64,000 nucleotides of DNA, taken from contig JAFDWO010000141.1 of NCBI GenBank assembly GCA_018268415.1, positions 1 through 64,000 on the forward strand, in the 5' to 3' direction. The translations under genes were made by a program, and so were the position numbers. Source of the stretch: Actinomycetota bacterium. Its GTDB lineage: Bacteria > Actinomycetota > Thermoleophilia > Solirubrobacterales > 70-9. A model generated the notes under the pieces. It was not told the origin of the DNA. It did no database searches and saw nothing but the letters and a program-made list of their open reading frames with translations. Below, piece by piece: positions 1-64,000 of the stretch (the stretch's first letter is position 1; each line of letters starts with the position of its first letter).

Positions 1-24
1 CGTGTTGTCCAACGCTCACGGACG

Positions 25-70
25 CGTTCCGTACTTTGACCCTGCCATGGCAGGGTCAAAGTACGGAACG
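25..70. repeat. Perfect 46-bp palindrome
   Basis: Every base from 25 to 47 pairs with its partner from 70 down to 48, with no central loop (centre CCATGG). In RNA it would form a very stable hairpin. It could be a transcription terminator for genes outside the window or a cruciform-forming repeat. There is no T-run after it. Confidence 0.85.
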
Positions 71-72
71 TG

Positions 73-101
73 TTCCCGGGCCCTCCTTTCGGGCCCGGGA
101 A
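73..101. terminator. GC-rich hairpin, possible terminator
   Basis: An 11-bp perfect stem (73-83 with 91-101, TTCCCGGGCCC) has a 7-nt loop and begins three bases after the 46-bp palindrome. Role as terminator is inferred from stability only. Confidence 0.5.
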
Positions 102-276
102 GGGACCGAAGGCTCCCGGGAGGGTGACGTTCCCGGCGTCTTAGTCACCGATCGGGGCGGGGTGTGGCCTCTCCCGCACGGACCCGTCACGTAAGTCCTA
201 CTTCGTGACGTCCCTGTGTCGTCCTTTTCACGACCCCCTCCCGTCCCTGTGCCCGCCTTCCCCCCGACCCCCTCCC

Positions 277-334
277 GTCCCGGGCGCCTCATGGCGCTCA
301 CAGCCTGCCAGGAGCGCCATGAGGCGCCCGGGAC
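277..334. repeat. 22-bp hairpin, GGGCGCCTCATGGCGC family
   Basis: Arms 277-298 and 313-334 pair perfectly over 22 bp around a 14-nt loop. The core GGGCGCCTCATGGCGC occurs again as a hairpin at 48509-48560, so it belongs to a dispersed intergenic repeat family and is not a gene-specific structure. Confidence 0.75.
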
Positions 335-537
335 CATCTCGGACGGGTGGGGAGGCCGGGGGGTCGGGCGGCATTTCGGACGGGCGCACGGGCTGGGTCG
401 GGCGGCATCTCGGACGGGTGCAGGGGCCCAAGGTCGGGACGCATCTCAGACGACCGCGGGGGTCGGGGTCGGGAACGCATCGCGATCCCGACACGCACCT
501 CGGACCCCCCAACGCACCTCGGACGGCCGCTGCGGCC
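335..537. repeat. Degenerate tandem repeats, core CAYCTCGGACGG
   Basis: Copies of a CATCTCGGACGG-like core start at about 335, 372, 406, 442, 478, 496 and 515, spaced 34-37 nt and then 18-19 nt. Between them lie G-rich spacers such as GGTCGGGCGG. Inverted copies of the same core occur at 48391-48402 and about 48441. No protein-like reading is conserved between units. Confidence 0.65.
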
Positions 538-574
538 GCCGAACGTCGCCGCGGACGCCCGTCGAATCAGCCGC

Positions 575-1486
575 CTACCCTCTACTGCCCGCCGGTACCG
601 CGAACGGCAGGCCCATCTGGACGAAGTCGTCCGGGGTCATGTGCGGGCCCCAGAGGCTGATCCACTTGTTGCTCGGATCGTCCATGTCCCAGTGGGTCGG
701 CACGTGGTGCTCGTCGTCGAAGATCTGTTCCATGTCGCTGTAGTACTCGATCACGAGCCCGGTCGGGTCCTGGAAATAGGTCGCGATATTGCGGCCGATG
801 CCGTGGCGCAGGGGCCCCCAGATGACGGCGCCGCCGCGGTGGTCGATCAGGTCGGCGAGCTGCCCGAGCTCGATCGCCGAGGCGACCTCCCAGGCGATGT
901 GGTGAAGCTGGCCCGGGCCGGGGAAGACCCCGACCCCGTGGTGATCGGGGTTGCAGCGCAGGAACTGGCCCTCCGGGCCGGCGTAGTCGGAGACGCGGAA
1001 GTCGAGCACCTCGACCAGCATCTTCTGCATCGTCCCCGGGTCCTCGGCGAAGAAGTTCGCGTGGCCGAGGCGTTTGGGCGGCACGCCGAGGCGCGGCTGC
1101 CCGGGGTCGGGCTCGACCCGGTCCATCTCCGAGTAGATCTCGAAGACCGCGCCTTCGGGGCCGGCGAAGGCGAAGCCGTCGGAGACCGCCGGCCCCTCGG
1201 GGCCATCGCGGACGACCTCGAAACCGGCGGCGAGGACCCGCTCACGCACCTGCGCGACCGCGTCGCCGTCGGGGGCGCGGAGGCCGAGATGCTCGAGTGC
1301 GTCACTCTCTCCCTTGACGTAGTGGAGGCTGTGGTGATGGTGGTCGCAGGTGAGCCAGATCGCATCGGCGTCCCGCTCGGTGACCCGCAGGCCCATCACG
1401 TTGGTCGCCACCTCTTCGGCCGCGTCGAGATCGCGCGTGCGGACCGAGGCGTGGCCGACCTCGTTGATCAGCGGGCGGGCGCTCAT
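575..1486 (-). CDS. VOC-family extradiol ring-cleavage dioxygenase
   Basis: A 303-residue two-domain VOC protein of the catechol 2,3-dioxygenase type, expected to open a vicinal-diol aromatic ring with Fe(II) and O2. The C-terminal module keeps the 2-His-1-Glu metal triad: His in RLGHANFF, His in LHHIAWEV and Glu in GLVIEYYSD. The ATG at 1486 was chosen because it overlaps the TGA of the upstream hydrolase gene (ATGA), implying coupled translation. That partner is a fumarylacetoacetate-hydrolase-family enzyme, which classically acts after meta-cleavage. Substrate is unknown. It is probably cytoplasmic. Confidence 0.9.
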   Translation of the reverse strand: MSARPLINEVGHASVRTRDLDAAEEVATNVMGLRVTERDADAIWLTCDHHHHSLHYVKGESDALEHLGLRAPDGDAVAQVRERVLAAGFEVVRDGPEGPAVSDGFAFAGPEGAVFEIYSEMDRVEPDPGQPRLGVPPKRLGHANFFAEDPGTMQKMLVEVLDFRVSDYAGPEGQFLRCNPDHHGVGVFPGPGQLHHIAWEVASAIELGQLADLIDHRGGAVIWGPLRHGIGRNIATYFQDPTGLVIEYYSDMEQIFDDEHHVPTHWDMDDPSNKWISLWGPHMTPDDFVQMGLPFAVPAGSRG

Positions 1487-2331
1487 GCAGACACCTTCTC
1501 GCGAGTCGCGGCGGCTACGCAACGGGTGGTCTGCGAACCGATCCCCTCGATCGAGCACTCGATGACGTCACCGTCGGCGAGGTAGACCGGCGGGGTGCGG
1601 ACGTGGCCGACCCCGGCCATCGTCCCGGTGGCGATCAGGTCGCCGGGGACGAGGGTGATGATCTCCGAGATGTAGGAGAGAAGCTCCGCCACTCCGAACA
1701 CCAGCTGGTCGGTCGACGACTCCTGCATCGTCTCGCCGTTGACGGTCAGCTTCATCGCCAGGCCCGCGGTCGGGTCGATCTCGTCGGGAGTGACGAGGAA
1801 GGGGCCGACGGGGGTGGAGGCCTCGAAGGTCTTGCCCGCCAGGTACTGCGAGGTGCGGGTCTGCCAGTCACGCATCGAGATGTCGTCGACGATCGTGTAG
1901 CCGGCGACGCCCGCCAGGGCCTCCTCGGGGGACGCGTGACGGATCGGCGAGCCGACGACGACGCCGAGCTCGAGCTCCCAGTCGACCCAATCGGTGACCT
2001 CCGGGTCGGGCAGGACCAGCTCGTCGCCGGGCCCGATCAGTGCGCGGTGGAACATCGCGAAGAGCGTCGGGTGATCGAGCACGGGAAGGTTCGCCTCGGC
2101 GGCGTGATCGGCGTAGTTGAGCCCGACGCAGAAGATCTTCTCCGGGCGCGGCACGAGTGGCGCGAAATCGGCGCCCGCAAGCGCGACCCGCTCGTCGCCC
2201 GCGGCGTCCCTCCAGCCCTCGCCGGACGCGAGCAGGGCGCCGACGTCGGCCTGCGGCAGGAGCACCAGCTCCTCGCCCTCGACCCTGGCGGCCCTGGTGC
2301 CGTCAGTGGTCCTGATCGTGGTGAAGCGCAT
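1483..2331 (-). CDS. Fumarylacetoacetate hydrolase (FAH) family protein
   Basis: 282 residues, FAH fold, related to acylpyruvate hydrolases and 2-hydroxyhepta-2,4-diene-1,7-dioate isomerases that process ring-cleavage products. The divalent-metal ligands are visible as ELE in DWELELGVVVG and the Asp in VDDISMRD, followed by Lys in AGKTFE. The start is the ATG at 2331, preceded at a good distance by GGGAGGA; a TTG 12 bases further upstream lacks a ribosome site. First gene of a two-gene unit with the extradiol dioxygenase, and divergent from a second FAH gene at 2406. Exact reaction cannot be assigned. Confidence 0.9.
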   Translation of the reverse strand: MRFTTIRTTDGTRAARVEGEELVLLPQADVGALLASGEGWRDAAGDERVALAGADFAPLVPRPEKIFCVGLNYADHAAEANLPVLDHPTLFAMFHRALIGPGDELVLPDPEVTDWVDWELELGVVVGSPIRHASPEEALAGVAGYTIVDDISMRDWQTRTSQYLAGKTFEASTPVGPFLVTPDEIDPTAGLAMKLTVNGETMQESSTDQLVFGVAELLSYISEIITLVPGDLIATGTMAGVGHVRTPPVYLADGDVIECSIEGIGSQTTRCVAAATREKVSA

Positions 2332-2343
2332 ACATCCTCCCAA

Positions 2344-2405
2344 TCCGAGTAGCGGTCCAGTAGTGCATATTATATTATCTCGCAGAATTCGAGAGGAGGA
2401 GAAGC
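2344..2405. promoter_or_regulatory. AT-rich divergent promoter region
   Basis: The 62 bp between two divergent FAH genes contain an unusually AT-rich block (ATATTATATTATCT) in otherwise GC-rich DNA, consistent with back-to-back promoters. I cannot assign -35 and -10 boxes with confidence. The + strand gene has GAGGAGAAGC before its GTG. Confidence 0.45.
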
Positions 2406-3392
2406 GTGAAGCTGATTACGTTCGCCGTCGCACGGCCGGAGGGGCCGATGGTCAGAGCCGGTGTCCAGGAGGGCGACAAGGTCGTCGACATCGACGCCGC
2501 GATCACCGCGCGCGGCGGTAGCCCGGTCGCCGGCGGGACGCCGGGCGGCGACTCGCAGCTGCTGACCCTGCTGCGCGGGGAAGAGCCGGCGCTCGAGGCC
2601 ACCCGCGAGGCGGTAGCCGCGACGCTCGCCGCGGGCGAGGAGCGCAACGGCGACGAGCTGCTGGTCCGTCCCCTCGACTCGGTGCAGCTGCTGGCGCCGC
2701 TGCCGCGCCCGAACAGCCTGCGCGACTACATGGTCGTCCGCGAGCACGTCGAGGGGGCGCTCGGCCGGGTGCCGGAGGAATGGGAGAACATCCCCTCCCA
2801 CTGGAAGGCGAACGTCGACGAGGTCTACGGCCCCGACGACACCATCCCCTGGCCCGCCTACACCGACAAGCTCGACTACGAGCTCGAGATCGCCGCGGTG
2901 ATCGGCGCCGCCGCCTACCGCGTGAAGCGCGAGGACGCGCCGAAGCACATCGTCGGCTACACGCTCTACAACGACTGGAGCGCCCGCGACATCCAGATGC
3001 GGGAAATGAAGGTCGGCAACGGTCCCGGCATCTCGAAGGACTTCGGCATGTCGCTCGGCCCCTGCATCGCCACCGCGGACGAGTTCGACCGCGGCGCGGC
3101 GCGGTTGACGGCGCGGATCGATGGCGAGGTCTGGTCGTCCGGCACGCTCGGCGAGATGCACTTCGACTTCGAGGAAATCATCGAGTGGACGACGCAGGAG
3201 ATGACCCTGAGGCCCGGTGACCTGCTCGGCAGCGGCACGATCGCCAAAGGCTGCGGCATCGAGCTCGATCGCTGGATCGAGCAGGGAGCCCTGGTCGAAC
3301 TCGAGGCCGACGGGATCGGCGTGCTGCGCAACCGGGTCGGGCGGAAAGGCGCCGGTCCGCAGCGCGTGGTCGAGCAGCCCGTCCCGGCCTGA
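2406..3392 (+). CDS. FAH-family hydrolase/isomerase (fumarylacetoacetase-like)
   Basis: 328 residues, longer than its neighbour because of an N-terminal domain of about 100 residues before the catalytic FAH fold. Metal-binding residues are seen as Glu-x-Glu in DYELEIAAVIG and Asp in YNDWSARD; KDFGMSLGP supplies the conserved lysine. GTG start at 2406 with GGAGGAG just upstream. It leads a two-gene + strand unit with an enoyl-CoA-hydratase homologue. Likely hydrolyses or isomerises an acylpyruvate-like ring-fission product; the substrate is not deducible. Two dissimilar FAH enzymes side by side suggest sequential isomerase and hydrolase steps (inference). Confidence 0.9.
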   Translation: MKLITFAVARPEGPMVRAGVQEGDKVVDIDAAITARGGSPVAGGTPGGDSQLLTLLRGEEPALEATREAVAATLAAGEERNGDELLVRPLDSVQLLAPLPRPNSLRDYMVVREHVEGALGRVPEEWENIPSHWKANVDEVYGPDDTIPWPAYTDKLDYELEIAAVIGAAAYRVKREDAPKHIVGYTLYNDWSARDIQMREMKVGNGPGISKDFGMSLGPCIATADEFDRGAARLTARIDGEVWSSGTLGEMHFDFEEIIEWTTQEMTLRPGDLLGSGTIAKGCGIELDRWIEQGALVELEADGIGVLRNRVGRKGAGPQRVVEQPVPA

Positions 3393-3426
3393 TCGCAAGG
3401 CAAAGAAAGGCGAGAGGAAACGCGAG

Positions 3427-4221
3427 ATGCAATACGAGGACTACGAGTTCCTGCAGGTCGAGCCGGGCGAGGACCGGATCCTGCGGATCACGATGAACCG
3501 GCCGGACAAGCTGAACGCGGCCGGCGAGAAGGGCCACGGTGAGCAGGGGCGGATCTGGAAGGACTTCGACCGCGATCCCGACATGAACGTCGCCCTGATC
3601 ACCGGCGCCGGCCGTGCCTTCGCCGCGGGCGGCGACATCGAGAAGGGTCTCGGCCCGCTGACCACCGACATTCGCGATGGCGGCGCCCTGGTCCGCAACA
3701 TGGTCAACTGCCGCAAGCCGATCATCTCGGCGATCAACGGCGCCGCGGTCGGCGGCGGCCTCGCGGTCGCCCTCCTGGCGGACATCAGCATCGCCAGCGA
3801 GAAGGCCGTGCTGATCGACGGCCACACCAAGATCGGCCTCGTCGCCGGTGACCACGCTGCGCTGGTCTGGCCGCTGGCGATGGGGATGGCGCGCGCCAAG
3901 TACCACCTGCTGATGTGCGACCGGATCGACGGCAGGGAAGCCGAGGCGCTCGGGCTGGTCTCCAGATGCGTCCCGCACGAGGAGCTGATGGAGACGGCCG
4001 AGGCCGTCGCGCAGAAGCTCGCCACCGGGCCGCAGTTCGCCCTCCAGGGCACCAAGGTCGCGCTCAACGGCTGGTACACCGAGCACATGTCGATCTTCGA
4101 GCATTCGCTCTACGCCGAGGCCCTGAGCGCCACCCTGCCCGACTCCGTGAACGGCAAAGCCGCCGTGCTCCGAGGCGAGGAAGCGGACTTCGCGCCGGTC
4201 GACGATTCCTACCTGTTCTAG
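3427..4221 (+). CDS. Enoyl-CoA hydratase/isomerase family protein
   Basis: 264 residues with the crotonase fold. The oxyanion-hole segments are recognisable (FAAGGDI and NGAAVGGG). The usual catalytic glutamates are not in place: the GGGxE position reads GGGLA, and the PEIG motif is replaced by TKIG. Hydratase activity is therefore doubtful, and a hydrolase, isomerase or C-C lyase role in the superfamily is possible. ATG at 3427 follows GAGAGGAAA and lies 34 bases after the FAH gene, so the two are probably cotranscribed. It ends six bases before the convergent SDR gene. Confidence 0.85.
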   Translation: MQYEDYEFLQVEPGEDRILRITMNRPDKLNAAGEKGHGEQGRIWKDFDRDPDMNVALITGAGRAFAAGGDIEKGLGPLTTDIRDGGALVRNMVNCRKPIISAINGAAVGGGLAVALLADISIASEKAVLIDGHTKIGLVAGDHAALVWPLAMGMARAKYHLLMCDRIDGREAEALGLVSRCVPHEELMETAEAVAQKLATGPQFALQGTKVALNGWYTEHMSIFEHSLYAEALSATLPDSVNGKAAVLRGEEADFAPVDDSYLF

Positions 4222-4227
4222 CGCGAC

Positions 4228-4992
4228 CTACCAGGCCGTCCAGCCGCGGTCGACCGTGAGGATGTGGCCGGTGACCGCCTTCGCCAGCGGCGAGGCGAGG
4301 TAGACGACCGCGGCGGCGACGTCGTCGAGATCCGCCACCTCGCCGCCGGGGATCCGGCGCTCGACCTCGCGCGCGAACTCCGGGTCGTCGAGGAAGGGCG
4401 CCGTCAGCGGCGTGCGGACGAAGGTGGGGGCGACGCTGTTGACCGTGATCCCCTGCGGCGCCCACTCGACGGCCAGCGCCTTGGTCAGCCCGTTGACCGC
4501 GTGCTTGGTCGCGCAGTAGGCGGCGCGGCCGGGATAACCGACGGCGCCCATCTGCGAGGACATGGTGACGATCCGGCCGCCTTCGCCGCGGGCGAGGAGG
4601 CGGCGGCCGACGGCCTGGCAGGCGGTGAAGGTCGCGCGCAGGTTGATGTCGACCAGGGCATCGAAGTCGGCGAGCGCGTAGTCGACGGTCGGCCCGACGC
4701 GGTTCAGGCCCGCCGCGGTGACGAGGATGTCCAACGGCGCGTCGGCCTCGGCGGCCGCGACCACCGCCTCGACCGCCCCCGGGTCGGTGCCGTCGGCCGG
4801 GCGGACGAAGGCGACGCCGCCCGCGGCCTCGATCTCCGCGGCCGCCGCCTTCAGCTCGGTGGGGGTGCGGGAGACCAGCGTCACCGCGGCGCCGGCCTGC
4901 GCCAGGGCGAGCGCCGAGGCGCGGCCGAGGCCGCGGCCGGCGCCGGTGACGAGGGCGTGGCGCCCGTCGAGCCGGTGGTCGTGCAGCGCCAT
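4228..4992 (-). CDS. Short-chain dehydrogenase/reductase (SDR)
   Basis: 254 residues, classical SDR. The NAD(P)-binding motif TGAGRGLG is at residues 16-23 and the catalytic residues are Ser146, Tyr159 and Lys163 (YCATK). It should oxidise or reduce a hydroxyl/keto group of a pathway intermediate. Last gene of a six-gene minus-strand unit that starts with the dioxygenase at 10232-11167; it lies 12 bases behind the zinc alcohol dehydrogenase. Substrate unknown. Confidence 0.9.
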   Translation of the reverse strand: MALHDHRLDGRHALVTGAGRGLGRASALALAQAGAAVTLVSRTPTELKAAAAEIEAAGGVAFVRPADGTDPGAVEAVVAAAEADAPLDILVTAAGLNRVGPTVDYALADFDALVDINLRATFTACQAVGRRLLARGEGGRIVTMSSQMGAVGYPGRAAYCATKHAVNGLTKALAVEWAPQGITVNSVAPTFVRTPLTAPFLDDPEFAREVERRIPGGEVADLDDVAAAVVYLASPLAKAVTGHILTVDRGWTAW

Positions 4993-5004
4993 CGTCGCGC
5001 CGCC

Positions 5005-6102
5005 CTACCCGGCGGTGGGGAAGACGGCCGCCCGGGTGACCTTGCGACCGGCGGAGTCGGCGATCGCCTCCTCGACCTGGTCGAGGTCGTAGTGCCCGTC
5101 GATCATCAGGTGGAGGGGGAGCCGGTCGACGTTGCGCGCGAGGAACTCCAGCGATTCGCGCAGGTGCCGCGGTTCGTAACGGACCGCGGTGACGACGGTG
5201 ATCCCGCGCCGCGCCATCCCGCCGAGGTCGAAGGTCGCCTCGGCGCCGGTCAGCACCAGGCCGACCTCGGCCAGGCGCCCGCCCGCGCGCAGCATCTCGA
5301 TCCCTTCGCCGAACGCCGCCGGCGCCCCGGTGACGTCGATCGCCGCGTCGGCTCCCTCGCCGGCGGTCAGCTCGCGCACGGTGGCGATCCGCGCCCCCGG
5401 CGTGGCGAGGTCGCCGATGTCGATCGTGTGGTCGGCGCCGAATTCGATCGCCCGCTCGAGCCGCGCGGCGACCGCGTCGACGGCGATCACGCGGACGCCG
5501 CGCTCCTTGGCGAGCGCGACCGAGTAGAGGCCGAGGCCGCCGCACCCTTGGACGACCAGGGTCTCGCCGGCCTTCAACGCCAGCCGCTCGAGCCCGTTCA
5601 CCACCTGCGCCAGGGCGCAGTTGGCGCTCGCGGCGACCGCGGGCGGGACGTTCTCGGGCAGCTTGAAGACCCACTGGCGGGGGTCGACGACGTAGTGGCT
5701 CGCCATCGTCCCGAAGAAGTGCGGCTCCCTTTCCGGGTCCGAGAGCCAGCCGTCCAGCGCGTGCGTGCAGAGGGCGAATTCGCCGCGGCCGCAGGCCGGG
5801 CAGGAGCGGCAGGCGCGGAAGTAGGTGACCGAGACGGCATCGCCGACGGCGAGCGGGGTCCCGGCCGTGTCGGCGCTTACCCCGGCGCCCAGCTCGGCCA
5901 CGCGACCGACGATCTCGTGTCCGAGGGAGACCGACTTGAGGACCGGATGGCGCCCCTCGAAGATGTGGATCTCCGACCCGCAGACGCCGGCGACGAGGGT
6001 CTCCAACAGCAGGCCTCCCGCCGGTGCGGTCGGCAGGTCGTACTCCCGGTATTCGACCTCCCCGGGGCTTGGCATGTAGGCGAGGGTTCCTCTGCGCGGC
6101 AT
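5005..6102 (-). CDS. Zinc-dependent alcohol dehydrogenase (MDR superfamily)
   Basis: 365 residues. The catalytic zinc site is seen as Cys41 (VCGSEIH) and His62-Glu63 (GHE). The structural zinc cysteines are all present at 98, 101, 104 and 112. The nucleotide-binding glycine motif is GCGGLG. It likely oxidises an alcohol that the adjacent aldehyde dehydrogenase then converts to an acid. It lies 34 bases after that gene and 12 before the SDR. Confidence 0.9.
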   Translation of the reverse strand: MPRRGTLAYMPSPGEVEYREYDLPTAPAGGLLLETLVAGVCGSEIHIFEGRHPVLKSVSLGHEIVGRVAELGAGVSADTAGTPLAVGDAVSVTYFRACRSCPACGRGEFALCTHALDGWLSDPEREPHFFGTMASHYVVDPRQWVFKLPENVPPAVAASANCALAQVVNGLERLALKAGETLVVQGCGGLGLYSVALAKERGVRVIAVDAVAARLERAIEFGADHTIDIGDLATPGARIATVRELTAGEGADAAIDVTGAPAAFGEGIEMLRAGGRLAEVGLVLTGAEATFDLGGMARRGITVVTAVRYEPRHLRESLEFLARNVDRLPLHLMIDGHYDLDQVEEAIADSAGRKVTRAAVFPTAG

Positions 6103-6136
6103 CCGATTCTCCTTGCTGGTTCTGGTGCTGGGGCCG

Positions 6137-7636
6137 CTATCCGAGCTTGAACGGATCGCGGGTCTGGCCCTCGGTCTCGATCCAGACCGACTTCGTCTCC
6201 AGGTATTCCTCCAGGCCGCGCCTGCCGCTCTCGCGGCCGTAGCCGCTCGACTTGAAGCCGCCGAAGGGGACGTTGGGGCTGATCACGCGGTAGGCGTTGA
6301 TCCAGACGGTGCCGGCGCGGACATCGCGCGACACCCGCATCGCGCGGCGGACGTCGGCGGTCCAGACGCCGCAGGCGAGGCCATAATCGACTTCGTTCGC
6401 GAGCCGGATCGCGTCGGCCTCGTCGTCGAAGGGGATCACGCAGGCGACCGGGCCGAAGATCTCCTCCGTCGCCACCGCCGCATCGAGCGGCACCTGAGTG
6501 AGGACCGTCGGTTCGACGAAGAGCCCGTCGGCCAGCCGCGCCTCGGTCGGGCGCCCGCCGCCCGCCTGCACGACCGCCCCGGCGGCGACGCCGCCGTCGA
6601 TGTGGGCAAGCACCTTGTCGAGGTGGGCGGCGAAGGCGACCGGGCCCATCTCGGTGTCGCCCGCGAGCGGATCGCCGAGCCGGATGCGGCCGGCGCGCTC
6701 GACCAGGGCGGCGACGACCTCGTCGTGCAGCTCGCGCTGGACGAGGACCCGGGAGCCGGCCAGGCAGGTCTGGCCGGTGGCGGCGAAGATCCCGGCGACG
6801 ATCCCGTTGGTGGCCGCCTCCAGGTCGGCGTCGGCGAAGACGATGTTGGCCGACTTGCCGCCCAGCTCGAGCGAGGTCTTGGCGAGGTGGGTCGCCGCCG
6901 CCTGGGCGACCAGGCTGCCGGTCGCGGTCGAGCCGGTGAAGGCCATCTTGTCGATGCCCGGATGCCGCGACAGCGCCTGGCCGACGGTCGGGCCGTCGCC
7001 GGTGACGACGTTGAAGGTTCCGGCGGGGAAGCCTGCCCGGTCGAAGAGCTCGGCGAAGGCGAGGGTCGACGCGGAGGTCTGCTCGGCCGGCTTGACCACG
7101 AAGGTGCAGCCGGCGGCGAGGGCGGGGGCGAGCTTGTAGAAGAGCAGCAGCAGCGGCGAGTTCCAGGCGGTGATCGCGCCGATCACGCCGACCGGCTCGT
7201 TCACCGTGTAGACGAGGAAGTTCGGCTTCTCGGTCGGGATCACCTCGCCGCCCACCTTGTCCGCCCAGCCGGCGAAGTACTCGAGCCAGTCCGGCAGCAA
7301 CGCCACCTGGCCGCTCATCTCGCGCAGGAGCTTGCCGTTGTCGAGCGTCTCGATCTCGCCGAGGCGATCCTGCTCGGCGCGGATCAGGCTCGCCAGCTCC
7401 CGCATCAGCCGGGCCCGCTCGAGCCCGGTCATCCGCGGCCAGGGCCCCTTGTCGAAGGCGGTCCGGGCGGCGGCGACGGCGCGGTCGACGTCGCTTGCCG
7501 AGGCGTTCGCGATCGCGGCCCAGGCCGCGCCGGTGAAGGGGTTGATCGACTCGAAGGTCCCCTCCGAGGCGTCCTTCCAGGCGCCGCCGATGTAGAGCTT
7601 GGCGGGGACGGTGTGGGTGTCGAGTTCGGTGCTCAT
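6137..7636 (-). CDS. Aldehyde dehydrogenase, NAD(P)-dependent
   Basis: 499 residues, full-length ALDH. The general-base Glu is in LELGGKS and the nucleophilic Cys in GQTCLAG; the C-terminal motif PFGGFKSSGYGRE is also present. ATG at 7636 follows AAGGAAAGG, which overlaps the stop codon of the upstream CoA-transferase gene, so reading frames with a longer N-terminus are not needed. Probably oxidises a semialdehyde or aromatic aldehyde of the pathway. Located between the CoA-transferase and the alcohol dehydrogenase in one unit. Confidence 0.93.
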   Translation of the reverse strand: MSTELDTHTVPAKLYIGGAWKDASEGTFESINPFTGAAWAAIANASASDVDRAVAAARTAFDKGPWPRMTGLERARLMRELASLIRAEQDRLGEIETLDNGKLLREMSGQVALLPDWLEYFAGWADKVGGEVIPTEKPNFLVYTVNEPVGVIGAITAWNSPLLLLFYKLAPALAAGCTFVVKPAEQTSASTLAFAELFDRAGFPAGTFNVVTGDGPTVGQALSRHPGIDKMAFTGSTATGSLVAQAAATHLAKTSLELGGKSANIVFADADLEAATNGIVAGIFAATGQTCLAGSRVLVQRELHDEVVAALVERAGRIRLGDPLAGDTEMGPVAFAAHLDKVLAHIDGGVAAGAVVQAGGGRPTEARLADGLFVEPTVLTQVPLDAAVATEEIFGPVACVIPFDDEADAIRLANEVDYGLACGVWTADVRRAMRVSRDVRAGTVWINAYRVISPNVPFGGFKSSGYGRESGRRGLEEYLETKSVWIETEGQTRDPFKLG

Positions 7637-7647
7637 CAGGCCTTTCC

Positions 7648-8856
7648 TTAGATCACGCCGCGCTCGGTCAGGTCGTCGAGCTCCGCTTGCTCGAGGCCGA
7701 GATCGCGACCGAAAACCTCCTCGTTGTGGGCTCCCTTCTCGGCGCCCGGGAAGCGGATCTCGCCCGGGGTCTCGCTGAGCCGCACGATCATGTTCTGCAT
7801 CAGCAGCGAGCCGAGCTGGGGGTGGGGCACGTCCACCAGCGCCTCGCGCGCCTTGAAGTGCTCGTCCTCGACGATGTCGGCGATCGAGTAGATCGGCGCG
7901 ATCGCCGCGTCGCCGTCGGCGAAGGCGGCGAGGACCTCGTCCGCGGTCCGCGCCCCGATCCACTCGGAGATCAGCGCGTCGAGCTCGGCGGCGTGGCCGA
8001 GCCGGCCGACGTGGTCGGCGAACCACTCCTCCTCGACCAGCTCCGGGTGGCCGATGATCCGGACGACCCGTTCGGCGATCGCCTGGGAGGAGCCGGAGAG
8101 GCCGAGCCACTTGCCGTCGGCGGTCAGGTAGGCGCCGCGCGGCGCCATCCAGGGAGCGGAGTTGCCGGTCCGCCCCTGCACGACCCCGGACTGCTCGTAG
8201 GCCGAGGCCTGCGGTCCGAGGATCCAGAACAGCGGTTCGATCAGCGAGAGGTCGATCACCTGGCCGCCGCCGCCGTGCTGTTCCCGGTGCCAGAGGGCGA
8301 ACATCGTCGCGAAGCATCCGGTCAGCCCGGCGATGCTGTCGCCGAGGGCGAAGGAGGGCAGCGTCGGCGGGGTCTCGGGCCAGCCGTTCATCGCCGCGAA
8401 GCCCGAGAGCGACTCCGCCAGGGTGCCGAAGCCGGGCCGCCCCTTATATGGACCGGTCTGGCCGAAGCCGGTGGTGCGGACGATGACCAGGCCCGGGTTC
8501 AGCTCGTGGAGCACCTCCGGCCCGAGGCCCCAGCGCTCGAGCGTGCCGGGGCGGAAGTTCTCGATGAAGACGTCGGCGTCGGCGACCAGGCGCTTCAGCA
8601 GCTCGGCACCCTCCGGGGCGGACAGCTTCAGGGTCACGCAGCGCTTGTTGCGCGAGATCAGCGCGGAGAAGAGGGAGACGCCTTCTGCCGACCAGCCCAT
8701 GCGGCGGATCCCGTCGCCGAACTCGGGGTGCTCGACCTTGATCACGTCGGCGCCGAAGTCGGCGAGGAGAGTCCCGATCAACGGGCCGGCGACGATCGTC
8801 GAGGCGTCGATCACCCGCAGGCCGGCCAGCGCCGACGTAGAAGTGCTCCCGGTCAT
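7648..8856 (-). CDS. CaiB/BaiF family CoA-transferase (class III)
   Basis: 402 residues. The fold is recognised from the N-terminal VIDASTIVAGP and KVEHPEFGD segments, FENFRPG-like FIENFRPG, and the GDSIAG motif, in which Asp173 would be the nucleophile forming the acyl-CoA anhydride. It would activate a carboxylic acid by CoA transfer. ATG at 8856 has a poor ribosome site (TTCTTCC upstream), and the 47 bases before it contain the palindrome GTGTACAC, so this gene may have its own promoter inside the unit. Confidence 0.9.
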   Translation of the reverse strand: MTGSTSTSALAGLRVIDASTIVAGPLIGTLLADFGADVIKVEHPEFGDGIRRMGWSAEGVSLFSALISRNKRCVTLKLSAPEGAELLKRLVADADVFIENFRPGTLERWGLGPEVLHELNPGLVIVRTTGFGQTGPYKGRPGFGTLAESLSGFAAMNGWPETPPTLPSFALGDSIAGLTGCFATMFALWHREQHGGGGQVIDLSLIEPLFWILGPQASAYEQSGVVQGRTGNSAPWMAPRGAYLTADGKWLGLSGSSQAIAERVVRIIGHPELVEEEWFADHVGRLGHAAELDALISEWIGARTADEVLAAFADGDAAIAPIYSIADIVEDEHFKAREALVDVPHPQLGSLLMQNMIVRLSETPGEIRFPGAEKGAHNEEVFGRDLGLEQAELDDLTERGVI

Positions 8857-8865
8857 CCGGAAGAA

Positions 8866-8873
8866 GTGTACAC
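8866..8873. promoter_or_regulatory. GTGTACAC palindrome in an AT-rich gap
   Basis: An 8-bp perfect palindrome sits in the 47-bp gap between the amidohydrolase and CoA-transferase genes, followed on the + strand by AATATTTAAAATG. The T-G-T-x-x-A-C-A pattern resembles GntR-type operator half-sites, but no second full copy was found. A weak candidate for an internal operator. Confidence 0.3.
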
Positions 8874-8903
8874 AATATTTAAAATGACAAGACGGACGAA
8901 GAG

Positions 8904-10232
8904 CTACAGGCGCAGGTCGGCGGGCGCGTGCACGACGCCTTCCTGGATGACCGCGGCCAGGCGCCGCACGTTCGCCACGTCGGCGGTCGGGTCGGCGTCG
9001 AGCAACAGCAGGTCGGCGACCTTGCCAACGGCCACCGTCCCCAGCTGGTCGAGCCGGCCGACCTTCTCGGCGGCCCGGCTCGTCGCCGCGCACAGGACCT
9101 CCAGCGGCGGCACCCCCGCAGCCTGCATCAGCACCATCTCGCGCAGCGCGCCCGCGCCGTGGAACACCATCGGGTTGCCGGCGTCGGTGGCGACGCTCGT
9201 CGGTACGCCGCGCCGGTTGACCGCGGCGAGGACGGAGTCGGCGGCCTCGAGGCGGGCCTTGAAGTAGGCGCGCATCTCCCCGGGCATCGTCCGCCACATG
9301 CTCCGCGGGTCCTCCGTCAGCTCCTTCAGGACGGCCGGTTCGACTCGACCCTCGACGCCGATGTCGTCGAGCAGCGACGGGTCGCCCGCCCGCGCGTAGG
9401 ACTCGAACCAGGACAGGGTCATCGACCAGAAGGCCCCGCGTTCGACGCAGAGCGCGCCGACGCGCTCGACGTCCGCCTCGAACCGGCCGGGCCGCGGATC
9501 GAACATGTGCTGGATGTTGCCCACGCCGGCTTCGAGCGCGACGGCCGCCCGGTCGGCGTCGTCGATGTGGGCGAAGAGGGGGAGGTCGTGCGCCCGCGCG
9601 ACCTCGACCAACGCGGCGAGGCACTCCGGGCTGATGATCGGGGCGCGGCCGAACGGCCCGCCGCCGGTCGTGTAGTTGACCTTGAGTCCGTCGACGCGGT
9701 CGCGCTCGATCATCGCGGTCGCGATCCGCCGCACCTCCTCGGCGTCGTCGACCTGCGTGGTAACGCCCGCCAGGGTGCTGCCGCCGATCACCGGCTGTCC
9801 GCCCTTGGCGGTGAACTGGCGGCCGAGCACGAAGAGCCGGGCGCCGAGGAGGTCGCCGCGTCGCTGTTCCTCGCGCAGCGCGGTCAGCACCTCGGTCGGG
9901 CCGCCGAGGTCGACGACGCTGGTGACGCCGCTGGCCAGGTAGGCGCGCAGGTTCGCCCGCAGGCGCGGGACGTCGCCGTCCTCGGGCCACTTGCGCAGCA
10001 GGTCGGCCGGCAGCCCGTTCGCGGACCGGGTCAGGTGGGCCTCGGTCTCCCAGAGGCCGGGGACCAGGTAACGGCCCGCGCCGTCGAGGATCGCGACGTT
10101 CTCGACCGCCGTGCGGTCGTCGATCGCGGCGATCCGCCCGTCCTCGATCAGGACGTCGCGCGGCGCGCTCGGGCCGGCACCGGTCCCGTCGACGACGGTG
10201 ACGGCGCGGATCAGCAGCGCCTCGCCGCTCAT
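8904..10232 (-). CDS. Amidohydrolase-family protein with altered metal site
   Basis: 442 residues of the amidohydrolase (urease/imidazolonepropionase-like) superfamily: N-terminal beta sandwich, VPG preceding the barrel, lysine segment KVNYTTGGG, His in HIDDAD, His in IQHMF and Asp in VATDAGNP. The first metal motif, normally D-x-H-x-H, reads ETEAH, so the first histidine is replaced by glutamate. That points to a mononuclear or otherwise modified metal centre. ATG at 10232 overlaps the TGA of the dioxygenase gene (TGATG). It probably hydrolyses a cyclic amide, lactone or related bond. Confidence 0.85.
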   Translation of the reverse strand: MSGEALLIRAVTVVDGTGAGPSAPRDVLIEDGRIAAIDDRTAVENVAILDGAGRYLVPGLWETEAHLTRSANGLPADLLRKWPEDGDVPRLRANLRAYLASGVTSVVDLGGPTEVLTALREEQRRGDLLGARLFVLGRQFTAKGGQPVIGGSTLAGVTTQVDDAEEVRRIATAMIERDRVDGLKVNYTTGGGPFGRAPIISPECLAALVEVARAHDLPLFAHIDDADRAAVALEAGVGNIQHMFDPRPGRFEADVERVGALCVERGAFWSMTLSWFESYARAGDPSLLDDIGVEGRVEPAVLKELTEDPRSMWRTMPGEMRAYFKARLEAADSVLAAVNRRGVPTSVATDAGNPMVFHGAGALREMVLMQAAGVPPLEVLCAATSRAAEKVGRLDQLGTVAVGKVADLLLLDADPTADVANVRRLAAVIQEGVVHAPADLRL

Positions 10233-11167
10233 CAGGAGCGCGACGCGAGCGGGATGCTGTGGGTGAAGAAGTCGGGGCCGGGGGTCGGGCCCCAGCTGTT
10301 CGCCGTGCCCGGGTCGTCCGGCCACTCTTTCAGCGGGCGGTCGGCGGCGACGGCTTCGACGTCGGCGCAGAACTCGTTGACCACGCCTTCGTCGTCGAGG
10401 AAGTAGGCGAACAGGACGTGGCCGGGACGGTGGCGACCGGGCCCCCAGAGGAGGTTGGAGCCGCGCGCCGCGAGAAGGTCGGCGGCGCGGCCGATCTGCT
10501 CGAGCCCGGCGACTTCCCAGGCGACGTGGTTGAAGAGGTCCTCCTCGCCCTTGATCAGGTTGAAGTCGTGGTGGCGCTCGCCGCAGCGGAGCCAGGAGAT
10601 CCTCCCGGGCACCCGATCGGAGATCGCTAAGCCGAGCATCTCGACGAAGAACCGCTCCATCGCGGCGATGTCGGTGACGATCAGCGTGGCGTGCTCGATC
10701 CCGTGCGGGTTGACCGCATCGGCCCGCGGCGTGATCTCGTCCCCGGTCGACATGCCGGAGTGGATCTCGAAGACGAACCCTCCGGGGCCGACGAACCGGA
10801 CGGCGTCCTCGATCCCGGCCTCGGTCGGCTCGCTCAGCTCGGTCCAGCCGCCGCCGGCGAGCCGCGCGCGAAGCTGGGCCAGCTCGGTGGCGCCGGCCGC
10901 TTCGAAGGCGACGTGGTCGAGCGCCGCCGCGGCGTCCTCGATCAGCATCAGCTCGTGGTGGCGGGCGCTGCAGCTGAGGTAGGAGACGGCGCCGCGCCGC
11001 TCGACCTCGCGCATCCCGAGGACCGCGGTGGCGAAGCCGACGGCCCGCTGGAGGTCGGCGACGCGGAGCGCCACATGGCTCAGGCGCGAGACCGAGGGCC
11101 CGCTCACGAGCGCCCCGCCCGCAGCGGGACTCCGGGCCCCTCGAGCCTGGTCGGTGTAAGTCGGCAT
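10232..11167 (-). CDS. VOC-family extradiol dioxygenase (second copy)
   Basis: 311 residues in two VOC modules. The C-terminal module keeps His (GIEHATLIV), His (FNHVAWEV) and Glu (VVNEFCAD), the expected iron ligands. It is clearly related to the dioxygenase at 575-1486 but not a recent duplicate. Start is uncertain: ATG 11167 is given, but an in-frame GTG at 11173 lies at better distance from GGAGGG. First gene of the six-gene minus-strand unit, divergent from the VOC/SDR pair at 11237. Confidence 0.88.
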   Translation of the reverse strand: MPTYTDQARGARSPAAGGALVSGPSVSRLSHVALRVADLQRAVGFATAVLGMREVERRGAVSYLSCSARHHELMLIEDAAAALDHVAFEAAGATELAQLRARLAGGGWTELSEPTEAGIEDAVRFVGPGGFVFEIHSGMSTGDEITPRADAVNPHGIEHATLIVTDIAAMERFFVEMLGLAISDRVPGRISWLRCGERHHDFNLIKGEEDLFNHVAWEVAGLEQIGRAADLLAARGSNLLWGPGRHRPGHVLFAYFLDDEGVVNEFCADVEAVAADRPLKEWPDDPGTANSWGPTPGPDFFTHSIPLASRS

Positions 11168-11236
11168 CGCGCCACGAGCGCCCTCCCTCGATCGAGAATT
11201 TTGCAGAACCCGGACACATGATATACAAAATGTAGA
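11168..11236. promoter_or_regulatory. Divergent promoter region
   Basis: The 69 bp between divergent units contain the AT-rich run ATGATATACAAAATGTAGAATG, atypical of this DNA and ending at the ATG of the + strand gene. No ribosome site precedes that ATG, so the + transcript may be leaderless. Exact boxes are not assignable. Confidence 0.4.
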
Positions 11237-11668
11237 ATGAGCTTAAAAGGCATTCACCACATCGGAATCCTCGTTGACGACCTCCAGCAGGCGGAAGCGT
11301 TCCTCGGCGATGCCCTCGGCCTGAGCGTCGTCAAACGGGCGTCGATCCCGGACGAAAAGACCGAGGTCTGCTTCTTCGACTGCGGCGGCGTCAGCCTCGA
11401 GCTGATCGCGATCGACGATCCGGAGCTGCGCGCCCGACGCGGTCGCTCGGGCGGGGCGGCGCCGGAGATCGAGCACGTCGCCCTCGCTGTCGACGACATC
11501 GCCGACGATGCGGACCGGCTGCGCGGGCACGGGGTACGGTTCGCCGCCACCGGCGCGCTGCGCGAGGAGGCCGATGCGCCGCTCGAGCTGTCGGGGAGCA
11601 AGAGCTACTTCTCCTTCCGCGACACCTCGGTCGGGATCGTCTGGCAGCTGATCGAGGAGGCGGCATGA
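11237..11668 (+). CDS. VOC-family protein, methylmalonyl-CoA epimerase-like
   Basis: 143 residues, single VOC protein of epimerase size. Candidate metal ligands are His in IHHIGILVDD, Glu in VSLELIA, His in EIEHVALAV and the C-terminal IVWQL strand. Could epimerise a CoA thioester or act as a lyase on a pathway product. Its ATG has no clear Shine-Dalgarno and it overlaps the following SDR gene by four bases (ATGA). Confidence 0.85.
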   Translation: MSLKGIHHIGILVDDLQQAEAFLGDALGLSVVKRASIPDEKTEVCFFDCGGVSLELIAIDDPELRARRGRSGGAAPEIEHVALAVDDIADDADRLRGHGVRFAATGALREEADAPLELSGSKSYFSFRDTSVGIVWQLIEEAA

Positions 11669-12384
11669 TCGCCTTCGATTTCTCCGGCCGGGTGGCCCTG
11701 GTCACCGGCGGCGCCAACGGGATCGGCCAGGCCGCGGTCGAACTGCTGAAGGAGTCGGGCGCCAAGGTCGGTTCGCTCGACCGGGTGGCCTCTTCGGCGG
11801 CCGATCGTTCGGTGATCGCCGACGTCACCGATCGCGCGTCCCTGCGCGCCGCCGTGGAGGACGTGACCGAGGCGCTCGGCCCGATCGACGTGCTCGTCTG
11901 CGCGGCCGGGATCTTCGCCCCACCGATGCCGACCGTCGAGGTCGACGAGGAGACGTGGGACCGGGTCTTCGGCGTCAACACCCGGGGGACCTACGCCGCG
12001 ATCCAGGAGGTGTTGCCCGGGATGGTGTCGCGCGGCTACGGCCGGATCGTGACCTTGGGCTCCGTGTCCGCCTTCGAGGGAGTCCACGACGCCGACCTCT
12101 ACGCGGCCTCGAAGGCGGCCGTGATCTCGTTGACCCGGACCGTCGGCCGCGACGTGGCCAAGACCGGGGTGCTGGTCAACTGCGTCGTCCCGGCTCTGAT
12201 CGAGACCGCGATGGCGTCCGAGCTCTCCGGGCGCCAGTACCAAGAGTCGATCGCCAAAATCCCCCTGGGGCGGCTCGGCAAACCGCGCGAGGTCGCGACC
12301 CTGATCGCCTACCTGGCGAGCGAGAACCTCTCGTTCTCGACCGGCGCCTGCTTCGACGTGACCGGTGGCCGGGCCGACTGGTAG
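11665..12384 (+). CDS. Short-chain dehydrogenase/reductase (SDR)
   Basis: 239 residues. TGGANGIG at 14-21 binds NAD(P); the catalytic residues are Ser133, Tyr146 and Lys150. Translationally coupled to the VOC protein upstream, so they likely act on the same intermediate. It ends 12 bases before the convergent Fic remnant, which marks the right edge of the first catabolic island. Confidence 0.9.
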   Translation: MIAFDFSGRVALVTGGANGIGQAAVELLKESGAKVGSLDRVASSAADRSVIADVTDRASLRAAVEDVTEALGPIDVLVCAAGIFAPPMPTVEVDEETWDRVFGVNTRGTYAAIQEVLPGMVSRGYGRIVTLGSVSAFEGVHDADLYAASKAAVISLTRTVGRDVAKTGVLVNCVVPALIETAMASELSGRQYQESIAKIPLGRLGKPREVATLIAYLASENLSFSTGACFDVTGGRADW

Positions 12385-12396
12385 GTGGCTGGGTCT

Positions 12397-12838
12397 TCAG
12401 CCAACCCGTCCATCATTTGGCAAACGCATCTCGCATTCGACCATCCGCCGCAGCAACCGTAGCGCCGTCGGACGACTCACACCGAGACGGGTCTCGATCG
12501 ATTTCGTGGTGACGACCGGGTTCTCACAGATCAGCGCGACCAAGGAGAGGGCGTTCGGGGTCCTAAGGGCTATTGCTGCCCCCAGGTAGTCCTCGCCCGC
12601 CTCGCGGATTGCCTGGAGGCTCTCGTAGTGGTCCTGCCGGTTGCGCTCCAGGTGAGTGCTCAGGTAGAGGAGCGGCACGCCAAGCGTGTCGCGCATGACC
12701 AGGAAGAAGATCAGCAGGAGCCGACCGAGCCGGCCGTTGCCGTCGAGAAAGGGGTGAATCGTCTCGAACTGCGAGTGCAGCAGCGCGTTCTGGCTCGCCC
12801 GGCGCGAGGTCGCGGCCACGGATGCCGGCGAGCAGGTG
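12397..12838 (-). pseudogene. Decayed Fic-domain protein gene
   Basis: The readable part (GTG 12819 to 12397) keeps the Fic motif HPFLDGNGR, the following helices and a C-terminal winged helix (TTKSIETRLGVSRPTALRLL). The first half of a normal Fic protein is gone. Just upstream, in another frame, 12838-12794 encodes HLLAGIRGRDLAPGE, a segment that in intact Fic proteins precedes SQNWIGG; here SQN runs directly into ALLHSQFETIHPF. The gene has thus suffered an internal deletion with frameshift and loss of its N-terminus. AMPylation activity is unlikely. It abuts the stop codon of the M20 hydrolase gene. Confidence 0.75.
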
Positions 12839-12840
12839 GC

Positions 12841-13986
12841 CTAACGCGCGGCCGCGCCCAGGCGGGCGGTTGCCAGGGCCAGGATCTTGGCGATCTGCAT
12901 CGCCGCCTCGATGCCGTCGGCGGAGGCGAACTGGGCGGCGCCCGCGGGGGTGTGGAAGGACCAGCCGGCGGGGCGGCCGAGGCCGATCAGGGCGGCGGGG
13001 ACGCGTTGGGTGACGTTGCCGAAGTCGGTGGCGAAGGGGAGGGTGCCGGGGTCGGGCTCGAAGGGGAGGTCGAGGGCGGCGAAGGCGTCGGCGACGGCGG
13101 CTGCTACTTGAGGGTCGGGGCGCACTCCTTCGACGAGGGGACCGGGGGACCAAGTGAGGTCGGGGAGGGCGGTGTGGAGGCGGGCGGCGTCGCGGTCGAG
13201 GGAGGGCTCGTCGTCGCCGAAGCAGAGGAGGGAGCCGGTGAGGACGAGGCCGGTGTCCTCCTCGACGTCGCCGTCAAGGTCGATCCGCTCGATCATCAGG
13301 TCGTTGCGGGAAAGGCGGCTGCAGGCGCCGATGAGGTCACCGATCGCTTCGATCGGCGGCTGGGGAAGGTCGTCGCGGAGGCTGCGGCGGCCGGCGAGGC
13401 GAAAGGTCTCGCGGCGCATCCAGCGCGAGCGCGGCCAGACCGTGTTCTTGAACTCCGGGTGGGCGTAGAGGGCGGCGTCGAGGTCGTCCCAGACGCCGGC
13501 CGCGGCGCTCAGGAGCTTGCCGCCGCCGCGGGCGATCGTCTGGGGCGCGTGGATCTCGTCGGCGGGACAACCGACCACGACGAGCTCCCCGGCGAAGCCC
13601 TCCTCGAGGTCCGCCAGCGCCAGCGCCGTGCCGATCACCGCGCCGGCGATCGGCCCATGCCCGCAGGAGTGCACGGCGCGTACGCTGCCGTCCTCGGCCA
13701 CCGCGGGGACGGCGTCGTAGAGAGCGGCGATGCCGACCCGGGCGCCGGGCCGCCCTCCCGCCCGGCGGGCGAGGAACGCGGTATCCATCCCGGCCACGCC
13801 CGGCTCGACCGCGAAACCGGCCGAGCGCAGGAGCGCGGCGAGCCGGCCCGCGCACTCCACCTCTTCGTGGGCGAGCTCCGGGTGGGCGTGGACGAACTCG
13901 ATCGTCGCTTCGATCTGCGGACGTTGGCGCTCGACCGCGGCGATGATCGCCGCGTCGCGCGCCCCTTGGTCAGGCATCTGCGTCAC
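12841..13986 (-). CDS. M20D-type amidohydrolase (AbgB/aminoacylase-like)
   Basis: 381 residues, M20 dizinc hydrolase of the AbgB/indole-acetyl-amino-acid hydrolase branch. Seen motifs are ALYDAVP, HSCGHG with metal Cys/His, PADE with the catalytic Glu, and YAHPE. Members cleave N-acyl or amide bonds. Overlaps the next M20 gene by 17 bases and belongs to the unit led by the PPAT-like aminotransferase at 15159. In a pyridine pathway it could remove an N-acyl group after ring opening (inference). Its end is fused against the Fic remnant. Confidence 0.87.
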   Translation of the reverse strand: MTQMPDQGARDAAIIAAVERQRPQIEATIEFVHAHPELAHEEVECAGRLAALLRSAGFAVEPGVAGMDTAFLARRAGGRPGARVGIAALYDAVPAVAEDGSVRAVHSCGHGPIAGAVIGTALALADLEEGFAGELVVVGCPADEIHAPQTIARGGGKLLSAAAGVWDDLDAALYAHPEFKNTVWPRSRWMRRETFRLAGRRSLRDDLPQPPIEAIGDLIGACSRLSRNDLMIERIDLDGDVEEDTGLVLTGSLLCFGDDEPSLDRDAARLHTALPDLTWSPGPLVEGVRPDPQVAAAVADAFAALDLPFEPDPGTLPFATDFGNVTQRVPAALIGLGRPAGWSFHTPAGAAQFASADGIEAAMQIAKILALATARLGAAAR

Positions 13987-15154
13987 CTCGTCGGGGGTCG
14001 GGTTGATCGGTGGCCAGGAGCAGGCCGATGAGCGCGCACCGCTCGACCAGCGAGCCGAGGTCGACCCACTCCTCGTGGGCGTGGGCGCCGCCGCCGACGG
14101 GGCCGAGCCCGTCGAGGATCGGCACCCCGGCGGCGGCGGCGAGGTTGGCGTCGCTGACCCCGCCCGCGTGCCCCTCGCCGAGCTCGCCGAGGCCCAGGGC
14201 CGCGGCGAGATCGCTGACCCACGCCGCCGCCGCGGCGCCGGCGGCGGTGCGGGTCAGCGGGGGACGGAAGTGCAGCTCCTCGGGCTCGAGCCGGGCCCGG
14301 GGATCGCGCGCCCGCAGCGCGGCGAGCGCGGCTCGAGCCCGGGCGGCGCCGGCCGCGTCGGCGACCCGCAGGTCGACGGTCGCCTCCGCCCGCCCGGCGA
14401 CCACGTTCGCCGGGTTGGCGGAGCGCAGCAGCCCGAAGTTCACCGTGATGTCGCCCGCCGGGTCGCGCAGCCCTTGCAGCTCCACCAGTGCCGCCAGCAG
14501 CTCGTCGACCGCGCTCGCCCCGCGCCCCGGCTCGAGCCCGGCGTGGGCGGCGACCCCGTGGGCGACCAGCCGCACCAGCAGCCACCCCTTGCGCGAGGTC
14601 TTCAGCGAGCCGTCGGGCAGCGCCGGCTCGGGCACGAGCACCAAGGCCGCGGCGGCCGCGGCGGACACGATCGCTGCCCGGGACGCCTCGCTGCCGGTCT
14701 CCTCGTCGGGCGTCAGCAGGATCCGCACCGGGCGGCCGTCGACCCCGAGCTCGGCCGGCGTCGCGAGGGCGCCGAGGCAGGCGACGATCCCGCCGCGCAT
14801 GTCGAGGACGCCGGGGCCCCTGGCGATCTCCCCTTCCACCGCGAAGGGGCGCTCGGCCGCCGTGCCGACCGGCCAGACGGTGTCGTAGTGGCAGAGCAGC
14901 AGGACGGGGTCGCGGTCCGGAGCGCCGAGCCGCGCGTCGATCAGCGGCCCGGCGGCGGTCGCGGTCACCGCGGGGCGCGCCCCGAGGTCCTCGAGCCAGG
15001 AGACCAACAGCGACGCGGGCGCGGCCAGCGCCTCCGGGTCGCCGCTCGGGGCGTCGAGCGCGGTGAGCTCGGCCAGCATCTCGACCAGGCGCGGACGCCG
15101 CCCGCGCGCCGCCGCGGCGATCGCCGCGGCGAGTGGCCCGGCCGCGACCGCCAT
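13970..15154 (-). CDS. M20 family metallopeptidase (carboxypeptidase G2-like)
   Basis: 394 residues. The M20 metal motifs are complete: HYDTVWP, DMRGG, the Glu-Glu pair in PDEETGS and the C-terminal AHAHEEW. The dimerisation domain lies in between. Likely hydrolyses an N-acyl amino acid or related amide. ATG 15154 is preferred over a GTG three bases upstream; the start lies four bases past the TGA of the aminotransferase gene. A signal peptide is not evident, so it is cytoplasmic. Confidence 0.87.
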   Translation of the reverse strand: MAVAAGPLAAAIAAAARGRRPRLVEMLAELTALDAPSGDPEALAAPASLLVSWLEDLGARPAVTATAAGPLIDARLGAPDRDPVLLLCHYDTVWPVGTAAERPFAVEGEIARGPGVLDMRGGIVACLGALATPAELGVDGRPVRILLTPDEETGSEASRAAIVSAAAAAALVLVPEPALPDGSLKTSRKGWLLVRLVAHGVAAHAGLEPGRGASAVDELLAALVELQGLRDPAGDITVNFGLLRSANPANVVAGRAEATVDLRVADAAGAARARAALAALRARDPRARLEPEELHFRPPLTRTAAGAAAAAWVSDLAAALGLGELGEGHAGGVSDANLAAAAGVPILDGLGPVGGGAHAHEEWVDLGSLVERCALIGLLLATDQPDPRRGDADA

Positions 15155-15158
15155 CACC

Positions 15159-16343
15159 TCAGGCGGTCACCACGGTGCCGCTCGCCGAGAGCGACTCGAG
15201 CGTCGCCTCGGCCGCCGCCCCGACGTCCACCACCACCCCCAGGTCGGCGAGGCCGCGGGCCAGCGCCGAGACCGAGACCAACGGGTAGAGCGAGCGCGAC
15301 CCCGACCCCATGTGGCCGATCCGGAACACCTTCTCGGCGAGCTCGCCGTAACCGCCGGAGAGCATGACGCCGTAACGGTCACGGATGTGGGCAAGCGTCT
15401 CGACCACGCCGACCTCCTCCGGGCAGCGGATCGCGGTGACGCAGTTGGCGGCGTAATCGTGGCTGCGGGGCCAGAGCTCGAGCCCCATCGCCTCGACCCC
15501 GGCGCGGCAGGCGCGCGCGGCCGAGGCGTGGCGCTCGATCACCTCGTCGAGCCCGTGGTCGAGGCACTCCGCGATCGCCGCGTGCACCCCGTTCACGTCG
15601 GAGACCGACGGCGTGTAGGGGAATTTCGCGCCGTTGCTCGCCAGCCAGGTTTCACGCCAGTCGAGCAGGGAGACGAAGGTCCCGCGCGGGGCCGACGGGT
15701 TCGCGTCGATCGCTGCCCAGGCGTCCTCGCCGACCACGCACAGGGAGACCCCGGGGGGCCCGCCGAGGCACTTCTGGCACCCGGCGACGGCGATGTCGAC
15801 GCCCCAGTCGTCGATCTCCACGGCGGTTCCCCCGAGCGCCGAGACGACGTCCGCGTACACCAGCGCGCCGGCCTCCTTGGCGATCGGCGCGATCTCGGCG
15901 AGCGGGTTCTCGATCCCGCTCGGCGTCTCGGAGTGGACGAGCGCCACCAGGTCGACCGCGTCCATCCGTTCGATCTCCGCCCGCACCGCGGCGGGCTCGA
16001 GCGCCTCGTCATAAGGCACCTTCAGCTCGGTGACCTCGGCGCCGTAGGAGCGCAGCCAGTCGCCGAACCAGGCGGCGTAGACGCCGGAGACGAGGTTCAG
16101 GCACCTCATCCCGGGACGGACCACGGCCCGCGCCGTCGCCTCCAGGCCGAGGACCGCCTCGCCCTGCATCAGCACCACGTCCTTGTCGGTGCGGAAGAGC
16201 TCCGCGGCGAGGCGCTCGGTCGCTTTGAAGTGGGCGAGGAAGGCCGGGTCGTAATCGAAGGTGATCGGTTGCCCCAGCGCCTGCTGGACGCGGCTCGACG
16301 CGAGCGTGGGGCCGGCGCTCAAGGTGAAGTCGGCTTCGTGCAT
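15159..16343 (-). CDS. Class V aminotransferase, pyridoxamine-pyruvate aminotransferase-like
   Basis: 394 residues, the length of the Mesorhizobium pyridoxamine-pyruvate aminotransferase (PPAT). Shared landmarks, by recall of that enzyme, are LSAGP, FDYDPAF, GEAVLGLEA, LNLVSGVY, ETPSGIENP, PLP-lysine Lys191 in QKCLGGPPG, NPSAPRG and FPYTPSVSDVNG. PPAT converts pyridoxamine and pyruvate to pyridoxal and alanine, the entry reaction for pyridoxamine degradation. Two M20 hydrolases follow in the same unit. Alternative: another class V enzyme such as alanine-glyoxylate aminotransferase, but the DYDPAF and VPYDEALEP context favours PPAT. Confidence 0.82.
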   Translation of the reverse strand: MHEADFTLSAGPTLASSRVQQALGQPITFDYDPAFLAHFKATERLAAELFRTDKDVVLMQGEAVLGLEATARAVVRPGMRCLNLVSGVYAAWFGDWLRSYGAEVTELKVPYDEALEPAAVRAEIERMDAVDLVALVHSETPSGIENPLAEIAPIAKEAGALVYADVVSALGGTAVEIDDWGVDIAVAGCQKCLGGPPGVSLCVVGEDAWAAIDANPSAPRGTFVSLLDWRETWLASNGAKFPYTPSVSDVNGVHAAIAECLDHGLDEVIERHASAARACRAGVEAMGLELWPRSHDYAANCVTAIRCPEEVGVVETLAHIRDRYGVMLSGGYGELAEKVFRIGHMGSGSRSLYPLVSVSALARGLADLGVVVDVGAAAEATLESLSASGTVVTA

Positions 16344-16382
16344 CTGGTCCTCCTCTAGCCCGTGGGCGGTGGTGTTCGTGAT

Positions 16383-16805
16383 CTATCCGTAGGTGTGGAT
16401 GAGCGGGTGCCACCCGCGCCGGTCGGGCCCGCACGGGATCGCCGCTTCGTCGTGGTCGGTCAGCAGCTCGCCGCCCCGCAGCACCCCGCAGATCGCTTCC
16501 ACGTGGGGGTCGCCGTAGTTGACGTTGCAGCGGATCACCGCGGCGCCCTCGAAGCTGCGCCCGTTGGGGACGCAGGCCACCCAGTGCGGGTAGAGCGCGT
16601 GCTGGTGCAGGCGCTCGACCAGCTGGCGCTTGATCTCCGGTTCGTTGGAGGTGACCGCACCGGCCGAGCCGGAGTTGGAGAGGATCACGGCCGCCGCCGC
16701 GCCGAGCGCCACGGCCAGGGCGAAGCCGGTGAGCAGCAGCCGCCGCCCGCGGCGCTCGCGCGCCTTCCCCGAAGCGACCGCCTGAGCTGGATCCCGAGAG
16801 CTCAT
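16383..16805 (-). CDS. Hypothetical membrane-anchored or secreted protein
   Basis: 140 residues. A basic N-terminus (RERRGRR) is followed by one hydrophobic segment at about 23-43, so the rest should be outside the membrane. The exported part has four cysteines (VACVPNG, IRCNV, EAICG, IPCGP), suggesting disulfides. I recognise no family. It lies between the aminotransferase and the divergent transporter operon and reads away from the shared control region at 16806-16975. Confidence 0.7.
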   Translation of the reverse strand: MSSRDPAQAVASGKARERRGRRLLLTGFALAVALGAAAAVILSNSGSAGAVTSNEPEIKRQLVERLHQHALYPHWVACVPNGRSFEGAAVIRCNVNYGDPHVEAICGVLRGGELLTDHDEAAIPCGPDRRGWHPLIHTYG

Positions 16806-16831
16806 CGCTGATTTCGAAACTAGCCGGAAAA

Positions 16832-16856
16832 ATTGTCAACGTCAACTGTTGACAAT
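16832..16856. promoter_or_regulatory. Inverted repeat operator candidate (9-7-9)
   Basis: ATTGTCAAC (16832-16840) and GTTGACAAT (16848-16856) form a perfect inverted repeat with a 7-bp spacer; inside it GTCAAC-T-GTTGAC is also palindromic. The right arm covers the -35 box of the transporter promoter. The 17-bp stretch 16841-16857 recurs with two differences at 31830-31846. Candidate binding site for the GntR regulator encoded at 21888. Confidence 0.6.
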
Positions 16857-16877
16857 CAGCAAATAACAGCCTATGAA
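16849..16877 (+). promoter_or_regulatory. Sigma-70-type promoter of the transporter/B6 operon
   Basis: TTGACA (16849-16854), a 17-bp spacer and TATGAA (16872-16877) give a near-consensus housekeeping promoter about 100 bp upstream of the BMP lipoprotein gene. It is embedded in the inverted repeat at 16832-16856, a typical arrangement for repression. Confidence 0.6.
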
Positions 16878-16975
16878 TGCATCGGTTGCGTTTTCTGGGA
16901 AGCCAACGACCTGAGACCACCGCGCCGCTACGGCGCCGTGGCGCCTTTTAGGGGGAACGGAGGAGATCGGTCCAA

Positions 16976-18094
16976 ATGCAAGGCCCCAAAGAGAGAAAGC
17001 TCTCCAAGCCACTGGCCACCGCGCTGGTGCTCGCCCTGCTCGCGATGGCCGCGCTCGTCGCCGGGTGCGGCGGCGGCAGCAGTACGACGAGCGGGGAAAC
17101 CGAAGCGGGTGCCGGGGGCGCCAAGGAAGAAGAAGGCGGCGGATCAGGGAGCACCGTCGAAAAGATCGCGATCGCCACGCCCGCCAAGGCCAACGACTAT
17201 GGCTGGAACGAACAGGGCGTGATGGGCGCCGAAAAAGTCGCCAACGAAATCGGGGCCGAACTCGAACAGACCACCGACATCGGCTACGAACAGACCGAAA
17301 CGGTCCTGCGGCAGATGGCCGAAAAGGAACCCGGCCTGCTGATCGCGCAGGCGAGTGGCTTCGACACCGCGGCCAAACGCGTCGCCGAAGAAACCGAAGT
17401 CCCGACGGTCACCTACGACATCGCCAACGAGGTCAAGCCGGGCATCCTCACCAGCATCATCACCTCGAGCCAGGAAGGCGCCTACCTGGCCGGGATCCTG
17501 GCGGCGAAAACGACCAAAACCGGCAAGGTCGGCGTCGTCATCTCCGCCTCGGACACCAACTGGTTCGAGATGACCGGCGGCTACGCCGCGGGCGTCCACT
17601 CGGTGGAACCGAAGATGCCGATCTCGTTCGCCGAGATCAGCGCCGAAGGGTACGACGACGCGGCCGGCGGTAAACGCGTGGTGACCAGCATGATCGCCGA
17701 AGGCGCCGACGTGATCTTCGGCATGGGCGACGGTGCGTCGTTCGGTTATCTGCAGGCGATCGAAACCGCCAACACCGGCAACAAGGTGTGGTACATCGGC
17801 GACATCGGCGACATGACGCCGATCGACAAGAAGGGAGTCCTGCTCTCCTCGGTGCTGTGGAACTTCGACGGCGCCTTCAAAACGTTCGTCGAAGAGCTCG
17901 AAGAAGGGACGTTCGGCGAAAAAGCCTACGACCTGAACCTCGAAAACGGCGGCATCTCGCTGCTCAAGTCCAAGCACATCCCGGCCTCGGTCTGGAAAGA
18001 AATCGAAACGGCCGAAGAAGAAATCCTGGCCGGGAAGATCGAAGTACCGGAAGCGACCACGATCGGCGCCGCGAAAGCCGCGCTGAAGGAATGA
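16976..18094 (+). CDS. BMP family ABC transporter substrate-binding lipoprotein
   Basis: 372 residues. A signal peptide ends in the lipobox ALVAGC, giving a lipid-anchored cysteine at about residue 31, then a Gly/Ser/Glu-rich linker and a Bmp/PnrA-type binding domain (ANDYGWNEQG, GVVISASD, YIGDIGDMTP). Family members bind nucleosides or other ring compounds and deliver them to the ABC permeases that follow. Glutamate is coded about 40 times by GAA and only a handful by GAG, the reverse of its neighbours. The gene overlaps the ATPase gene (ATGA). The substrate here may be a B6 vitamer, judged from the operon. Confidence 0.92.
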   Translation: MQGPKERKLSKPLATALVLALLAMAALVAGCGGGSSTTSGETEAGAGGAKEEEGGGSGSTVEKIAIATPAKANDYGWNEQGVMGAEKVANEIGAELEQTTDIGYEQTETVLRQMAEKEPGLLIAQASGFDTAAKRVAEETEVPTVTYDIANEVKPGILTSIITSSQEGAYLAGILAAKTTKTGKVGVVISASDTNWFEMTGGYAAGVHSVEPKMPISFAEISAEGYDDAAGGKRVVTSMIAEGADVIFGMGDGASFGYLQAIETANTGNKVWYIGDIGDMTPIDKKGVLLSSVLWNFDGAFKTFVEELEEGTFGEKAYDLNLENGGISLLKSKHIPASVWKEIETAEEEILAGKIEVPEATTIGAAKAALKE

Positions 18095-19758
18095 CCCGAC
18101 CGGATCAAGGAAGTTCCCGCCGCGACCCGGCGGCCGCCGCGCCCAGCGCGCGGACGGCCGCCGTGGTCGAGCTACAGGGGATCACCAAGCGGTTCCCCGG
18201 CGTCCTCGCCAACGACGACATCAGCTTCGACGTCCGTCCCGGCGAGGTCCACTCGCTGCTCGGCGAGAACGGCGCCGGCAAGTCGACGCTGATGGCGATC
18301 CTCTCCGGGATCCAGACGCCGGACTCGGGCGAGATCCGGGTCGACGGGACGCCGGTGCGGATCGACTCGCCGCGCAAGGCGCTCGACCTCGGGATCGGCA
18401 CCGTCTACCAGCACTCGACCCTGATCCCGGCGCTCACCGTGCTGGAGAACCTGATGCTCGGCGACTCTACCGGGCTGCGGCTCGACGCCGCCGGCGCGCG
18501 GGCGCGGCTGGAGGAGTTCGGGGCGCTGCTCGGGGTCGACGTCGACCCGGCGGCGCGGGCCGCCGACCTCGCGCTCGGCCGCCAGCAGCAGGTGGAGATC
18601 ATCAAGGCCCTCTGGCGCGGCTCGCGCCTGCTGATCCTCGACGAGCCGACCTCGATGCTGACCCCGCAGGCGGTGGAGGAGCTCTACACCGTTCTCGGCC
18701 GGCTCAAGGCCGACGGGCTGGCGACGATCTTCATCACCCACAAGCTGCACGAGGCGGTCTCGCTCGGCGACCGCATCTCGGTGCTGCGGCGGGGTCAGAT
18801 GGTCGGCACCCTGAACGCCGACGCGGTCGGCTCGACCCCGCCCGACAAGCTCGAGGAGATCGTCATCGAGATGATGTTCGGCGCCGCCGCCGCCGATCTC
18901 TCCGAGGTCGGCGAGCTGCGGGTCGGCGGGGTGGAGGAGGCCGACGCGGCGGCGCCGGCCGGCCCCGCGCGGGTCCTGGGCGAGCCGCTCCTCGAGCTGG
19001 TCGGCGTCGCCGCGCCGGGTGTCGGGACCGACCCCGGGATCGCCGACGTCGACCTCGTCGTGCACGAGGGCGAGGTGGTCGGCGTCGCCGGCGTCGACGG
19101 CAACGGCCAGCGCGCGCTGGCCGAGGCGATCAGCGGCCAGCGGCGGGCGAGCGGCGGCGAGATCCGCCTCTTCGGCGCCCCGGTCAATCGGCTCAGCGTG
19201 CTGAAGCGCGAGAAGCTCGGCCTGCGTTATCTGACCGACGATCGGATCGGCGAAGGGATCGTCGGCAACCTCAGCATCGCGCTGAACCTCTTCTTGAAGC
19301 GGATCGGCCAGCCGCCCTACTGGCGCTACGGCAGCGTCCGCAAGCGGGCGATCGACGCCCGCGCGGAAGAGCTCTGCGAGCAGTTCGACGTCCGCGCCCC
19401 CGGGGTCGAGACCCGCGCCGGGACCCTCTCCGGCGGCAACATGCAGAAAGTCCTCCTCGCCCGCGAGCTCTCCTTCGGCTCCAAGGTCGTGATCTTCCAT
19501 AAGCCGACCTACGGGCTGGACCTCAAAACCACGCTCGCGGTGCGGGAGATGATCCGCCAGATGCGCGACGGCAAGGCCGCGCTGGTGATCTCCACCGACC
19601 TCGACGAGCTGCTCGAGGTGTCGGACCGGATCGTCGTCCTCTCCCGCGGTCGCCTGGTCGGCGAGGTCGCGCCGGGCCCGGGCGCCGCCGAAGAGATCGG
19701 CGGGCTGATGATCGGCGATGTCTCCCTGAGCCTGGCCGGAGCCGAGAGCGCCGCATGA
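18091..19758 (+). CDS. ABC transporter ATPase with two nucleotide-binding domains
   Basis: 555 residues, tandem ATPase of the ribose/nucleoside importer type. NBD1 has Walker A GENGAGKST, signature LALGRQQQVE and Walker B LLILDEPTS. NBD2 has a degenerate Walker A (GVDGNGQRA), LSGGN and a Walker B-like IFHKPTYGLD lacking the catalytic Glu; such asymmetry is normal for the family. Start ATG 18091 overlaps the preceding TGA. It energises uptake through the two permeases downstream. Confidence 0.92.
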   Translation: MTRPDQGSSRRDPAAAAPSARTAAVVELQGITKRFPGVLANDDISFDVRPGEVHSLLGENGAGKSTLMAILSGIQTPDSGEIRVDGTPVRIDSPRKALDLGIGTVYQHSTLIPALTVLENLMLGDSTGLRLDAAGARARLEEFGALLGVDVDPAARAADLALGRQQQVEIIKALWRGSRLLILDEPTSMLTPQAVEELYTVLGRLKADGLATIFITHKLHEAVSLGDRISVLRRGQMVGTLNADAVGSTPPDKLEEIVIEMMFGAAAADLSEVGELRVGGVEEADAAAPAGPARVLGEPLLELVGVAAPGVGTDPGIADVDLVVHEGEVVGVAGVDGNGQRALAEAISGQRRASGGEIRLFGAPVNRLSVLKREKLGLRYLTDDRIGEGIVGNLSIALNLFLKRIGQPPYWRYGSVRKRAIDARAEELCEQFDVRAPGVETRAGTLSGGNMQKVLLARELSFGSKVVIFHKPTYGLDLKTTLAVREMIRQMRDGKAALVISTDLDELLEVSDRIVVLSRGRLVGEVAPGPGAAEEIGGLMIGDVSLSLAGAESAA

Positions 19759-20954
19759 GCACCGTCCCCGGCAACGAACTGCTGACCGAGGTCGAGGTCC
19801 CGAACCGCGCCGGCGCCCGTTCCGGCGCGGTCGGCAAAGCGATCGACACGGTGATCCGCTCGCTCGTGCCGGTGCTGCTGGCGCTGGTCGCGGGCGGCGT
19901 CCTGCTGCTCATCCTCGGCCACAACCCGTTCGCCTTCTACTCCTCGGTCTGGGAACACGGGGCGCAGAACAAAGCCTGGCAGGAAAGCGCGAAACGGATG
20001 GCGCCGCTGCTCCTGATCGCGGTCGGCCTGATCGTCGCCTTCCGCGCGAACATCTGGAACCTCGGCTACAACGGCCAGTTCCTGCTCTCGGCGGCGATCA
20101 TCTCCGGCCTGGCGCCGTCGCTGGTCAACGACCTGCCGCTGGGGCTCGCCTTCCTCATCCTCTTCCTCGTCGCCGGCGCGGTCGGCGCGATCTGGACGAT
20201 CGTGCCCGCCCTGCTGAAGGCGTTCTACGAGACGAACGAGATCATCACCACGCTGATGATGTCCTTCATCGGCGTCGGGCTCGCCCAGATCCTGATCAAA
20301 GGTCCCTTCCAGGACCCGAGCGTGAACATCGCCCAGACCAAGGTCCTGGAACTCGACAAGATGCTGCCCCATATCCCGGGGACCAAAGTCCACGTCGGGG
20401 TGCTGGTCGCGCTGGCGGCAGCGGTCGTGGTCTACCTGGCGATCTCGCGCACCTCGTTCGGTCTCAAGATCGACGTGCTCGGCGCCAACCCGCGCGCCGC
20501 CCGTCACGTCGGCATCGGGGTGAAGCAGCTGATCATCACCAGCTTCTTCATCAGCGGCGCGCTGATCGGCGCCGCCGCGGCCGCCGACATCCTCGGCGTC
20601 TGGGGCTACATCCGGGCGAACTGGAACCCGGCCTACGGCGACACGGTGATCCCGTTCGTCTTCCTCGCCCGCCTCAACCCGCTGGTCGTGATCCCCTTCA
20701 TCGCGTTCTTCGCCGTGCTCTCGACCGGGGGCACGTTGGCGACCCAGGAAGTCGGCCTGCCGACCGACTTCCTCCTCGTCCTCGTCGCCCTGATCCTGCT
20801 CTTCATGACGGTGATCGAGTTCCTCGGCCGCCGCCGCTCGCTCGGCCAGAGCTACCTGACGACCGGATTGAAGGACGCGTTGCGCCCCCCCGGCTCGAAG
20901 AAGAAGGCGCCGCCGACCGAGGTCGAGGAGAAGCCGCGCGAGGTGGTCCGGTGA
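19755..20954 (+). CDS. ABC transporter permease (BMP-type importer, subunit 1)
   Basis: 399 residues with many hydrophobic helices of the BPD_transp_2 permease family. Recognisable segments are LLLIAVGLIVAFRANIWNLG, NEIITTLMMSFI (the ATPase-contact loop) and GANPRAARHVGI. The C-terminal tail is charged (KKKAPPTEVEEKPREVVR) and cytoplasmic. Overlaps the ATPase gene by four bases and the next permease by four (GTGA). Confidence 0.92.
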   Translation: MSTVPGNELLTEVEVPNRAGARSGAVGKAIDTVIRSLVPVLLALVAGGVLLLILGHNPFAFYSSVWEHGAQNKAWQESAKRMAPLLLIAVGLIVAFRANIWNLGYNGQFLLSAAIISGLAPSLVNDLPLGLAFLILFLVAGAVGAIWTIVPALLKAFYETNEIITTLMMSFIGVGLAQILIKGPFQDPSVNIAQTKVLELDKMLPHIPGTKVHVGVLVALAAAVVVYLAISRTSFGLKIDVLGANPRAARHVGIGVKQLIITSFFISGALIGAAAAADILGVWGYIRANWNPAYGDTVIPFVFLARLNPLVVIPFIAFFAVLSTGGTLATQEVGLPTDFLLVLVALILLFMTVIEFLGRRRSLGQSYLTTGLKDALRPPGSKKKAPPTEVEEKPREVVR

Positions 20955-21886
20955 CCAACCTGTTCCACCAGGACGTCCTCACGGCGCTGATCTCGGGCGG
21001 CGTGATCGCCGGCATCCCGCTGCTCCTGGCGGCTTGCGGCGAGTCGATCTCGGAGCGCTCCGGGGTGCTCAACCTGGGCCTGGAAGGGATGATGATCATC
21101 GGCGCCTACACCGGGTTCGTCGCCGCCTACTACCTCCACTCGACCTGGCTCGGCTTCCTCGGTGGGGCCGGCGGCGGGGTGCTGGCCTGCACCGTGATGA
21201 TCGTCCTCTGCGTCTGGCTCGGCCTCGACCAGATCGTCGTCGGGATCGCGATCACCCTGGCCGGGGAGGGGATAACCAGCGTGCTCCAGGGGGCCCAGTT
21301 CGGTACGACCTACCCGCGCCTCGGGGCGACGCCGACGACCTCGATCCCGCTGCTGCACAAGATCCCGGTGATCGGGCCCGGCCTCTTCGAGCAGAACCTC
21401 CTCGTCTATCTCGGCATCATCTTCGCCGTCTTCCTCACCTGGTTCTTCCGGTCGACCTCGGTCGGCCTCAACCTGCGCGCGGCGGGCGAGAAGCCCGAGG
21501 CGCTCGATGCCGCCGGCGTCAGCGTCGCCGCCACGCGCAGCTGGGCGGTTCTCTCGACCGGCGCCCTGGCCGGCCTCGGCGGCGGCTTCCTGGCGATCGT
21601 CGGGGCGGGGGTCTTCACCCCGTTCATGACCCAGGGCCAGGGGTACATGGCGATCGTGATCTGCATGCTCGGCCGCGGCAAGCCGATCTGGGTCGCCCTC
21701 GCCTCGCTGCTCTTCGGCATCTCGCTGTCGATCACGACCGCCCTGCAGCTCGCGGGCATCGAAATTTCGACCGATCTCATAAACATGTTGCCGTTTATCG
21801 CGGTGATGGTGGCGCTGGTGCTCTTCGGCCGGCGGTCCTACCTTCCCCCCGCCCTTGCCCTTCCGTACATAAGAGGAGCGCGCTGA
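20951..21886 (+). CDS. ABC transporter permease (BMP-type importer, subunit 2)
   Basis: 311 residues, second permease of the importer. Typical motifs are ESISERSGVLNLGLEGMMI near the N-terminus, the NLRAAGEKPEALDAAGV loop and RGKPIWVA near the end. GTG start overlaps the previous stop. Together with the neighbouring three genes it forms a complete uptake system. It ends one base before the GntR gene. Confidence 0.92.
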   Translation: MTNLFHQDVLTALISGGVIAGIPLLLAACGESISERSGVLNLGLEGMMIIGAYTGFVAAYYLHSTWLGFLGGAGGGVLACTVMIVLCVWLGLDQIVVGIAITLAGEGITSVLQGAQFGTTYPRLGATPTTSIPLLHKIPVIGPGLFEQNLLVYLGIIFAVFLTWFFRSTSVGLNLRAAGEKPEALDAAGVSVAATRSWAVLSTGALAGLGGGFLAIVGAGVFTPFMTQGQGYMAIVICMLGRGKPIWVALASLLFGISLSITTALQLAGIEISTDLINMLPFIAVMVALVLFGRRSYLPPALALPYIRGAR

Positions 21887-21887
21887 C

Positions 21888-22574
21888 ATGTCCATAAGCG
21901 AGACCGATGGCCGCAACACGAAATCGATCGGCGTCCGTCACAAAACCCTGCGCGAGCAGGTCTTCGATCACCTGCGCGAGGAGATCCTCGCCAGCCGGCT
22001 GAAACCGGGCCAGGAGCTGAACGAGCTGGCCCTATCGGGGGAACTCGAAGTCAGCCGCGGCCCGATCCGCGAGGCGCTCAGCCGGCTCGAGAGCGAAGGC
22101 CTGGTGAAGGTCGCGCCGCGCCGCGGGGCGATCGTCGCCGAACTGAGCGACGAGGAATTCGTCGAGGCCTACCAGGTGCGCGAGGCGCTGGAGACGCTGG
22201 CGATCAGGTTGGCGGTGCCCCGCATCGAAGGAGACGAGCTCGACCGCCTGCGCGCGCTGCACGAGGAAATGACCGAGTTCGTCGCCAAGGACCAGATCCA
22301 GGAGTTCTTCGACGCCAATGCCGCCTTCCACCAGCAGATCGTCGACGCCTCCGGCAACGCGAAACTCGGCGAGCACTACCGCCTGCTGATGGCGCAGATG
22401 GGCCGTTACCTGCCGCGGTCGCTGACCCTGCGCGGCACGATCGGCTCCTCCCCCACTGAACACGCGGCGATCCTCGCCGCGATCGAAGCCCGCGACCCGG
22501 AGGAGGCGTCCCGCCTGCTCGGCAACCACATCGAGATCCCGCAGCGGATCGAGGCGGAAGAAAGCGAGGAATAG
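21888..22574 (+). CDS. GntR-family (FCD subfamily) transcriptional regulator
   Basis: 228 residues. An N-terminal winged helix (LREQVFDHLREEILASRL, then SRGPIREALSRLESEGLV) is followed by an all-helical FCD ligand-binding domain with Asp/His residues (ANAAFHQQIVD, NHIEIP) that commonly bind a metal and a carboxylate ligand. It lies inside the operon, between transport and catabolic genes, and is a natural candidate for sensing a pathway acid and controlling the shared sites at 16832 and 31830. Confidence 0.92.
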   Translation: MSISETDGRNTKSIGVRHKTLREQVFDHLREEILASRLKPGQELNELALSGELEVSRGPIREALSRLESEGLVKVAPRRGAIVAELSDEEFVEAYQVREALETLAIRLAVPRIEGDELDRLRALHEEMTEFVAKDQIQEFFDANAAFHQQIVDASGNAKLGEHYRLLMAQMGRYLPRSLTLRGTIGSSPTEHAAILAAIEARDPEEASRLLGNHIEIPQRIEAEESEE

Positions 22575-23620
22575 TGAACGCGGAGCGCAGCCGAAAGGTC
22601 GAGTTCGGAGTCAACCTGAACAACCGGGAGCCGTTGATCGCCCCCGACTACGACCTCCCCGCCCTGCTCGACCTCTCCGAGCGCGTCGAGGGCCTCGGCT
22701 TCGACTCCGTCTGGGTCGGCGACAGCCTCTTCTCCAAGCCGCGCTACGAGTCGATCTCGCTGCTCTCGGCGATCTCACAGCGGACCGAGCGGGTGCGCCT
22801 CGGCACCGCCTGCCTGATCAGCACCCAGCGCAATCCCCTGGTCCTCTCGATGGAGTGGTCGACGCTCGACCAGATCTCCGGCGGCCGGACGATCTTCGGG
22901 CCCTGCATGGGCAGCGCCGAAGTGCGCGTCCGGCAGGAGTACAAGGCGCTCGGCCTGCCCTTCAAGGAGCGGGCGACGATCTTCGAGGAGGGCCTGCACG
23001 TCCTCCGCACGCTGTGGACGGAGGGCAAGGTCGACTTCCACGGCGAGTTCTTCGACTACGACGAGATCGCCTTCCACTCGGGCACCGAGATGGTGCCGCT
23101 GATGCCGATCCAGCAGCCGCCGCCGACCTGGATCGTCTCCAATCCGCGCCTCATCGACGAGTCCCACGACGAGCGGATGGTGCGGATCATGAAGCGCGCC
23201 TGCCGGCGGATCATCGAGTACGGCGACGGCTGGATGACCTGCTGTCGTGCCCAGCACCCGGAGGAGCTGACCGAGCAGATCGGTTATCTGACCGAGGCGG
23301 CGCGTGAGCTGGGGAAGGACTTCGCCGACTACGAGGTCGCCTACCAGGTGACGATGAACGTCGGCGACTCGGAGGCGAGCGCCAACGTCGCCTTCGACGA
23401 ATACATCTCCAAGTACTACCCCGAGCTCTCGCAGAACATGGACCTCTCCAACTGGGGCCCGGTGGGGGAGCCGGAGCAGATCGCCGCCTGGCTGCGCGAG
23501 TTCGCCGATCGCGGCGTGACGCACTTCATCTGCCGCTTCGGCGACCTGGACCAGGTCGGCCAGGTGGAGCGATTCGCAAACGAAGTCCTACCCGCGTTCG
23601 AACGCGAGATGGCGAGGTGA
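22574..23620 (+). CDS. Luciferase-like flavin-dependent monooxygenase
   Basis: 348 residues of the bacterial luciferase-like TIM-barrel superfamily, using FMNH2 or F420. Recognisable parts are DLSERVEGLGFDSVWVGDS, RVRLGTACL and the C-terminal GEPEQIAAWLREFADRGV. GTG start shares one base with the preceding TAG. Enzymes of this fold open the pyridine ring in some actinobacteria (PyrA-type), so it is a candidate ring-opening oxygenase. No flavin reductase gene is visible nearby. Confidence 0.88.
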   Translation: MNAERSRKVEFGVNLNNREPLIAPDYDLPALLDLSERVEGLGFDSVWVGDSLFSKPRYESISLLSAISQRTERVRLGTACLISTQRNPLVLSMEWSTLDQISGGRTIFGPCMGSAEVRVRQEYKALGLPFKERATIFEEGLHVLRTLWTEGKVDFHGEFFDYDEIAFHSGTEMVPLMPIQQPPPTWIVSNPRLIDESHDERMVRIMKRACRRIIEYGDGWMTCCRAQHPEELTEQIGYLTEAARELGKDFADYEVAYQVTMNVGDSEASANVAFDEYISKYYPELSQNMDLSNWGPVGEPEQIAAWLREFADRGVTHFICRFGDLDQVGQVERFANEVLPAFEREMAR

Positions 23621-24633
23621 GTGACGAAATGGCAACTGCCGAGGAGATCCGCAAGGACGCCGAGCTGGTGATCGACGTGTGCATGTCGGTCGAGCCCGAA
23701 GACGTGGTGACGATCATCTGCGACAACGAGCACCGGGTGGAAGCCGACGCGCTGGCGGAGGTCGCCGTCGACCGCGGCGCCTGGCCGGTCGTGATGGACA
23801 ACGAAATGCAGGTCAGGCGCGGGCGCGCCGACACCAGCTTCCCGATGGCGCCGCCGAAGAACCTGGAGCAGGCGATGATCAGCTCCGACGAGATCATCGT
23901 CGTCACCAACCTCGAGTGGGCGAACCGCTTCTGCCACGTGCCCGCGATCGGCGAAGCCCTGAAGAACCGGGCGAAGATCTGCTCGGTCGAGCCCGGCATG
24001 GGCGGCTGGGGGTTGACCAAAGAGAAGATCCTCAACTCGACCCGGCGCGCCGAAGCGGCGATCGCGGCGCTGGAGGGTAAGAAGCAGTGCCGCGTCACCT
24101 CGCCGAAAGGGACCGACGTGACGGTCACGATCGAGGGCCGGCCGGCGCTGGAGGTCACCTCGATCAAGGAGCGTGGCCAGATGATGGGGCCGCTGCCGCT
24201 CTGGGCCGAGGTCGCCTTCGCCGCGGTCGAGGACGGGACCGACGGGACCATCGTCGTCGACGGGGTGATGCTGGGGATCGGGCTGCCCGGCCAGGTCACC
24301 GAGCCGATCACCTGGAAGATGGAGAAAGGGCACGCCGTCTCGATCGAGGGCGGTGAGGACGCGCGGCGCCTGCGCGAGGTGATCGAGGGCGTCGAGAACG
24401 CCGACGTCACCGGCGAGTTCGCCTTCGGCGTCTCCGAGGTCGCCCCGTTCGGCACGCCTTCGGAGAAGGGGCGGGTGGGGACCGTGCACTTCGCCCTCGG
24501 CGACAACCACCTCTCCTACCCGGGCGGCAAGAACGTCTCCTCGCTGCACCTGGACGGGGTCATCCTCGACGCGACGCTGCAGATCGTCGACGACGGCACC
24601 TACATCGTCAAAGACGGGAAGTGGGCGCTTTGA
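23617..24633 (+). CDS. NicX/M29-like metalloenzyme (2,5-dihydroxypyridine dioxygenase or aminopeptidase T family)
   Basis: 338 residues, the size of 2,5-dihydroxypyridine 5,6-dioxygenase (NicX), which shares its fold with M29 aminopeptidases. The C-terminal metal region is clear: His298 in GDNHLS, then His311-x-Asp313 in HLDGVILD, as in NicX and M29 proteins. In the setting of a molybdenum hydroxylase, ring cleavage of a dihydroxylated pyridine is more plausible than peptide hydrolysis, but the sequence alone does not decide. GTG start overlaps the preceding TGA. Confidence 0.78.
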   Translation: MSDEMATAEEIRKDAELVIDVCMSVEPEDVVTIICDNEHRVEADALAEVAVDRGAWPVVMDNEMQVRRGRADTSFPMAPPKNLEQAMISSDEIIVVTNLEWANRFCHVPAIGEALKNRAKICSVEPGMGGWGLTKEKILNSTRRAEAAIAALEGKKQCRVTSPKGTDVTVTIEGRPALEVTSIKERGQMMGPLPLWAEVAFAAVEDGTDGTIVVDGVMLGIGLPGQVTEPITWKMEKGHAVSIEGGEDARRLREVIEGVENADVTGEFAFGVSEVAPFGTPSEKGRVGTVHFALGDNHLSYPGGKNVSSLHLDGVILDATLQIVDDGTYIVKDGKWAL

Positions 24634-25004
24634 GCGCAGGCGCGATCAGCGTGGTGCCGCTCGCGGAGGTCGAGACGATCGACCTCCCGGGCGGCAGTTG
24701 GAGCCGGATGCTGATCACCGGGTCGACGGTCGGCGGCAACGCCGCCTCGCTCGGGTACTCGGTGTTCCGGCCGGGCACGGAGCTCACCTCGGTGTCCCAC
24801 GAGACCGAGGAGGTCGCCTACGTCGTCAGCGGCAGCGGGCGCCTCGACACCGACGCGGGCGAGGTCCGCTTCACCGCCGGGGACGCGATCCACATCCCCG
24901 CGGTCACCTGGCACGCGGTCGTCAACGACTCGGACGCCGACGTGGTGATGGTCTTCGGCTTCCCCCATCCGGACTACCCGCCGACCGAGAGGCGCGAGGG
25001 GTAG
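24630..25004 (+). CDS. Small cupin-domain protein
   Basis: 124 residues, single cupin barrel. Motif 1 is VSHETEEVAYVVSGSG (His and Glu ligands) and motif 2 is IPAVTWHAVVN with the last His. Such proteins bind Fe, Mn or Zn and act as dioxygenases, isomerases or ligand sensors. The TTG at 24630 is the likely start: it overlaps the upstream stop (TTGA) and lies eight bases after GGGAAG, whereas a GTG at 24621 has no room for a ribosome site. The role in the pathway is unknown. Confidence 0.8.
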   Translation: MSAGAISVVPLAEVETIDLPGGSWSRMLITGSTVGGNAASLGYSVFRPGTELTSVSHETEEVAYVVSGSGRLDTDAGEVRFTAGDAIHIPAVTWHAVVNDSDADVVMVFGFPHPDYPPTERREG

Positions 25005-25009
25005 GAGCG

Positions 25010-25741
25010 ATGGCGGCGACGGCGGGAGACCGGCAGATCAGGGACCTCCGCGCGGAAGTCGCCTGGGCCTGTCGGATCCTGGCCGAGCACGGCTATCGCG
25101 ACCTGACCCTCGGGCACGTCAGCGCCCGCGACCCGGGCGACCCCGGACGCATCTGGATCAAGCGGCGTGGCCTCACCCTCGCCGAGATCGAGCCCGAGGA
25201 CGTGATCGCGGTCGACCTCGACTCCCACCCGGAGAGCGCGACGCCGGAGATGCACCTGGAGACCGTCCTCCACACCGAGGTCTACCGGCGGCGCGAGGAC
25301 GTCACCGCCGTCGCCCACGGGCACCCGCCGTACTCCACCGCCCTCGGCGCCACCGACTCCCCGCTGCTCACCCTGACCCACGACGCGGTCCTCTTCGACC
25401 GCGGGATCGCCACCTTCGAGAACGCCGACCTGATCACCGAGGTGAGCCAGGCCGAACAGGTGGCCGATGCGCTCGGTGACCACAGCGCGGTGCTGATGCG
25501 CAACCACGGCGTGCTGGTCGCCGGCGCCGACATCCGCTGGCTGGTGCTGACCGCGGTGACCCTGGAGCGGGCGGTGATGCTGCAGTCGATCGCGGTGACC
25601 CTGGGCAGCCCGCGCCCGATCGAAGACGGGTTGCTCGGCGACCTCAACCGGCGTAAGTACGACGACTATCTCGTCAACGAATACTGGGAAGCCTGGGTGC
25701 GCGAACTGCGCCGCGGCGGCATCGGGATCAAGGAGGACTAG
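25010..25741 (+). CDS. Class II aldolase/adducin-family protein, candidate pyridine-dicarboxylate decarboxylase
   Basis: 243 residues. Metal-binding histidines of the class II aldolase fold are seen in AVAHGHPPYS and RNHGVLVAG; the first half contains GHVSARDPGD. In Mesorhizobium, 3-hydroxy-2-methylpyridine-4,5-dicarboxylate 4-decarboxylase belongs to this family, and the neighbours here match that pathway, so the same reaction is proposed. By fold alone it could be a sugar-phosphate aldolase. Five bases separate it from the cupin gene and two from the iron-sulfur subunit gene. Confidence 0.8.
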   Translation: MAATAGDRQIRDLRAEVAWACRILAEHGYRDLTLGHVSARDPGDPGRIWIKRRGLTLAEIEPEDVIAVDLDSHPESATPEMHLETVLHTEVYRRREDVTAVAHGHPPYSTALGATDSPLLTLTHDAVLFDRGIATFENADLITEVSQAEQVADALGDHSAVLMRNHGVLVAGADIRWLVLTAVTLERAVMLQSIAVTLGSPRPIEDGLLGDLNRRKYDDYLVNEYWEAWVRELRRGGIGIKED

Positions 25742-25743
25742 GG

Positions 25744-26217
25744 ATGGCCGACGCGCGGTTGACCATCACCGTCAACGGCGTCGCTCGCGAGCTGACCGTG
25801 CCCGAGCACGAGCTGCTGCTCGACACCCTGCGTGATCGGCTCGGGCTGAAGGGCGCGAAGCGCTCGTGCGACGTCCAGGTCTGCGGTGTGTGCACGGTCC
25901 TGGTCGACGGCGAGCCGGTCAGTGCCTGCACCTTCCTGACTGCCGACGCCGCGGGTCGGGAGGTGCTGACGATCGAGGGGTTCGCCGAGAGCGAGGAGTT
26001 CGCCGAGTTCGAGCGCGCCTTCGCCGATCGCGCCGCGGTCCAGTGCGGCTTCTGCACCGGCGGCTTCGTGCTGACCCTGAAGGCGCTGCGCGACGCCGGC
26101 GAGCTGAACGACCGCGAGGACATCATCGCCGGCCTCGACGGCAACGTCTGCCGTTGCACCGGCTACAAGTCGATCGTCGAAGCCGCCGAAGCGATCGCCG
26201 CGGGGGGTTCGGCGTGA
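25744..26217 (+). CDS. Molybdenum hydroxylase small subunit, two [2Fe-2S] clusters
   Basis: 157 residues, CoxS/NdhS type. The plant-ferredoxin-like N-terminal domain has cysteines in RSCDVQVCGVC and VSAC; the helical domain has CGFC and CRC. It passes electrons from the molybdenum centre to the FAD subunit. GTGA overlap joins it to the large subunit. The FAD subunit is not next to it but on the other strand at 30293. Confidence 0.93.
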   Translation: MADARLTITVNGVARELTVPEHELLLDTLRDRLGLKGAKRSCDVQVCGVCTVLVDGEPVSACTFLTADAAGREVLTIEGFAESEEFAEFERAFADRAAVQCGFCTGGFVLTLKALRDAGELNDREDIIAGLDGNVCRCTGYKSIVEAAEAIAAGGSA

Positions 26218-28517
26218 GCGTCGGGGCGGCGACCGGGGTGACGCCGGAGCGGGTCGGCAGGTCCGACCGTCGCAAGGACCTCGGCGAGAAGATCCGCGGC
26301 AAGGCCGAGTTCACCGGTGATCTCGAGGTCCCACGGATGCTGCACGGCAAGGTGCTGCGCGCGGAGCTGCCGCACGCCCGGATCGTCTCGATCGACACGT
26401 CGGCGGCCGCGGCGATGGACGGCGTGGTCGCGGTGCTGGTCGGCAGCGAGCTCGGCGAGTTCAACCCGCGCTGGGGGCACGCGATCAAAGACCGCCCGAT
26501 CCTGGCGATCGATCGGGTCCGCTTCCAGGGGGAGCCGGTGGCCGCCGTCGCCGCTGTCGACGAGGAGACGGCCGAGGCGGCGGTGCGCCGGATCGCGGTC
26601 GAGTATGAGGCGCTCGAGGTGGTGGACACGGTCGCTGCGGCGACCGCCGCCGACGCCCCGCTGATCCACGCGGAGACGGTCGAGCCGGGTCTCTTCCACG
26701 GCCTCGGCGATCTCCCCGAGGAGGAAGGCAACGTCTGTTACCGCTACCGGCTCGACGCGGGCTCGGTGGAGCTCGACGAGGCCGAAGCCGAGCTGACGGT
26801 GGAAGGCGAGTACGAGTTCCCCGCCGTCTACCAGTACGCGATGGAAACCCACACCGTGATCGCCGACTTCGGCGACGGGGAGGTGACGCTGTGGGCTTCC
26901 TGCCAGCACCCGTTCCTGGTGCGGGCGGAGATCGCCGACCTGTTCCGGCTGCCGATCGGCCGGGTGCGGGTGATCGTGCCCTACCTCGGCGGCGGCTTCG
27001 GCTCCAAGAGCTACACGAAGATGGAGCCGCTGACGACGGCGCTGGCCTGGAAGGCCGGCCGGCCGGTGCGGATCCAGAACCGGGTCGACGAGTCGATGCT
27101 CACCACCCGCCGCCACGGGATGCGCTGCCGGATGCGGACCACCGCGACGGCGGACGGTCGGCTGGTCTCGCGCAACGTGCGGCTCTGGCTCGACACCGGC
27201 GCCTACGCCGACAACGGCCCGCGCGTCTGCGCGACGGCTGGCGATGCGGCCCCCGGGCCGTACCGCTGGGACGCGGTCAGCGTCGACGCCAACTGCGTCT
27301 ACACCAACACCTCGCCAGCCGGCTCCTACCGCGCCTTCGGCGCCGTCCACACCCAGTGGATCGGCGAGATGCAGATCGACGAGCTGGCCCGCAAGGCGGG
27401 CCTCGACCCCCTGGAGATGCGCCGCCGCAACCTGCTGAAGCCGGGAGAACCGGTCCGCCCGGACGGCACCGGCAAGCCGCTCGACGCGGACCTGATCGGT
27501 GACGTCGAAAGGGCCGCCGCGGCGGTCGGCTGGGACGAGCCCCGCTCCGACTCGGTCGGGCGCGGCGTCTCGGTGGGGCTCCTCGCCGCCGGCGCCCACC
27601 CGGTCTCCCGGGCGAGCGTGCGGATGGAGGCCGACGGCAGCGTCGAGGTCAACGTCGGCACCACCGAAATGGGACAGGGGGCGCGCACGGTGATGGCGCA
27701 GATCGCCGCCCAGGAGCTCGACATCGACCTCGACCGGGTGACCGTCCAGGGGGCCGACACGCGCTTCACCCCTTACGACCGCTCCACCGGAGCGAGCCGC
27801 TCGACCACGCTTGCCGGCCTCGCCGTGCAGCGCGCCGCCGCCGACCTGCGCCGGCGGCTGGTCGAGACCGCCGCCTCCCGCTGGGGGGTCGAGCCCGACT
27901 CTTTGGCGGTCCGCGACGGAGTCGTCGAGGGGGCGGGGGAGAGGGCCGGCTACGAGCAGCTGATCGAGATGCGCTTCGGGTTCGTCGGCGGCGAGGTGAT
28001 CGGCGAGGGCGAGGTGCGTCCCGACCGGGGCAGCGGCTCCTACGCCGAGGGCCCGGTGTTCTGGGAGGTTTGCATCGCCGCGGCCCAGGTTCGGGTCGAC
28101 CCCGAGACCGGCCGGATCGCCGTGGAGCGGATGGCGACGATCGCCGACGTCGGCAAGGCGATCAACCCGCTGCTGGTCGAGCGCCAGGACGAGGGCGCGG
28201 TGCTGCAGGGCATCGGCAACGCGCTGTTCGAGGAGATGGTCTTCAGCGGCGGATACCTGACCAACGACACGTTGCTCGACTATCGCGTGCCGCGGATCGA
28301 GGACATGCCCGCGGCGATGCGGGGAATCATCGTCGAGAACGGTGACGGGCCCGGCCCCTACGGGGCGAAGGGCTGCGGCGAGGGTGCGCAGGCGGCGACG
28401 CCCGCGGCGCTGGCGACCGCCCTGGCGGACGCCGGGGTGCCGATGAACGAGCTTCCGCTAACGCCGGAACGGGTGTGGCGACGGATAAACGAACTCAAGG
28501 AGGGCGAACGAGGATGA
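26214..28517 (+). CDS. Molybdenum hydroxylase large (Moco-binding) subunit
   Basis: 767 residues, CoxL/xanthine dehydrogenase-type catalytic subunit. Seen are the PYLGGGFGSK cofactor loop, GAYADNG, NTSPAGSYRAFG, and GAKGCGE with Glu723 as the catalytic base. It lacks the AYxCSFR selenocysteine-type loop of CO dehydrogenase, so it is a hydroxylase of an aromatic heterocycle or aldehyde. In this operon it may hydroxylate a pyridine carboxylate next to the ring nitrogen, as nicotinate dehydrogenases do (inference). ATGA overlap with the following dehydrogenase gene. Confidence 0.93.
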   Translation: MSVGAATGVTPERVGRSDRRKDLGEKIRGKAEFTGDLEVPRMLHGKVLRAELPHARIVSIDTSAAAAMDGVVAVLVGSELGEFNPRWGHAIKDRPILAIDRVRFQGEPVAAVAAVDEETAEAAVRRIAVEYEALEVVDTVAAATAADAPLIHAETVEPGLFHGLGDLPEEEGNVCYRYRLDAGSVELDEAEAELTVEGEYEFPAVYQYAMETHTVIADFGDGEVTLWASCQHPFLVRAEIADLFRLPIGRVRVIVPYLGGGFGSKSYTKMEPLTTALAWKAGRPVRIQNRVDESMLTTRRHGMRCRMRTTATADGRLVSRNVRLWLDTGAYADNGPRVCATAGDAAPGPYRWDAVSVDANCVYTNTSPAGSYRAFGAVHTQWIGEMQIDELARKAGLDPLEMRRRNLLKPGEPVRPDGTGKPLDADLIGDVERAAAAVGWDEPRSDSVGRGVSVGLLAAGAHPVSRASVRMEADGSVEVNVGTTEMGQGARTVMAQIAAQELDIDLDRVTVQGADTRFTPYDRSTGASRSTTLAGLAVQRAAADLRRRLVETAASRWGVEPDSLAVRDGVVEGAGERAGYEQLIEMRFGFVGGEVIGEGEVRPDRGSGSYAEGPVFWEVCIAAAQVRVDPETGRIAVERMATIADVGKAINPLLVERQDEGAVLQGIGNALFEEMVFSGGYLTNDTLLDYRVPRIEDMPAAMRGIIVENGDGPGPYGAKGCGEGAQAATPAALATALADAGVPMNELPLTPERVWRRINELKEGERG

Positions 28518-29446
28518 GCGAGGTCAAGCGTGCGGCGGTGGTCGGGACCGGGACGATGGGTCCGGGAATGGGCGCGGTGCTGGAGCGGGCGGGCATCGAG
28601 GTGCGGCTCTTCGACGTCTCCACCGCGGCGCTCGAGAAAGCGAAGGGGATGGTCGAGATGGCGCGCGGCGTCCTCGACCGGCTCGGCACCGACTCCAGCC
28701 CGGGCGGCTCGATCGCCTTCCACGACGACCTTGCGGAGGCGCTCGCCGACGTCGACTTCGTGCTCGAGGCGGCGCCGGAGAAACTCGAGCTGAAGCAGCA
28801 GATCTTCGGTGAATTCGAGCAGCACGCGCCGGCGACCGCGATCCTCAGCTCCAACACCTCGGGGATCCCGGTGACGAAGATCGCCGCCGACCTCGATCAC
28901 CCGGGGCGGGTCATCGGGATGCACTGGTCGAACCCGCCGCACCTGATCCCGATGATCGAGGTGATCCCCGGTGAGCGCACCGACGCCGCCACGGTCGAGG
29001 CCGCCGAAGGCCTGATCGCCAAGGTCGGCTATCACCCGAGCCGTCTCCGCAAGGAGGTCCCGGGCTTCGTCGAGAACCGGGTCCTCTACGCGATCATGCG
29101 GGAGTGCCTGGCGCTGGTCGACGAGGGCGTGATCGACGCCGAGGGCCTCGACCTGAACGTCAAGTGGGGCATCGGCTACAAGCTCGCGGTGATCCCGCCG
29201 ATGCAGCTGCTCGACGTCGCCGGGCTCGATATCTACGAGAACGTGGCGAGCTACCTGAACGCCGACATCTCGACTGAGTCGGGCGTCTCGGAGACGGTCA
29301 CGAAGCTGACCGGCGAAGGCAAGCTCGGGCTGAAGACCGGCGGCGGACTCTTCTCCTACTCGGACGAAGAACTTGCGGAGCTGCCGAAAAGGCGCGCGGC
29401 CGCGCTGGTCGCGGTGCGCAAGACCCTGAACGAACAAGCGGTCTGA
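28514..29446 (+). CDS. 3-hydroxyacyl-CoA dehydrogenase fold, FHMPC dehydrogenase-like
   Basis: 310 residues. NAD motif GTGTMG is at 11-16 and the catalytic pair is His137/Glu149 in GMHWSNPPHLIPMIEV. This and the segments LYAIMRECLALVDEGVID and WGIGYKLAVIPP match, by recall, the Mesorhizobium 5-formyl-3-hydroxy-2-methylpyridine 4-carboxylate 5-dehydrogenase and not typical fatty-acid enzymes, which read HFFNP. That enzyme converts FHMPC to the 4,5-dicarboxylate and can also dismutate it. Twelve bases precede the lactonase gene. Confidence 0.85.
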   Translation: MSEVKRAAVVGTGTMGPGMGAVLERAGIEVRLFDVSTAALEKAKGMVEMARGVLDRLGTDSSPGGSIAFHDDLAEALADVDFVLEAAPEKLELKQQIFGEFEQHAPATAILSSNTSGIPVTKIAADLDHPGRVIGMHWSNPPHLIPMIEVIPGERTDAATVEAAEGLIAKVGYHPSRLRKEVPGFVENRVLYAIMRECLALVDEGVIDAEGLDLNVKWGIGYKLAVIPPMQLLDVAGLDIYENVASYLNADISTESGVSETVTKLTGEGKLGLKTGGGLFSYSDEELAELPKRRAAALVAVRKTLNEQAV

Positions 29447-29458
29447 GAGGAGGCGGCG

Positions 29459-30211
29459 ATGGGCGTCGAACGAGTGTGGTTGCTGGACAGTGGCAGCCTG
29501 GTCATCGACCAGTCCCACATCACCTGGAACATCGGTTGCGGCACGCCGGTGCGCTTCCCCGTGTACAGCGTGCTGATCGAGCACGACCGGGGGCTCTTCC
29601 TCTTCGACTCCGGCTTCGACAAGGGCACGGTGGAAGAGTTCCTGCCCTTCGAGCTGCCCGAGCAGACCGACGAGCAGACGCTGCCGGCGCAACTCGATCG
29701 GTGCGGGTTCAAGCCTGCGGACGTGACCGCGATCTTCAACTCGCACCTCCACTTCGACCACTGCGGCGGCCAGCGCCACCTGCCGGATGCGCCCACCTGG
29801 GTCGGCAAGGAGGAGCTGCGCCACGCGCTCGTGCCGGAGTCCTTCGAGCGGCTGGGCTACGCCGACAAGGTCTTCCACAAGCCCGACTCCGAGTACCGCT
29901 GGCTGGAGGACGAGGTGGTCGAGCCGGCACCGGGGATCAGGTTGATGCGGACGCCCGGCCACACGGTCGAGCACTACTCGCTGATCCTTGAGAAACCCGA
30001 CCGCGCGCCGCTCTTCTTCTGCGCCGACGTGACCTACACCCAGGAAAGCTGGGACAAAGAGCTGATCGCGGGCTTCCACCACGATCCGAGCGCCAACGTC
30101 GCCTCGCTGAGGCGGGTGAAAGCGCTCGCCGCCCGCATCGACGCCGAGGTCTTCCTCACCCACGACATGAACGCCTGGGACGGCTACAAACACGCCCCCG
30201 ACCACTACTGA
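29459..30211 (+). CDS. Metallo-beta-lactamase-fold lactonase, 4-pyridoxolactonase-like
   Basis: 250 residues. The dizinc site is complete: His96-Leu-His98-Phe-Asp100-His101, His168, Asp190 and His235. The N-terminal stretch VWLLDSGSLVID, then VRFPVYSVLIEH, LPFELPEQT, FERLGYAD, VTYTQES and THDMNAW agree closely, by recall, with 4-pyridoxolactonase, which opens 4-pyridoxolactone to 4-pyridoxate. GAGAGGAGGCGGCG gives a strong ribosome site. Last gene of the 13-gene operon, followed by the hairpin at 30216. An AHL-lactonase role is less likely. Confidence 0.87.
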   Translation: MGVERVWLLDSGSLVIDQSHITWNIGCGTPVRFPVYSVLIEHDRGLFLFDSGFDKGTVEEFLPFELPEQTDEQTLPAQLDRCGFKPADVTAIFNSHLHFDHCGGQRHLPDAPTWVGKEELRHALVPESFERLGYADKVFHKPDSEYRWLEDEVVEPAPGIRLMRTPGHTVEHYSLILEKPDRAPLFFCADVTYTQESWDKELIAGFHHDPSANVASLRRVKALAARIDAEVFLTHDMNAWDGYKHAPDHY

Positions 30212-30215
30212 CCGC

Positions 30216-30270
30216 CATGTTGATGGGCCGAAAACTCCAGACATGGTTGAGTTTTCGGCCCGTCAACATG
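30216..30270. terminator. Hairpin terminator, GGGCCGAAAACTC family copy 1
   Basis: Arms 30216-30237 and 30249-30270 pair over 22 bp (one G-T pair) around an 11-nt loop. It starts five bases after the lactonase stop and sits between two convergent operons, so it can serve both. The stem and even the loop (GACATGGTT) recur at 53568-53616. Confidence 0.75.
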
Positions 30271-30292
30271 GAGGGCGCACGTCTCTGTGCCC

Positions 30293-31168
30293 TTAGGCGC
30301 CGCGGGACTCGGCCAGGGCCTCGCGCAGGGTCCGGCCGGCGATCACGCCGACCAGGTGACGCTTGTAGTCGACCGATCCGTTGGCGTCCTCCACCGGATC
30401 GGCGGCGTCGGCCGCGAGGTCGGCGACCTCGGCCAGGGCGCCCTCCAGGTCGTCGGCCTCGCGGCCGTTCAGGAGCACCTCGGCGCGCTCGACCCGGCTC
30501 GGCCGGTTGCCGGCCGAGCCGACCGCGAGCCGCACGTCGGCGAGGCGCGAGCCGTCGCGGCGCAGGTGGGCGGCGACCGTGATCGCCGGGCGCTCGGTCA
30601 GCACGAACTTGCGGTGCACGATCGCCGCGCCCGGTGCCGGCGCCGGCACCAGGACGCCGGCGAGCAGCTCGCCGTCGACCAGGGCGTTTTCGAACGGCCC
30701 GGTGGTGAAGGACGCGAGCGGGATCTCGCGCCGTTCGTCGGCGCCCCGGCGGGCTTCGAGGCGCGCCCCGGCGGCAAGCAGGTAGGTGGCCGGGTCGGAG
30801 TGGGGGTCGCCGAAGCAGAGGTTGCCACCGATCGAGCCCATCGTCCGCACCCGCAGGTTGCCGACCCCGCGCTCCATCGTGGCCAGCGAGCCCCACTGCT
30901 CGCGGACGAGCGGATGGCGCTCGATCGAGCGGTGGGTCTCGGCGGCCCCGATGCGCAGCTCGCCGTCGCGGCGTTCGATCCCGAACAGGTCCCCGATCCC
31001 CTTGAGGTCGATCAGGTGCGGATATTCGGCGAAGCCGAGCTTGAAGAGGAGGAAGAGCTCGGTCCCGCCCGCGTAGACGACGGCGTCCTCGCCGTAGGTT
31101 TCGAGCAGCTCGGTGGCCCCGGCGAGGCTCGCGGGCCGGTGGCGGTCGAATGCCGGCAGGACGGTCAT
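30293..31168 (-). CDS. Molybdenum hydroxylase FAD-binding (medium) subunit
   Basis: 291 residues, CoxM/NdhF-type flavoprotein. The FAD motifs YAGGTELF and TMGSIGGNLCFGDPHSDP are present, and the C-terminal CO_deh_flav_C domain follows (HRKFVLTERPAITVAA). It should complete the hydroxylase made by the subunits at 25744 and 26214, although it is coded on the opposite strand in a separate unit with the CoxG-like gene. Confidence 0.92.
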   Translation of the reverse strand: MTVLPAFDRHRPASLAGATELLETYGEDAVVYAGGTELFLLFKLGFAEYPHLIDLKGIGDLFGIERRDGELRIGAAETHRSIERHPLVREQWGSLATMERGVGNLRVRTMGSIGGNLCFGDPHSDPATYLLAAGARLEARRGADERREIPLASFTTGPFENALVDGELLAGVLVPAPAPGAAIVHRKFVLTERPAITVAAHLRRDGSRLADVRLAVGSAGNRPSRVERAEVLLNGREADDLEGALAEVADLAADAADPVEDANGSVDYKRHLVGVIAGRTLREALAESRGA

Positions 31169-31186
31169 CCGGTCACGACCTCGGGC

Positions 31187-31777
31187 TCACGCACTCGCGT
31201 CTCCTCGTCGCCGCCCGCCGAAGGCGCGCCGGATCCTGCCCCAGAGGACGCCGAGCATCAGCCGCACCCCGTTGATCGGCTTCGGCTCGCCCGGCGTGGA
31301 CGCCGGGGCGCCTCCGTCGACTGTCCCGCCGGGGCCGTCGAAGCGGGAGGCGAGGCAGTTCGCCATGTCGCCGACGATCCGGTCGGCGACTTCGTCGATC
31401 ATTCCCTGCGCCATCTGGGCGGCGCGCCCACTGAGGTCGACCTCGGTGACGGTCTCCACCTGCGACCCGGCGCCACCCTCGCTGACCGTCATCGTCATCT
31501 GGGCGCGCGCATTGCCCTGGCCGCGCTGCTCGCGCAGGTCCGCCTCGAGCACGGCGCGGCGCGCGGCGTCGTCGGCCTCGCCGATCCGGACCTTGCCGCC
31601 GTAGGTCATCCGCATCGGTCCCAGTTTCACCGCGATTTTCGCCGGGTGGGCGCCGTCGGGGTCGGCGGGCCCGATCTCCCCGCCGGGGACGCAGGAGCCG
31701 ACTCGCTCGAGGTCGATCAGCAGCGCGTAGGCCTCCACCGGCGGGGCCGGGATCTCGAAGCGCTTCTCGATCCTCAC
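31187..31777 (-). CDS. CoxG-family SRPBCC protein
   Basis: 196 residues. The N-terminal 150 form a CoxG/SRPBCC fold (FEIPAPPVEAYALLIDLERVGSCVPG split over its first strands; RIVGDMANCLASRF helix). The tail contains Pro/Gly linker and a basic amphipathic helix (LWGRIRRAFGGRRRG) that may touch the membrane. CoxG proteins accompany molybdenum hydroxylases and can help anchor them. It is the first gene of the unit with the FAD subunit, 18 bases apart, and diverges from the SDR operon. Confidence 0.85.
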   Translation of the reverse strand: MRIEKRFEIPAPPVEAYALLIDLERVGSCVPGGEIGPADPDGAHPAKIAVKLGPMRMTYGGKVRIGEADDAARRAVLEADLREQRGQGNARAQMTMTVSEGGAGSQVETVTEVDLSGRAAQMAQGMIDEVADRIVGDMANCLASRFDGPGGTVDGGAPASTPGEPKPINGVRLMLGVLWGRIRRAFGGRRRGDASA

Positions 31778-31829
31778 CGACTGGCCCCTCTATACGCCCC
31801 CATATCTCCCATTCCGTCGCCGATCTCTC

Positions 31830-31866
31830 GTTGACTGTTGACAATCGGCAGCCTACACAATAGAAA
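31830..31866 (+). promoter_or_regulatory. Promoter and shared operator of the pyridoxal dehydrogenase operon
   Basis: TTGACA (31838-31843), 17 bp and TAGAAA (31861-31866) form a plausible promoter 90 bp before the SDR gene. The 17-bp element 31830-31846 (GTTGACTGTTGACAATC) differs at two positions from 16841-16857 and overlaps the -35 box in the same register. This suggests one regulator for both operons. Confidence 0.55.
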
Positions 31867-31954
31867 CGCTGCTGCGCAAACAAAAGGGCTTGCGCCGCGG
31901 CGCGACACGGCACGTGGGCGGCCAGAGAGCAGCTGGGACAAGGAGGTGAGCGTG

Positions 31955-32689
31955 ATGAAGCTCGAAGATCGCGTCGCGATCGTGACCGGCGGCGCCCGCG
32001 GCATCGGTGCCGCCATCGCCCGCAAGCTGGACGCCGAGGGCGCGACCGTCGCCGTCGCCGACATCAACCTCGCCGGCGCCGAGGAGGCGGCGGGAGGGCT
32101 GGAGCGGGGGACCGCGGTCGAGGTCGACGTTGCCGATCCCGACTCGGTGGACGCGATGGTGGCTTCGGTCCTGGACGCGCACGGCCGCGTCGACGTGCTC
32201 GTCAACGATGCCGCCATCGTGCCGTTCATCCCGTGGGCCGAGGTCGACCTCGGGCACTGGCGCAAGCTGATCGACACCAACCTCACCGGCGTCTACCTCT
32301 GCACCCGGGCGGTCTGGGCGCCGATGCGCGACGCGGGCTACGGGCGGATCGTCAACATCGCCTCCAACACCTTCCTGGCGGGGACGCCGAACATGGCGGC
32401 CTACGTTGCCGCCAAGGGCGGGGTCGTCGGCTTCACCCGGGCGCTGGCGACCGAGGTCGGGGCCGACGGCATCACCGTCAACGCCGTCGCCCCCGGCCTC
32501 ACCGCCAGCGAGGGCGTGCTCGAAAGCCCGCATAAGGACGCGTTCGACTTCGTCCAGAGCCTGCAGGCGATCCCGCGTCGCGGTGAGCCCGACGACATCG
32601 CGCCGACCGTCGCCTTCCTCTGCTCGGAGGAAGCGGCCTGGGTGACCGGCCAGCTGATCGCCGTCGACGGCGGCCACACCCGCAACTGA
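31955..32689 (+). CDS. SDR, pyridoxal 4-dehydrogenase-like
   Basis: 244 residues. TGGARGIG is at 11-18, Ser137, Tyr150 and Lys154 form the active site. Segments AAIVPFIPWAEVDLGHWRK, NIASNTFLAGTPNMAAY and TRALATEVG agree almost residue by residue, by recall, with Mesorhizobium pyridoxal 4-dehydrogenase, which oxidises pyridoxal hemiacetal to 4-pyridoxolactone. ATG 31955 lies eight bases after AGGAGG. TGATG overlap with the amidase gene. Confidence 0.87.
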   Translation: MKLEDRVAIVTGGARGIGAAIARKLDAEGATVAVADINLAGAEEAAGGLERGTAVEVDVADPDSVDAMVASVLDAHGRVDVLVNDAAIVPFIPWAEVDLGHWRKLIDTNLTGVYLCTRAVWAPMRDAGYGRIVNIASNTFLAGTPNMAAYVAAKGGVVGFTRALATEVGADGITVNAVAPGLTASEGVLESPHKDAFDFVQSLQAIPRRGEPDDIAPTVAFLCSEEAAWVTGQLIAVDGGHTRN

Positions 32690-34161
32690 TGGCGGCGATC
32701 GAGTTGGCAAAGGGGGAGGACCTCTGCTGGATCCCGGCCACCGAGCTGGCGCGTCTGGTGCGCGAGCGCGAGGTGTCGCCGAGCGAGATCGCGGAGGCCG
32801 CGATCGCCCGCATCGAACGTGTCAACCCGGCGCTGAACGCGATCATCGAGTGGGACCCGGAGGCGATCCGGGCGCGTGCCCGCCGGTTGACCGAGGAGCT
32901 GGACGGCGGTGGCGAGCCGGGTCCGCTGCACGGTGTCCCCTTCACCCTGAAGGAGGCCTGTCGGGTCGAGGGAACGGTGGAGACGCTCGGGCTGGTGCCG
33001 TTGAAGGGGGCCACCTCGAGTGAGACCGAGACCTTCGCTCGCCGCATGTTCGAGGCGGGCGGGCTCTTCCTCGGCAAGACCAATATGGCCGAGGCCGGCT
33101 ACTGCGGGTCGTCCACCAACCACGTCTACGGCCCCACCCACAACGCCTGGAAGCAGGGGGTGAGCGCGGGCGGCTCGAGCGCGGGCGCGGCAGCGGGCGT
33201 CGCCGCCGGGCTCGGCCAGCTGGCCGAGGGCTCCGACGGTGCCGGCTCGGTGCGGATCCCGGCGGCGCTGAACGGCGTGGTCGGGCTCAAACCCGGTCTC
33301 GGCCGCATCCCTCACACGATCGTGCCGGCCCGCTTCGAGACCTTCCTCGGTTATGGGACGATCGCCCGTACGGTCGCCGACGCGGCGCTGATGCTCGACG
33401 TCCTCGCCCACCCCGACCCGAGCGACCCCCTGTCCCTGCCCGACGACGGCAGCCGGTTCCTTGCCGCCGCCGGCGAGGAGCTCGGGAGCCTGCGGGTGGC
33501 CTGGTCGCCGGACCTCGGCTTCGAGCGGGAAGTCGACCCCGAGGTTGCCGCGATCTGTGAGCGGGCGGCGGGCGCCTTCGCCGAGCTCGGCTGCGAGGTG
33601 GTGGAGGCCGACCCCGGCTGGGACAACCCCGAAGAGGCGATGTGGGAGGGGATCTGGAAGCCCGCCTACGCGACGATGGTCGACCTCTTCGACTGGGACG
33701 CCTACGCGGGCCAGGTCGACGAGCAGCTCGTGCAGGTGATCCGCGAGGGCGCCGCCACCAGCGCGCTCGACGTCGGGCTGGCGCTGGAAGCGCGCGGGCG
33801 CATGTGGGATCGTTTCGCCGCCTTCATGGGCGAGTTCGACCTCCTGGTCAGCCCGACCCTGTCGCGCGGCGCCTTCCCCGCCGACGCCTACTGCCCGCCG
33901 GAGCTGGCGGACGAGCCACTGCGCCGGCAGGCCTTGGGTTGGCTGCTCACCTACCCGAACAACATGTTGGGCACCCCGGCGATCTCGGTCCCGGCGGGCT
34001 TCGAATCGGCGGGTGTCCCGGTCGGCCTGCAGATCGCCGGCGGGCTGCACGCCGAGGCGCTCGTGATCAGGGCCGCGGCCGCCTTCGAAGCGGCGCGACC
34101 TTGGGCCGACCGTCGTCCCGCGGACCCCGAGCCGGCGACGACCCTGGAGGAGGACAGATGA
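32689..34161 (+). CDS. Amidase signature family enzyme
   Basis: 490 residues. The Ser-cisSer-Lys triad is recognisable: Lys in PFTLKEA, the glycine/serine block SAGGSSAGAAAGV and GSDGAGSVRIPAA. It hydrolyses an amide to acid plus ammonia or amine. In pyridine pathways amidases act after ring opening, and that is the role proposed here. It shares a base with the SDR stop and four with the alcohol dehydrogenase start. Confidence 0.9.
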   Translation: MAAIELAKGEDLCWIPATELARLVREREVSPSEIAEAAIARIERVNPALNAIIEWDPEAIRARARRLTEELDGGGEPGPLHGVPFTLKEACRVEGTVETLGLVPLKGATSSETETFARRMFEAGGLFLGKTNMAEAGYCGSSTNHVYGPTHNAWKQGVSAGGSSAGAAAGVAAGLGQLAEGSDGAGSVRIPAALNGVVGLKPGLGRIPHTIVPARFETFLGYGTIARTVADAALMLDVLAHPDPSDPLSLPDDGSRFLAAAGEELGSLRVAWSPDLGFEREVDPEVAAICERAAGAFAELGCEVVEADPGWDNPEEAMWEGIWKPAYATMVDLFDWDAYAGQVDEQLVQVIREGAATSALDVGLALEARGRMWDRFAAFMGEFDLLVSPTLSRGAFPADAYCPPELADEPLRRQALGWLLTYPNNMLGTPAISVPAGFESAGVPVGLQIAGGLHAEALVIRAAAAFEAARPWADRRPADPEPATTLEEDR

Positions 34162-35201
34162 AGGCATTGCGGATCAACGGCCCCGAGCGGCTCGAGCTCG
34201 ACCGCGGCGCGCCCGAGCCGCGGATCGAGCGTCCGACCGACGCGATCGTCGAGATCACCCGGACGGCGATCTGCGGGGCGGATCTCTTCCCCTACCACGG
34301 CCTCACCCCGGGGTTCGAGGCGGGGACGATCCCCGGGCACGAGTGGGTCGGCGTGGTCCGCGAGGTCGGCCCCGAGGTGCGCGGCATCGCGGTCGGCAGC
34401 CGGGTCGTCAACACCAGCATGATCTCCGACGGCATCTGCAAGCACTGCCGCTCGGGCCGGCCGATGCAGTGCACGAACCGCGCGCTCTTCGGCTACAGCG
34501 GCGTCTACGAGCGCCTCGAGGGCGGGCAGGCGGAGCTCGTGCGGGCGCCGCTCGCCGACCGGTCGCTGTGGCCGATCCCGGAGGGGGTGGCCGACGACGA
34601 TGCGGTCTTCGTCGCCGACATGCTGCCGACCGGGCTCTCGGCGGTGCGGCGGGCGGGCGTCGGGATCGGTGACGTCGTCGTCATCCTCGGCTGCGGCACG
34701 GTGGGGCTGATGGCGACGATGGTGGCCGCGCCGATCGCCCGCCGGGTGATCGCCGTCGACGCGATCGAGGGGCGACGGGCGGAGGCGGCGGCGCTCGGCG
34801 CCGAGGCGTTCACCCCGGAGGAGGCGCCGGACGCGGTCGCCGCGGCCACCCGCGGGCTCGGCGCGGATGCGGTGATCGAGGCGGCCGGGGCGAAGGCCGC
34901 GCTCGATGCCGCCTTCTCGCTGGTCCGCGGGCGGGGCACGGTCTGCGTGGTCGGCGCGCACTTCGAGCCTGACTATCCGCTGGGGGCGGGGCGGATGTTC
35001 GAGGGCGAGCTGACCCTTCGCTTCGCGATGGGGGATCCGCTCAACGACCGCGAGGCGCTGCTGGCGATGATCGCCGACGAGCGCCTGCGGCCGTCGCGGT
35101 TGATCAGCCACCGCTTCGCGCTCGAGCAGGGTCCCGAGGCGTACGCGTTGTTCGACCGACGAGAAGCGATGAAGGTGGTGCTGACCAACGATGTCCGCTG
35201 A
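34158..35201 (+). CDS. Zinc-dependent alcohol dehydrogenase (threonine/glucose dehydrogenase-like)
   Basis: 347 residues. Catalytic zinc residues are Cys39 (ICGAD) and His61-Glu62. Of the four structural zinc cysteines three remain (94, 97, 105); the first position is Asp91, a known variation in this superfamily. GCGTVG is the NAD-binding motif. It might oxidise pyridoxine to pyridoxal or 4-pyridoxate to FHMPC, steps for which no classical oxidase gene is visible. It overlaps the next gene by 11 bases. Confidence 0.9.
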   Translation: MKALRINGPERLELDRGAPEPRIERPTDAIVEITRTAICGADLFPYHGLTPGFEAGTIPGHEWVGVVREVGPEVRGIAVGSRVVNTSMISDGICKHCRSGRPMQCTNRALFGYSGVYERLEGGQAELVRAPLADRSLWPIPEGVADDDAVFVADMLPTGLSAVRRAGVGIGDVVVILGCGTVGLMATMVAAPIARRVIAVDAIEGRRAEAAALGAEAFTPEEAPDAVAAATRGLGADAVIEAAGAKAALDAAFSLVRGRGTVCVVGAHFEPDYPLGAGRMFEGELTLRFAMGDPLNDREALLAMIADERLRPSRLISHRFALEQGPEAYALFDRREAMKVVLTNDVR

Positions 35202-35628
35202 GCCCGGCGCCCTGGTGGCCGAGGCCGACGGGCAGATCGTCCTCGTCGTCGACGGCGACCCGGGCGACGCCGACGCGATCCGCGAGGCCGCCCGGGCGGC
35301 GGGCGGCCGTGGCGCCCGGCTCCTGGTGCTCCTGGTCCCGGTCACGGTACTCGACTGGGCGCACCTCGAATTCGGCGACGACCCCGAGCTGGTGCGCCAG
35401 GAAATCGAGTGGGACCAGTGGCGCGCGACGACGCGGATGCTCGACGCGGCGGGCGTCCCCGCCGGGTACCGCATGCGACGCATGCGCTCCCGCTGGGCGG
35501 TTGCCGACGTGACCTCCACCCCCGACGGCTGCGAGGCCCTGATCGTCTCCACCTCGAGCCGCTTCGTGCGCGGGCGCCTGGCGATCCTGGCCCGACGGTC
35601 GCGGATCAGCCTGAGATTGCTTCGGTAG
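35191..35628 (+). CDS. Small alpha/beta protein, possibly universal stress protein-like
   Basis: 145 residues. The alternating pattern IVLVVDGDPGDADAI, ARLLVLLVPV and EALIVSTSSRFVRGRL recalls a Usp/Rossmann-like fold, including a C-terminal S-x-R-x(5)-RL-type end, but the ATP-binding G-x2-G-x9-G-S/T motif is incomplete. It starts inside the end of the alcohol dehydrogenase gene and closes the operon. Function not known. Confidence 0.7.
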   Translation: MSAEPGALVAEADGQIVLVVDGDPGDADAIREAARAAGGRGARLLVLLVPVTVLDWAHLEFGDDPELVRQEIEWDQWRATTRMLDAAGVPAGYRMRRMRSRWAVADVTSTPDGCEALIVSTSSRFVRGRLAILARRSRISLRLLR

Positions 35629-35655
35629 GAAGCTGCGGATCGGGTACCCGGCGGA

Positions 35656-35682
35656 TGTCACGGCGGCCGCGACACGGTCGTC
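35656..35682 (+). promoter_or_regulatory. ECF41-type promoter of the sigma factor gene
   Basis: TGTCACG (35656-35662), a 16-bp spacer and CGTC (35679-35682) fit the known ECF41 consensus TGTCACA-N15/16-CGTC. It lies about 30 bp upstream of the sigma gene, which has AGGAGG in its leader, implying autoregulation. Confidence 0.7.
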
Positions 35683-35713
35683 TATCCCAATAGGAGGACC
35701 ACTCGACCTCAGC

Positions 35714-36637
35714 ATGACCGGGGACCGAAAACGCCGACTCGAGGAGCTGTTCCGATCCGAATCGGATCGGCTCTTCGGCATCGCCTATCGGATGCTCGGC
35801 AGAGTCGGTGAAGCCGAGGAAGTGGTGCAGGATTCGTTCGTCCGATATCAGCGGGTCGACCCGGAGGAGGTGCGCGAGCCGGGTGCGCTCCTCACCACGA
35901 TCGCGACCCGACTCAGCATCGATCGGCTGAAGTCGGCTCGGGTCGCGCGCGAGGACTACGTCGGCGCCTGGCTGCCCGAGCCGCTCCTGGTCGACGACAC
36001 CGATGTCGCCGCGGAGGCCGAGCAGGCCGACTCGATCTCGATGGCATTCCTGGTCCTGCTGGAGAGCCTCTCCCCGCTGGAGCGCGCGGTCTTCCTTTTG
36101 CGTGAGGCGTTCGACTACGACTACGCGGCGATCGGCGAGATCGTCGAGCGGACGCCCGAGAACTGCCGGCAGCTCGCACTACGCGCCCGCCGACAGGTCG
36201 ACGAGCGGCGCCCGCGCTTCGAGACGTCGCGCCAGGAGCGCGAGGACATCGTGAGCCGCTTCTTCGCGGCGGCGCAGGAGGGAGACTCCGACGCGCTGCT
36301 CGAGCTCCTGGCCGCCGACGCGGTGCTGTACGGGGACGGCGGTGGCAAGGCGCCCGCGCTGGGCGCCCCGCTTCACGGCCGCGAGCGGGTCGCGCGGGCG
36401 CTGGTCGCGCTGCTCCGCACGGCCTCCGAGGTGGGTGCCCGGCTCGAGCCGATCTGGGTGAACGGCCAGCCGGGCACCAGGTTCCTCGGCCCGGACGGCG
36501 CCCTGATCAACGTGGTCGCCGTCGATGTGCTGGACGGCCGGGTGCAGGCGGTGCGCTCGGTCGTCAATCCGGAGAAGCTCGGTCACCTCGGGCCGCTCGC
36601 CGACGTCAGGGCCTTGCTCGGCGCTCGCCGCTCGTGA
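35714..36637 (+). CDS. ECF41-type RNA polymerase sigma factor with SnoaL-like C-terminal domain
   Basis: 307 residues. Region 2 (FGIAYRMLGRVGEAEEVVQD) and region 4 (LSPLERAVFLLREAFDYDY) are joined by the linker WLPEPL typical of ECF41. The C-terminal NTF2/SnoaL domain replaces a separate anti-sigma factor and carries the group's DGGGK and NPEKL motifs. Its target genes usually include a neighbouring redox enzyme, here the flavoprotein at 36713. Its own promoter and that of the partner match the ECF41 pattern. Confidence 0.92.
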   Translation: MTGDRKRRLEELFRSESDRLFGIAYRMLGRVGEAEEVVQDSFVRYQRVDPEEVREPGALLTTIATRLSIDRLKSARVAREDYVGAWLPEPLLVDDTDVAAEAEQADSISMAFLVLLESLSPLERAVFLLREAFDYDYAAIGEIVERTPENCRQLALRARRQVDERRPRFETSRQEREDIVSRFFAAAQEGDSDALLELLAADAVLYGDGGGKAPALGAPLHGRERVARALVALLRTASEVGARLEPIWVNGQPGTRFLGPDGALINVVAVDVLDGRVQAVRSVVNPEKLGHLGPLADVRALLGARRS

Positions 36638-36652
36638 TCCGCATCCAGCGCT

Positions 36653-36679
36653 CGTCACGCCGCGGCCCGGTCGCTCGTC
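36653..36679 (+). promoter_or_regulatory. ECF41-type promoter of the flavoprotein gene
   Basis: CGTCACG (36653-36659), 16 bp and CGTC (36676-36679) match the promoter in front of the sigma gene in boxes and spacing. The ATG of the flavoprotein follows 34 bp later. Confidence 0.65.
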
Positions 36680-36712
36680 ATCCCTGATGAAGGCAAAAGT
36701 CAGGAGGCAAAG

Positions 36713-37921
36713 ATGAGCAAGCAGGTCCCCGAGCAGAGAATCGTCGTGATCGGTGGTGGCTACGCGGGAGCCCTGGCGGCGGTGCGGCTCGCCGGACGCG
36801 CGCGCGGCCGGGGCGCCGTCACGCTGATCGACCCGCGCACCGAGCTGGTCCAACGGCTCCGGCTGCACCAGCTCGCCGTCGGCCGGCGGGTTCGCGGCTT
36901 CGATCTGGCGCGACTCACCGGCCGGCGGGTTCAGAACGTCTGCGCTCGCGCGGTCGCCGTCGATCCGGATCGCGGCTCGATCGCCGTCGAGCGCAACGGG
37001 AAGCTCTCCGAGGTCCCCTTCGACCAGGTGGTGATCGCCGTCGGGAGCGGGATCGACGTCGATTCCGTCCCCGGGGTCGCCGAGCACGCCCACTCGCTCG
37101 CCGGCCCGGCCGCCGCGATTCGGTTGCGCGAGGAGCTCCGGTCCCTGCGCGACGGCGCCCGGGTCGCGGTGTGCGGCGCCGGCTTCACCGGGATCGAGCT
37201 GGTGAGCGAGCTGGCCGGTGCCCGCCCCGACCTCCGCGTTTCACTCCACACCGCCGGCCGGGTCGGACGCGGTCTCTCCGAGCGCGGCGCCGAGGAGCTG
37301 CGGCTCCGGTTGGGACGCCGTGGGGTGGAGCTGGTCGAGGGGGAGGCGGTGAGCGCCGTCGAGGCCGGCGCCCTGGTCCTGGCGGGCGGGGAGGAGGTCG
37401 CCGTCGATCTCGCGGTCTGGTGCGGCGGCTTCGCCGCGCAACCGCTCGCCCGCGACAGCGGGCTGCCGGTCGACCCGCGCGGCCTGCTCGCGGTCGACGC
37501 GACCCTCCGCTCGGTCGACCACCCGCACGTGATCGGCGCCGGCGACGCGGCGGCGATCCCCGCGTTTCCCAACGGCGCCCGCTACCGGATGACCTGTCAG
37601 GCCGGCATGCCCTCCGGCGCCCACGCCGCCGACACCGCGGTCGCGGCGTTGACCGGGAAGGAGCCGCGGCCGTTCGACTTCGGTTACATCCACCAGCCGC
37701 TCTCGCTCGGTCGCCGCGACGGGCTGATCCAGTGGGTCGACCGCGCCGACCGACCGAAGGAGAAGGTTTTGGTCGGTCGCCGCGCCGCCCTCTACAAGGA
37801 GCTCGTCACCCGCAGCGCGGTGCCGTCGATTCGTTGGGAGCGGCGTTTCCCCGGCGCGCTGCGTTGGCCGTCGGCCACCGCCGCTCCGGGCGTCAGGCCC
37901 GAGGCGGCGGTGGCGCGATGA
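36713..37921 (+). CDS. FAD-dependent NAD(P)H oxidoreductase (NDH-2/ferredoxin reductase-like)
   Basis: 402 residues with two dinucleotide folds: FAD site IVVIGGGYAGALAAV at the N-terminus, NAD(P) site VAVCGAGFTGIELV near 150, and GAGDAAAIP for the FAD ribityl region. It resembles type II NADH dehydrogenases and carotenoid-biosynthesis-like oxidoreductases. Ribosome site GGAGGCAAAG precedes the ATG. Linked to the ECF41 sigma factor by position and promoter. Confidence 0.9.
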   Translation: MSKQVPEQRIVVIGGGYAGALAAVRLAGRARGRGAVTLIDPRTELVQRLRLHQLAVGRRVRGFDLARLTGRRVQNVCARAVAVDPDRGSIAVERNGKLSEVPFDQVVIAVGSGIDVDSVPGVAEHAHSLAGPAAAIRLREELRSLRDGARVAVCGAGFTGIELVSELAGARPDLRVSLHTAGRVGRGLSERGAEELRLRLGRRGVELVEGEAVSAVEAGALVLAGGEEVAVDLAVWCGGFAAQPLARDSGLPVDPRGLLAVDATLRSVDHPHVIGAGDAAAIPAFPNGARYRMTCQAGMPSGAHAADTAVAALTGKEPRPFDFGYIHQPLSLGRRDGLIQWVDRADRPKEKVLVGRRAALYKELVTRSAVPSIRWERRFPGALRWPSATAAPGVRPEAAVAR

Positions 37922-37954
37922 CGCGATCGTCGGCGCCGCCGCGCTCCGACCTGG

Positions 37955-38710
37955 CTACCCGGTCGGACCTCCGGCCACGGTCTGCAGGGTGAGCTCCCGC
38001 AGGAACGCCGAGCTCGTGCCGCCCGCCCCGTAGACGCAGATGAGGTAGCTGTGGACGCCGGGCGACACCGGGAAGACGACGTTTTGCGTCACCTGGTCAC
38101 GCGGGCTCGTCGAGCTGAGGCTGCCGAAGGCCCGGTTTTCGAAGCCCAGGCCCGTGCTCGCGGCACAGGTCTCAGGACTTTCGGCGATCCAGAGGACCGT
38201 CGACACCGCCGCCGACGGTTCGGCGAACGACACCGCGGTCTCGGCCATGACCTTCTGGACCCCGTTCGGGACGGTGATCGAGAGCTGGCCGCCCGGGGTG
38301 AGATTCGTGGCGACCGAGTTGGGGATGCTCGCGGTCGGGGTGAATTCGAGTGCCTGGGCGACGCGGCCGAGGTAGGTCGCCGATTCCAGCCCGTTCAGCT
38401 TCGTCGCTTCGGTGGCGGTGCCGGCGCTGGTGGCGTGGGTCGCGTTGGCGGCACTGTCGGCACCGGTGGCGTGAGCCGCGTTGGTCGCACTCGGAACCGT
38501 CCCGAGCGTACCGAGGTTGATCTTCGCCCCGGTCACCGCGCCGTTCTTGATTTTGGCGGAGGTGACGGAGTTGGCCTTGAGCTGCTTCGAGCCGACCGAG
38601 TTCTTCGCCAGCCGACTTGCCGCGAAGGCGCTGCCCCCGGCGAGCACGAGGAAGAGCGCCAGCGTCGCGATCACGTTGGAGTAGGTGAGCTTGCTGCGGA
38701 AGTGATTCAT
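37955..38710 (-). CDS. Secreted protein with N-terminal NSVxSxKIKNGxV repeats
   Basis: 251 residues. A signal/TM segment (VIATLALFLVLAGGSAFAASRL) is followed by a beta-helix-like repeat zone (KNSVGSKQLKANSVTSAKIK, NGAVTGAKI) and an Ala/Thr-rich stretch, then a C-terminal domain with two cysteines (ESPETCA, LICVYG) and strand-rich sequence. Proteins with this N-terminus are, to my knowledge, numerous in Thermoleophilia and extracellular. Function unknown. Convergent with the flavoprotein gene. Confidence 0.82.
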   Translation of the reverse strand: MNHFRSKLTYSNVIATLALFLVLAGGSAFAASRLAKNSVGSKQLKANSVTSAKIKNGAVTGAKINLGTLGTVPSATNAAHATGADSAANATHATSAGTATEATKLNGLESATYLGRVAQALEFTPTASIPNSVATNLTPGGQLSITVPNGVQKVMAETAVSFAEPSAAVSTVLWIAESPETCAASTGLGFENRAFGSLSSTSPRDQVTQNVVFPVSPGVHSYLICVYGAGGTSSAFLRELTLQTVAGGPTG

Positions 38711-38792
38711 GGGGTCCTTCCGATTGCGAGATTGGAACGGTAGGTCGAGACGAGCGGCAACCTCTCAGGCGCTTGCTCTCAATGCAACGAGA

Positions 38793-38835
38793 GAGCCCCG
38801 CAGGGTCAGGACCCACCCACTAAAAGGCGAGGCTC
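38793..38835 (+). other. Possible structured leader RNA
   Basis: Within the 259-bp gap before the lipoprotein gene, 38793-38801 pairs with 38827-38835 (8 of 9 bp), and GGGT/ACCC pairs inside it. No known riboswitch class is recognised. The rest of the gap (38711-38969) shows no gene. Confidence 0.25.
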
Positions 38836-38969
38836 CCCGGGCAACCGTCCACATGGCAGTCGCGTCTTGGTCGCGTTTTCGGGCGACGCGGCGCTCGCTG
38901 GACTACTTTCGCGCGCGCACGCCGACGCATGTCGGTCCACGTCAACCCAGCAGGGGAGATCAAACAGAG

Positions 38970-39350
38970 ATGAATCGTTGGCTCAGTCAGTACCGCCCGA
39001 AGGTGACCGCGACCGCGTTGGTCGTGGGGGCATTGGTCGCGGGTGGGGTGCTCGCCGGTTGTGGCAGCAACAGCAGTGACATTCAGAGCACGGTGGAAAA
39101 GCAGGTCGAAAAGGGCAACGAAATGGCCGAAAAGATCGTCAACGAATCGACCAAGCAGGCGCAGAAGGCGATCGACGAAGCCACCAAGGAAGACGGCGGC
39201 TCCAAGCAGGCGAAGGAAGCCACGAAGGAGGCCGAAGAAGCGGTCGCGGAAGCCAACGCCAAGGCGAAGAAGGGCATCCAAGAAGGCAAGGAAATGTCCG
39301 AAGAAGTGATGAACGAAGTGAACAAGCAGATCGAAGAAGCGACCAAGTAG
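38970..39350 (+). CDS. Small helical lipoprotein
   Basis: 126 residues. The signal peptide ends in the lipobox GVLAGC; the mature part is almost entirely Lys/Glu/Ala-rich alpha helix, likely coiled coil (EKGNEMAEKIVNESTKQAQK and similar). It resembles helical lipoproteins that line the cell envelope. Every glutamate near the start is GAA, unlike neighbouring genes. ATG 38970 is chosen because the lipobox then falls at normal distance; the ribosome site is weak. Confidence 0.8.
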   Translation: MNRWLSQYRPKVTATALVVGALVAGGVLAGCGSNSSDIQSTVEKQVEKGNEMAEKIVNESTKQAQKAIDEATKEDGGSKQAKEATKEAEEAVAEANAKAKKGIQEGKEMSEEVMNEVNKQIEEATK

Positions 39351-39376
39351 GGCGCACCTCAACGCAAGGAGAGACG

Positions 39377-39715
39377 ATGGGATTCCTGGACAAGGTCAAG
39401 GGCACCGCCAAGCAGGCGGTCAACCCCGGCGGCCAGATGAAGGAGCGCGACAAGATTCAGAAGATCAACGCCTCCGGCGTCGACGCGACCGCCACCGTCG
39501 ACTCGATGCAGAAGGTCGGCTCGCAGCTCGGCGGCGGCCACCAGATCGACTTCCAGCTGACCGTCCACCCGGCCGGAGCGGTCGACTACAAGGTGGTGAC
39601 CAGCCAGTCGATGCACGAGCAGACGCTGAAGGGCGTCGAAGAGGGGGCGACGGTCGCGGTCAAGATCGATCCCGACGATCCGCAGTCCCTGCTCGTCTGG
39701 GGTGCGGCGAGCTGA
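39377..39715 (+). CDS. Hypothetical conserved cytoplasmic protein
   Basis: 112 residues. The N-terminus MGFLDKVKGTAKQA is amphipathic; the remainder reads as a small beta-barrel (IDFQLTVHPAG, EGATVAVKIDPDDPQSLLVW), reminiscent of SHOCT-associated or DUF3592-like domains that handle a property named by v-A-x-V-K-x-D-P. AGGAGAGACG precedes the ATG. 26 bases downstream of the lipoprotein gene, so possibly cotranscribed. Function unknown. Confidence 0.8.
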   Translation: MGFLDKVKGTAKQAVNPGGQMKERDKIQKINASGVDATATVDSMQKVGSQLGGGHQIDFQLTVHPAGAVDYKVVTSQSMHEQTLKGVEEGATVAVKIDPDDPQSLLVWGAAS

Positions 39716-39734
39716 GCCCTGGGCCGCAGCGCCC

Positions 39735-41627
39735 TCAGCCGAGCGCCGAGAGGTAGGCGGCGACCCGCTCGCAGCCGCGCCGCAGTCGACGAAAGTAGGC
39801 GGCGCGGCTGAGGTGCAGGGCTTCGGCGACGGCTTCGTGGGTGGCGTTGCGTTCGAGGTAACCGCGCCGCAGCACGGTCTGGGTCAGCTCGTCGCCGGGG
39901 GTGTCGCCGAAGGCGTGGTCGACCGCCTCGGTGAGGGTGTCGCGAGCCGAGTCGGAGCGCTCGGCGACGCTCGCCCCGTGGGCCAGCGGGCTCCTCGCCA
40001 GGTCGGCCGGCACGCCGAGGTTGCGGAACGCCTCGCGCACCGTCGCCACCGTGATCGTGCGCACGGTCGCCGGCCGCGGCGGCGCGGCCAGGCCGAGCTC
40101 GCGGTAGACGTGGGCGTGGAGGGCGGCGAGGACGCCGCCCGGCCCCCAGTCGACGACGTGGCACTCGATCGTCTCCGGGCCGACCCGGGCGTCGAGCTCG
40201 GGGACGTGGACGGCGCCCCCGGCCGCGGCGAAGTCGCGCGCGCCGGGCAGCGTCGGGTTGATCGGCAGGTAGCCGTAGCGCGGGCTGTCGGAGGTGGCGG
40301 CGAGCAGCCCCGCCATCCCGAGCAGGCCGAAGAGATCAGGGTCGCGATCGGCGGTGACCGCGATCATGTCGCGCCAGATCACCGAGTCGGGACGATCGAG
40401 GCGGCGGGCGTGAGCGAGGCGCGGGCCGAGGATCGGGTCGTCGTCGGCGGCCGTCGGCGCCGTCCCGGGGGTGAGGGAGACGGTCAGGCCGCAGAGGCGC
40501 TCGTCACGGTCGCGGGCGACGGTGGCGTGGTCGGGCGCCGCCTCGAGGAGCGCCCGTGAGCCCTCCCAGACGACGGCGTGTCGGTGTCCGGCGACGGCGC
40601 GGTCGGCCGCCTCGAGGTCCCCGGCCCGCAGCCCGTCGATGCGCAGGCGCGCGGACGCCCGCCAGGAGAAGCCCCAGTGCAAGGCCGGGCTCTCGGCGAG
40701 TTCGGCCAGGTCGGTGATCGCCAGCGGTCCCGCGGGGCCTGTCCCGATCGCGTAGAGGTGATCGGCGACGCGCCGGCGCAGCGCCCGTTCGACCAGCGGG
40801 TGGTCCCGTCGCAGGCAGGCGCGGATCGCCTCGCGGACCAGCTCGTGGGGGGCGATGCCGAGTCCGCGTGGCTCGATGAAGTCGCGCCCGCAAAGCCACT
40901 CCCACTCGGCCTCCGGGTCGGCGCCGAGCAGCGAGTCGACGAGCAGGTCGGGCGTCGTCACCCGGGCGATCGCGGCGATGGCGAGCGTCGCCAGGTGGGG
41001 GCCCTGGAGGCGCTCCGCGACCAGGCGGGCGACGAGGTCCTCGTCGAGTCCGGCGCCGCCTCGTCCGGCCCCCGACCCGGAGCGGGCGGCGGTCGCGGCG
41101 AGCTCCAAGGCCAGCGGGTTGCCGTGCGCCCAGTCGCGCGCCCGCTCGGCGGCATCGGCGGCGAGCCCGTGGCGGCGGAGCACCTCGGTCGACGCCTGCG
41201 GGTCGAGCGGCTCCAGCCCGACCGCCAGGAAGCCGGTCTCCCCGCGCGCGCCCCATTCGGGTCCGGGGGCGCGGCGCGCGCCGATCAGGACCGCGGCGCC
41301 CGCCGGCAGGGTCGGGAGGAGGACCCGGCGCACATAGCCGCCGAGTGCCTCGACGTGCTCGAAGCTGTCGAGGACGACCAGCGGGCGCCCGCCGTCGGAC
41401 GGCGAGCCGAGTGCGTCCTCGAGCTGGTCGGGGACGGGCGCGATATCCCGACCGTCGATCCAGACGATGTCATGGCCGGACGTCCTCGCGGCGCGGTCGC
41501 TCGCCTCGCGCAGGAGCGTCGTCTTCCCGATCCCGGCGGGGCCGTGGACGTAGACGGCAGCGACGCGGTCCGACGGTGCCAGCACCGCCTCGATCTGGTC
41601 CAGCTCACGGTCGCGCCCCACCAGCAC
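39735..41627 (-). CDS. STAND-type ATPase regulator with C-terminal HTH-like region
   Basis: 630 residues. P-loop GPAGIGKT is at 29-36 and Walker B-like PLVVLDSFEHV near 100; an Arg-containing sensor and winged helix follow. The C-terminal 60 residues (TQTVLRRGYLERNATHEAVA, then LHLSRAAYFRRL) read as a helix-turn-helix. Large ATP-dependent regulators of this plan sense a ligand in the central region. GTG start at 41627. The neighbour at 41656 is an NTF2-like protein. Target unknown. Confidence 0.82.
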   Translation of the reverse strand: MLVGRDRELDQIEAVLAPSDRVAAVYVHGPAGIGKTTLLREASDRAARTSGHDIVWIDGRDIAPVPDQLEDALGSPSDGGRPLVVLDSFEHVEALGGYVRRVLLPTLPAGAAVLIGARRAPGPEWGARGETGFLAVGLEPLDPQASTEVLRRHGLAADAAERARDWAHGNPLALELAATAARSGSGAGRGGAGLDEDLVARLVAERLQGPHLATLAIAAIARVTTPDLLVDSLLGADPEAEWEWLCGRDFIEPRGLGIAPHELVREAIRACLRRDHPLVERALRRRVADHLYAIGTGPAGPLAITDLAELAESPALHWGFSWRASARLRIDGLRAGDLEAADRAVAGHRHAVVWEGSRALLEAAPDHATVARDRDERLCGLTVSLTPGTAPTAADDDPILGPRLAHARRLDRPDSVIWRDMIAVTADRDPDLFGLLGMAGLLAATSDSPRYGYLPINPTLPGARDFAAAGGAVHVPELDARVGPETIECHVVDWGPGGVLAALHAHVYRELGLAAPPRPATVRTITVATVREAFRNLGVPADLARSPLAHGASVAERSDSARDTLTEAVDHAFGDTPGDELTQTVLRRGYLERNATHEAVAEALHLSRAAYFRRLRRGCERVAAYLSALG

Positions 41628-41655
41628 GGGCGCAGGATCTCAGATCCCGGTGCGC

Positions 41656-42042
41656 TCAGCCCCAGGGCGCCGCGATCACGATCTGCCAGCGCTCGTCGAT
41701 CTGGTGCAGGACGAGGGTCGCCTTGGTGCCCTGACGGTAGCTCGTGTCGTCGGCGACCACGAGGCGCCAGCTCTGGGTGCAGTGGGCGACGGCCCCGGCG
41801 ACGATGGTGCGGCCCGGGCTGATCTCGATCTCGTGGCAGCAGCCGATCAGGTCGGCGAGGACGTCGCCGATCGCCTCGTGGCCGGAAACCTCGGTCCCGT
41901 CGGCGGTGAGCAGCCTGGCGCTGTCGTCGAAGTGGACGAGCGCGCCGGCAAGATTGCCATCGCGGAGCGCGGCGGCGAAGGCGATCGTCGTCTGCAGGGC
42001 CCCGTCCGGGATGGTCGTCGGCGCCGCGAACAGGGCGCTCAT
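41656..42042 (-). CDS. SnoaL/NTF2-like domain protein
   Basis: 128 residues, cone-shaped NTF2 fold: AFAAALRDGNLAGALVHFDD helix region, then strands TSYRQGTKATLVLHQIDERW. Such proteins are small-molecule hydrolases, isomerases or binding modules; no catalytic set is clear. Its promoter would lie in 42043-42173. It lies 28 bases before the STAND regulator gene in the same direction and is probably cotranscribed. Confidence 0.82.
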   Translation of the reverse strand: MSALFAAPTTIPDGALQTTIAFAAALRDGNLAGALVHFDDSARLLTADGTEVSGHEAIGDVLADLIGCCHEIEISPGRTIVAGAVAHCTQSWRLVVADDTSYRQGTKATLVLHQIDERWQIVIAAPWG

Positions 42043-42173
42043 CGAGGTCGGCCGAGGGCGGGACCGGGGTCCGCCGCGACTTTCATGTGATTGAGCTTCA
42101 TCGTGCCTCTTTAGGTTTGTGCCCCGAGGGCGGGGTTTCCTTCCGCTCCTGCAACGTGGGCGAGCCCGGCCTG

Positions 42174-42356
42174 TCAGGCCCTATCCGCCGCACGCACCGC
42201 CGACCCGGCGCCGGGCAGCAACAGCGCCCGCAGGGCGGGCCGTCGCAGGATCGCCTCCGCGACGCGTGAGGGATCCGGCCTATAAGCGCTCGCCTCGATC
42301 AGACTTTTCAGCTCCCGAACTTGCATCGACGCACCCTTCGTACCCACTTCGACCAT
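42174..42356 (-). CDS. Small FlgM-like (anti-sigma-28 domain) protein
   Basis: 60 residues. The segment VRELKSLIEASAYRPDP-SRVAEAIL resembles the C-terminal sigma-binding helices of FlgM (V-x-x-L-K-x-x-I-x-x-G-x-Y, then IA-x-x-LL). The ATG at 42356 is preceded by AAGGAG nine bases upstream, a strong ribosome site. No flagellar genes are in the window, so it may control another sigma factor. Weak similarity; family assignment tentative. Confidence 0.5.
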   Translation of the reverse strand: MVEVGTKGASMQVRELKSLIEASAYRPDPSRVAEAILRRPALRALLLPGAGSAVRAADRA

Positions 42357-42474
42357 ATCTCCTCACTCCTTCGCCGCCGGCTGGAGGCGGCCGGTCCCGG
42401 CCGCCTGATTCCCAGAACGAAGAGAAGACCGCTTTGTCAGGGAAGATCGTTTTGGCGGACCCCGGGGCCCCGGA

Positions 42475-42520
42475 CGCCCGCTGAGTTGAGGGCGCCCTGG
42501 CGCCCTCAACTCAGCGGGCG
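42475..42520. terminator. 21-bp hairpin
   Basis: 42475-42495 pairs perfectly with 42500-42520 around a 4-nt loop (stem starts CGCCCGCTGAGTTG). Likely a terminator or attenuator, with no T-run. Confidence 0.55.
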
Positions 42521-42628
42521 AGGCAGGCGGATACGCCCTTGGCCAGGCCTGTGGTCGTCCGCGGCCTCATCCAGCGGGCCAAGGGACGACCGCACCTCAC
42601 GCCCCCCGGCCTTCCGTCACACGCCCCC

Positions 42629-42677
42629 GTCGATGGGCCGAAAACTCAAGCAGAGCTTGAGTTTTCGGCCCATCGAC
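42629..42677. terminator. Hairpin terminator, GGGCCGAAAACTC family copy 2
   Basis: Perfect 22-bp stem (42629-42650 with 42656-42677) with loop CAGAG, 41 bases past the MFS stop codon. The stem GTCGATGGGCCGAAAACTC is shared with the hairpins at 30216, 44604 and 53568. Confidence 0.7.
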
Positions 42678-42718
42678 ACCCGAGCCTGCGCCGTCGCGCG
42701 TGGGGCTAGGTCAAGCCC

Positions 42719-44128
42719 TCAGCCCGCGGTGTCGGCCGCGGTGGCGCGGGGGCGGAGCGTTCCGCCGATGAAGAGCACGGCGATGGCGAGGGCGACCAGG
42801 GCGAGGCCGGCGTCGAGGCGGAAGGCGGCGCGGACGCCGTCGACGAAGGGGGGATAGGCGGCGGAGAAGACCGCGGTGGTGAGGCCGAGGCCGATCGAGC
42901 CGCCGGCAACCTGCGCCATGTAGAGGACGCCGCCGGCGAGGCTCGTCTGCGAGCTGTCGACGGCGGTGACGCCGGCGGTGGTCGCGGTCGGGGTGAAGGA
43001 GCCGACGCCGATTCCGAGCACGACCATCCCCGGAACCAGCGCGCCGTAGCTCGAGGCTTCGCCGACGACGAGGGAGAAGAGGAGCGGGGCGGCGGCCACG
43101 CAGGCGGCGCCGAAGACCGCGAGGCGCTTCGCCCCGAGGCGCTCGTAGAGCGGCCCGGCGATGAAGGAGACGAGGGCGAAGGTGGCGAGGAAGGGCAGCA
43201 TCCCGGCCCCGGCACCGAGCGGCGAGTAGTCGAGGTGTTCCTGCATGAACTGGGGCAGGTAGAGCATCGCCCCGAAGAAGGTCGCGCCGAGGAAGGGGAC
43301 GGCGACGAAGGAGGCGGCGAAGCGGCGGTTGGAGGCGAGCGCCCGGGGGATGAGCGCGTGGTTGCCCGCGCGGCGCTCGAGCGGCACGAAGGCGGCGACC
43401 AGGACCGCCGCCAGCGCCAGCAGGCCGAGCACCCGCGGGTCGCCCCAGCCCCAGTCGGAGGCCTGGTCGAGCCCGATCAGGAGCGCGACGAGCCCGAGCG
43501 AGAGCGTCGCGATCCCCGGATAGTCGATCCGCCGCTCGTCCCCACGCGGCTCGGCGACGTGGACCAGCAGGTAGGTGACGAGGACGCCGAAGGCCGCGAT
43601 CGGCACGTTCAGGAAGAAGATCAGCCGCCACGACGCGAGGTCGGTGAGGAGGCCGCCGACAAGCGGCCCGATCGCGTTGCCGAGGCCCGCGGCGCCGAGA
43701 ATGATCCCGCCCGCCAGCCCCGCCTTATCCGCCGGCAACAGGGCGAAGGTCATGCCGAGGATCGCCGGCCACATCAGCGCTCCGCCGATCCCCATCAGCG
43801 CCCGCGCGGCGATCAGCCAGGTCTCGGTCTGGGCCGCCCCGGCGAGGATCGAGAAGAAGACGAAGATCCCCGCCCCCCAGAAGAAGCAGCGGCGCCGGCC
43901 GAAGGTGTCGGCGAGCCGGCCGCCGGTGACGATCAACACCCCGAAGGTCAACGCATACGCGTTGATCACCCACTGGATCGTGTTGACGTCGGTGTCGAAC
44001 TCGCGCTCCATGGTCGGCAGCGCGACGTTGATCGCGGTGAAGTCGTTGGCGATCACGACCACGGCCATTGCCATCGCGAGGAGGGCGAGCCAGGGCGTCC
44101 GGGACGAGGAGGGTGGGTCGGCGCTCAC
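42719..44128 (-). CDS. MFS drug exporter, EmrB/QacA (DHA2, 14-TM) type
   Basis: 469 residues, about 14 hydrophobic helices. Seen are the N-terminal IANDFTAINVALP motif, GGRLADTFGRRRCF (motif A) and GNAIGPLVGGLLTD (motif C of exporters). It should export drugs or toxic organics with protons. GTG start at 44128 has GGAGAA only two bases away. An in-frame upstream ATG with a very strong ribosome site is separated from this GTG by one TAG (see 44144-44221). Confidence 0.9.
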   Translation of the reverse strand: MSADPPSSSRTPWLALLAMAMAVVVIANDFTAINVALPTMEREFDTDVNTIQWVINAYALTFGVLIVTGGRLADTFGRRRCFFWGAGIFVFFSILAGAAQTETWLIAARALMGIGGALMWPAILGMTFALLPADKAGLAGGIILGAAGLGNAIGPLVGGLLTDLASWRLIFFLNVPIAAFGVLVTYLLVHVAEPRGDERRIDYPGIATLSLGLVALLIGLDQASDWGWGDPRVLGLLALAAVLVAAFVPLERRAGNHALIPRALASNRRFAASFVAVPFLGATFFGAMLYLPQFMQEHLDYSPLGAGAGMLPFLATFALVSFIAGPLYERLGAKRLAVFGAACVAAAPLLFSLVVGEASSYGALVPGMVVLGIGVGSFTPTATTAGVTAVDSSQTSLAGGVLYMAQVAGGSIGLGLTTAVFSAAYPPFVDGVRAAFRLDAGLALVALAIAVLFIGGTLRPRATAADTAG

Positions 44129-44143
44129 TTCTCCGGCGGCAGG

Positions 44144-44221
44144 CTACGCGACGCCCCGGCCGGCGCGGCGCCCTCCGGCAAGGTGACGATCGCCACCCTT
44201 GCCGGTCAGGTCGGTGTCCAT
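44144..44221 (-). CDS. 25-codon upstream ORF, in frame with the MFS gene
   Basis: ATG 44221 is preceded by GGAGGAGGAGCG, the best ribosome site in the area, and reads MDTDLTGKGGDRHLAGG... to TAG at 44146-44144. The TAG lies in frame 15 bases before the MFS GTG. It may be a regulatory leader peptide, or the original MFS N-terminus cut by a stop mutation. Confidence 0.45.
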   Translation of the reverse strand: MDTDLTGKGGDRHLAGGRRAGRGVA

Positions 44222-44244
44222 CGCTCCTCCTCCGTCAAGATCTC

Positions 44245-44285
44245 TTGGATAGTTAAATGACTGATACATTCATTGAATTAGCCAA
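44245..44285. promoter_or_regulatory. Imperfect 17-7-17 inverted repeat, operator candidate
   Basis: Arms 44245-44261 and 44269-44285 match at 13 of 17 positions; the block (GTTAAATGACTGATACATTC) is strikingly AT-rich. It lies between the divergent MFS and SHOCT genes and has the size of a TetR or MarR site. No regulator gene is adjacent. Confidence 0.5.
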
Positions 44286-44308
44286 CATCAACGCCAGGAG
44301 GTCAATCG

Positions 44309-44602
44309 ATGTCCCTGCTAACCGCCTTGATCCCGACCGCCGACTGGAGCGGCCCCGGCTGGTGGGTCGTCCTCTTCCCGATCGGCTGGTTCGCGTTCTT
44401 CTTCCTCGTCTTCTTCCTCTTTCGCCGGGTCGGCTGGTGGGGCTGCGGCTGGGGCCCCGGCTACGGGCCGGGCTACGGCAGGCGCGGCTGGGGCGGACCG
44501 ACCGACCCGCTCGAGGTGCTCGACCGTCGCTTCGCCGCGGGCGAGATCGATGCCGAGGAGTACCGCAGCCGCCGAGCGACGCTGCGCGACGGCGAGGGCT
44601 GA
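44309..44602 (+). CDS. Membrane protein with SHOCT domain
   Basis: 97 residues. One transmembrane helix (about 17-40, WWVVLFPIGWFAFFFLVFFL), a Gly/Tyr/Trp-rich linker (GPGYGPGYGRRGWGG) and a C-terminal SHOCT helix pair (DPLEVLDRRFAAGEIDAEEY). SHOCT modules are short oligomerisation or docking domains. AGGAGG lies seven bases before the ATG. Function unknown. Confidence 0.88.
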   Translation: MSLLTALIPTADWSGPGWWVVLFPIGWFAFFFLVFFLFRRVGWWGCGWGPGYGPGYGRRGWGGPTDPLEVLDRRFAAGEIDAEEYRSRRATLRDGEG

Positions 44603-44603
44603 C

Positions 44604-44652
44604 GTCGATCGGCCGAGAACCCGCCTGTGCGGCGGGCTTTCGGCCCGTCGAC
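44604..44652. terminator. Hairpin terminator, GGGCCGAAAACTC family copy 3 (divergent)
   Basis: Arms 44604-44625 and 44631-44652 pair with four non-Watson-Crick positions out of 22, loop TGTGC. It follows the SHOCT stop by one base and separates two convergent genes. The core GTCGA..GGCCGA is that of the family. Confidence 0.6.
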
Positions 44653-44658
44653 ACGGGG

Positions 44659-45063
44659 CTAGGTGGCGGGGTCGACGACGGTCCGCAGGAGGCGGAAGTT
44701 CTTGCGGCGGGTGGCGGTGAGGATCGCGCGGCGGAAGGTCGGGAAGGCGGCGCGGCCGGTCGCCGCGTCACAGGGCTCGATCGCGTCGACCCGGTACTCC
44801 TCGCCGCCGTAGACGACGATGCATCCGCCCGCGGCCTCGACGTTGCGGAACCAGTTGACGTTCTCGCCGTAGGTGAGCTCGGTGACGAAGCCCTCCGGCA
44901 CCTTCGCCAGGACCACCGGCGTCTCGTAGGTCCGCCCGGAGCGGCGGCCGACGTGGCGGATCAGGGAGAACGGCCCACCGCCCGCGCGCGCCACCCGGAT
45001 CGTCACCCGGTTGAGCGTGTTCTTCAACACCCACAGGTAGGACTTGCGGAACGAGGCACGCAT
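44659..45063 (-). CDS. Deazaflavin (F420)-dependent nitroreductase-family protein
   Basis: 134 residues, DDN/DUF385 split-barrel family. Typical are the N-terminal WVLKNTLNRVTIRVAR helix, HVGRRSGRTYETPVV and the NWFRNVEAAGGCIV motif. Members reduce substrates with F420H2 or bind flavins. ATG 45063 is preferred because GAGAGGAGAG lies eight bases before it; a GTG nine bases upstream has no spacing. Confidence 0.87.
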   Translation of the reverse strand: MRASFRKSYLWVLKNTLNRVTIRVARAGGGPFSLIRHVGRRSGRTYETPVVLAKVPEGFVTELTYGENVNWFRNVEAAGGCIVVYGGEEYRVDAIEPCDAATGRAAFPTFRRAILTATRRKNFRLLRTVVDPAT

Positions 45064-45129
45064 CGGTCGCACTCTCCTCTCGTCAGGTCACGGGTCGGGC
45101 CCGCGCTTGCGATCCGCTATGAGTCTGGC

Positions 45130-45783
45130 ATGAACATCGAAGTCTTCTCCGACGTGGTCTGTCCCTGGTGCTACCTCGGCAAGCGGCGCCTCGAGGCCGC
45201 GCTCGAGAGCTTCGACGGTGCGCCCGAAGTCACCTGGCGCGCCTTCCAGCTGCAGCCCGACGCGCCGCGCTTCGGCGAGCCCGGCGCCGGGGAGCTGAGC
45301 GTCACCGCCCTGCAGAAGCGCGGCTACCCGCCGGCGCAGATCGAGCAGATGCAGGGACGGCTGACGGCGCTCGCTGCCGCCGAGGGTCTCGACTATGCGC
45401 TCGACCGCGCCCACCACGTCAACAGCTTCGACGCCCACCGCCTCGCCAAGGCGGCGGGCCGGCACGGCCGGGCCGACGCGATGGTCGAGCGCCTCTTCCG
45501 CGCCCAGCAGGTGGAAGCGCTGCGGGTCGACGACCCGGCGGTGCTGGCGCGGCTCGCCGCCGAGGTCGGCCTCCCGGCGACCACTCCCGCCGAGGACGAG
45601 GCGGACGCCGCGGCCGTCGTCGCCGACCTCCAGGAAGGGAGGGCGATCGGGGTGAACGGTGTCCCGTTCTTCGTCCTCGACCGTCGCCTCGCGGTATCCG
45701 GGGCCCAGTCGGCCGAGCTGCTCGGCCGTGCCCTTGCCCAGGCGGCGACGGTGCCGGACGGCGGCGCCGCGGACCCCGCGTAG
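45130..45783 (+). CDS. DsbA-family oxidoreductase (FrnE-like)
   Basis: 217 residues, thioredoxin fold with inserted helical domain. The redox motif CPWC is at residues 11-14 (VVCPWCYLGKRRLE) and the cis-Pro loop is GVNGVPFFVLD. FrnE-like proteins act in the cytoplasm as disulfide isomerases or glutathione-type transferases. No ribosome site precedes the ATG; TATGAG ends six bases upstream, so a leaderless transcript is possible. Confidence 0.9.
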   Translation: MNIEVFSDVVCPWCYLGKRRLEAALESFDGAPEVTWRAFQLQPDAPRFGEPGAGELSVTALQKRGYPPAQIEQMQGRLTALAAAEGLDYALDRAHHVNSFDAHRLAKAAGRHGRADAMVERLFRAQQVEALRVDDPAVLARLAAEVGLPATTPAEDEADAAAVVADLQEGRAIGVNGVPFFVLDRRLAVSGAQSAELLGRALAQAATVPDGGAADPA

Positions 45784-45863
45784 CCCTCCTTCAGATTTCT
45801 GCGTCAGACGGGCCGCCGGCGGGCTAGGATCGAAAGCCTCGTCCAAATGCGAAAGGAGCCGTC

Positions 45864-46682
45864 GTGAACGCCAACCGGGAACTCTGGGAAAAGGGTGACT
45901 TCACGCGGATCGCCGCGACGATGCGGGGCAGTGGCGAGGCGCTGGTGGACGGCCTCGGCATCGAGGAGGGGATGGCGGTACTCGACCTCGGCTGCGGCGA
46001 CGGGACCACCGCGCTGCCCGCCGCGGAGCGCGGTGCCAAGGTGCTCGGCGTCGACATCTCCGCCAAGCTCGTCGCCGCCGGCCAGGCGCGCGCCGCCGCC
46101 GCGGGCCTCGACAACGTCAGCTTCCAGCAGGGCGACGCCGCCGAGCTCGCGGAGCTCGCCGACGACTCCTTCGATCTCACCGTGAGCGTCTTCGGTGCGA
46201 TGTTCGCCCCGCGCCCGTACGACGTCGCCAAGGAGATGGTGCGGGTGACGCGGCCCGGCGGCCGGGTCGTGATGGCCAACTGGATCCCCGGTGACCCGAC
46301 CCTGGTCGCCCAGATCCTCAAGATCGCCGCCGCCTACTCGCCACCGCCGCCGGACGGGTTCGTCAGCCCGATGACCTGGGGCGTGGAGGACGAGGTGGTC
46401 GCCCGCTTCGGTGAGGCGGGCGTCGCCGCCGACCAGGTCGGCTTCGAGCGCGCCACCTGGGTCTTCGACCACGCGGGGGCGCCGGAGGAGCTGGTCGGCC
46501 TCTTCCGCGACTACTACGGCCCGACGATGAACGCCTTCGCGGCCGCCGCGGCGGACGGCCGTGAGGGCCTGCTGCAGGCCGAGCTTGATGCGCTCTTCGC
46601 CGACCAGAACCGCGGCCAGGACGGTCACACGGAAATCCCCGCCACCTTCCTCCTGGTGAATGTCACGCGTTCCTATCCGTAG
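45864..46682 (+). CDS. Class I SAM-dependent methyltransferase
   Basis: 272 residues. SAM motif I VLDLGCGDGTTALPAA, motif II with acidic GVDIS and motif III QGDAAELAELADDSFDL; methyltransferase_11 type. Substrate is unknown. GTG start with AAAGGAG five bases upstream. Followed after 11 bases by a small protein gene. Confidence 0.9.
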   Translation: MNANRELWEKGDFTRIAATMRGSGEALVDGLGIEEGMAVLDLGCGDGTTALPAAERGAKVLGVDISAKLVAAGQARAAAAGLDNVSFQQGDAAELAELADDSFDLTVSVFGAMFAPRPYDVAKEMVRVTRPGGRVVMANWIPGDPTLVAQILKIAAAYSPPPPDGFVSPMTWGVEDEVVARFGEAGVAADQVGFERATWVFDHAGAPEELVGLFRDYYGPTMNAFAAAAADGREGLLQAELDALFADQNRGQDGHTEIPATFLLVNVTRSYP

Positions 46683-46693
46683 GAGGTAGCGAG

Positions 46694-47008
46694 ATGAAGT
46701 ACATGGTGATCGCACGGCCGGGCCCGTTGCCGCCCAGCCCTGCGCAGTTCGACGCCGCGTTCGAGTGGCTGCGAGCCCAGCTCGACGACGGCACGCTGGA
46801 TTGTCTGTACGGGTTCCTCGAAGGCGGTGGTCTCGCCATCGCCAACGCCGACTCGCACGCCCAGGCGCTCGACCAGATGGCCGACTATCCGCTCTACGGG
46901 ATGGTCACCTGGGAGGTGAAGCCGCTGCTCGCCTTCGGCGAAGGCGAAGAGACGATCCGCGCGAAACTGGTCGAGGCCCAGGCCGCGATGGGAGGCGCCG
47001 CCTCCTGA
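46694..47008 (+). CDS. Muconolactone isomerase-like small protein
   Basis: 104 residues, alpha-beta ferredoxin-like (MKYMVIARPGPLPPSPAQFD, then helices and YGMVTWEVKPLL). This matches muconolactone delta-isomerase-like or DUF3303-type domains, but active-site residues are not evident. GGAGG lies before the ATG. Probably cotranscribed with the methyltransferase. Confidence 0.75.
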   Translation: MKYMVIARPGPLPPSPAQFDAAFEWLRAQLDDGTLDCLYGFLEGGGLAIANADSHAQALDQMADYPLYGMVTWEVKPLLAFGEGEETIRAKLVEAQAAMGGAAS

Positions 47009-47027
47009 CCGCTTCGCTCAGGATGGC

Positions 47028-47070
47028 CCTCGGGACGACCCGCCACAAGGCCCGCGGGTTGTCCCGGAGG
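47028..47070. terminator. Bidirectional hairpin between convergent genes
   Basis: CCTCGGGACGACCCGC (47028-47043) pairs with 47053-47070, with one bulge. It lies in the gap between the genes at 46694 and 47097, which face each other. Confidence 0.55.
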
Positions 47071-47090
47071 CCGTTGTCGGGCGCCTCGGG

Positions 47091-47120
47091 GCCCCGTCAG
47101 CTTCCTTCTGGTGACGGGGC
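47091..47120. terminator. Hairpin overlapping the lipoprotein stop codon
   Basis: GCCCCGTCA (47091-47099) pairs with TGACGGGGC (47112-47120), nine bp. It includes the TGA of the lipoprotein gene at 47097 and may end its transcript. Confidence 0.45.
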
Positions 47121-47651
47121 GATCTCACCTCGACCCGCGGCCTGCAGGTCGGCCGGGAGCTTCACGTCCTGCCGGGCGGCCAGTGCTTCGACCGCGATCC
47201 GCCAGGCGATGATCGCGTCGCGCTGGCGGCCCTGGGTTTCGGGGAGCCGGCCGAAGTCGCGGCCCGGGATCGCGGCGACCAGCGTGCTGAGGTAGGCGTC
47301 CTCGAAGACGAAGGTGTGGGCGTAGGCGCGCTGGACGGCGCGCAGCGGAGTGGGAACGTCGCGCACCGAGGCGATCTGCACCGCGTAGGCGGCGAAGCGG
47401 TGCTCCAGCGCGTTCATCCGCCGCGTCGCGACCGCCGCACCGATGCGGCACTCGCGATAGGCGGCGAGGATCGGGTCGGCGCCGTCGAGGAGCTGATTGA
47501 CGCCGTCGCGGATCGGCTCGACCTGGGCGAGGTAGGACGAGAGCGAGCCCCGCACCTCGCGGGGCTCGCCGGTGGAGCTGGTGCCGCCTCTGCAGCCGAC
47601 GAGGACGAGCACCGCGCCGGCCAGGAGGAGGCTGAGCGTCCTGCGACTCAA
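47097..47651 (-). CDS. Lipoprotein of unknown function
   Basis: 184 residues. The signal peptide LSLLLAGAVLVLVGC ends at a lipid-anchored Cys; the mature protein is helical (SYLAQVEPIRDGVNQLLDGA, RRMNALEHRFAAYAVQI), reminiscent of a four-helix-bundle sensor domain. The TTG at 47651 is the likely start, as it overlaps the stop of the upstream lipoprotein gene (TTGA). No family recognised. Envelope location expected. Confidence 0.75.
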   Translation of the reverse strand: MSRRTLSLLLAGAVLVLVGCRGGTSSTGEPREVRGSLSSYLAQVEPIRDGVNQLLDGADPILAAYRECRIGAAVATRRMNALEHRFAAYAVQIASVRDVPTPLRAVQRAYAHTFVFEDAYLSTLVAAIPGRDFGRLPETQGRQRDAIIAWRIAVEALAARQDVKLPADLQAAGRGEIAPSPEGS

Positions 47652-48232
47652 TAGCCGTAGCCGCCGCCGGAGCTTTCTTCGCTTTCCTTGGAAGCCGGTT
47701 CGGGTTCGCCGGCTTTGCCATGGACCGCCATGCCCTTTTCGTTGAGCACGAACCAGGTGCCTTCGATTTCGTTGCCGTTCGCTTCGCCCGGTGCGTGGTC
47801 GGAAGCGTAGGTGTAGAGCGGGTGACCTTCGTAGGTGACCTGCATGGTGCCGTCTTTGCGTTCCGTGGTGCCGAGGGCGGAGGACATCGCCCCCTTTCCG
47901 GCCGTTGGCTTGCCGGTCGTCGTCACCGGTGGCCAGAGCGCTTCGCAGGTGGTGTAGCAGTTGGACGTGGTGCCGCTGTCGACCGTGAAGTCGTAGACGG
48001 TCAGGCCTTTCGAGTTGACGAGGACGGTGCCGAGGCCCGCGATCTGGGCCGTGCCGATCGTCCCGCCGCCGGAGTTGCTCGCCTTCACCGATTCGCTTTC
48101 TCCCCCGCCGGAGCCGCTCTTTTCCGAGCCGCCCGTGGTCGAGCTGCCGCCGCCGCATCCGGCTATCACCAGTGCGCCGAGCACCGCCAGCAGACCCAGC
48201 GCCACCGCCATCTTCTTCGAGATCGTTTTCAC
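47648..48232 (-). CDS. Lipoprotein with Yx(F/W/Y)xxD repeats (COG4315)
   Basis: 194 residues. Signal peptide with lipobox ALVIAGC, a Ser/Gly/Glu linker, then two domains with the repeat motif: LTVYDFTVDSG and LYTYASDHAPGE. Cysteines in SNCYTTCEALWPPV may bind a metal or form a disulfide. Function unknown in the family. Glutamate codons are mostly GAA, in contrast to neighbours. Coupled to the lipoprotein gene at 47097. Confidence 0.87.
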   Translation of the reverse strand: MKTISKKMAVALGLLAVLGALVIAGCGGGSSTTGGSEKSGSGGGESESVKASNSGGGTIGTAQIAGLGTVLVNSKGLTVYDFTVDSGTTSNCYTTCEALWPPVTTTGKPTAGKGAMSSALGTTERKDGTMQVTYEGHPLYTYASDHAPGEANGNEIEGTWFVLNEKGMAVHGKAGEPEPASKESEESSGGGYGY

Positions 48233-48508
48233 TTTCGTACCTCCTCGGGGTTGCGACGGGGGGTACGCGGGCCGGGCCCGTCGGGTTCAGCGCGCCCGCT
48301 CGATCCCCCGATCGCCGACGCTGACCGCCGGCCCCACGAAGGGACGCTCCCCGTCCGCGGCTAGATGGTTGGTTCCACGGGCCGTTGCGGCCGTCCGAGG
48401 TGCGGCGCGGCGGCGTGGCGCCGCATCTCGGGCCGCCACGCCCGTGCGAGGTGCGGGCGAGCGGCGTTGCCGCCCGACCCCGGCCCCCGCACCCGTCCGG
48501 GCTGCCTC

Positions 48509-48560
48509 CCGGGCGCCTCATGGCGCTCCCGGCAGGCCGTGGGCGCCATGAGGCGCCCGG
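48509..48560. repeat. 18-bp hairpin, GGGCGCCTCATGGCGC family
   Basis: 48509-48526 pairs perfectly with 48543-48560 around a 16-nt loop. The stem is the same as in the hairpin at 277-334. Confidence 0.75.
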
Positions 48561-48561
48561 A

Positions 48562-48728
48562 CGGGAAGGATTCGTGGGGAAGGCGGGCACGGGGTCGGGA
48601 AGGATTCGTGGGGAAGGCGGGCACGGGGTCGGGAGGGACTCGTGGGGAGGAGGGCACGGGGACGGGAGGGGGTCGTGAAAAAGACGGCACAGGGACGGGA
48701 GGAGACACGGGGACGGGAGGAGGGTCGG
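48562..48728. repeat. Tandem repeat, 33-34-nt units
   Basis: Two identical 34-nt units begin at 48562 and 48596 (starting CGGGAAGGATTCGTGGGG), followed by diverged 33-nt units at 48630 and 48663 and partial ones at 48696 and 48714. The reverse complement of a similar array is visible at about 200-280. Units are contiguous, without spacers. Confidence 0.75.
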
Positions 48729-49062
48729 ACCTCCGTGACGGGTATCCCCGAGGGTGGGGTACGCGTGGCGGATCTCGGGTGCCCGGCACCCGAGATCATC
48801 CGCGGGGATCCCCGGGCGGCGGGGATCCCCGGGCGGTGGAGGGACCCGGGAGGAGGCGTCGGGGTCCCCGACGCTTCCGTGGTTCGAAATGGGCGTATGG
48901 CGACCATCTCGAACCACGGAGACCCCCGACCGGTGGGGGCGGGCCCGAAGGGAGGGTCGCCGGGACGGGCGTCGACCTGCCGTCGACCTGCAACGGCGAT
49001 CCTCCACGGAGATCCCCGACCGTGGAGAGATCCGGGAGGAAGCGTGGGGTTCCCACGGTCTT

Positions 49063-49120
49063 CCTCACGGGGGTCCCACCTCGGTGACGGTCCCGTCACC
49101 GAGGTGGGACCCCCGTGAGG
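49063..49120. terminator. 28-bp perfect hairpin
   Basis: 49063-49090 pairs with 49093-49120 along 28 bp (core GGGGGTCCCACCTCGGTGAC). Either a very strong terminator or a cruciform repeat. No gene end lies within 800 bp on the left. Confidence 0.7.
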
Positions 49121-49183
49121 GATCCGTCGCACCCTCCCGCGGGCCCGCCGTGCCCCCGCCGCCTGCTCCCCACACCCTCGGCC

Positions 49184-49285
49184 GTCCCCGTCCCCGTCCC
49201 CGTCCCCGTCCCCGTCCCCGCCCTCGCCCCCGTCCCCGTCCCCGCCCTCGCCCCCGGCCCCGCCCCCGTCCCCGTCCCCGCCCCC
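49184..49285. repeat. Hexanucleotide array, 17 units of GTCCCC/GCCCYC
   Basis: Seventeen consecutive hexamers start with G: six GTCCCC, then a mixture of GTCCCC, GCCCCC, GCCCTC and one GGCCCC. On the minus strand this is GGGGAC-type sequence with strong G-quadruplex potential. Confidence 0.85.
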
Positions 49286-49384
49286 GGCCACGGCCTGCCG
49301 GGGCCGTGGACGGGACGGCCGGGTCCCTTCCCGCCATGGGCGACAGCTTCCGGGGCCGCATCCCTTCCCGGAACCCGCCGCTGA

Positions 49385-49415
49385 AGGGTTTTGGTCCCAT
49401 GGGGACCAAAACCCT
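49385..49415. terminator. 14-bp hairpin
   Basis: AGGGTTTTGGTCCC (49385-49398) pairs with 49402-49415 around loop ATG. It lies about 110 bases beyond the glycosyltransferase stop codon and may end that transcript. Confidence 0.55.
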
Positions 49416-49528
49416 GCAACCGGTGCCGGCTTCAGACGGTCGCGTCCCTTCCCTCGGGCGACAGTTGGAAGAGGCCCCATCCTTCCCGGGCGCCGGGCTT
49501 CGCGACCGGGACCCGTGGAATCAGCCAT

Positions 49529-50740
49529 CTAGGCGGCAAGGGCTTCCAGGCGGTCGGCGGCGGTGGCGACGCCGCCCGTCGCCTCGAATCCGGCCTTGAT
49601 GCCGGCCGCGCCCGCGCGACAGGTGAGCGCCTGGTCGACCGCCGTGGCGAGGCGGGTGGGGGAGAGGCGGCGGCGGCCGACCCGGGTGCCGGCGTCGGCC
49701 TCGACCACGTGGGCGGCGACGTCGAGCTGGTCGCGACCCCAGGGCACGACGCAGACCGGCACGCCGAAGGCCAGTGCCTTCTGGGTGATGCCCATGCCGC
49801 CGTGGCAGACGACGACGTCGGCCTGGCGGAGGATCGGCACGTGGGGGAGGAAGCGGGCGACGAGCGCGTCACCGGGGTCGCCGAGGTCCGCCGGGTCGAC
49901 CCCGGCGGTGGTGACGACGACCCGATAGCGGTCGCGCAGGCCGGCGAGCGCGGCGGCGGCGATCGCCCCGTCGTCCTGGAACTCCGAAGAGCAGCCGACC
50001 AGGACCAGCGGCCGCTCTCCCGCCGGCAGCTCGACCGCCGTCTCCGGTGCCGGGTCCCAGAGGCTCGGCCCGACCATCACCACGCTCGCCGGCAGCTTCC
50101 GCGGATAGTCGAACGGGGTGGCGGTGTAATAGATGGTCAGCGGCGCACGGTGGCGGAATTCGGCGGCGTGGGCCAGCGGCGGCAGGCCGGCGGCGCGGCG
50201 CCCGGCGTTGTTGGCGGGCAGGCGCGAGCGGCGGTCGAACCCGGCGGCGAGGATCCCGAGAGCGCGGTCGCGCAGCGGGCCGAGCGGCGCTCCGAGGGGC
50301 CGCACCCCGAGCCCGAACGGCGTCCCGTCGGCGGCCGCTTCTTCGATCAGCGAGGGCTGGGAGACGGCCCAGCGCAGGCCTTCCCGCTCGGCCAGCGCCT
50401 TGGCGCCGAAGGTGGTCGAGTCGACCAGCACGACGTCGGGCCCGACCTCCTCGAGCGCCGCTTCGAGGTCCGGGACCTCGTGCTTCGCCCGCCGCCGCAG
50501 CGTCGCGAAGGAGCGGGCGCCGGAGGTCAGCTGCACGCGCGCCTCGTGGTCGTCGTGGACCACCGCTTCGATCCGCGGCGAGATCGGCGCCGCGGCGAGT
50601 CCGGCCGCGCGCACGCTCGCGACGCTCGCCGCGAGAGTCCGCACGTGGACCTCGGCGCCGCGCCGGTGCAGCTCCAGCAGCGGCCCCATCATCGGCGTCA
50701 GGTGCCCGCGGGCGGGGGACGTGTAGGCGAGGACCTTCAT
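49529..50740 (-). CDS. Glycosyltransferase, MGT/UGT (GT-B, family 1) type
   Basis: 403 residues. N-terminal acceptor domain starts KVLAYTSPARGHLTPMM; the C-terminal nucleotide-sugar domain has LPHVPILRQADVVVCHGGMGITQKAL, the GT1 signature with HGG, and PWGRDQLDVAAHV. It resembles macrolide or natural-product glycosyltransferases that use UDP- or dTDP-sugars. ATG 50740 overlaps the TGA of the TetR gene (ATGA), so expression is coupled to that regulator. Possible role: inactivation of a toxic acceptor (inference). Confidence 0.9.
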   Translation of the reverse strand: MKVLAYTSPARGHLTPMMGPLLELHRRGAEVHVRTLAASVASVRAAGLAAAPISPRIEAVVHDDHEARVQLTSGARSFATLRRRAKHEVPDLEAALEEVGPDVVLVDSTTFGAKALAEREGLRWAVSQPSLIEEAAADGTPFGLGVRPLGAPLGPLRDRALGILAAGFDRRSRLPANNAGRRAAGLPPLAHAAEFRHRAPLTIYYTATPFDYPRKLPASVVMVGPSLWDPAPETAVELPAGERPLVLVGCSSEFQDDGAIAAAALAGLRDRYRVVVTTAGVDPADLGDPGDALVARFLPHVPILRQADVVVCHGGMGITQKALAFGVPVCVVPWGRDQLDVAAHVVEADAGTRVGRRRLSPTRLATAVDQALTCRAGAAGIKAGFEATGGVATAADRLEALAA

Positions 50741-51330
50741 CGGCGCGCACCCGTGCTGCGCGCCGCCTCGACCAGGGCGCGCATCGCCTCGCGCGTCGCC
50801 TCCCGTCCCAACCCTTCGCGCCGGCGCAACAGGTGCCAGACGTAGACGTCGGTGGCGGTCGCGAGCGCGGCGCGACGCTCGCGGCGCTCCCCCCTGGGGA
50901 GGCCGTCGAGGTCCGGGGCGAAGACCTCCTCGACCCACTCGTGGTGCGATTTGGTGCCGAGCTCGGTGACCCGGCGCACTACCGGCAGCCGGTCGGCGAG
51001 GGCGAGCCAGCGCATCACTTCGTCGCCCATCACCTCGTAGTGGGTGGCGATCGCGCGCACGGCGCCCTCGACGTCGCCGGGCTCGGCGCGACGGGTCGCC
51101 TGGGTGGCCTCGACGCCGGCCGCGATCGCCGCCTCGAGGAGCCCCTCCTTGGAGCCGAACTGGCGGATCACCGTGCGCGTACTGACGCCGGCGCGGGCGG
51201 CGACCGCCTCGAGCGAAGGGTCGAGCTGCGGGTCGGCGCGGAAGACCTCCTGGGCGGCGTCGAGGATCGCCTCGCGCGTCCGCTCGGTCGTGTCGGCACG
51301 CCGCGTCTGTCGATAGGTGCGCGCGGTCAT
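50737..51330 (-). CDS. TetR-family transcriptional regulator
   Basis: 197 residues. N-terminal HTH: TREAILDAAQEVFRADP, then RAGVSTRTVIRQFGSKEGLL. The ligand domain is all-helical and not diagnostic. It is the first gene of a two-gene unit with a glycosyltransferase. The start codon lies inside a 39-bp palindrome (51324-51362), and no ribosome site is present, so the mRNA is probably leaderless and autorepressed. Confidence 0.92.
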   Translation of the reverse strand: MTARTYRQTRRADTTERTREAILDAAQEVFRADPQLDPSLEAVAARAGVSTRTVIRQFGSKEGLLEAAIAAGVEATQATRRAEPGDVEGAVRAIATHYEVMGDEVMRWLALADRLPVVRRVTELGTKSHHEWVEEVFAPDLDGLPRGERRERRAALATATDVYVWHLLRRREGLGREATREAMRALVEAARSTGARR

Positions 51331-51362
51331 TTCGCGTCACTATACGTGACGCGAAATGACCG
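51324..51362. promoter_or_regulatory. 17-5-17 perfect palindrome over the tetR start
   Basis: CGGTCATTTCGCGTCAC (51324-51340) and its reverse complement (51346-51362) flank TATAC. It contains the tetR ATG (51328-51330) and a TATAGT -10-like box (minus strand, 51344-51339) eight bases before it. A TetR dimer here would block its own promoter. Confidence 0.75.
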
Positions 51363-51371
51363 ACGTCGGCG

Positions 51372-51584
51372 CTACGCCGCGGTGGGGCGCTCCGCGTCCC
51401 CCGTCGTCGCCGGGCGGAGCATCGCGCGGTGCTCGGCGACCTGGGCATCGCGGACCGCCCAGCGCAGCCGCTCGACCAGCTGGGCACCCGCGTGGCCTTC
51501 AAGGTGGATCGAGGCCACGTTCTCGCTGTAGATCACCTCGCCGTCGGCTTCCGACGACTCGGTCAGGACCAAAATCTGCGCCAT
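51372..51584 (-). CDS. Small conserved-looking protein, unknown function
   Basis: 70 residues. Begins MAQILVLTESSEADGEVIYS and continues with IHLEGHAGAQLVERLRWAVR; a compact alpha/beta module. AGGAG lies before the ATG at good distance, supporting the start. The C-terminal 20 residues are Ala/Thr/Arg-rich. I recognise no family. Located just behind the TetR control region, reading the same way as the next gene to the right. Confidence 0.7.
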   Translation of the reverse strand: MAQILVLTESSEADGEVIYSENVASIHLEGHAGAQLVERLRWAVRDAQVAEHRAMLRPATTGDAERPTAA

Positions 51585-51667
51585 CGCCTTCTCCTCTCGT
51601 TGTCGTCGTGAGGAGGGTGGCGCCGAAACCTTGAGCGGAAGTGAAACGACGGTAAAAACTGCGCCTT

Positions 51668-52246
51668 TCAGCGCACGCGGATGTGGACGCGGGCGCCGGG
51701 CCCGGCCCAGGTGGAGGGCGTGGGGGTCTGCGCGACCACCCGCAGCGGCTCGTGGGCACCGTGCGCTCGGCGCACCTTGCCCACCTTGCAGCCCGCCGCG
51801 ACGATCTCCCGTCGCGCCCGCTTCACCGTGTCGTGCTTCAACCGCGGCACGTGGCAGCCGACGAAGGTGAAGGTCGCGTTGCTGGTCGCCGCGCCCCCCG
51901 AGGCGGCGACGTGGATGCGGACCCCGCCGCCTCGCGGCACCGGCGGCGTCACCGCGTCGATCACGTTGGCGGACCGGACTTCGAACGATTGGGCCTTGTG
52001 GCCGCCGAACGAGACCCCGCTCACTTCGCTGAAGCCACCGCCGCTGATGTGGACGACGGTGCCGCCGCGGATCGTCCCCTGGTGCGGGGAGAAGCCGACG
52101 ATCGCCGGGCCGGCGCCGCTGTTCCCGCCCCCGCCGGGCGCGTCGCCCAGTGCCGACACGGCGGCGATCGAGGAAATCGGCAGCAGCGCCGCCACCACCG
52201 TCAGGGTGGCGATCAAGGCACGCCGGCCGGGTCTGCGCCAAGGCAT
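51668..52246 (-). CDS. Secreted protein with IPT/TIG domain and PASTA-like tail
   Basis: 192 residues. Signal peptide (ALIATLTVVAALLPISSIAAVSA), then a TIG fold (PAIVGFSPHQGTIRGGTVVH, ISGGGFSEV, ATSNATFTFV), then a PASTA-like C-terminus (CHVPRLKHDTVKRARREI...GCKVGKV, ending in VHIRVR). Both domains are common in extracellular or cell-wall proteins. It may bind polysaccharide or peptidoglycan. Confidence 0.85.
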   Translation of the reverse strand: MPWRRPGRRALIATLTVVAALLPISSIAAVSALGDAPGGGGNSGAGPAIVGFSPHQGTIRGGTVVHISGGGFSEVSGVSFGGHKAQSFEVRSANVIDAVTPPVPRGGGVRIHVAASGGAATSNATFTFVGCHVPRLKHDTVKRARREIVAAGCKVGKVRRAHGAHEPLRVVAQTPTPSTWAGPGARVHIRVR

Positions 52247-52338
52247 CTTCCCTATTAACCCACTCCGGCCCGAGCCGATGCGCTCCGGCGCGCCCGCCGG
52301 TCCTCAGCTTGCGTGGTGAGCCCGCTCGGTCCGGCCGC

Positions 52339-52581
52339 TCAGGTGTAGACCGGGCCGCCGCACTCGACCAGCGTGCCGTCGCCGCCCGCGTCTTCGACGT
52401 CCTTGCGGGCGCGTTCCACCGCGTCGTCGCAGTTGTCGGCCTGCACCCGCAGGTGGTGGCGGCGACGCATCGTGCCTTCCTCGTCGGCGGCCCCTTGGAC
52501 GAAGTAGACGCCGGACTCGGTCAGGTTCTCGATCGTGCGCTTGGTGAACTCGGCGCGAACGGTGACGTTGTAGAGAGCCAC
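52339..52581 (-). CDS. Small conserved-looking cytoplasmic protein
   Basis: 80 residues: ALYNVTVRAEFTKRTIENLT, RRRHHLRVQADNCDDAVERA, and a Gly-rich end. The alternating strand-helix pattern suggests a small alpha/beta fold. GTG start at 52581 with AGAGG directly before it, so the ribosome site is poor. Codon use is normal for the genome. Family unknown. It may be in one unit with the HD-domain gene upstream. Confidence 0.7.
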   Translation of the reverse strand: MALYNVTVRAEFTKRTIENLTESGVYFVQGAADEEGTMRRRHHLRVQADNCDDAVERARKDVEDAGGDGTLVECGGPVYT

Positions 52582-52609
52582 CCTCTGATCCTATGCCTCG
52601 CGGGCGGCG

Positions 52610-53194
52610 TCAGGCGGCCGGTGCGGTGTCGCCGGCCAGGCCGAGCTCCTCGGCGCGCGGTTCGAGCGCCGCGATCACGAAGGCGAGGTGCGCGTCGAAA
52701 TCCTCGCCCAGCTCCGCGGCCCCGAGCCGCATGTCGTCGCGGCTCACGGCGGCGGCGAAGCTCGGCTGCTTCATCTTCTTCTTCACCGACTTCGGGGTCA
52801 TGCCGGCGATCCCGGTCGGGCGGACGAGGGCGACGGCGGCGATGAAGCCCGACAGCTCGTCGACGGCGAAGAGCGCCTTCGACATCCGCGTCTCCCGCGG
52901 CACCCCGAGGTAGGGCGCGTGTCCGGCAACCGCCTCGATCAGCTCCGGCGGATATCCCCGCTCCGCGAAGAGCGCCAGGGCGACGCGCGGGTGTCCGGTC
53001 TCCAGATCCGGGTGCTTCTCGTAGTCGAGGTCGTGGAGGATGCCGGTCGCCGCCCACAGCTCGGCGTCCTCGCCGTAGCGCTCCGCATAGGCGCGCATCG
53101 CCGCTTCGACCCCGAGCACGTGCCGGCGCAGGGACTCGGACTCGGTCCACTCGCAGAACAGCTCCCAGGCTTCGTCGCGACTCGGCGCGGGCAT
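52610..53194 (-). CDS. HD-domain hydrolase
   Basis: 194 residues. The HD metal motif is formed by His in RRHVLGVEAAMRAYA, HD in TGILHDLDYEKHP, and His/Asp further on (AGHAPYLG, AVDELSG). The motif order and helical pattern are those of predicted HDIG-type phosphohydrolases of nucleotides. ATG 53194 starts MPAPSRDEAWELF; upstream extensions lack support. Substrate unknown. Confidence 0.87.
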   Translation of the reverse strand: MPAPSRDEAWELFCEWTESESLRRHVLGVEAAMRAYAERYGEDAELWAATGILHDLDYEKHPDLETGHPRVALALFAERGYPPELIEAVAGHAPYLGVPRETRMSKALFAVDELSGFIAAVALVRPTGIAGMTPKSVKKKMKQPSFAAAVSRDDMRLGAAELGEDFDAHLAFVIAALEPRAEELGLAGDTAPAA

Positions 53195-53244
53195 CGCCAC
53201 CAGGCTAAAGGACCCGACGACCGGCGTTTGCGAGGATGCCGGGG

Positions 53245-53544
53245 ATGGCGACGCCACCCACCGCACCCGTGGTCGCGACCGGCCTCATCGGCGGTTTCGC
53301 GATCGCCCGCGCCGGCGGCCGACGCGAGCTCGGCGGCCTCTTCCTCGCCGCCTGCGGTGGCTGGTCGGCACGCCAATGGAACCGGGCAGGCGGCTCCGGC
53401 CTGGCGGTCGGCCTCGGCCTCACCTACGCCGGCGCCTTCGGCATCTCCCACCCCCTGGCGAAACGGATCGGCGCCTGGCCCTCGGTCCTGGCCGTGACCG
53501 CGGTCGCATCGGCCGCCGCCGCCCTCGCCGACCGCCGCCAGTAA
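53245..53544 (+). CDS. Small membrane protein
   Basis: 99 residues, at least three hydrophobic segments (VVATGLIGGFAIARA, LGGLFLAACGGW, and VLAVTAVASAAAAL). ATG 53245 lies nine bases after GAGG; an ATG nine bases upstream has the same GAGG too close. Diverges from the HD-domain gene, with about 50 bases between starts. Function not known. Confidence 0.65.
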   Translation: MATPPTAPVVATGLIGGFAIARAGGRRELGGLFLAACGGWSARQWNRAGGSGLAVGLGLTYAGAFGISHPLAKRIGAWPSVLAVTAVASAAAALADRRQ

Positions 53545-53567
53545 ATCCCACCCGCCGAGACCCCGGT

Positions 53568-53616
53568 GTTGATGGGCCGAAAACTCAAGACATGGTTGAG
53601 TTTTCGGCCCATCAAC
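53568..53616. terminator. Hairpin terminator, GGGCCGAAAACTC family copy 4
   Basis: Perfect 21-bp stem (53568-53588 with 53596-53616) with loop GACATGG, 24 bases after the membrane-protein stop. Stem and loop resemble the copy at 30216-30270. Confidence 0.75.
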
Positions 53617-53810
53617 GTGGGGGTGTGACGGGAAGCCGGCCGGCGCCGCGAGCTGTGCGCGGCGGAAGCCGTCGCCGCGCGGCCGCCGGATCACAGAGAG
53701 AACCGTGTCCGGGGCGAAGGCGTGGGAGAGACGTCAGGGTCCCGTGCGCATCGCAGGCCCCGTGACGGGCCGACCTGCACGGGTCACGGGGCGGGGGGCC
53801 CATCCCCCTT

Positions 53811-53853
53811 CCGCTGTTCCTTATGGTCCTGTGGGGACCATAAGGAACAGCGG
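53811..53853. repeat. 19-bp hairpin, GCTGTTCCTTATG family
   Basis: CCGCTGTTCCTTATGGTCC (53811-53829) pairs perfectly with 53835-53853 around TGTGG. A related hairpin with GCTGTTCCTTATG lies at 61364-61402. Confidence 0.7.
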
Positions 53854-53905
53854 GGCGATACCGAGGACGGCATCCGTGCGCGTTCCGTGACGGCCGGGAT
53901 CGCCC

Positions 53906-53945
53906 CGCACGACTTTGGGGCCCTCAGGGGGACAAAAGTCGTGCG
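53906..53945. repeat. 11-bp hairpin
   Basis: CGCACGACTTT (53906-53916) pairs with AAAGTCGTGCG (53935-53945) across an 18-nt loop containing GGGGCCCTCAGGGGG. Role unknown; possible terminator for the small gene at 54010, which reads towards it. Confidence 0.5.
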
Positions 53946-54009
53946 GCGTGTCGGGGCGGCGCTTCCGTCCCTCGTCTCTTCGGGCGCCGGTGGGCAGCCC
54001 ACCGATCGA

Positions 54010-54153
54010 TCAGCCCCGCTCCCGCCACCATCGAACGATCGCGGGCCAGAAGCGGATCAGGAGGATCGCGGCGACGATGGCGACCAGGACGATGACGCCG
54101 GCGCCGCGCAGGGCCTGGTGGAAGAGGAGGCGTTGTCCGAGGGCCGGGGGCAC
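54010..54153 (-). CDS. Single-pass small membrane protein, 47 residues
   Basis: GTG 54153 to TGA 54010 reads [19 protein letters not shown], then a hydrophobic helix [17 protein letters not shown] and a basic end (RWWRERG). Third codon positions are G/C as in real genes of this DNA, and the charge pattern is that of a one-helix membrane protein. No ribosome site is visible. It starts 57 bases from the divergent gene at 54211. Confidence 0.5.
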
Positions 54154-54210
54154 TCATCGATCGTAGGTCGTCGAAAGTGCCGGCCGAGCGGTCCGATATC
54201 CGTCCCTGGC

Positions 54211-55170
54211 GTGAAAGAGCACGTGCTCGGCGCCAGCGACCGCGCCGCCCTGCAGAGCCTGATCCCGCTCGCCAGCGGGCTCGGCGCCGGGACGATCTTC
54301 GGCCTCTTCTTCGTCGGCAGGCGCCGCGCCGGCTTCGCCGTCCTCGAATCGATCGCGATCGTCGCCGTGCTGGTCTCGGTCGCGACCACCGCCTACTACG
54401 CGATCTCCCTCCTCCACCGCGACGCCGCGATCACCAATCAGGAACTGGTCGAGACCGCCGTCCCGCTCCTCGTCGCCGCCGTCCTGCTGATCCTGATGAG
54501 CATCGTGGCCCGGCTGCGGGGGACGACCCAGCGGGTCGCGGTGCTGCTGCCGCTGGTTCTGGTCGCGGTGATCGCCACGATCGAGCTGGCCGGCTCCGGC
54601 GTGGCGGTCGAGCCGACCGCGGCGCCGGTCGTCGCCCTCGTCGTCCTCGCGGCGGGAGCGGCCTTCGGCGCTCTCGGGACGGTGATCGACGGGCGGGCGC
54701 GCCGCGCGCTGCGGCGCGCCGAGCACGATCGGCTCGCCTTGCTCACGAGCCGCGGGTACGTCATGGCCGAGGGCCGACTGGCGGCCGCGCTGCCGCGCCT
54801 CACGGGTGAGGACGCGCCGCCGCCGCTCGACCTCTGGCGCCGCGACGGCCGCTCCTTCGTCGACGGTCCCGGCGCGCTGCGCCTACGGGACGCGGTCGAC
54901 CGGCGCTGGCAATCGCTGGCCGAGGGCGATGCGCGCGGGCCGCTGGTCGGCGACGGCACCGGCGCCCCGCCCGACCCCGACGAGGAGGGCGGACGTCGCG
55001 GGCCCATCGTCCTGCTCGAGGTCGAAGCCGTGGGCGGCCCCCGCCGCGCCGCCGCGCCGGCCGAAGTGCGGCTGGCGACCCTGCGCCCCGGTGCCGAGCC
55101 GCCCCGTCACACGGCGACCCGGGCCGTCAACAGCGACGGCCTCTTCGACGTCACGGACCTCGTCGCCTGA
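54211..55170 (+). CDS. Membrane protein of unknown family
   Basis: 319 residues. Four hydrophobic segments lie in the first 160 residues (PLASGLGAGTIFGLFFVG, SIAIVAVLVSVATTAYYAIS, LLVAAVLLILMSIVARL, VAVLLPLVLVAVIATIEL), with a fifth around VVALVVLAAGAAFGALG. The C-terminal half is soluble (DLWRRDGRSFVDGPGALRLRD) and rich in Gly/Pro/Asp. GTG 54211 lacks a ribosome site. Ends 20 bases inside the convergent TetR gene. No family recognised. Confidence 0.7.
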   Translation: MKEHVLGASDRAALQSLIPLASGLGAGTIFGLFFVGRRRAGFAVLESIAIVAVLVSVATTAYYAISLLHRDAAITNQELVETAVPLLVAAVLLILMSIVARLRGTTQRVAVLLPLVLVAVIATIELAGSGVAVEPTAAPVVALVVLAAGAAFGALGTVIDGRARRALRRAEHDRLALLTSRGYVMAEGRLAAALPRLTGEDAPPPLDLWRRDGRSFVDGPGALRLRDAVDRRWQSLAEGDARGPLVGDGTGAPPDPDEEGGRRGPIVLLEVEAVGGPRRAAAPAEVRLATLRPGAEPPRHTATRAVNSDGLFDVTDLVA

Positions 55171-55834
55171 GGACCCGCCCCCCGCCCGGACGGCCGGCCC
55201 GCAGCAGCTCGTCGGCTTCCGCCGGACTCAGCGCCGCGCCGGGCAGGGCTCCGCCGGCGTCGGCCCGCAGGCCGCCGACGACCAGGGCGAAGAAGCGCCG
55301 CCAAGGCGGCTCCGCCCGATCCTGGCCGTAGTCGGCGACGGCCGACACCATCAGCACGGTCATCACCAGGTCGCTGGACTCGACGCCGGCGCGCAGGGCC
55401 CCGGCGCGGTGGGCGCGCTCGACGAGCTCGTCGATCTTCGGTCCCAGGCGAGCCCGGGCCTCGTCGACGAACTCGAGCCCCTGTGGAGGCCTCAGCATCA
55501 GCTCCCGCAGGCCTCTGTCCCCGGCGGTGAGGGCGATCGTCTCCTCCAGGTAGGTGACGATCCCCAGCCAGGGCTCAGCGGCCGCCGCCGCGCGGTCCAT
55601 GATCGCGTCCAGGTCCGCCACCCGCTCGCGGAAGAGCGCCTCGAGCAGCTCCTCCTTGTTGGCGAAGCGGCGGTAGGCGGTGCCGACGCCGACCCCTGCC
55701 CGGGCGGCGACCTCGTCCAGGGTCGCGTCCAGTCCGGCCTCGGCGAAGACCTCCGCCGCGGCGGCCAGCAGACGGCGCCGGTTCTCCTCGGCATCGCGGC
55801 GCAGGGGCTTCTCGGTGGGTGCGTTCTCGGTCAT
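55151..55834 (-). CDS. TetR-family regulator of the adjacent MFS gene
   Basis: 227 residues. HTH: NRRRLLAAAAEVFAEAGLDA, then RAGVGVGTAYRRFANKEELL. The C-terminal domain follows the SBP-like TetR_C pattern. It diverges from the MFS exporter gene; the gap holds two identical-layout inverted repeats (55852-55913), so it most likely represses both. The last residues are Gly/Arg-rich. Confidence 0.92.
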   Translation of the reverse strand: MTENAPTEKPLRRDAEENRRRLLAAAAEVFAEAGLDATLDEVAARAGVGVGTAYRRFANKEELLEALFRERVADLDAIMDRAAAAAEPWLGIVTYLEETIALTAGDRGLRELMLRPPQGLEFVDEARARLGPKIDELVERAHRAGALRAGVESSDLVMTVLMVSAVADYGQDRAEPPWRRFFALVVGGLRADAGGALPGAALSPAEADELLRAGRPGGGRVLRRRGP

Positions 55835-55851
55835 GGCGTGAATCTACCAAG

Positions 55852-55874
55852 AAGCGGAGACACAAGCTCCGTTT
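55852..55874. promoter_or_regulatory. TetR operator candidate 1
   Basis: AAGCGGAG (55852-55859), 7 bp, CTCCGTTT (55867-55874): an 8-7-8 inverted repeat with one mismatch, 18 bases before the tetR start. The second copy lies 39 bp away, centre to centre. Confidence 0.7.
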
Positions 55875-55890
55875 CGTGCTATCTTCGTGA

Positions 55891-55913
55891 AACCGGAGGA
55901 CCTATCTCCGCTT
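55891..55913. promoter_or_regulatory. TetR operator candidate 2
   Basis: AACCGGAG (55891-55898), 7 bp, CTCCGCTT (55906-55913): same 8-7-8 layout and core CGGAG/CTCCG as operator 1, placed 27 bases before the MFS ATG. Confidence 0.7.
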
Positions 55914-55940
55914 AATCCTCGATCGAAAGTGAGCTGCAAG

Positions 55941-57407
55941 ATGAAATCCCCTGTCAACCCGGACCACCGGCGGCGCTGGTGGATCCTCGCGATCCTCGGG
56001 CTGGCCCAATTGATGGTCGTGCTCGACACGACGATCGTGAACATCGCCCTTCCCACCGCCCAGAGCGACCTCGGCTTCTCCGATTCGGCCCGGCAATGGC
56101 TGGTCACCGCCTACGCGCTCGCCTTCGGCAGCCTCCTCCTGATCGGCGGCCGGATCGGCGACATGTTCGGCCGCAAGCGCGTGATCATCGCCGCCCTCGC
56201 GGGCTTCGGCGGCGCCTCCTTCATCGGCGGTCTGGCGCCCAACTTCGAGGTGCTGGTCGGGGCTCGTGCCCTGCAGGGGGCGTTCGGCGCTCTGCTCGCC
56301 CCGGCCGCGCTCTCGTTGCTGACGACCACCTTCACCGACCCTGCGGAGCGGGGCAAAGCGTTCGGCATCTACGGCGGCATCGCGGTCGCCGGAGCGGCAA
56401 TCGGCCTGTTGCTGGGCGGGATCCTGACCGAGTACCTCTCCTGGCGCTGGTGCCTCTACGTGAACATCGGGATCGCCGTGCCCGCGATCTTCGGCGCCGT
56501 CGCCCTGCTTTCCGCCGGGCAGCGACGCAGCGGCGTGCGGCTCGACCTGCCGGGGACGGCGACCGCCTCGCTGGGGCTGCTCGCCCTCGTCTACGCCTGC
56601 GCGGAAGCGGAGAGCAGGGGCTGGGGCGACTCGCTGATCCTCGGCACCTTCGCGGCCGCGGTCGCCTTGCTTGCCGCATTCGTCTGGATCGAGCGCCGGA
56701 GCGCCCATCCGCTGCTGCCGATGCGGGTCGTCCTCGATCGCAACCGCGGTGGCTCCTTTGCCGCCGTCGGGATCGCCGGCGCGGGTGTCTTTGCCGTTCT
56801 CCTCTTTCTCACGTTCTACCTGCAGGACGCCCTCGGCTACTCGCCGATCCTCACCGGGCTCGCCTTCCTGCCGATGACGCCGATGACGATGATCAGCTCC
56901 AGCCTCGCCAGCATGAGGCTGTTGCCCAGCTTCGGCCCGCGTCCGCTGATCGTCAGCGGGATGCTGCTCTCGGCGGCGTCGATGGTCTGCTTCTCACAGC
57001 TCTCGATCGACAGCTCCTACGCGACCGCCGTGCTCCCGGGGCTGCTCCTGATCGGCGCCGGGATGGGGCTGATCTTTGCCCCGGCGCTGGCCACCGCGAC
57101 CGCCGGGGTCCGCGACGACGACGCCGGCGTCGCCTCGGCGCTGGTCAACACCACCCAGCAGATCGGCGGCTCGGTCGGGACCGCCGTGCTCAGCACCCTC
57201 TCGGTCGGCGCCGCCGGCTCCTACCTGGCGAGCCATCCCGCCGGAGCGCAGGCAGCCGCCGCGGCCTCGGTCCACGGATTCTCGGTCGCGTTCTGGTGCG
57301 CGGCGGGGATCTTCGCCGCCGGCGCGATCGTCTCGGCCCTCCTGCTGCGCGGCGGGCGCGTCGCGGTCGATCCGGGGGCCGAGCCCCTGCTGGCGCACCA
57401 GGCCTAG
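55941..57407 (+). CDS. MFS drug exporter, EmrB/QacA (DHA2) type
   Basis: 488 residues, 14 predicted helices. Motifs: LDTTIVNIALPTAQ in helix 1, GGRIGDMFGRKRV (motif A), GAAIGLLLGGILTEYLSWRW (motif C region) and a long C-terminal set. It should export hydrophobic drugs by proton antiport. ATG 55941 is chosen because it places both operators upstream; a GTG at 55887 would run through operator 2. Regulated by the divergent TetR. Confidence 0.9.
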   Translation: MKSPVNPDHRRRWWILAILGLAQLMVVLDTTIVNIALPTAQSDLGFSDSARQWLVTAYALAFGSLLLIGGRIGDMFGRKRVIIAALAGFGGASFIGGLAPNFEVLVGARALQGAFGALLAPAALSLLTTTFTDPAERGKAFGIYGGIAVAGAAIGLLLGGILTEYLSWRWCLYVNIGIAVPAIFGAVALLSAGQRRSGVRLDLPGTATASLGLLALVYACAEAESRGWGDSLILGTFAAAVALLAAFVWIERRSAHPLLPMRVVLDRNRGGSFAAVGIAGAGVFAVLLFLTFYLQDALGYSPILTGLAFLPMTPMTMISSSLASMRLLPSFGPRPLIVSGMLLSAASMVCFSQLSIDSSYATAVLPGLLLIGAGMGLIFAPALATATAGVRDDDAGVASALVNTTQQIGGSVGTAVLSTLSVGAAGSYLASHPAGAQAAAAASVHGFSVAFWCAAGIFAAGAIVSALLLRGGRVAVDPGAEPLLAHQA

Positions 57408-57547
57408 ACGGGCCGATAAGGCGGCATGAGTCGCCGCTCCGAGCGCACGTCGACGGGTGCCGGGCCCCAGGTTCGGCACCCGTTGACCGGTCGGACGCTT
57501 CGCCCCAGGGCTAAAGGTCGCGCCCGTTTTTGCCGAAGGCGGGCTTG

Positions 57548-59212
57548 ATGGGATCAAGAAAGGCAATCCTTTTCATCGTGGCCTGCGCGCTCGCGGCCCT
57601 CGGTCTGACCGCCTGCGGGGGTGGCGGCTCCTCGAGCTCTGGCGACTCCTCCGGGACCGGCTCGGGGGGCAAGGAAGGCGGCACCCTGCTCGGCGCCTAC
57701 TCGTCCTTCCCGGACTACCTCGACCCGGCGCTGTCCCACACGCTGGAAGGCTGGACCGCCACCTACGACACCTACATCCCGCTGCTGACCTACGACCACG
57801 CCAGTGGCCAGGCGGGCGGCAAGGTGATCCCGGGTCTCGCGACGGCGCTCCCCAAGGTGAGCGACGGCGGCAAGACCTACACGCTGACCCTGCGTAAGGG
57901 TCTCAAGTACTCAAACGGCGAACCGGTGGTCGCCAGTGACTTCACCCACTCGCTCGAACGCGCCTTCATCCTCAACTCCGGCGGCTCGCCCTTCTACGAA
58001 GGGATCGTCGGCGCGGCCCAGTTCATGAAGTCGAAGAAGGGCGGCATCCCGGGCGTCGAAACCGACGACAAGAGCGGCCGGATCACGATCCACCTGGAAG
58101 CGCCGGACGGCAGCTTCGAGTCGGAGCTCGCGCTCCCCTACGTCGCCCTCCTTCCGGCCATGACGCCGAACAAGGACCTCACCGCCGAACCGCCGCCCGC
58201 CACCGGTCCCTACGTCATCTCCTCGTCCAAGCCGGGTCGCGGCTGGGAATACGAACGCAACCCGCAGTGGGCGAAGAACAACGAAAAGCTGCTGCCGCAG
58301 CTGCCCTCCGGCCACGTCGACAAGATCAAGATCCAGGTGCTGCGCAACCCGCAGACCGAGGTCAACTACGTCGAATCGGGCAAGCTCGACTTCATGGGCA
58401 ACGAAGTCCCGCCGGACCGCTACCAGGACGTCAAGTCCAAATACGAAGGCAGCCAGTTCCGGGTCGAGCCGACCTTCAGCAACTACTTCTTCTGGATGAA
58501 CACGACCCAGGCGCCGTTCGACGACGTCAAGGTGCGCCAGGCCGTCAACTACGCGATCGACCCGGCGGCGCTGGAACGGATCTACTCCGGGCGCCTCGAG
58601 GGCGGCCAGCAGATCCTGCCGCCCGGCATGCCCGGCTACCAGAAGCTGAACCTCTACCCACACGACATCAAGAAGGCCAAGGAACTGATCGCCGAAGCGA
58701 ACCCGAGCGACAAGGAAGTCGTCGTCTGGACGAACAACGAACAGCCCTCCGACGACGCCGGCGCCTACTACCAGGGCGTGCTCGAAGAACTCGGCTTCAA
58801 GGTCGAACTGAAAGTCCTCTCACCGGACAACTACTTCACCGTGATCACCAACTCCTCGACGCCCGAACTGGACACCGGCTGGGCCAACTGGTACCTCGAA
58901 TACCCGAGCCCGAACGGCTTCTTCCAGCCGCTGCTGGCCGAAGAATCGATCGCGCCGACGAACGGCACCAACCTGCCGCGCTTCGCCGACCCGAAGCTGA
59001 GCAAGAAGATCGCCGAACTGAGCGAAGAACCGGTCGGGCCCCAGCAGGAAGCCGAATACGCCCAGCTCGACAAGGAATTCATGGAACAGGCGCCGCTGGC
59101 GCCGTACGGGACGAGCACCGCCTCGACCTTCGTCTCCAGCGCCATCAACCTGGACAAGGTGGTCTTCACGCCGAGCTTCGGCCAGGACCTGGCGAGCTTC
59201 GAATTCAAGTAG
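57548..59212 (+). CDS. ABC transporter substrate-binding lipoprotein (peptide/DppA-OppA type)
   Basis: 554 residues, SBP_bac_5 family. Signal peptide ends in LGLTACGG (lipobox), then a Ser/Gly linker and the binding domain (TYTLTLRKGLKYSNGEPV, FSNYFFWMNTTQAPFDD, VRQAVNYAIDP). No permease or ATPase lies next to it, so it must serve a transporter elsewhere. Glutamate is mostly GAA and the gene has a strong hairpin behind it, both suggesting high expression. ATG 57548 chosen to give a normal signal peptide. Confidence 0.9.
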   Translation: MGSRKAILFIVACALAALGLTACGGGGSSSSGDSSGTGSGGKEGGTLLGAYSSFPDYLDPALSHTLEGWTATYDTYIPLLTYDHASGQAGGKVIPGLATALPKVSDGGKTYTLTLRKGLKYSNGEPVVASDFTHSLERAFILNSGGSPFYEGIVGAAQFMKSKKGGIPGVETDDKSGRITIHLEAPDGSFESELALPYVALLPAMTPNKDLTAEPPPATGPYVISSSKPGRGWEYERNPQWAKNNEKLLPQLPSGHVDKIKIQVLRNPQTEVNYVESGKLDFMGNEVPPDRYQDVKSKYEGSQFRVEPTFSNYFFWMNTTQAPFDDVKVRQAVNYAIDPAALERIYSGRLEGGQQILPPGMPGYQKLNLYPHDIKKAKELIAEANPSDKEVVVWTNNEQPSDDAGAYYQGVLEELGFKVELKVLSPDNYFTVITNSSTPELDTGWANWYLEYPSPNGFFQPLLAEESIAPTNGTNLPRFADPKLSKKIAELSEEPVGPQQEAEYAQLDKEFMEQAPLAPYGTSTASTFVSSAINLDKVVFTPSFGQDLASFEFK

Positions 59213-59246
59213 GGGCGCGGCGGGGGCGGGGGCGAGGGCGCCAAGG

Positions 59247-59314
59247 GGGAGGACCGATGGTCCCCCTCCCTCACGAACTGCGGGAGGTTCGTCCGGGGGA
59301 CCATCGGTCCTCCC
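59247..59314. terminator. 20-bp hairpin terminator
   Basis: 59247-59266 pairs perfectly with 59295-59314; the 28-nt loop has an inner stem ACGAAC/GTTCGT. It begins 35 bases after the binding-protein stop codon. Confidence 0.7.
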
Positions 59315-59356
59315 TCGCGGTGCGGCCCGGCCCGCGGTGACTATCCTCCGGCGCCG

Positions 59357-60001
59357 ATGGCTGATGACGTCGATCGCAAGCTGCTCCGCGTGATGCGGAC
59401 GCGCGGGCACACGCCGGCGCTGGAGCGTGGCGCCAAGCTGCTCGGCAAGGCCGGGAACAACGGTGCCGGGTGGCTCGTCGCCGGGGCGGCGCTGGCCATC
59501 GCCGACAAGCCGCGCCGCTCCGCCTGGGCCGTTGCCGGGGCGCTCGGCCCCGCCGCGATCGGCCTCAACTTCGGCATCAAGCTGATCGCCAAGCGCCCGC
59601 GCCCGGTCCTCAAGGGTCTGCCGCCGCTGGGTGGCGCGCCGAGCTCGCTGAGCTTCCCCTCCGCCCACGCGACCTCCTCCTTCGCCGTCGCCACCGCAAT
59701 GACCCGGATCGACCGCCGCGCCGCCGTCGCCTTCGTCCCCGCCGTCGCCCTCGCCGCCGGGCGTCCCTACCTCGGCATGCACTATCCATCCGACGTCGCG
59801 GCCGGGGTGGTGCTGGGCACCGCGCTGGGACTGGTCGTCCCATTGCCCCGCAACGAAGCGCCGTTGCCGACGAAGGCGCCCGCCCCGGACCGGACGGCTC
59901 CCGCCCCCGACCCGACGGCGCTCGCCCCCGACCCGTCCGCCCCGGAGGCGGCCACCCCGGGCCCGCCCGCCCAGCCGCCATCCCCGGGGGACGGACGATG
60001 A
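59357..60001 (+). CDS. PAP2-family phosphatase
   Basis: 214 residues. The phosphatase motifs are complete: KLIAKRPRP, PSAHATSS and GRPYLGMHYPSD, with Lys, Arg, Ser-x-His, Arg, His and Asp. About four hydrophobic helices carry it in the membrane. It removes phosphate from lipid phosphates such as undecaprenyl diphosphate or phosphatidate. The last 50 residues are a Pro/Ala/Asp-rich tail with APDP and APAPD repeats. Overlaps ychF by four bases (ATGA). Confidence 0.9.
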   Translation: MADDVDRKLLRVMRTRGHTPALERGAKLLGKAGNNGAGWLVAGAALAIADKPRRSAWAVAGALGPAAIGLNFGIKLIAKRPRPVLKGLPPLGGAPSSLSFPSAHATSSFAVATAMTRIDRRAAVAFVPAVALAAGRPYLGMHYPSDVAAGVVLGTALGLVVPLPRNEAPLPTKAPAPDRTAPAPDPTALAPDPSAPEAATPGPPAQPPSPGDGR

Positions 60002-61071
60002 AGGTCGGGATCGTCGGGCTGCCGAACGCGGGCAAGTCGACCCTCTTCAACGCGCTCACCTCGGGCGGCGCGCAGATCGGCAACTACCCGTTCACGACGA
60101 TCGAGCCGAACGTCGCCGTGGCCCAGGTACCCGACGAACGCCTCGAGGCTGTCGCCCGGACGGTGAAGAGCTCCGAGCTCGTCCCGGCGACCATCGACTT
60201 CCACGACATCGCCGGCCTGGTCAAGGGTGCCAGCGAAGGGGAGGGGCTCGGCAATCAGTTCCTCGCCTCGATCCGTGAGACCGACGCGATCTGCCATGTC
60301 GTCCGCTGTCACCAGGACGCGGGCGTGGTGCACCCGGACGGGCGGGTCGACCCGATCGCCGACATCGAGACGATCGAGACCGAGCTGATCCTCGCCGATT
60401 ATGAGCAGACCGAGCGCCGCATTCCGCGGGTCGGCAAGCAGGCGAAGGCCGGGGACAAAGCGGCGCTCGCCGAGCAGGCCTGGCTGGAAGAGGTGAAAGA
60501 GGCGCTGGCGGCCGGCAGGCCCGCGCGCTCCGTCCCGGTGCCCGACGCGGCGCCCGACGCGGTCCGCAACCTGGGCGCGATCACCTCGAAGCCGATCCTC
60601 TACGTCGCCAACGTCGACGAGGAAACCGCGGAGGTGCCGGAGGGCGTCGCCGCCCACGCGAAGTCGGTCGACGCCGGCGCCGTCGCGGTGAGCGCCCGGA
60701 TCGAGGGCGAGCTGGCCGAGCTCGACCCCGCCGAAGCAGCGGAGATGCGTGAGTCCTACGGGGTCGAGGGCTCAGGCCTGGCGCGGCTCGTCCGCGCCGC
60801 CTACGACCTGCTCGAGCTGATCACCTTCTTCACCGCCGGCGAGGGCAAGGAGGCGGTCGCCCGGCCGCTCCACCGCGGTGCCACGGCGCTCGAGGCCGCC
60901 GGGACGATCCACACCGAGATCATGGAAGCGTTCATCAAAGCGGAGGCGATCGGGTGGGCGGAGCTGGTCGAGTACGGCGGCTACGTGGCGGCGCGGGAGA
61001 AGGGTGCGCTGCGGGTCGAGGGTCGGGACTACGTGGTGCAGGACGGGGACGTCATCACGATCCGGGTCTAG
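59998..61071 (+). CDS. ychF: Redox-regulated ATPase YchF (Obg-like, OLA1)
   Basis: 357 residues, full-length YchF. G1 GLPNAGKST, NYPFTTIEPN, DIAGLVKGAS (G3) and a degenerate G4 that in this family favours ATP; central coiled coil (about 130-190) and C-terminal TGS domain (FFTAGEGKEAVA, AIGWAELVEYGGYVAAREKG). It binds ribosomes and is linked to stress responses. ATG 59998 overlaps the PAP2 stop, an unusual coupling. A terminator hairpin follows at 61100. Confidence 0.95.
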   Translation: MKVGIVGLPNAGKSTLFNALTSGGAQIGNYPFTTIEPNVAVAQVPDERLEAVARTVKSSELVPATIDFHDIAGLVKGASEGEGLGNQFLASIRETDAICHVVRCHQDAGVVHPDGRVDPIADIETIETELILADYEQTERRIPRVGKQAKAGDKAALAEQAWLEEVKEALAAGRPARSVPVPDAAPDAVRNLGAITSKPILYVANVDEETAEVPEGVAAHAKSVDAGAVAVSARIEGELAELDPAEAAEMRESYGVEGSGLARLVRAAYDLLELITFFTAGEGKEAVARPLHRGATALEAAGTIHTEIMEAFIKAEAIGWAELVEYGGYVAAREKGALRVEGRDYVVQDGDVITIRV

Positions 61072-61099
61072 CGGCCGGGGTGGGAAGCCTCTCGGGGCG

Positions 61100-61140
61100 C
61101 GTGGTAGGTGAGTCGCTCTATACGCCGATTACCTACCACG
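61100..61140. terminator. ychF terminator hairpin
   Basis: CGTGGTAGGT (61100-61109) pairs with ACCTACCACG (61131-61140), 10 bp, 29 bases after the ychF stop codon. Confidence 0.6.
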
Positions 61141-61234
61141 GGTAAGGGTCGAGGCCCCGCAAGCCGTCGCCCGGAGCGGGGGTGCGGGCAGGGATCAGGG
61201 CCCTCGCAGGCCGGCGCCCGGACGCCGAAGGCCC

Positions 61235-61284
61235 GGGCAGTCTCGTCCACGACCCTGGTGGGCAGTCTCGTCCACGACCCTGGC
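61235..61284. repeat. 25-bp tandem duplication
   Basis: GGGCAGTCTCGTCCACGACC and four further bases occur at 61235-61258 and again at 61260-61283. Two near-identical adjacent copies, no others found in the window. Confidence 0.8.
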
Positions 61285-61363
61285 GGGCCGTGGCCGAGAG
61301 GGCCGGCTCCATGGGGAGAGGCAGGGGGTACCGGGCGCGCGCGACGGCCCACACCCCCCTCCG

Positions 61364-61402
61364 GCTGTTCCTTATGCGGCCATAGACGGCATAAGGGACA
61401 GC
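61364..61402. repeat. Hairpin, GCTGTTCCTTATG family
   Basis: GCTGTTCCTTATGC (61364-61377) pairs with 61389-61402 at 13 of 14 positions plus one G-T. Related to the 19-bp hairpin at 53811-53853. Confidence 0.65.
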
Positions 61403-61614
61403 TGGACTCCCGCCCCGTGCCCGCTCCCGCCCGTGATCCCGAAGGCGCCCGTGGGACCCCCCCGGCGGGGCGAGGGCCCCGTGTCCCCTTCGGCACCGGA
61501 CCGCCACGGGAGCGTCACCGATCCCCGGCCGGATCGTGACGGGGCCCGGGGAGTAGTCACGGAGACGCCGGGAACTCCACACCTCCTCCCGACTTCTTCA
61601 TGACCCGCGAAGGC

Positions 61615-61657
61615 GCGGTCGACCTGACCGGCGCTATAGGTGGGTTAGGTCGACCGC
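61615..61657. repeat. 15-bp hairpin
   Basis: GCGGTCGACCTGACC (61615-61629) pairs with 61643-61657 with one G-T pair; the loop holds GGCGCTATAGGTG. Unknown role; could act on transcripts arriving from the right. Confidence 0.55.
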
Positions 61658-61897
61658 ACCCTCCGGGGTCCCTTTGCCCCGTGCCGGAATGCGCCAGGAG
61701 GTGCGCCAAGGTGTGACGCTTCCCGGCATCTCGGTCACGACCCTTGCGTCCTGGATCCGACTCCCGGCCATACGTGTCACGTGAGTCCGACCTCCTCCCG
61801 TCCCGGTGACCGCTGTCCCTCGCAACCCTCCCCTCCCGCCGGGGCCTCCCTCGGACGGCCGCAGGGGCACGGGCCCTTGCCCGCCCCCTCCCGCCCC

Positions 61898-62479
61898 CTA
61901 TTCCACGATCTCCACGACGCCGCTCGGGGCGTCCAGGGCCGCCAGCGTGCGGTGGGCGGCGGCGCCGATCTCGATCCGGGGCGGGTCGGGGGGTGTCGCT
62001 TCGTAATAGGTCCCCGGGCCGTAGAACTGGCCGTAACGGAGGACCACACCGATGCCGTCATAGGCGAGGACCTGGGACTCGAGCGCTTCGCGGGACTCGT
62101 TGCCGGCGGCGGGGGTCCAGGCGATGCTCTGGGCGAGGAAGCGCTCGGCCCCGGCCGCCCGGGCCGCCGCGACCAGGTTCGCGGTGCCCTCTTCGCGGAT
62201 CCGCCGGTTGGCTCCGGCCCGCGCGGCGACCGCGGCGGCGTCGTCGGGCAGGTCGGTCAGCTGGTGCATGACCAGGTCGGGGGCGAAGTCGACGACCGCG
62301 GCGCGCAGCCCCGCCGCGTCGTAGACGTCGATCACGACCGGCTCGGCACCGAGCCCGCGCACCAGCTCCGCCCTCGTGGCCGAGCGCGTCGTCCCCGCCA
62401 CCAGGTGGCCCGCCTCGACCAGCATCGGCGTCAGCCGCCGCCCGATCACGCCGCTCGCCCCGGCGAGGAAGATCCTCAT
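61898..62479 (-). CDS. NAD(P)-binding epimerase/dehydratase-like protein
   Basis: 193 residues, shorter than usual extended SDRs (about 290). The Rossmann motif GASGVIG is at residues 7-13, followed by LTPMLVEAGHLVAGTTRS and a GIGVVLRYGQFYGPGTYYE segment. The usual YxxxK pair is not seen. The ending (LAALDAPSGVVEIVE) is like that of atypical SDRs, so it seems complete and not truncated. Substrate unknown. It lies 10 bases beyond the SpoIID-domain gene in the same direction. Confidence 0.82.
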   Translation of the reverse strand: MRIFLAGASGVIGRRLTPMLVEAGHLVAGTTRSATRAELVRGLGAEPVVIDVYDAAGLRAAVVDFAPDLVMHQLTDLPDDAAAVAARAGANRRIREEGTANLVAAARAAGAERFLAQSIAWTPAAGNESREALESQVLAYDGIGVVLRYGQFYGPGTYYEATPPDPPRIEIGAAAHRTLAALDAPSGVVEIVE

Positions 62480-62489
62480 CGGCCGACCG

Positions 62490-63641
62490 TCATTTGCCCA
62501 CCACCTTCTGGAAGGTCATCCAGGTCGAGTAGCCGCCCAGCGCGACCTCGAGCTGTTCGCCGGTCGCCGTGGTCACGCCGCCGGTCCCGTAGAGCTTCGC
62601 TTCGATGATCCGCGGCGAGTAACCGGTCTTCGTGATCACCACTTTCTTGAGCCGCCCGTCGAGCAGGCCCGCCAGCTTTGCGCTGATCTCCGGCCCACTG
62701 AAGCGCAGCGTCCAGTCGTGCAGCGGGCAGAGGCTGTCGTAGGGGTCGGGAACGCCGACGAGGTAGGGGATCGCGCTGCCGAAGACGTTCGCGATGCTCT
62801 CGGTCTTACCGCCCGAGCAGGCGGAGAAGAGCGTCTCGGCGACCTGCCCTTCGTACATCACCACCTGGCCCTTGGTCTGTTCGGCGGCTTCGTCGGTGGA
62901 TTTGTACTCCGATTCGAGGCCCTTGTAGACCTGGCTGCGGGTGTCGTTGTAGAGGTCGAAGCCGTCGCCTTCGACCCCGCCGGTGAGGGCGAAGGAGCGC
63001 GAGATGATCGCCTGTGCCTTCAGCTCCGCCATCGGCCAGGAGGGCGGTGACTCGTTCGGGATCACGCCCTTCACGTAGGCCTCGAGGGAGAGCGCGTTGA
63101 CGACGTTGAGTTCGCTCGCGCCGGCGGGGACGACCTCGAGCGCGCCGCGGTAACGGGTGCCGCCGATGTCGATCGTCCCGGCGCCGCCCGCCGCGCGCAG
63201 CGTCCCGCCGCAGCGTTTCAGCGGTTTGCCACCGGAGGTCCGTAGGACGACGACGTTGCCGAAGCGATGTGCCTCGTAGCTGCGACTCGGTTCCAGCGCC
63301 ACCCCGCAGGCGCCGGTGGCTTCGGTGAAGGTGACGTCGCCCGAGGCGGCTTCGAGGAGGACGCGGACGACGTGCGGACCTTCGATCGTGCCGAGGCTCG
63401 TCCCCGGGTAGTAGTGGCCGAGGATGAACTTGTAGCCCTTGCCGTGGAGCGCGTAGCCGTAGGCGCCGTAGGCGCTCAGGCCCACCCCGTGGCCGAAGCC
63501 GTGCCCTTCGACGATCCAGTTGACCTGGGCCCGGGCGCTCGCGGCGAGCGCCCCGCAGGCGCAGGCGAGCGCCGCGAGCAGCGCGAGGGCGAGGGGGATG
63601 GGGCGGCGGCCAGGCGAGGGCATCAGGGAGCGGGCATGCAT
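62490..63641 (-). CDS. Secreted SpoIID/LytB-domain protein
   Basis: 383 residues. Signal peptide (LALALLAALACACGALAASARAQ); the N-terminal part has GHGFGHGVGLSAYGAYGYALHG, and the SpoIID domain follows (LSLEAYVKGVIPNESPPSW, LKAQAIISRSFAL, LFSACSGGKTESIANVFG). SpoIID-type proteins are peptidoglycan lytic transglycosylases or amidase enhancers. Unusually, the HGxGHGxG block, often C-terminal, comes first. ATG 63641 is used; ATG 63623 is an alternative, and neither has a clear ribosome site. Confidence 0.88.
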   Translation of the reverse strand: MHARSLMPSPGRRPIPLALALLAALACACGALAASARAQVNWIVEGHGFGHGVGLSAYGAYGYALHGKGYKFILGHYYPGTSLGTIEGPHVVRVLLEAASGDVTFTEATGACGVALEPSRSYEAHRFGNVVVLRTSGGKPLKRCGGTLRAAGGAGTIDIGGTRYRGALEVVPAGASELNVVNALSLEAYVKGVIPNESPPSWPMAELKAQAIISRSFALTGGVEGDGFDLYNDTRSQVYKGLESEYKSTDEAAEQTKGQVVMYEGQVAETLFSACSGGKTESIANVFGSAIPYLVGVPDPYDSLCPLHDWTLRFSGPEISAKLAGLLDGRLKKVVITKTGYSPRIIEAKLYGTGGVTTATGEQLEVALGGYSTWMTFQKVVGK

Positions 63642-63747
63642 CACATCAACATGCGCGACGTGGGGGAGTCGCGGCGCCGCCGCTGGGCGGGCGCCGGCGC
63701 TACGCTGGGAGCGTCGAGCGCAGGTGAACGCTGAGAGGAGGTCCGAG

Positions 63748-64000
63748 TTGGCAACGCAGACGGTGAAGCCCACCGATCACAAGATTCTCGTCGCCGGTGA
63801 GTGGAGCGAGGGAACCGGTTGGCAGGAGGTCGAGAGCCCCTACGACGGCACCGTGGTCGGGCGTATCGCGACCGCCGACGAAGCGACGGCGATCCGCGCG
63901 ATCGAGGCTGCGCACCGGGCCTTCGAGACCGCGGACTTCCCGCAGCACGAGCGTGCCGCGGTGCTCGACCGGGCCGCCGCGCTCGTGCGCGAGCGGGTCG
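63748..64000 (+). CDS. Aldehyde dehydrogenase, N-terminal part (cut by window end)
   Basis: 84 residues are visible, reading MATQTVKPTDHKILVAGEW then SPYDGTVVGRIATADEAT and HRAFETADFPQHERAAVL, the standard start of an NAD(P)-dependent aldehyde dehydrogenase. TTG at 63748 is preceded by GAGAGGAGG at good distance. The gene continues beyond 64000, so catalytic residues cannot be checked. It diverges from the SpoIID-domain gene. Confidence 0.85.
   Translation, partial: MATQTVKPTDHKILVAGEWSEGTGWQEVESPYDGTVVGRIATADEATAIRAIEAAHRAFETADFPQHERAAVLDRAAALVRERV

Follow-up and report, generated by a model that had tools for sequence, protein, structure and literature searches.

In the known bacterial degradation of vitamin B6, ring opening is the work of a flavoprotein oxygenase, in the one route as in the other. 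The described B6 catabolic routes number two (PMC3538738), and the locus analyzed here is closest to degradation pathway I of Mesorhizobium loti and Pseudomonas MA-1. It shares with that pathway an SDR pyridoxal 4-dehydrogenase, a lactonase, an FHMPC dehydrogenase, a transaminase and a candidate decarboxylase of the class II aldolase type. However, MHPCO is absent from it, and a Mo or FAD hydroxylase, a luciferase-like protein (LLM), an M29-like protein and a cupin are found in place. In a literature search covering few subscription papers, neither a Mo hydroxylase nor a NicX-like protein nor an LLM was found to be described for a B6 cluster.

A B6 operon without MHPCO

The window, which is the whole stretch of DNA analyzed, comprises 64,000 nt (positions 1-64,000, forward strand, of contig JAFDWO010000141.1) from Actinomycetota bacterium GCA_018268415.1, and the genes of the cluster are given in Table 1. 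The SDR and two of the ABC transporter proteins scored above the cut-off of their B6 equivalog models, and the lactonase, FHMPC dehydrogenase and PPAT-like proteins had their best matches there at scores below the cut-off. All genes named in the earlier note are present at or near the places assigned to them, but the class II aldolase gene was overlooked; its product is the probable 4-decarboxylase of the pathway, an enzyme of this family. The operon would degrade B6 via the 4-pyridoxic acid route to 3-hydroxy-2-methylpyridine-5-carboxylate, followed by a non-classical ring-opening module. The Zn alcohol dehydrogenase gene was found in most actinobacterial clusters with enough flanking DNA and was not seen in the Thermomicrobiales clusters. 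Homologues of M20-family hydrolase a also occur near the clusters in L050 and L051, and hydrolase b has a 51% homologue in L021.

Table 1. Genes of the cluster and their positions in the window
Gene product	Position	Strand	Evidence
M20-family hydrolase a (accessory)	12841..13986	-	PF01546 3e-9
M20-family hydrolase b (accessory)	13970..15157	-	PF01546 3e-22
Pyridoxamine-pyruvate transaminase (PPAT)-like aminotransferase	15159..16343	-	NF046070 401 bits, cut-off 600
BMP-type substrate-binding protein, B6 ABC transporter	16976..18094	+	PF02608; adjoins NF047930 and NF047929 transporter genes
ABC ATPase, putative B6 transporter	18091..19758	+	NF047930 701 bits, above cut-off; start is an SD-preceded ATG
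B6 ABC permease 2	19755..20954	+	NF047929 462 bits, above cut-off
B6 ABC permease 1	20951..21886	+	NF047928 434.5 bits, cut-off 465
GntR/FCD regulator	21888..22574	+	PF00392, PF07729
LLM flavin or F420 oxidoreductase, proposed ring reductase	22574..23620	+	PF00296 (Bac_luciferase, 2e-42)
M29/NicX-fold metalloprotein, proposed lactam (amide) hydrolase	23617..24633	+	PF02073 45.6 bits
Small single-domain cupin	24621..25004	+	PF07883
Class II aldolase family protein, probable 3-hydroxy-2-methylpyridine-4,5-dicarboxylate 4-decarboxylase	25010..25741	+	PF00596 1.5e-39; SD-preceded ATG start
Mo hydroxylase [2Fe-2S] subunit	25744..26217	+	PF01799, PF00111
Mo hydroxylase molybdopterin subunit	~26214..28517	+	PF02738, PF20256, PF01315
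FHMPC 5-dehydrogenase-like protein	28514..29446	+	NF042925 409 bits, cut-off 500
4-Pyridoxolactonase-like MBL protein	29459..30211	+	NF047925 320.8 bits, cut-off 325
Mo hydroxylase FAD subunit	30293..31168	-	PF00941 2e-41
CoxG-like accessory protein of Mo enzyme	31187..31777	-	PF06240
Pyridoxal 4-dehydrogenase (SDR)	31955..32689	+	NF047923 372 bits, above cut-off 325
PF01425 amidase	32689..34161	+	PF01425 5e-87
Zn alcohol dehydrogenase, candidate for missing 4-pyridoxate dehydrogenase step	34158..35201	+	PF08240, PF00107

The earlier description of a B6-type operon lacking MHPCO was borne out when the search was extended to the whole genome. No MHPCO-like gene lies within the window, and none was found among the PF01494 proteins of the genome, whose full-length members are of the MhpA/rifampin-monooxygenase types, the VioD/salicylyl-CoA-hydroxylase type and the DAO family and were rejected as MHPCO after comparison with NCBIfam or the PDB. 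No annotated classical cluster came up when plasmids were searched with the SDR and the aldolase. The genome is 94% complete and in 160 contigs, so the module might serve another compound while a classical MHPCO lies in the unassembled part. This is very improbable, as about 28 genomes have the module intermixed with B6 genes, and the one-contig genome G564 carries it too, together with an FAD enzyme far from MHPCO.

These genomes, in which the module is syntenic with the B6 genes, belong to Solirubrobacterales-type Actinomycetota, to Thermomicrobiales and, in one case, to a MAG labelled Bacillota; the carriers are soil bacteria of at least two phyla. Recurrence of the gene order on this scale is not due to chance. 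In every cluster with DNA extending to its gene, the LLM is 60-98% identical. All clusters have the cupin gene, which without exception forms a pair with the M29-like gene. The PF01425 amidase, which the earlier note had listed as nearby in a scheme that ends in amide hydrolysis, has homologues only in L018 and L019 among the clusters compared. It was rejected as the core amide hydrolase, a role that is unlikely for a protein restricted to the closest relatives.

Proposed ring hydroxylation by a Mo enzyme or an FAD enzyme

The Mo, FAD and [2Fe-2S] subunits of the hydroxylase are all encoded, and the GxGE catalytic motif expected of a xanthine-dehydrogenase-type enzyme is present, with GAKGxGEG conserved in the molybdopterin subunit. 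The FAD subunit gene is on the opposite strand, adjoining the CoxG gene. Mo hydroxylase genes were found in 24 clusters. Thermomicrobiales loci had suggested that the enzyme replaces FHMPC dehydrogenase; this idea was rejected, as the dehydrogenase gene lies further along in all nine cluster genomes tested.

In two clusters, L018 and L060 (the latter from a one-contig genome), the Mo genes are absent, and AldII is directly followed by the FHMPC dehydrogenase gene. Both have an intact FAD monooxygenase gene in the same operon, 3' of the alcohol dehydrogenase gene, and the two proteins (67% identical) resemble 3-hydroxybenzoate 6-monooxygenase and 6-hydroxynicotinate 3-monooxygenase (NicC). For the L018 enzyme, the top PDB matches were 4-hydroxybenzoate 1-hydroxylase and related decarboxylative hydroxylases, the top NCBIfam match was 3-hydroxybenzoate 6-monooxygenase, NicC came next, and MHPCO was far lower (267, 253, 188, 84 bits). 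Within the DNA covered, no cluster has both hydroxylases, and the one-contig genome G564 has no MoL orthologue (best match 35%, versus 68-69% in two genomes from the same family).

This exchange supports hydroxylation of the ring to a 2,5-dihydroxypyridine-type acid, as had been proposed for the Mo enzyme in the earlier note. We infer that the site is C6, a position of the expected substrate that is accessible to both Mo and FAD chemistry.

The M29-like protein, the luciferase-like protein and the cupin

The M29-like protein exceeds the PF02073 gathering score of 27, and E198, E267, H291, H311 and D313 are invariant in its orthologues. These residues make up the full E, E, H, H, D ligand set of the M29 aminopeptidases (AmpT, AmpS, PepS); in AmpT, whose metal motifs were seen in its sequence, we take the counterparts to be E250, E316, H345, H376 and D378. 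Unlike these peptidases, the protein is short (338 versus about 410 residues) and is encoded in a catabolic operon. It looks like a metallohydrolase, and the operon context argues for a small molecule rather than a peptide as its substrate.

The earlier note had recognized a NicX/M29-family metalloenzyme with H311-x-D313, which is indeed encoded here, and had proposed that it cleaves the ring as NicX does. NicX, the 2,5-dihydroxypyridine 5,6-dioxygenase of Pseudomonas putida KT2440, has a similar fold, size and H-x-D motif, and its Fe(II) is bound by H265, S302, H318 and D320, with alanine mutants at H265 and S302 losing iron and activity (PMC7910607). Such an Fe(II) dioxygenase would break the bond that joins the methyl-bearing to the hydroxyl-bearing carbon of the dihydroxypyridine, and the substrate type favored by the hydroxylase exchange would suit it. 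AlphaFold models (pLDDT 77 and 74) were built with 8-9 related sequences as input, and a fold search with that of the M29-like protein placed NicX closest (Z 29.6, versus 22.0 for AmpT); NicX is also its only PDB sequence match (E 0.002). In the tree, the two form separate 100/100 clades, and a joint clade is not rejected (p-AU 0.27). As the deep branches are weak and do not decide, the argument is carried by the ligand residues. H318 and D320 are matched by H311 and D313, but H265 and S302 correspond to E267 and A293 in all orthologues, and neither E177 nor H189, which contact the substrate in NicX, is retained, the aligned positions being V or I, and P. With two of four iron ligands and both substrate residues gone and the M29 metal set complete, NicX-type cleavage appears improbable.

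The LLM had its best NCBIfam match with the F420 family TIGR03619 (129 bits, under the cut-off of 166.9), and the families and chains nearest to it in sequence are those of F420 enzymes. The fold search did not discriminate between the cofactors, as FMN oxygenases fit as well as F420 enzymes. Genes for F420 synthesis are present in all nine cluster genomes (CofE in eight, CofD in the ninth), which is weak rather than decisive evidence of F420 use because they occur widely in the phylum, in 76 of 119 genomes. Addition of a hydride to an aromatic ring by an F420H2-dependent LLHT is known for picrate (PMC8498797).

The LLM is also the only oxygenase-type protein common to all clusters, and the LLM enzyme RutA, of the Rut pathway for pyrimidines, which are likewise N-heterocycles, splits a ring amide via a flavin N5-oxide (PMC7662398). 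By analogy, an FMNH2-dependent LLM could split the pyridone ring after C6 hydroxylation, and the M29-like protein would hydrolyze the resulting acyl amide. We regard this as rather unlikely: RutA, to which the LLM is only distantly similar in sequence, requires the flavin reductase RutF, and no flavin reductase gene was found in the window cluster; the sequence neighbors named above are F420 enzymes; and the M29-cupin pair of a sister clade is accompanied by a ring reductase and no oxygenase. All five long loci of that clade encode, besides the pair, a PreA-like reductase and a UbiD decarboxylase, along with either a Mo hydroxylase or AFOR plus FeS, and lack the LLM. This PreA parallel favors a reductive step, but it is only 52-55% identical and comes from a clade whose substrate may not be the same, which counts against the model. 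The M29-cupin pairing is kept in both clades.

The intermediate proposed here would be a gentisate analogue, so the ubiquitous cupin, with its possible H/E/H metal site, might itself be a gentisate dioxygenase-like enzyme cleaving an aza-gentisate, with the M29-like protein and LLM acting downstream. Gentisate dioxygenases are bicupins, whereas this protein is a single domain of 127 aa, and its sister-clade counterpart accompanies a ring reductase; a ring-cleaving role is accordingly a distant prospect.

A possible reductive route and its meaning

We tentatively favor, at a little under even confidence, a sequence of hydroxylation, F420-type reduction by the LLM and a final step in which the M29-like enzyme opens the lactam hydrolytically. 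The three-subunit Mo hydroxylase, or the unrelated FAD hydroxylase in two genomes, would hydroxylate C6, which adjoins N and is para to the 3-OH, giving 3,6-dihydroxy-2-methylpyridine-5-carboxylate (2,5-dihydroxy-6-methylnicotinate), mostly as the pyridone. The LLM, as an F420-type hydride transferase, would reduce the pyridone with loss of aromaticity, and the M29/NicX-fold protein with its intact di-metal site would hydrolyze the cyclic amide together with the cupin; acetate, NH3 and C4 acids would follow. The proposed logic of a hydroxylated ring, reduction and cyclic amide hydrolysis is that of the reductive nicotinate route of Eubacterium barkeri (6-hydroxynicotinate reductase and enamidase) and of reductive pyrimidine catabolism (PreAT/dihydropyrimidine dehydrogenase and dihydropyrimidinase). 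Unlike both, the present cluster would use the LLM and M29 families and act on another substrate.

With greater reserve, we suggest that the cluster may encode a third bacterial B6 route, which needs no oxygenase for ring opening and proceeds by Mo hydroxylation, by F420H2-dependent LLM reduction and by the action of an M29-family enzyme, of a fold shared with NicX, that hydrolyzes the cyclic amide. If true, this third route would operate in uncultured soil Actinomycetota and Thermomicrobiales and would explain B6 use without MHPCO. The single-gene FAD enzyme, as a natural replacement of the Mo enzyme, would offer an experimental handle and should express more easily. The route would also give a function to one clade of M29-like proteins, for which aminopeptidase is the usual annotation.

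Gene content and conservation of the cluster

The region at 22574-28517 and its surroundings form a single long forward-strand gene run with frequent overlaps and few divergent genes. The genes named in the earlier note are present; the class II aldolase gene was overlooked there. The window lactonase, FHMPC dehydrogenase and pyridoxamine-pyruvate transaminase (PPAT) score under the equivalog cut-offs; despite these three scores, a putative B6 function of the cluster is well based on sequence comparison.

Genes of the B6-type cluster in the window, with position and strand
Gene product	Coordinates	Strand	Remark
BMP-type binding protein	from 16976	forward	starts the run
ABC ATPase and two permeases		forward	NCBIfam putative B6 transporter; NF047930, NF047929 over cut-off
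GntR/FCD regulator		forward	after transporter genes
Luciferase-like (LLM) protein	22574-23620	forward	after regulator
M29-family protein	23617-24633	forward	after LLM gene
Small cupin	24621-25004	forward	after M29-family gene
Class II aldolase family protein	25010-25741	forward	after cupin
Mo hydroxylase [2Fe-2S] and Mo subunits		forward	after aldolase
FHMPC-dehydrogenase-like, then 4-pyridoxolactonase-like MBL protein		forward	after Mo subunits
Mo-enzyme FAD subunit and CoxG		opposite	between MBL and SDR genes
SDR pyridoxal 4-dehydrogenase, then amidase, then Zn-ADH			SDR: NF047923 over cut-off
PPAT-like protein and two M20 hydrolases		divergent	upstream of the run

One scan of named genomes yielded eight orthologous loci (Actinomycetota, Thermomicrobiales and one MAG labelled Bacillota). 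In all of them the M29-cupin-aldolase series precedes Mo hydroxylase genes, except in locus L018 (isolate SZAS-14), where the FHMPC dehydrogenase gene comes next. The LLM gene is visible in seven, the exception being L025, where the DNA is truncated; lactonase, FHMPC dehydrogenase, SDR, PPAT and B6-transporter genes surround the loci as far as the DNA extends. In a broader genome search, the M29-like gene was detected in 24 of 399 members of the window's class and in 8 of 158 members of G402's class. Identity of the M29-like protein is 67-94% over most clusters, above that of the aldolase (43-62% beyond the closest relatives) and the lactonase (40-60% in distant clusters). The PF01425 amidase is restricted to the closest relatives and was set aside as accessory, not core.

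The M29-like gene of L055 (G538:C79:64568-65575) has one in-frame TGA, from sequencing error or decay. PF05635 (23S rRNA intervening-sequence-type) proteins are encoded within the Thermomicrobiales B6 cluster (L024:9459-9893, L047:4033-4539), and in one case the gene separates the LLM gene from the M29-like gene.

The previously noted absence of the classical ring-opening flavoprotein, MHPCO, extends to the window's own genome (4.74 Mb, 94% complete): none of its 18 PF01494 matches is MHPCO, judged by their annotation. The full-length proteins are of MhpA/rifampin-monooxygenase types (at least 500 residues), plus one of VioD/salicylyl-CoA-hydroxylase type; one further match is a partial, DAO-family protein, and the remainder are short dinucleotide-binding stretches. 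We regard a hidden classical pathway as very improbable.

Metal site of the M29-like protein

The closest fold to the window M29-like protein is the dioxygenase NicX (Z 29.6, 312 residues), followed by M29 aminopeptidases (Z 20-22). Its residues E198, E267, H291, H311 and D313 align with the M29 di-metal ligands. NicX binds iron through H265, S302, H318 and D320 and substrate through E177 and H189; replacement of the ligands by alanine leads to loss of iron and of activity (PMC7910607). The window protein and nine aligned orthologues have E, A, H and D at the iron-ligand positions, and V/I and P at the substrate positions; the complete iron-ligand set is kept in five other NicX-type proteins, one of which is encoded in a Thioclava cluster that also has a B6-type transporter. 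In retaining a metal site of the aminopeptidases that NicX is thought to have lost (PMC7356986), the window protein differs from NicX. On a straightforward reading of these residues, it would be a hydrolase. NicX-type dioxygenation, the cleavage put forward in the earlier note, is compatible with the fold and conflicts with these positions, and we consider it improbable.

Hydroxylase exchange and a model for ring opening

The Mo hydroxylase is present in 24 clusters, and the L018 and L060 clusters are without any Mo genes. In both, the FHMPC dehydrogenase gene directly follows the aldolase gene, and an intact PF01494 flavoprotein gene follows the ADH gene (67% identity between the two proteins). 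A Mo-subunit orthologue was not found in G564, the L060 genome (one contig, 99% complete), where the best match is 35% while two members of its family have matches of 68-69%, nor in the L018 genome at E 1e-60; no good match to the flavoprotein was found in the other cluster genomes tested. The L018 flavoprotein scores 267 bits against 4-hydroxybenzoate 1-hydroxylase, 253 against 3-hydroxybenzoate 6-monooxygenase (NCBIfam, below cut-off), 188 against 6-hydroxynicotinate 3-monooxygenase and 84 against MHPCO, and so resembles ring hydroxylases. A DDE transposase gene lies immediately downstream of the flavoprotein gene (L018:19310-20605) and is a possible vehicle of the swap.

Mo hydroxylases usually target ring carbons adjoining nitrogen; the sites of PHBH-type enzymes lie ortho or para to a hydroxyl. 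Since C6 of 3-hydroxy-2-methylpyridine-5-carboxylate satisfies both rules, it is the likeliest site; at C4, attack by the FAD enzyme is possible, and Mo enzymes rarely act there. The swap suggests that the common product is most likely 3,6-dihydroxy-2-methylpyridine-5-carboxylate, which supports the first step proposed earlier, hydroxylation to a 2,5-dihydroxypyridine-type compound.

A sister clade (L062-L067, from other families of the class) encodes an M29-like protein (52-55% identity) next to a cupin gene, and is without LLM, FHMPC dehydrogenase, lactonase or aldolase genes. All five sufficiently long loci encode a PreA-like dihydropyrimidine-dehydrogenase-family protein, a UbiD-family decarboxylase and an M20 hydrolase, together with either a Mo hydroxylase and its maturation factor or AFOR and an Fe-S protein; Mo and W enzymes appear to be interchangeable at these loci. 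The M29-cupin pair is therefore accompanied by a ring hydroxylase-type enzyme and a reductase; in the B6 clusters, the LLM protein is the candidate for the reductase position. A cupin dioxygenase acting on the ring has a slight chance of being correct.

The closest families and chains of the LLM protein are F420-dependent, and all nine cluster genomes tested have F420 synthesis capacity; the F420 ligase is likewise encoded by 76 of 119 genomes in the phylum, so on its own this capacity is weak evidence. Hydride addition to an aromatic ring by an F420H2-dependent LLHT is known for picrate (PMC8498797). In the model that we tentatively prefer, quite possible though short of probable, the ring would be hydroxylated at C6, the LLM protein would reduce the pyridone, and the M29-like protein, with the cupin, would hydrolyse the cyclic amide. 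The main rival, which we judge rather unlikely, has the LLM protein opening the ring oxygenolytically, like RutA of the Rut pyrimidine pathway, with the M29-like protein as amidase; by its fold, the LLM protein could equally be an F420 or an FMN enzyme.

Relation to other B6-type clusters

Other arrangements occur on plasmids. The Thioclava plasmid p2 cluster (L035:14001-19839) encodes an HpaB-type hydroxylase, a flavin reductase, an isochorismatase, the NicX-type protein with the complete iron set and a B6-type ABC transporter, and may represent a route through NicX that degrades B6 or a related compound. On a Rhizobium daejeonense plasmid (L034:165-14930), B6-type transporter, transaminase, lactonase-like and SDR genes adjoin HpaB-type hydroxylase and MmgE/PrpD genes, with no MHPCO-like gene among those listed; this is possibly another B6-catabolism variant.

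To our knowledge, both established B6 routes open the ring with flavoprotein oxygenases. Two routes have been described (PMC3538738), and no description of the present module was found in the literature searched, where coverage of subscription journals was limited. We place the module within vitamin B6 catabolism, with a ring-opening chemistry that is possibly new.
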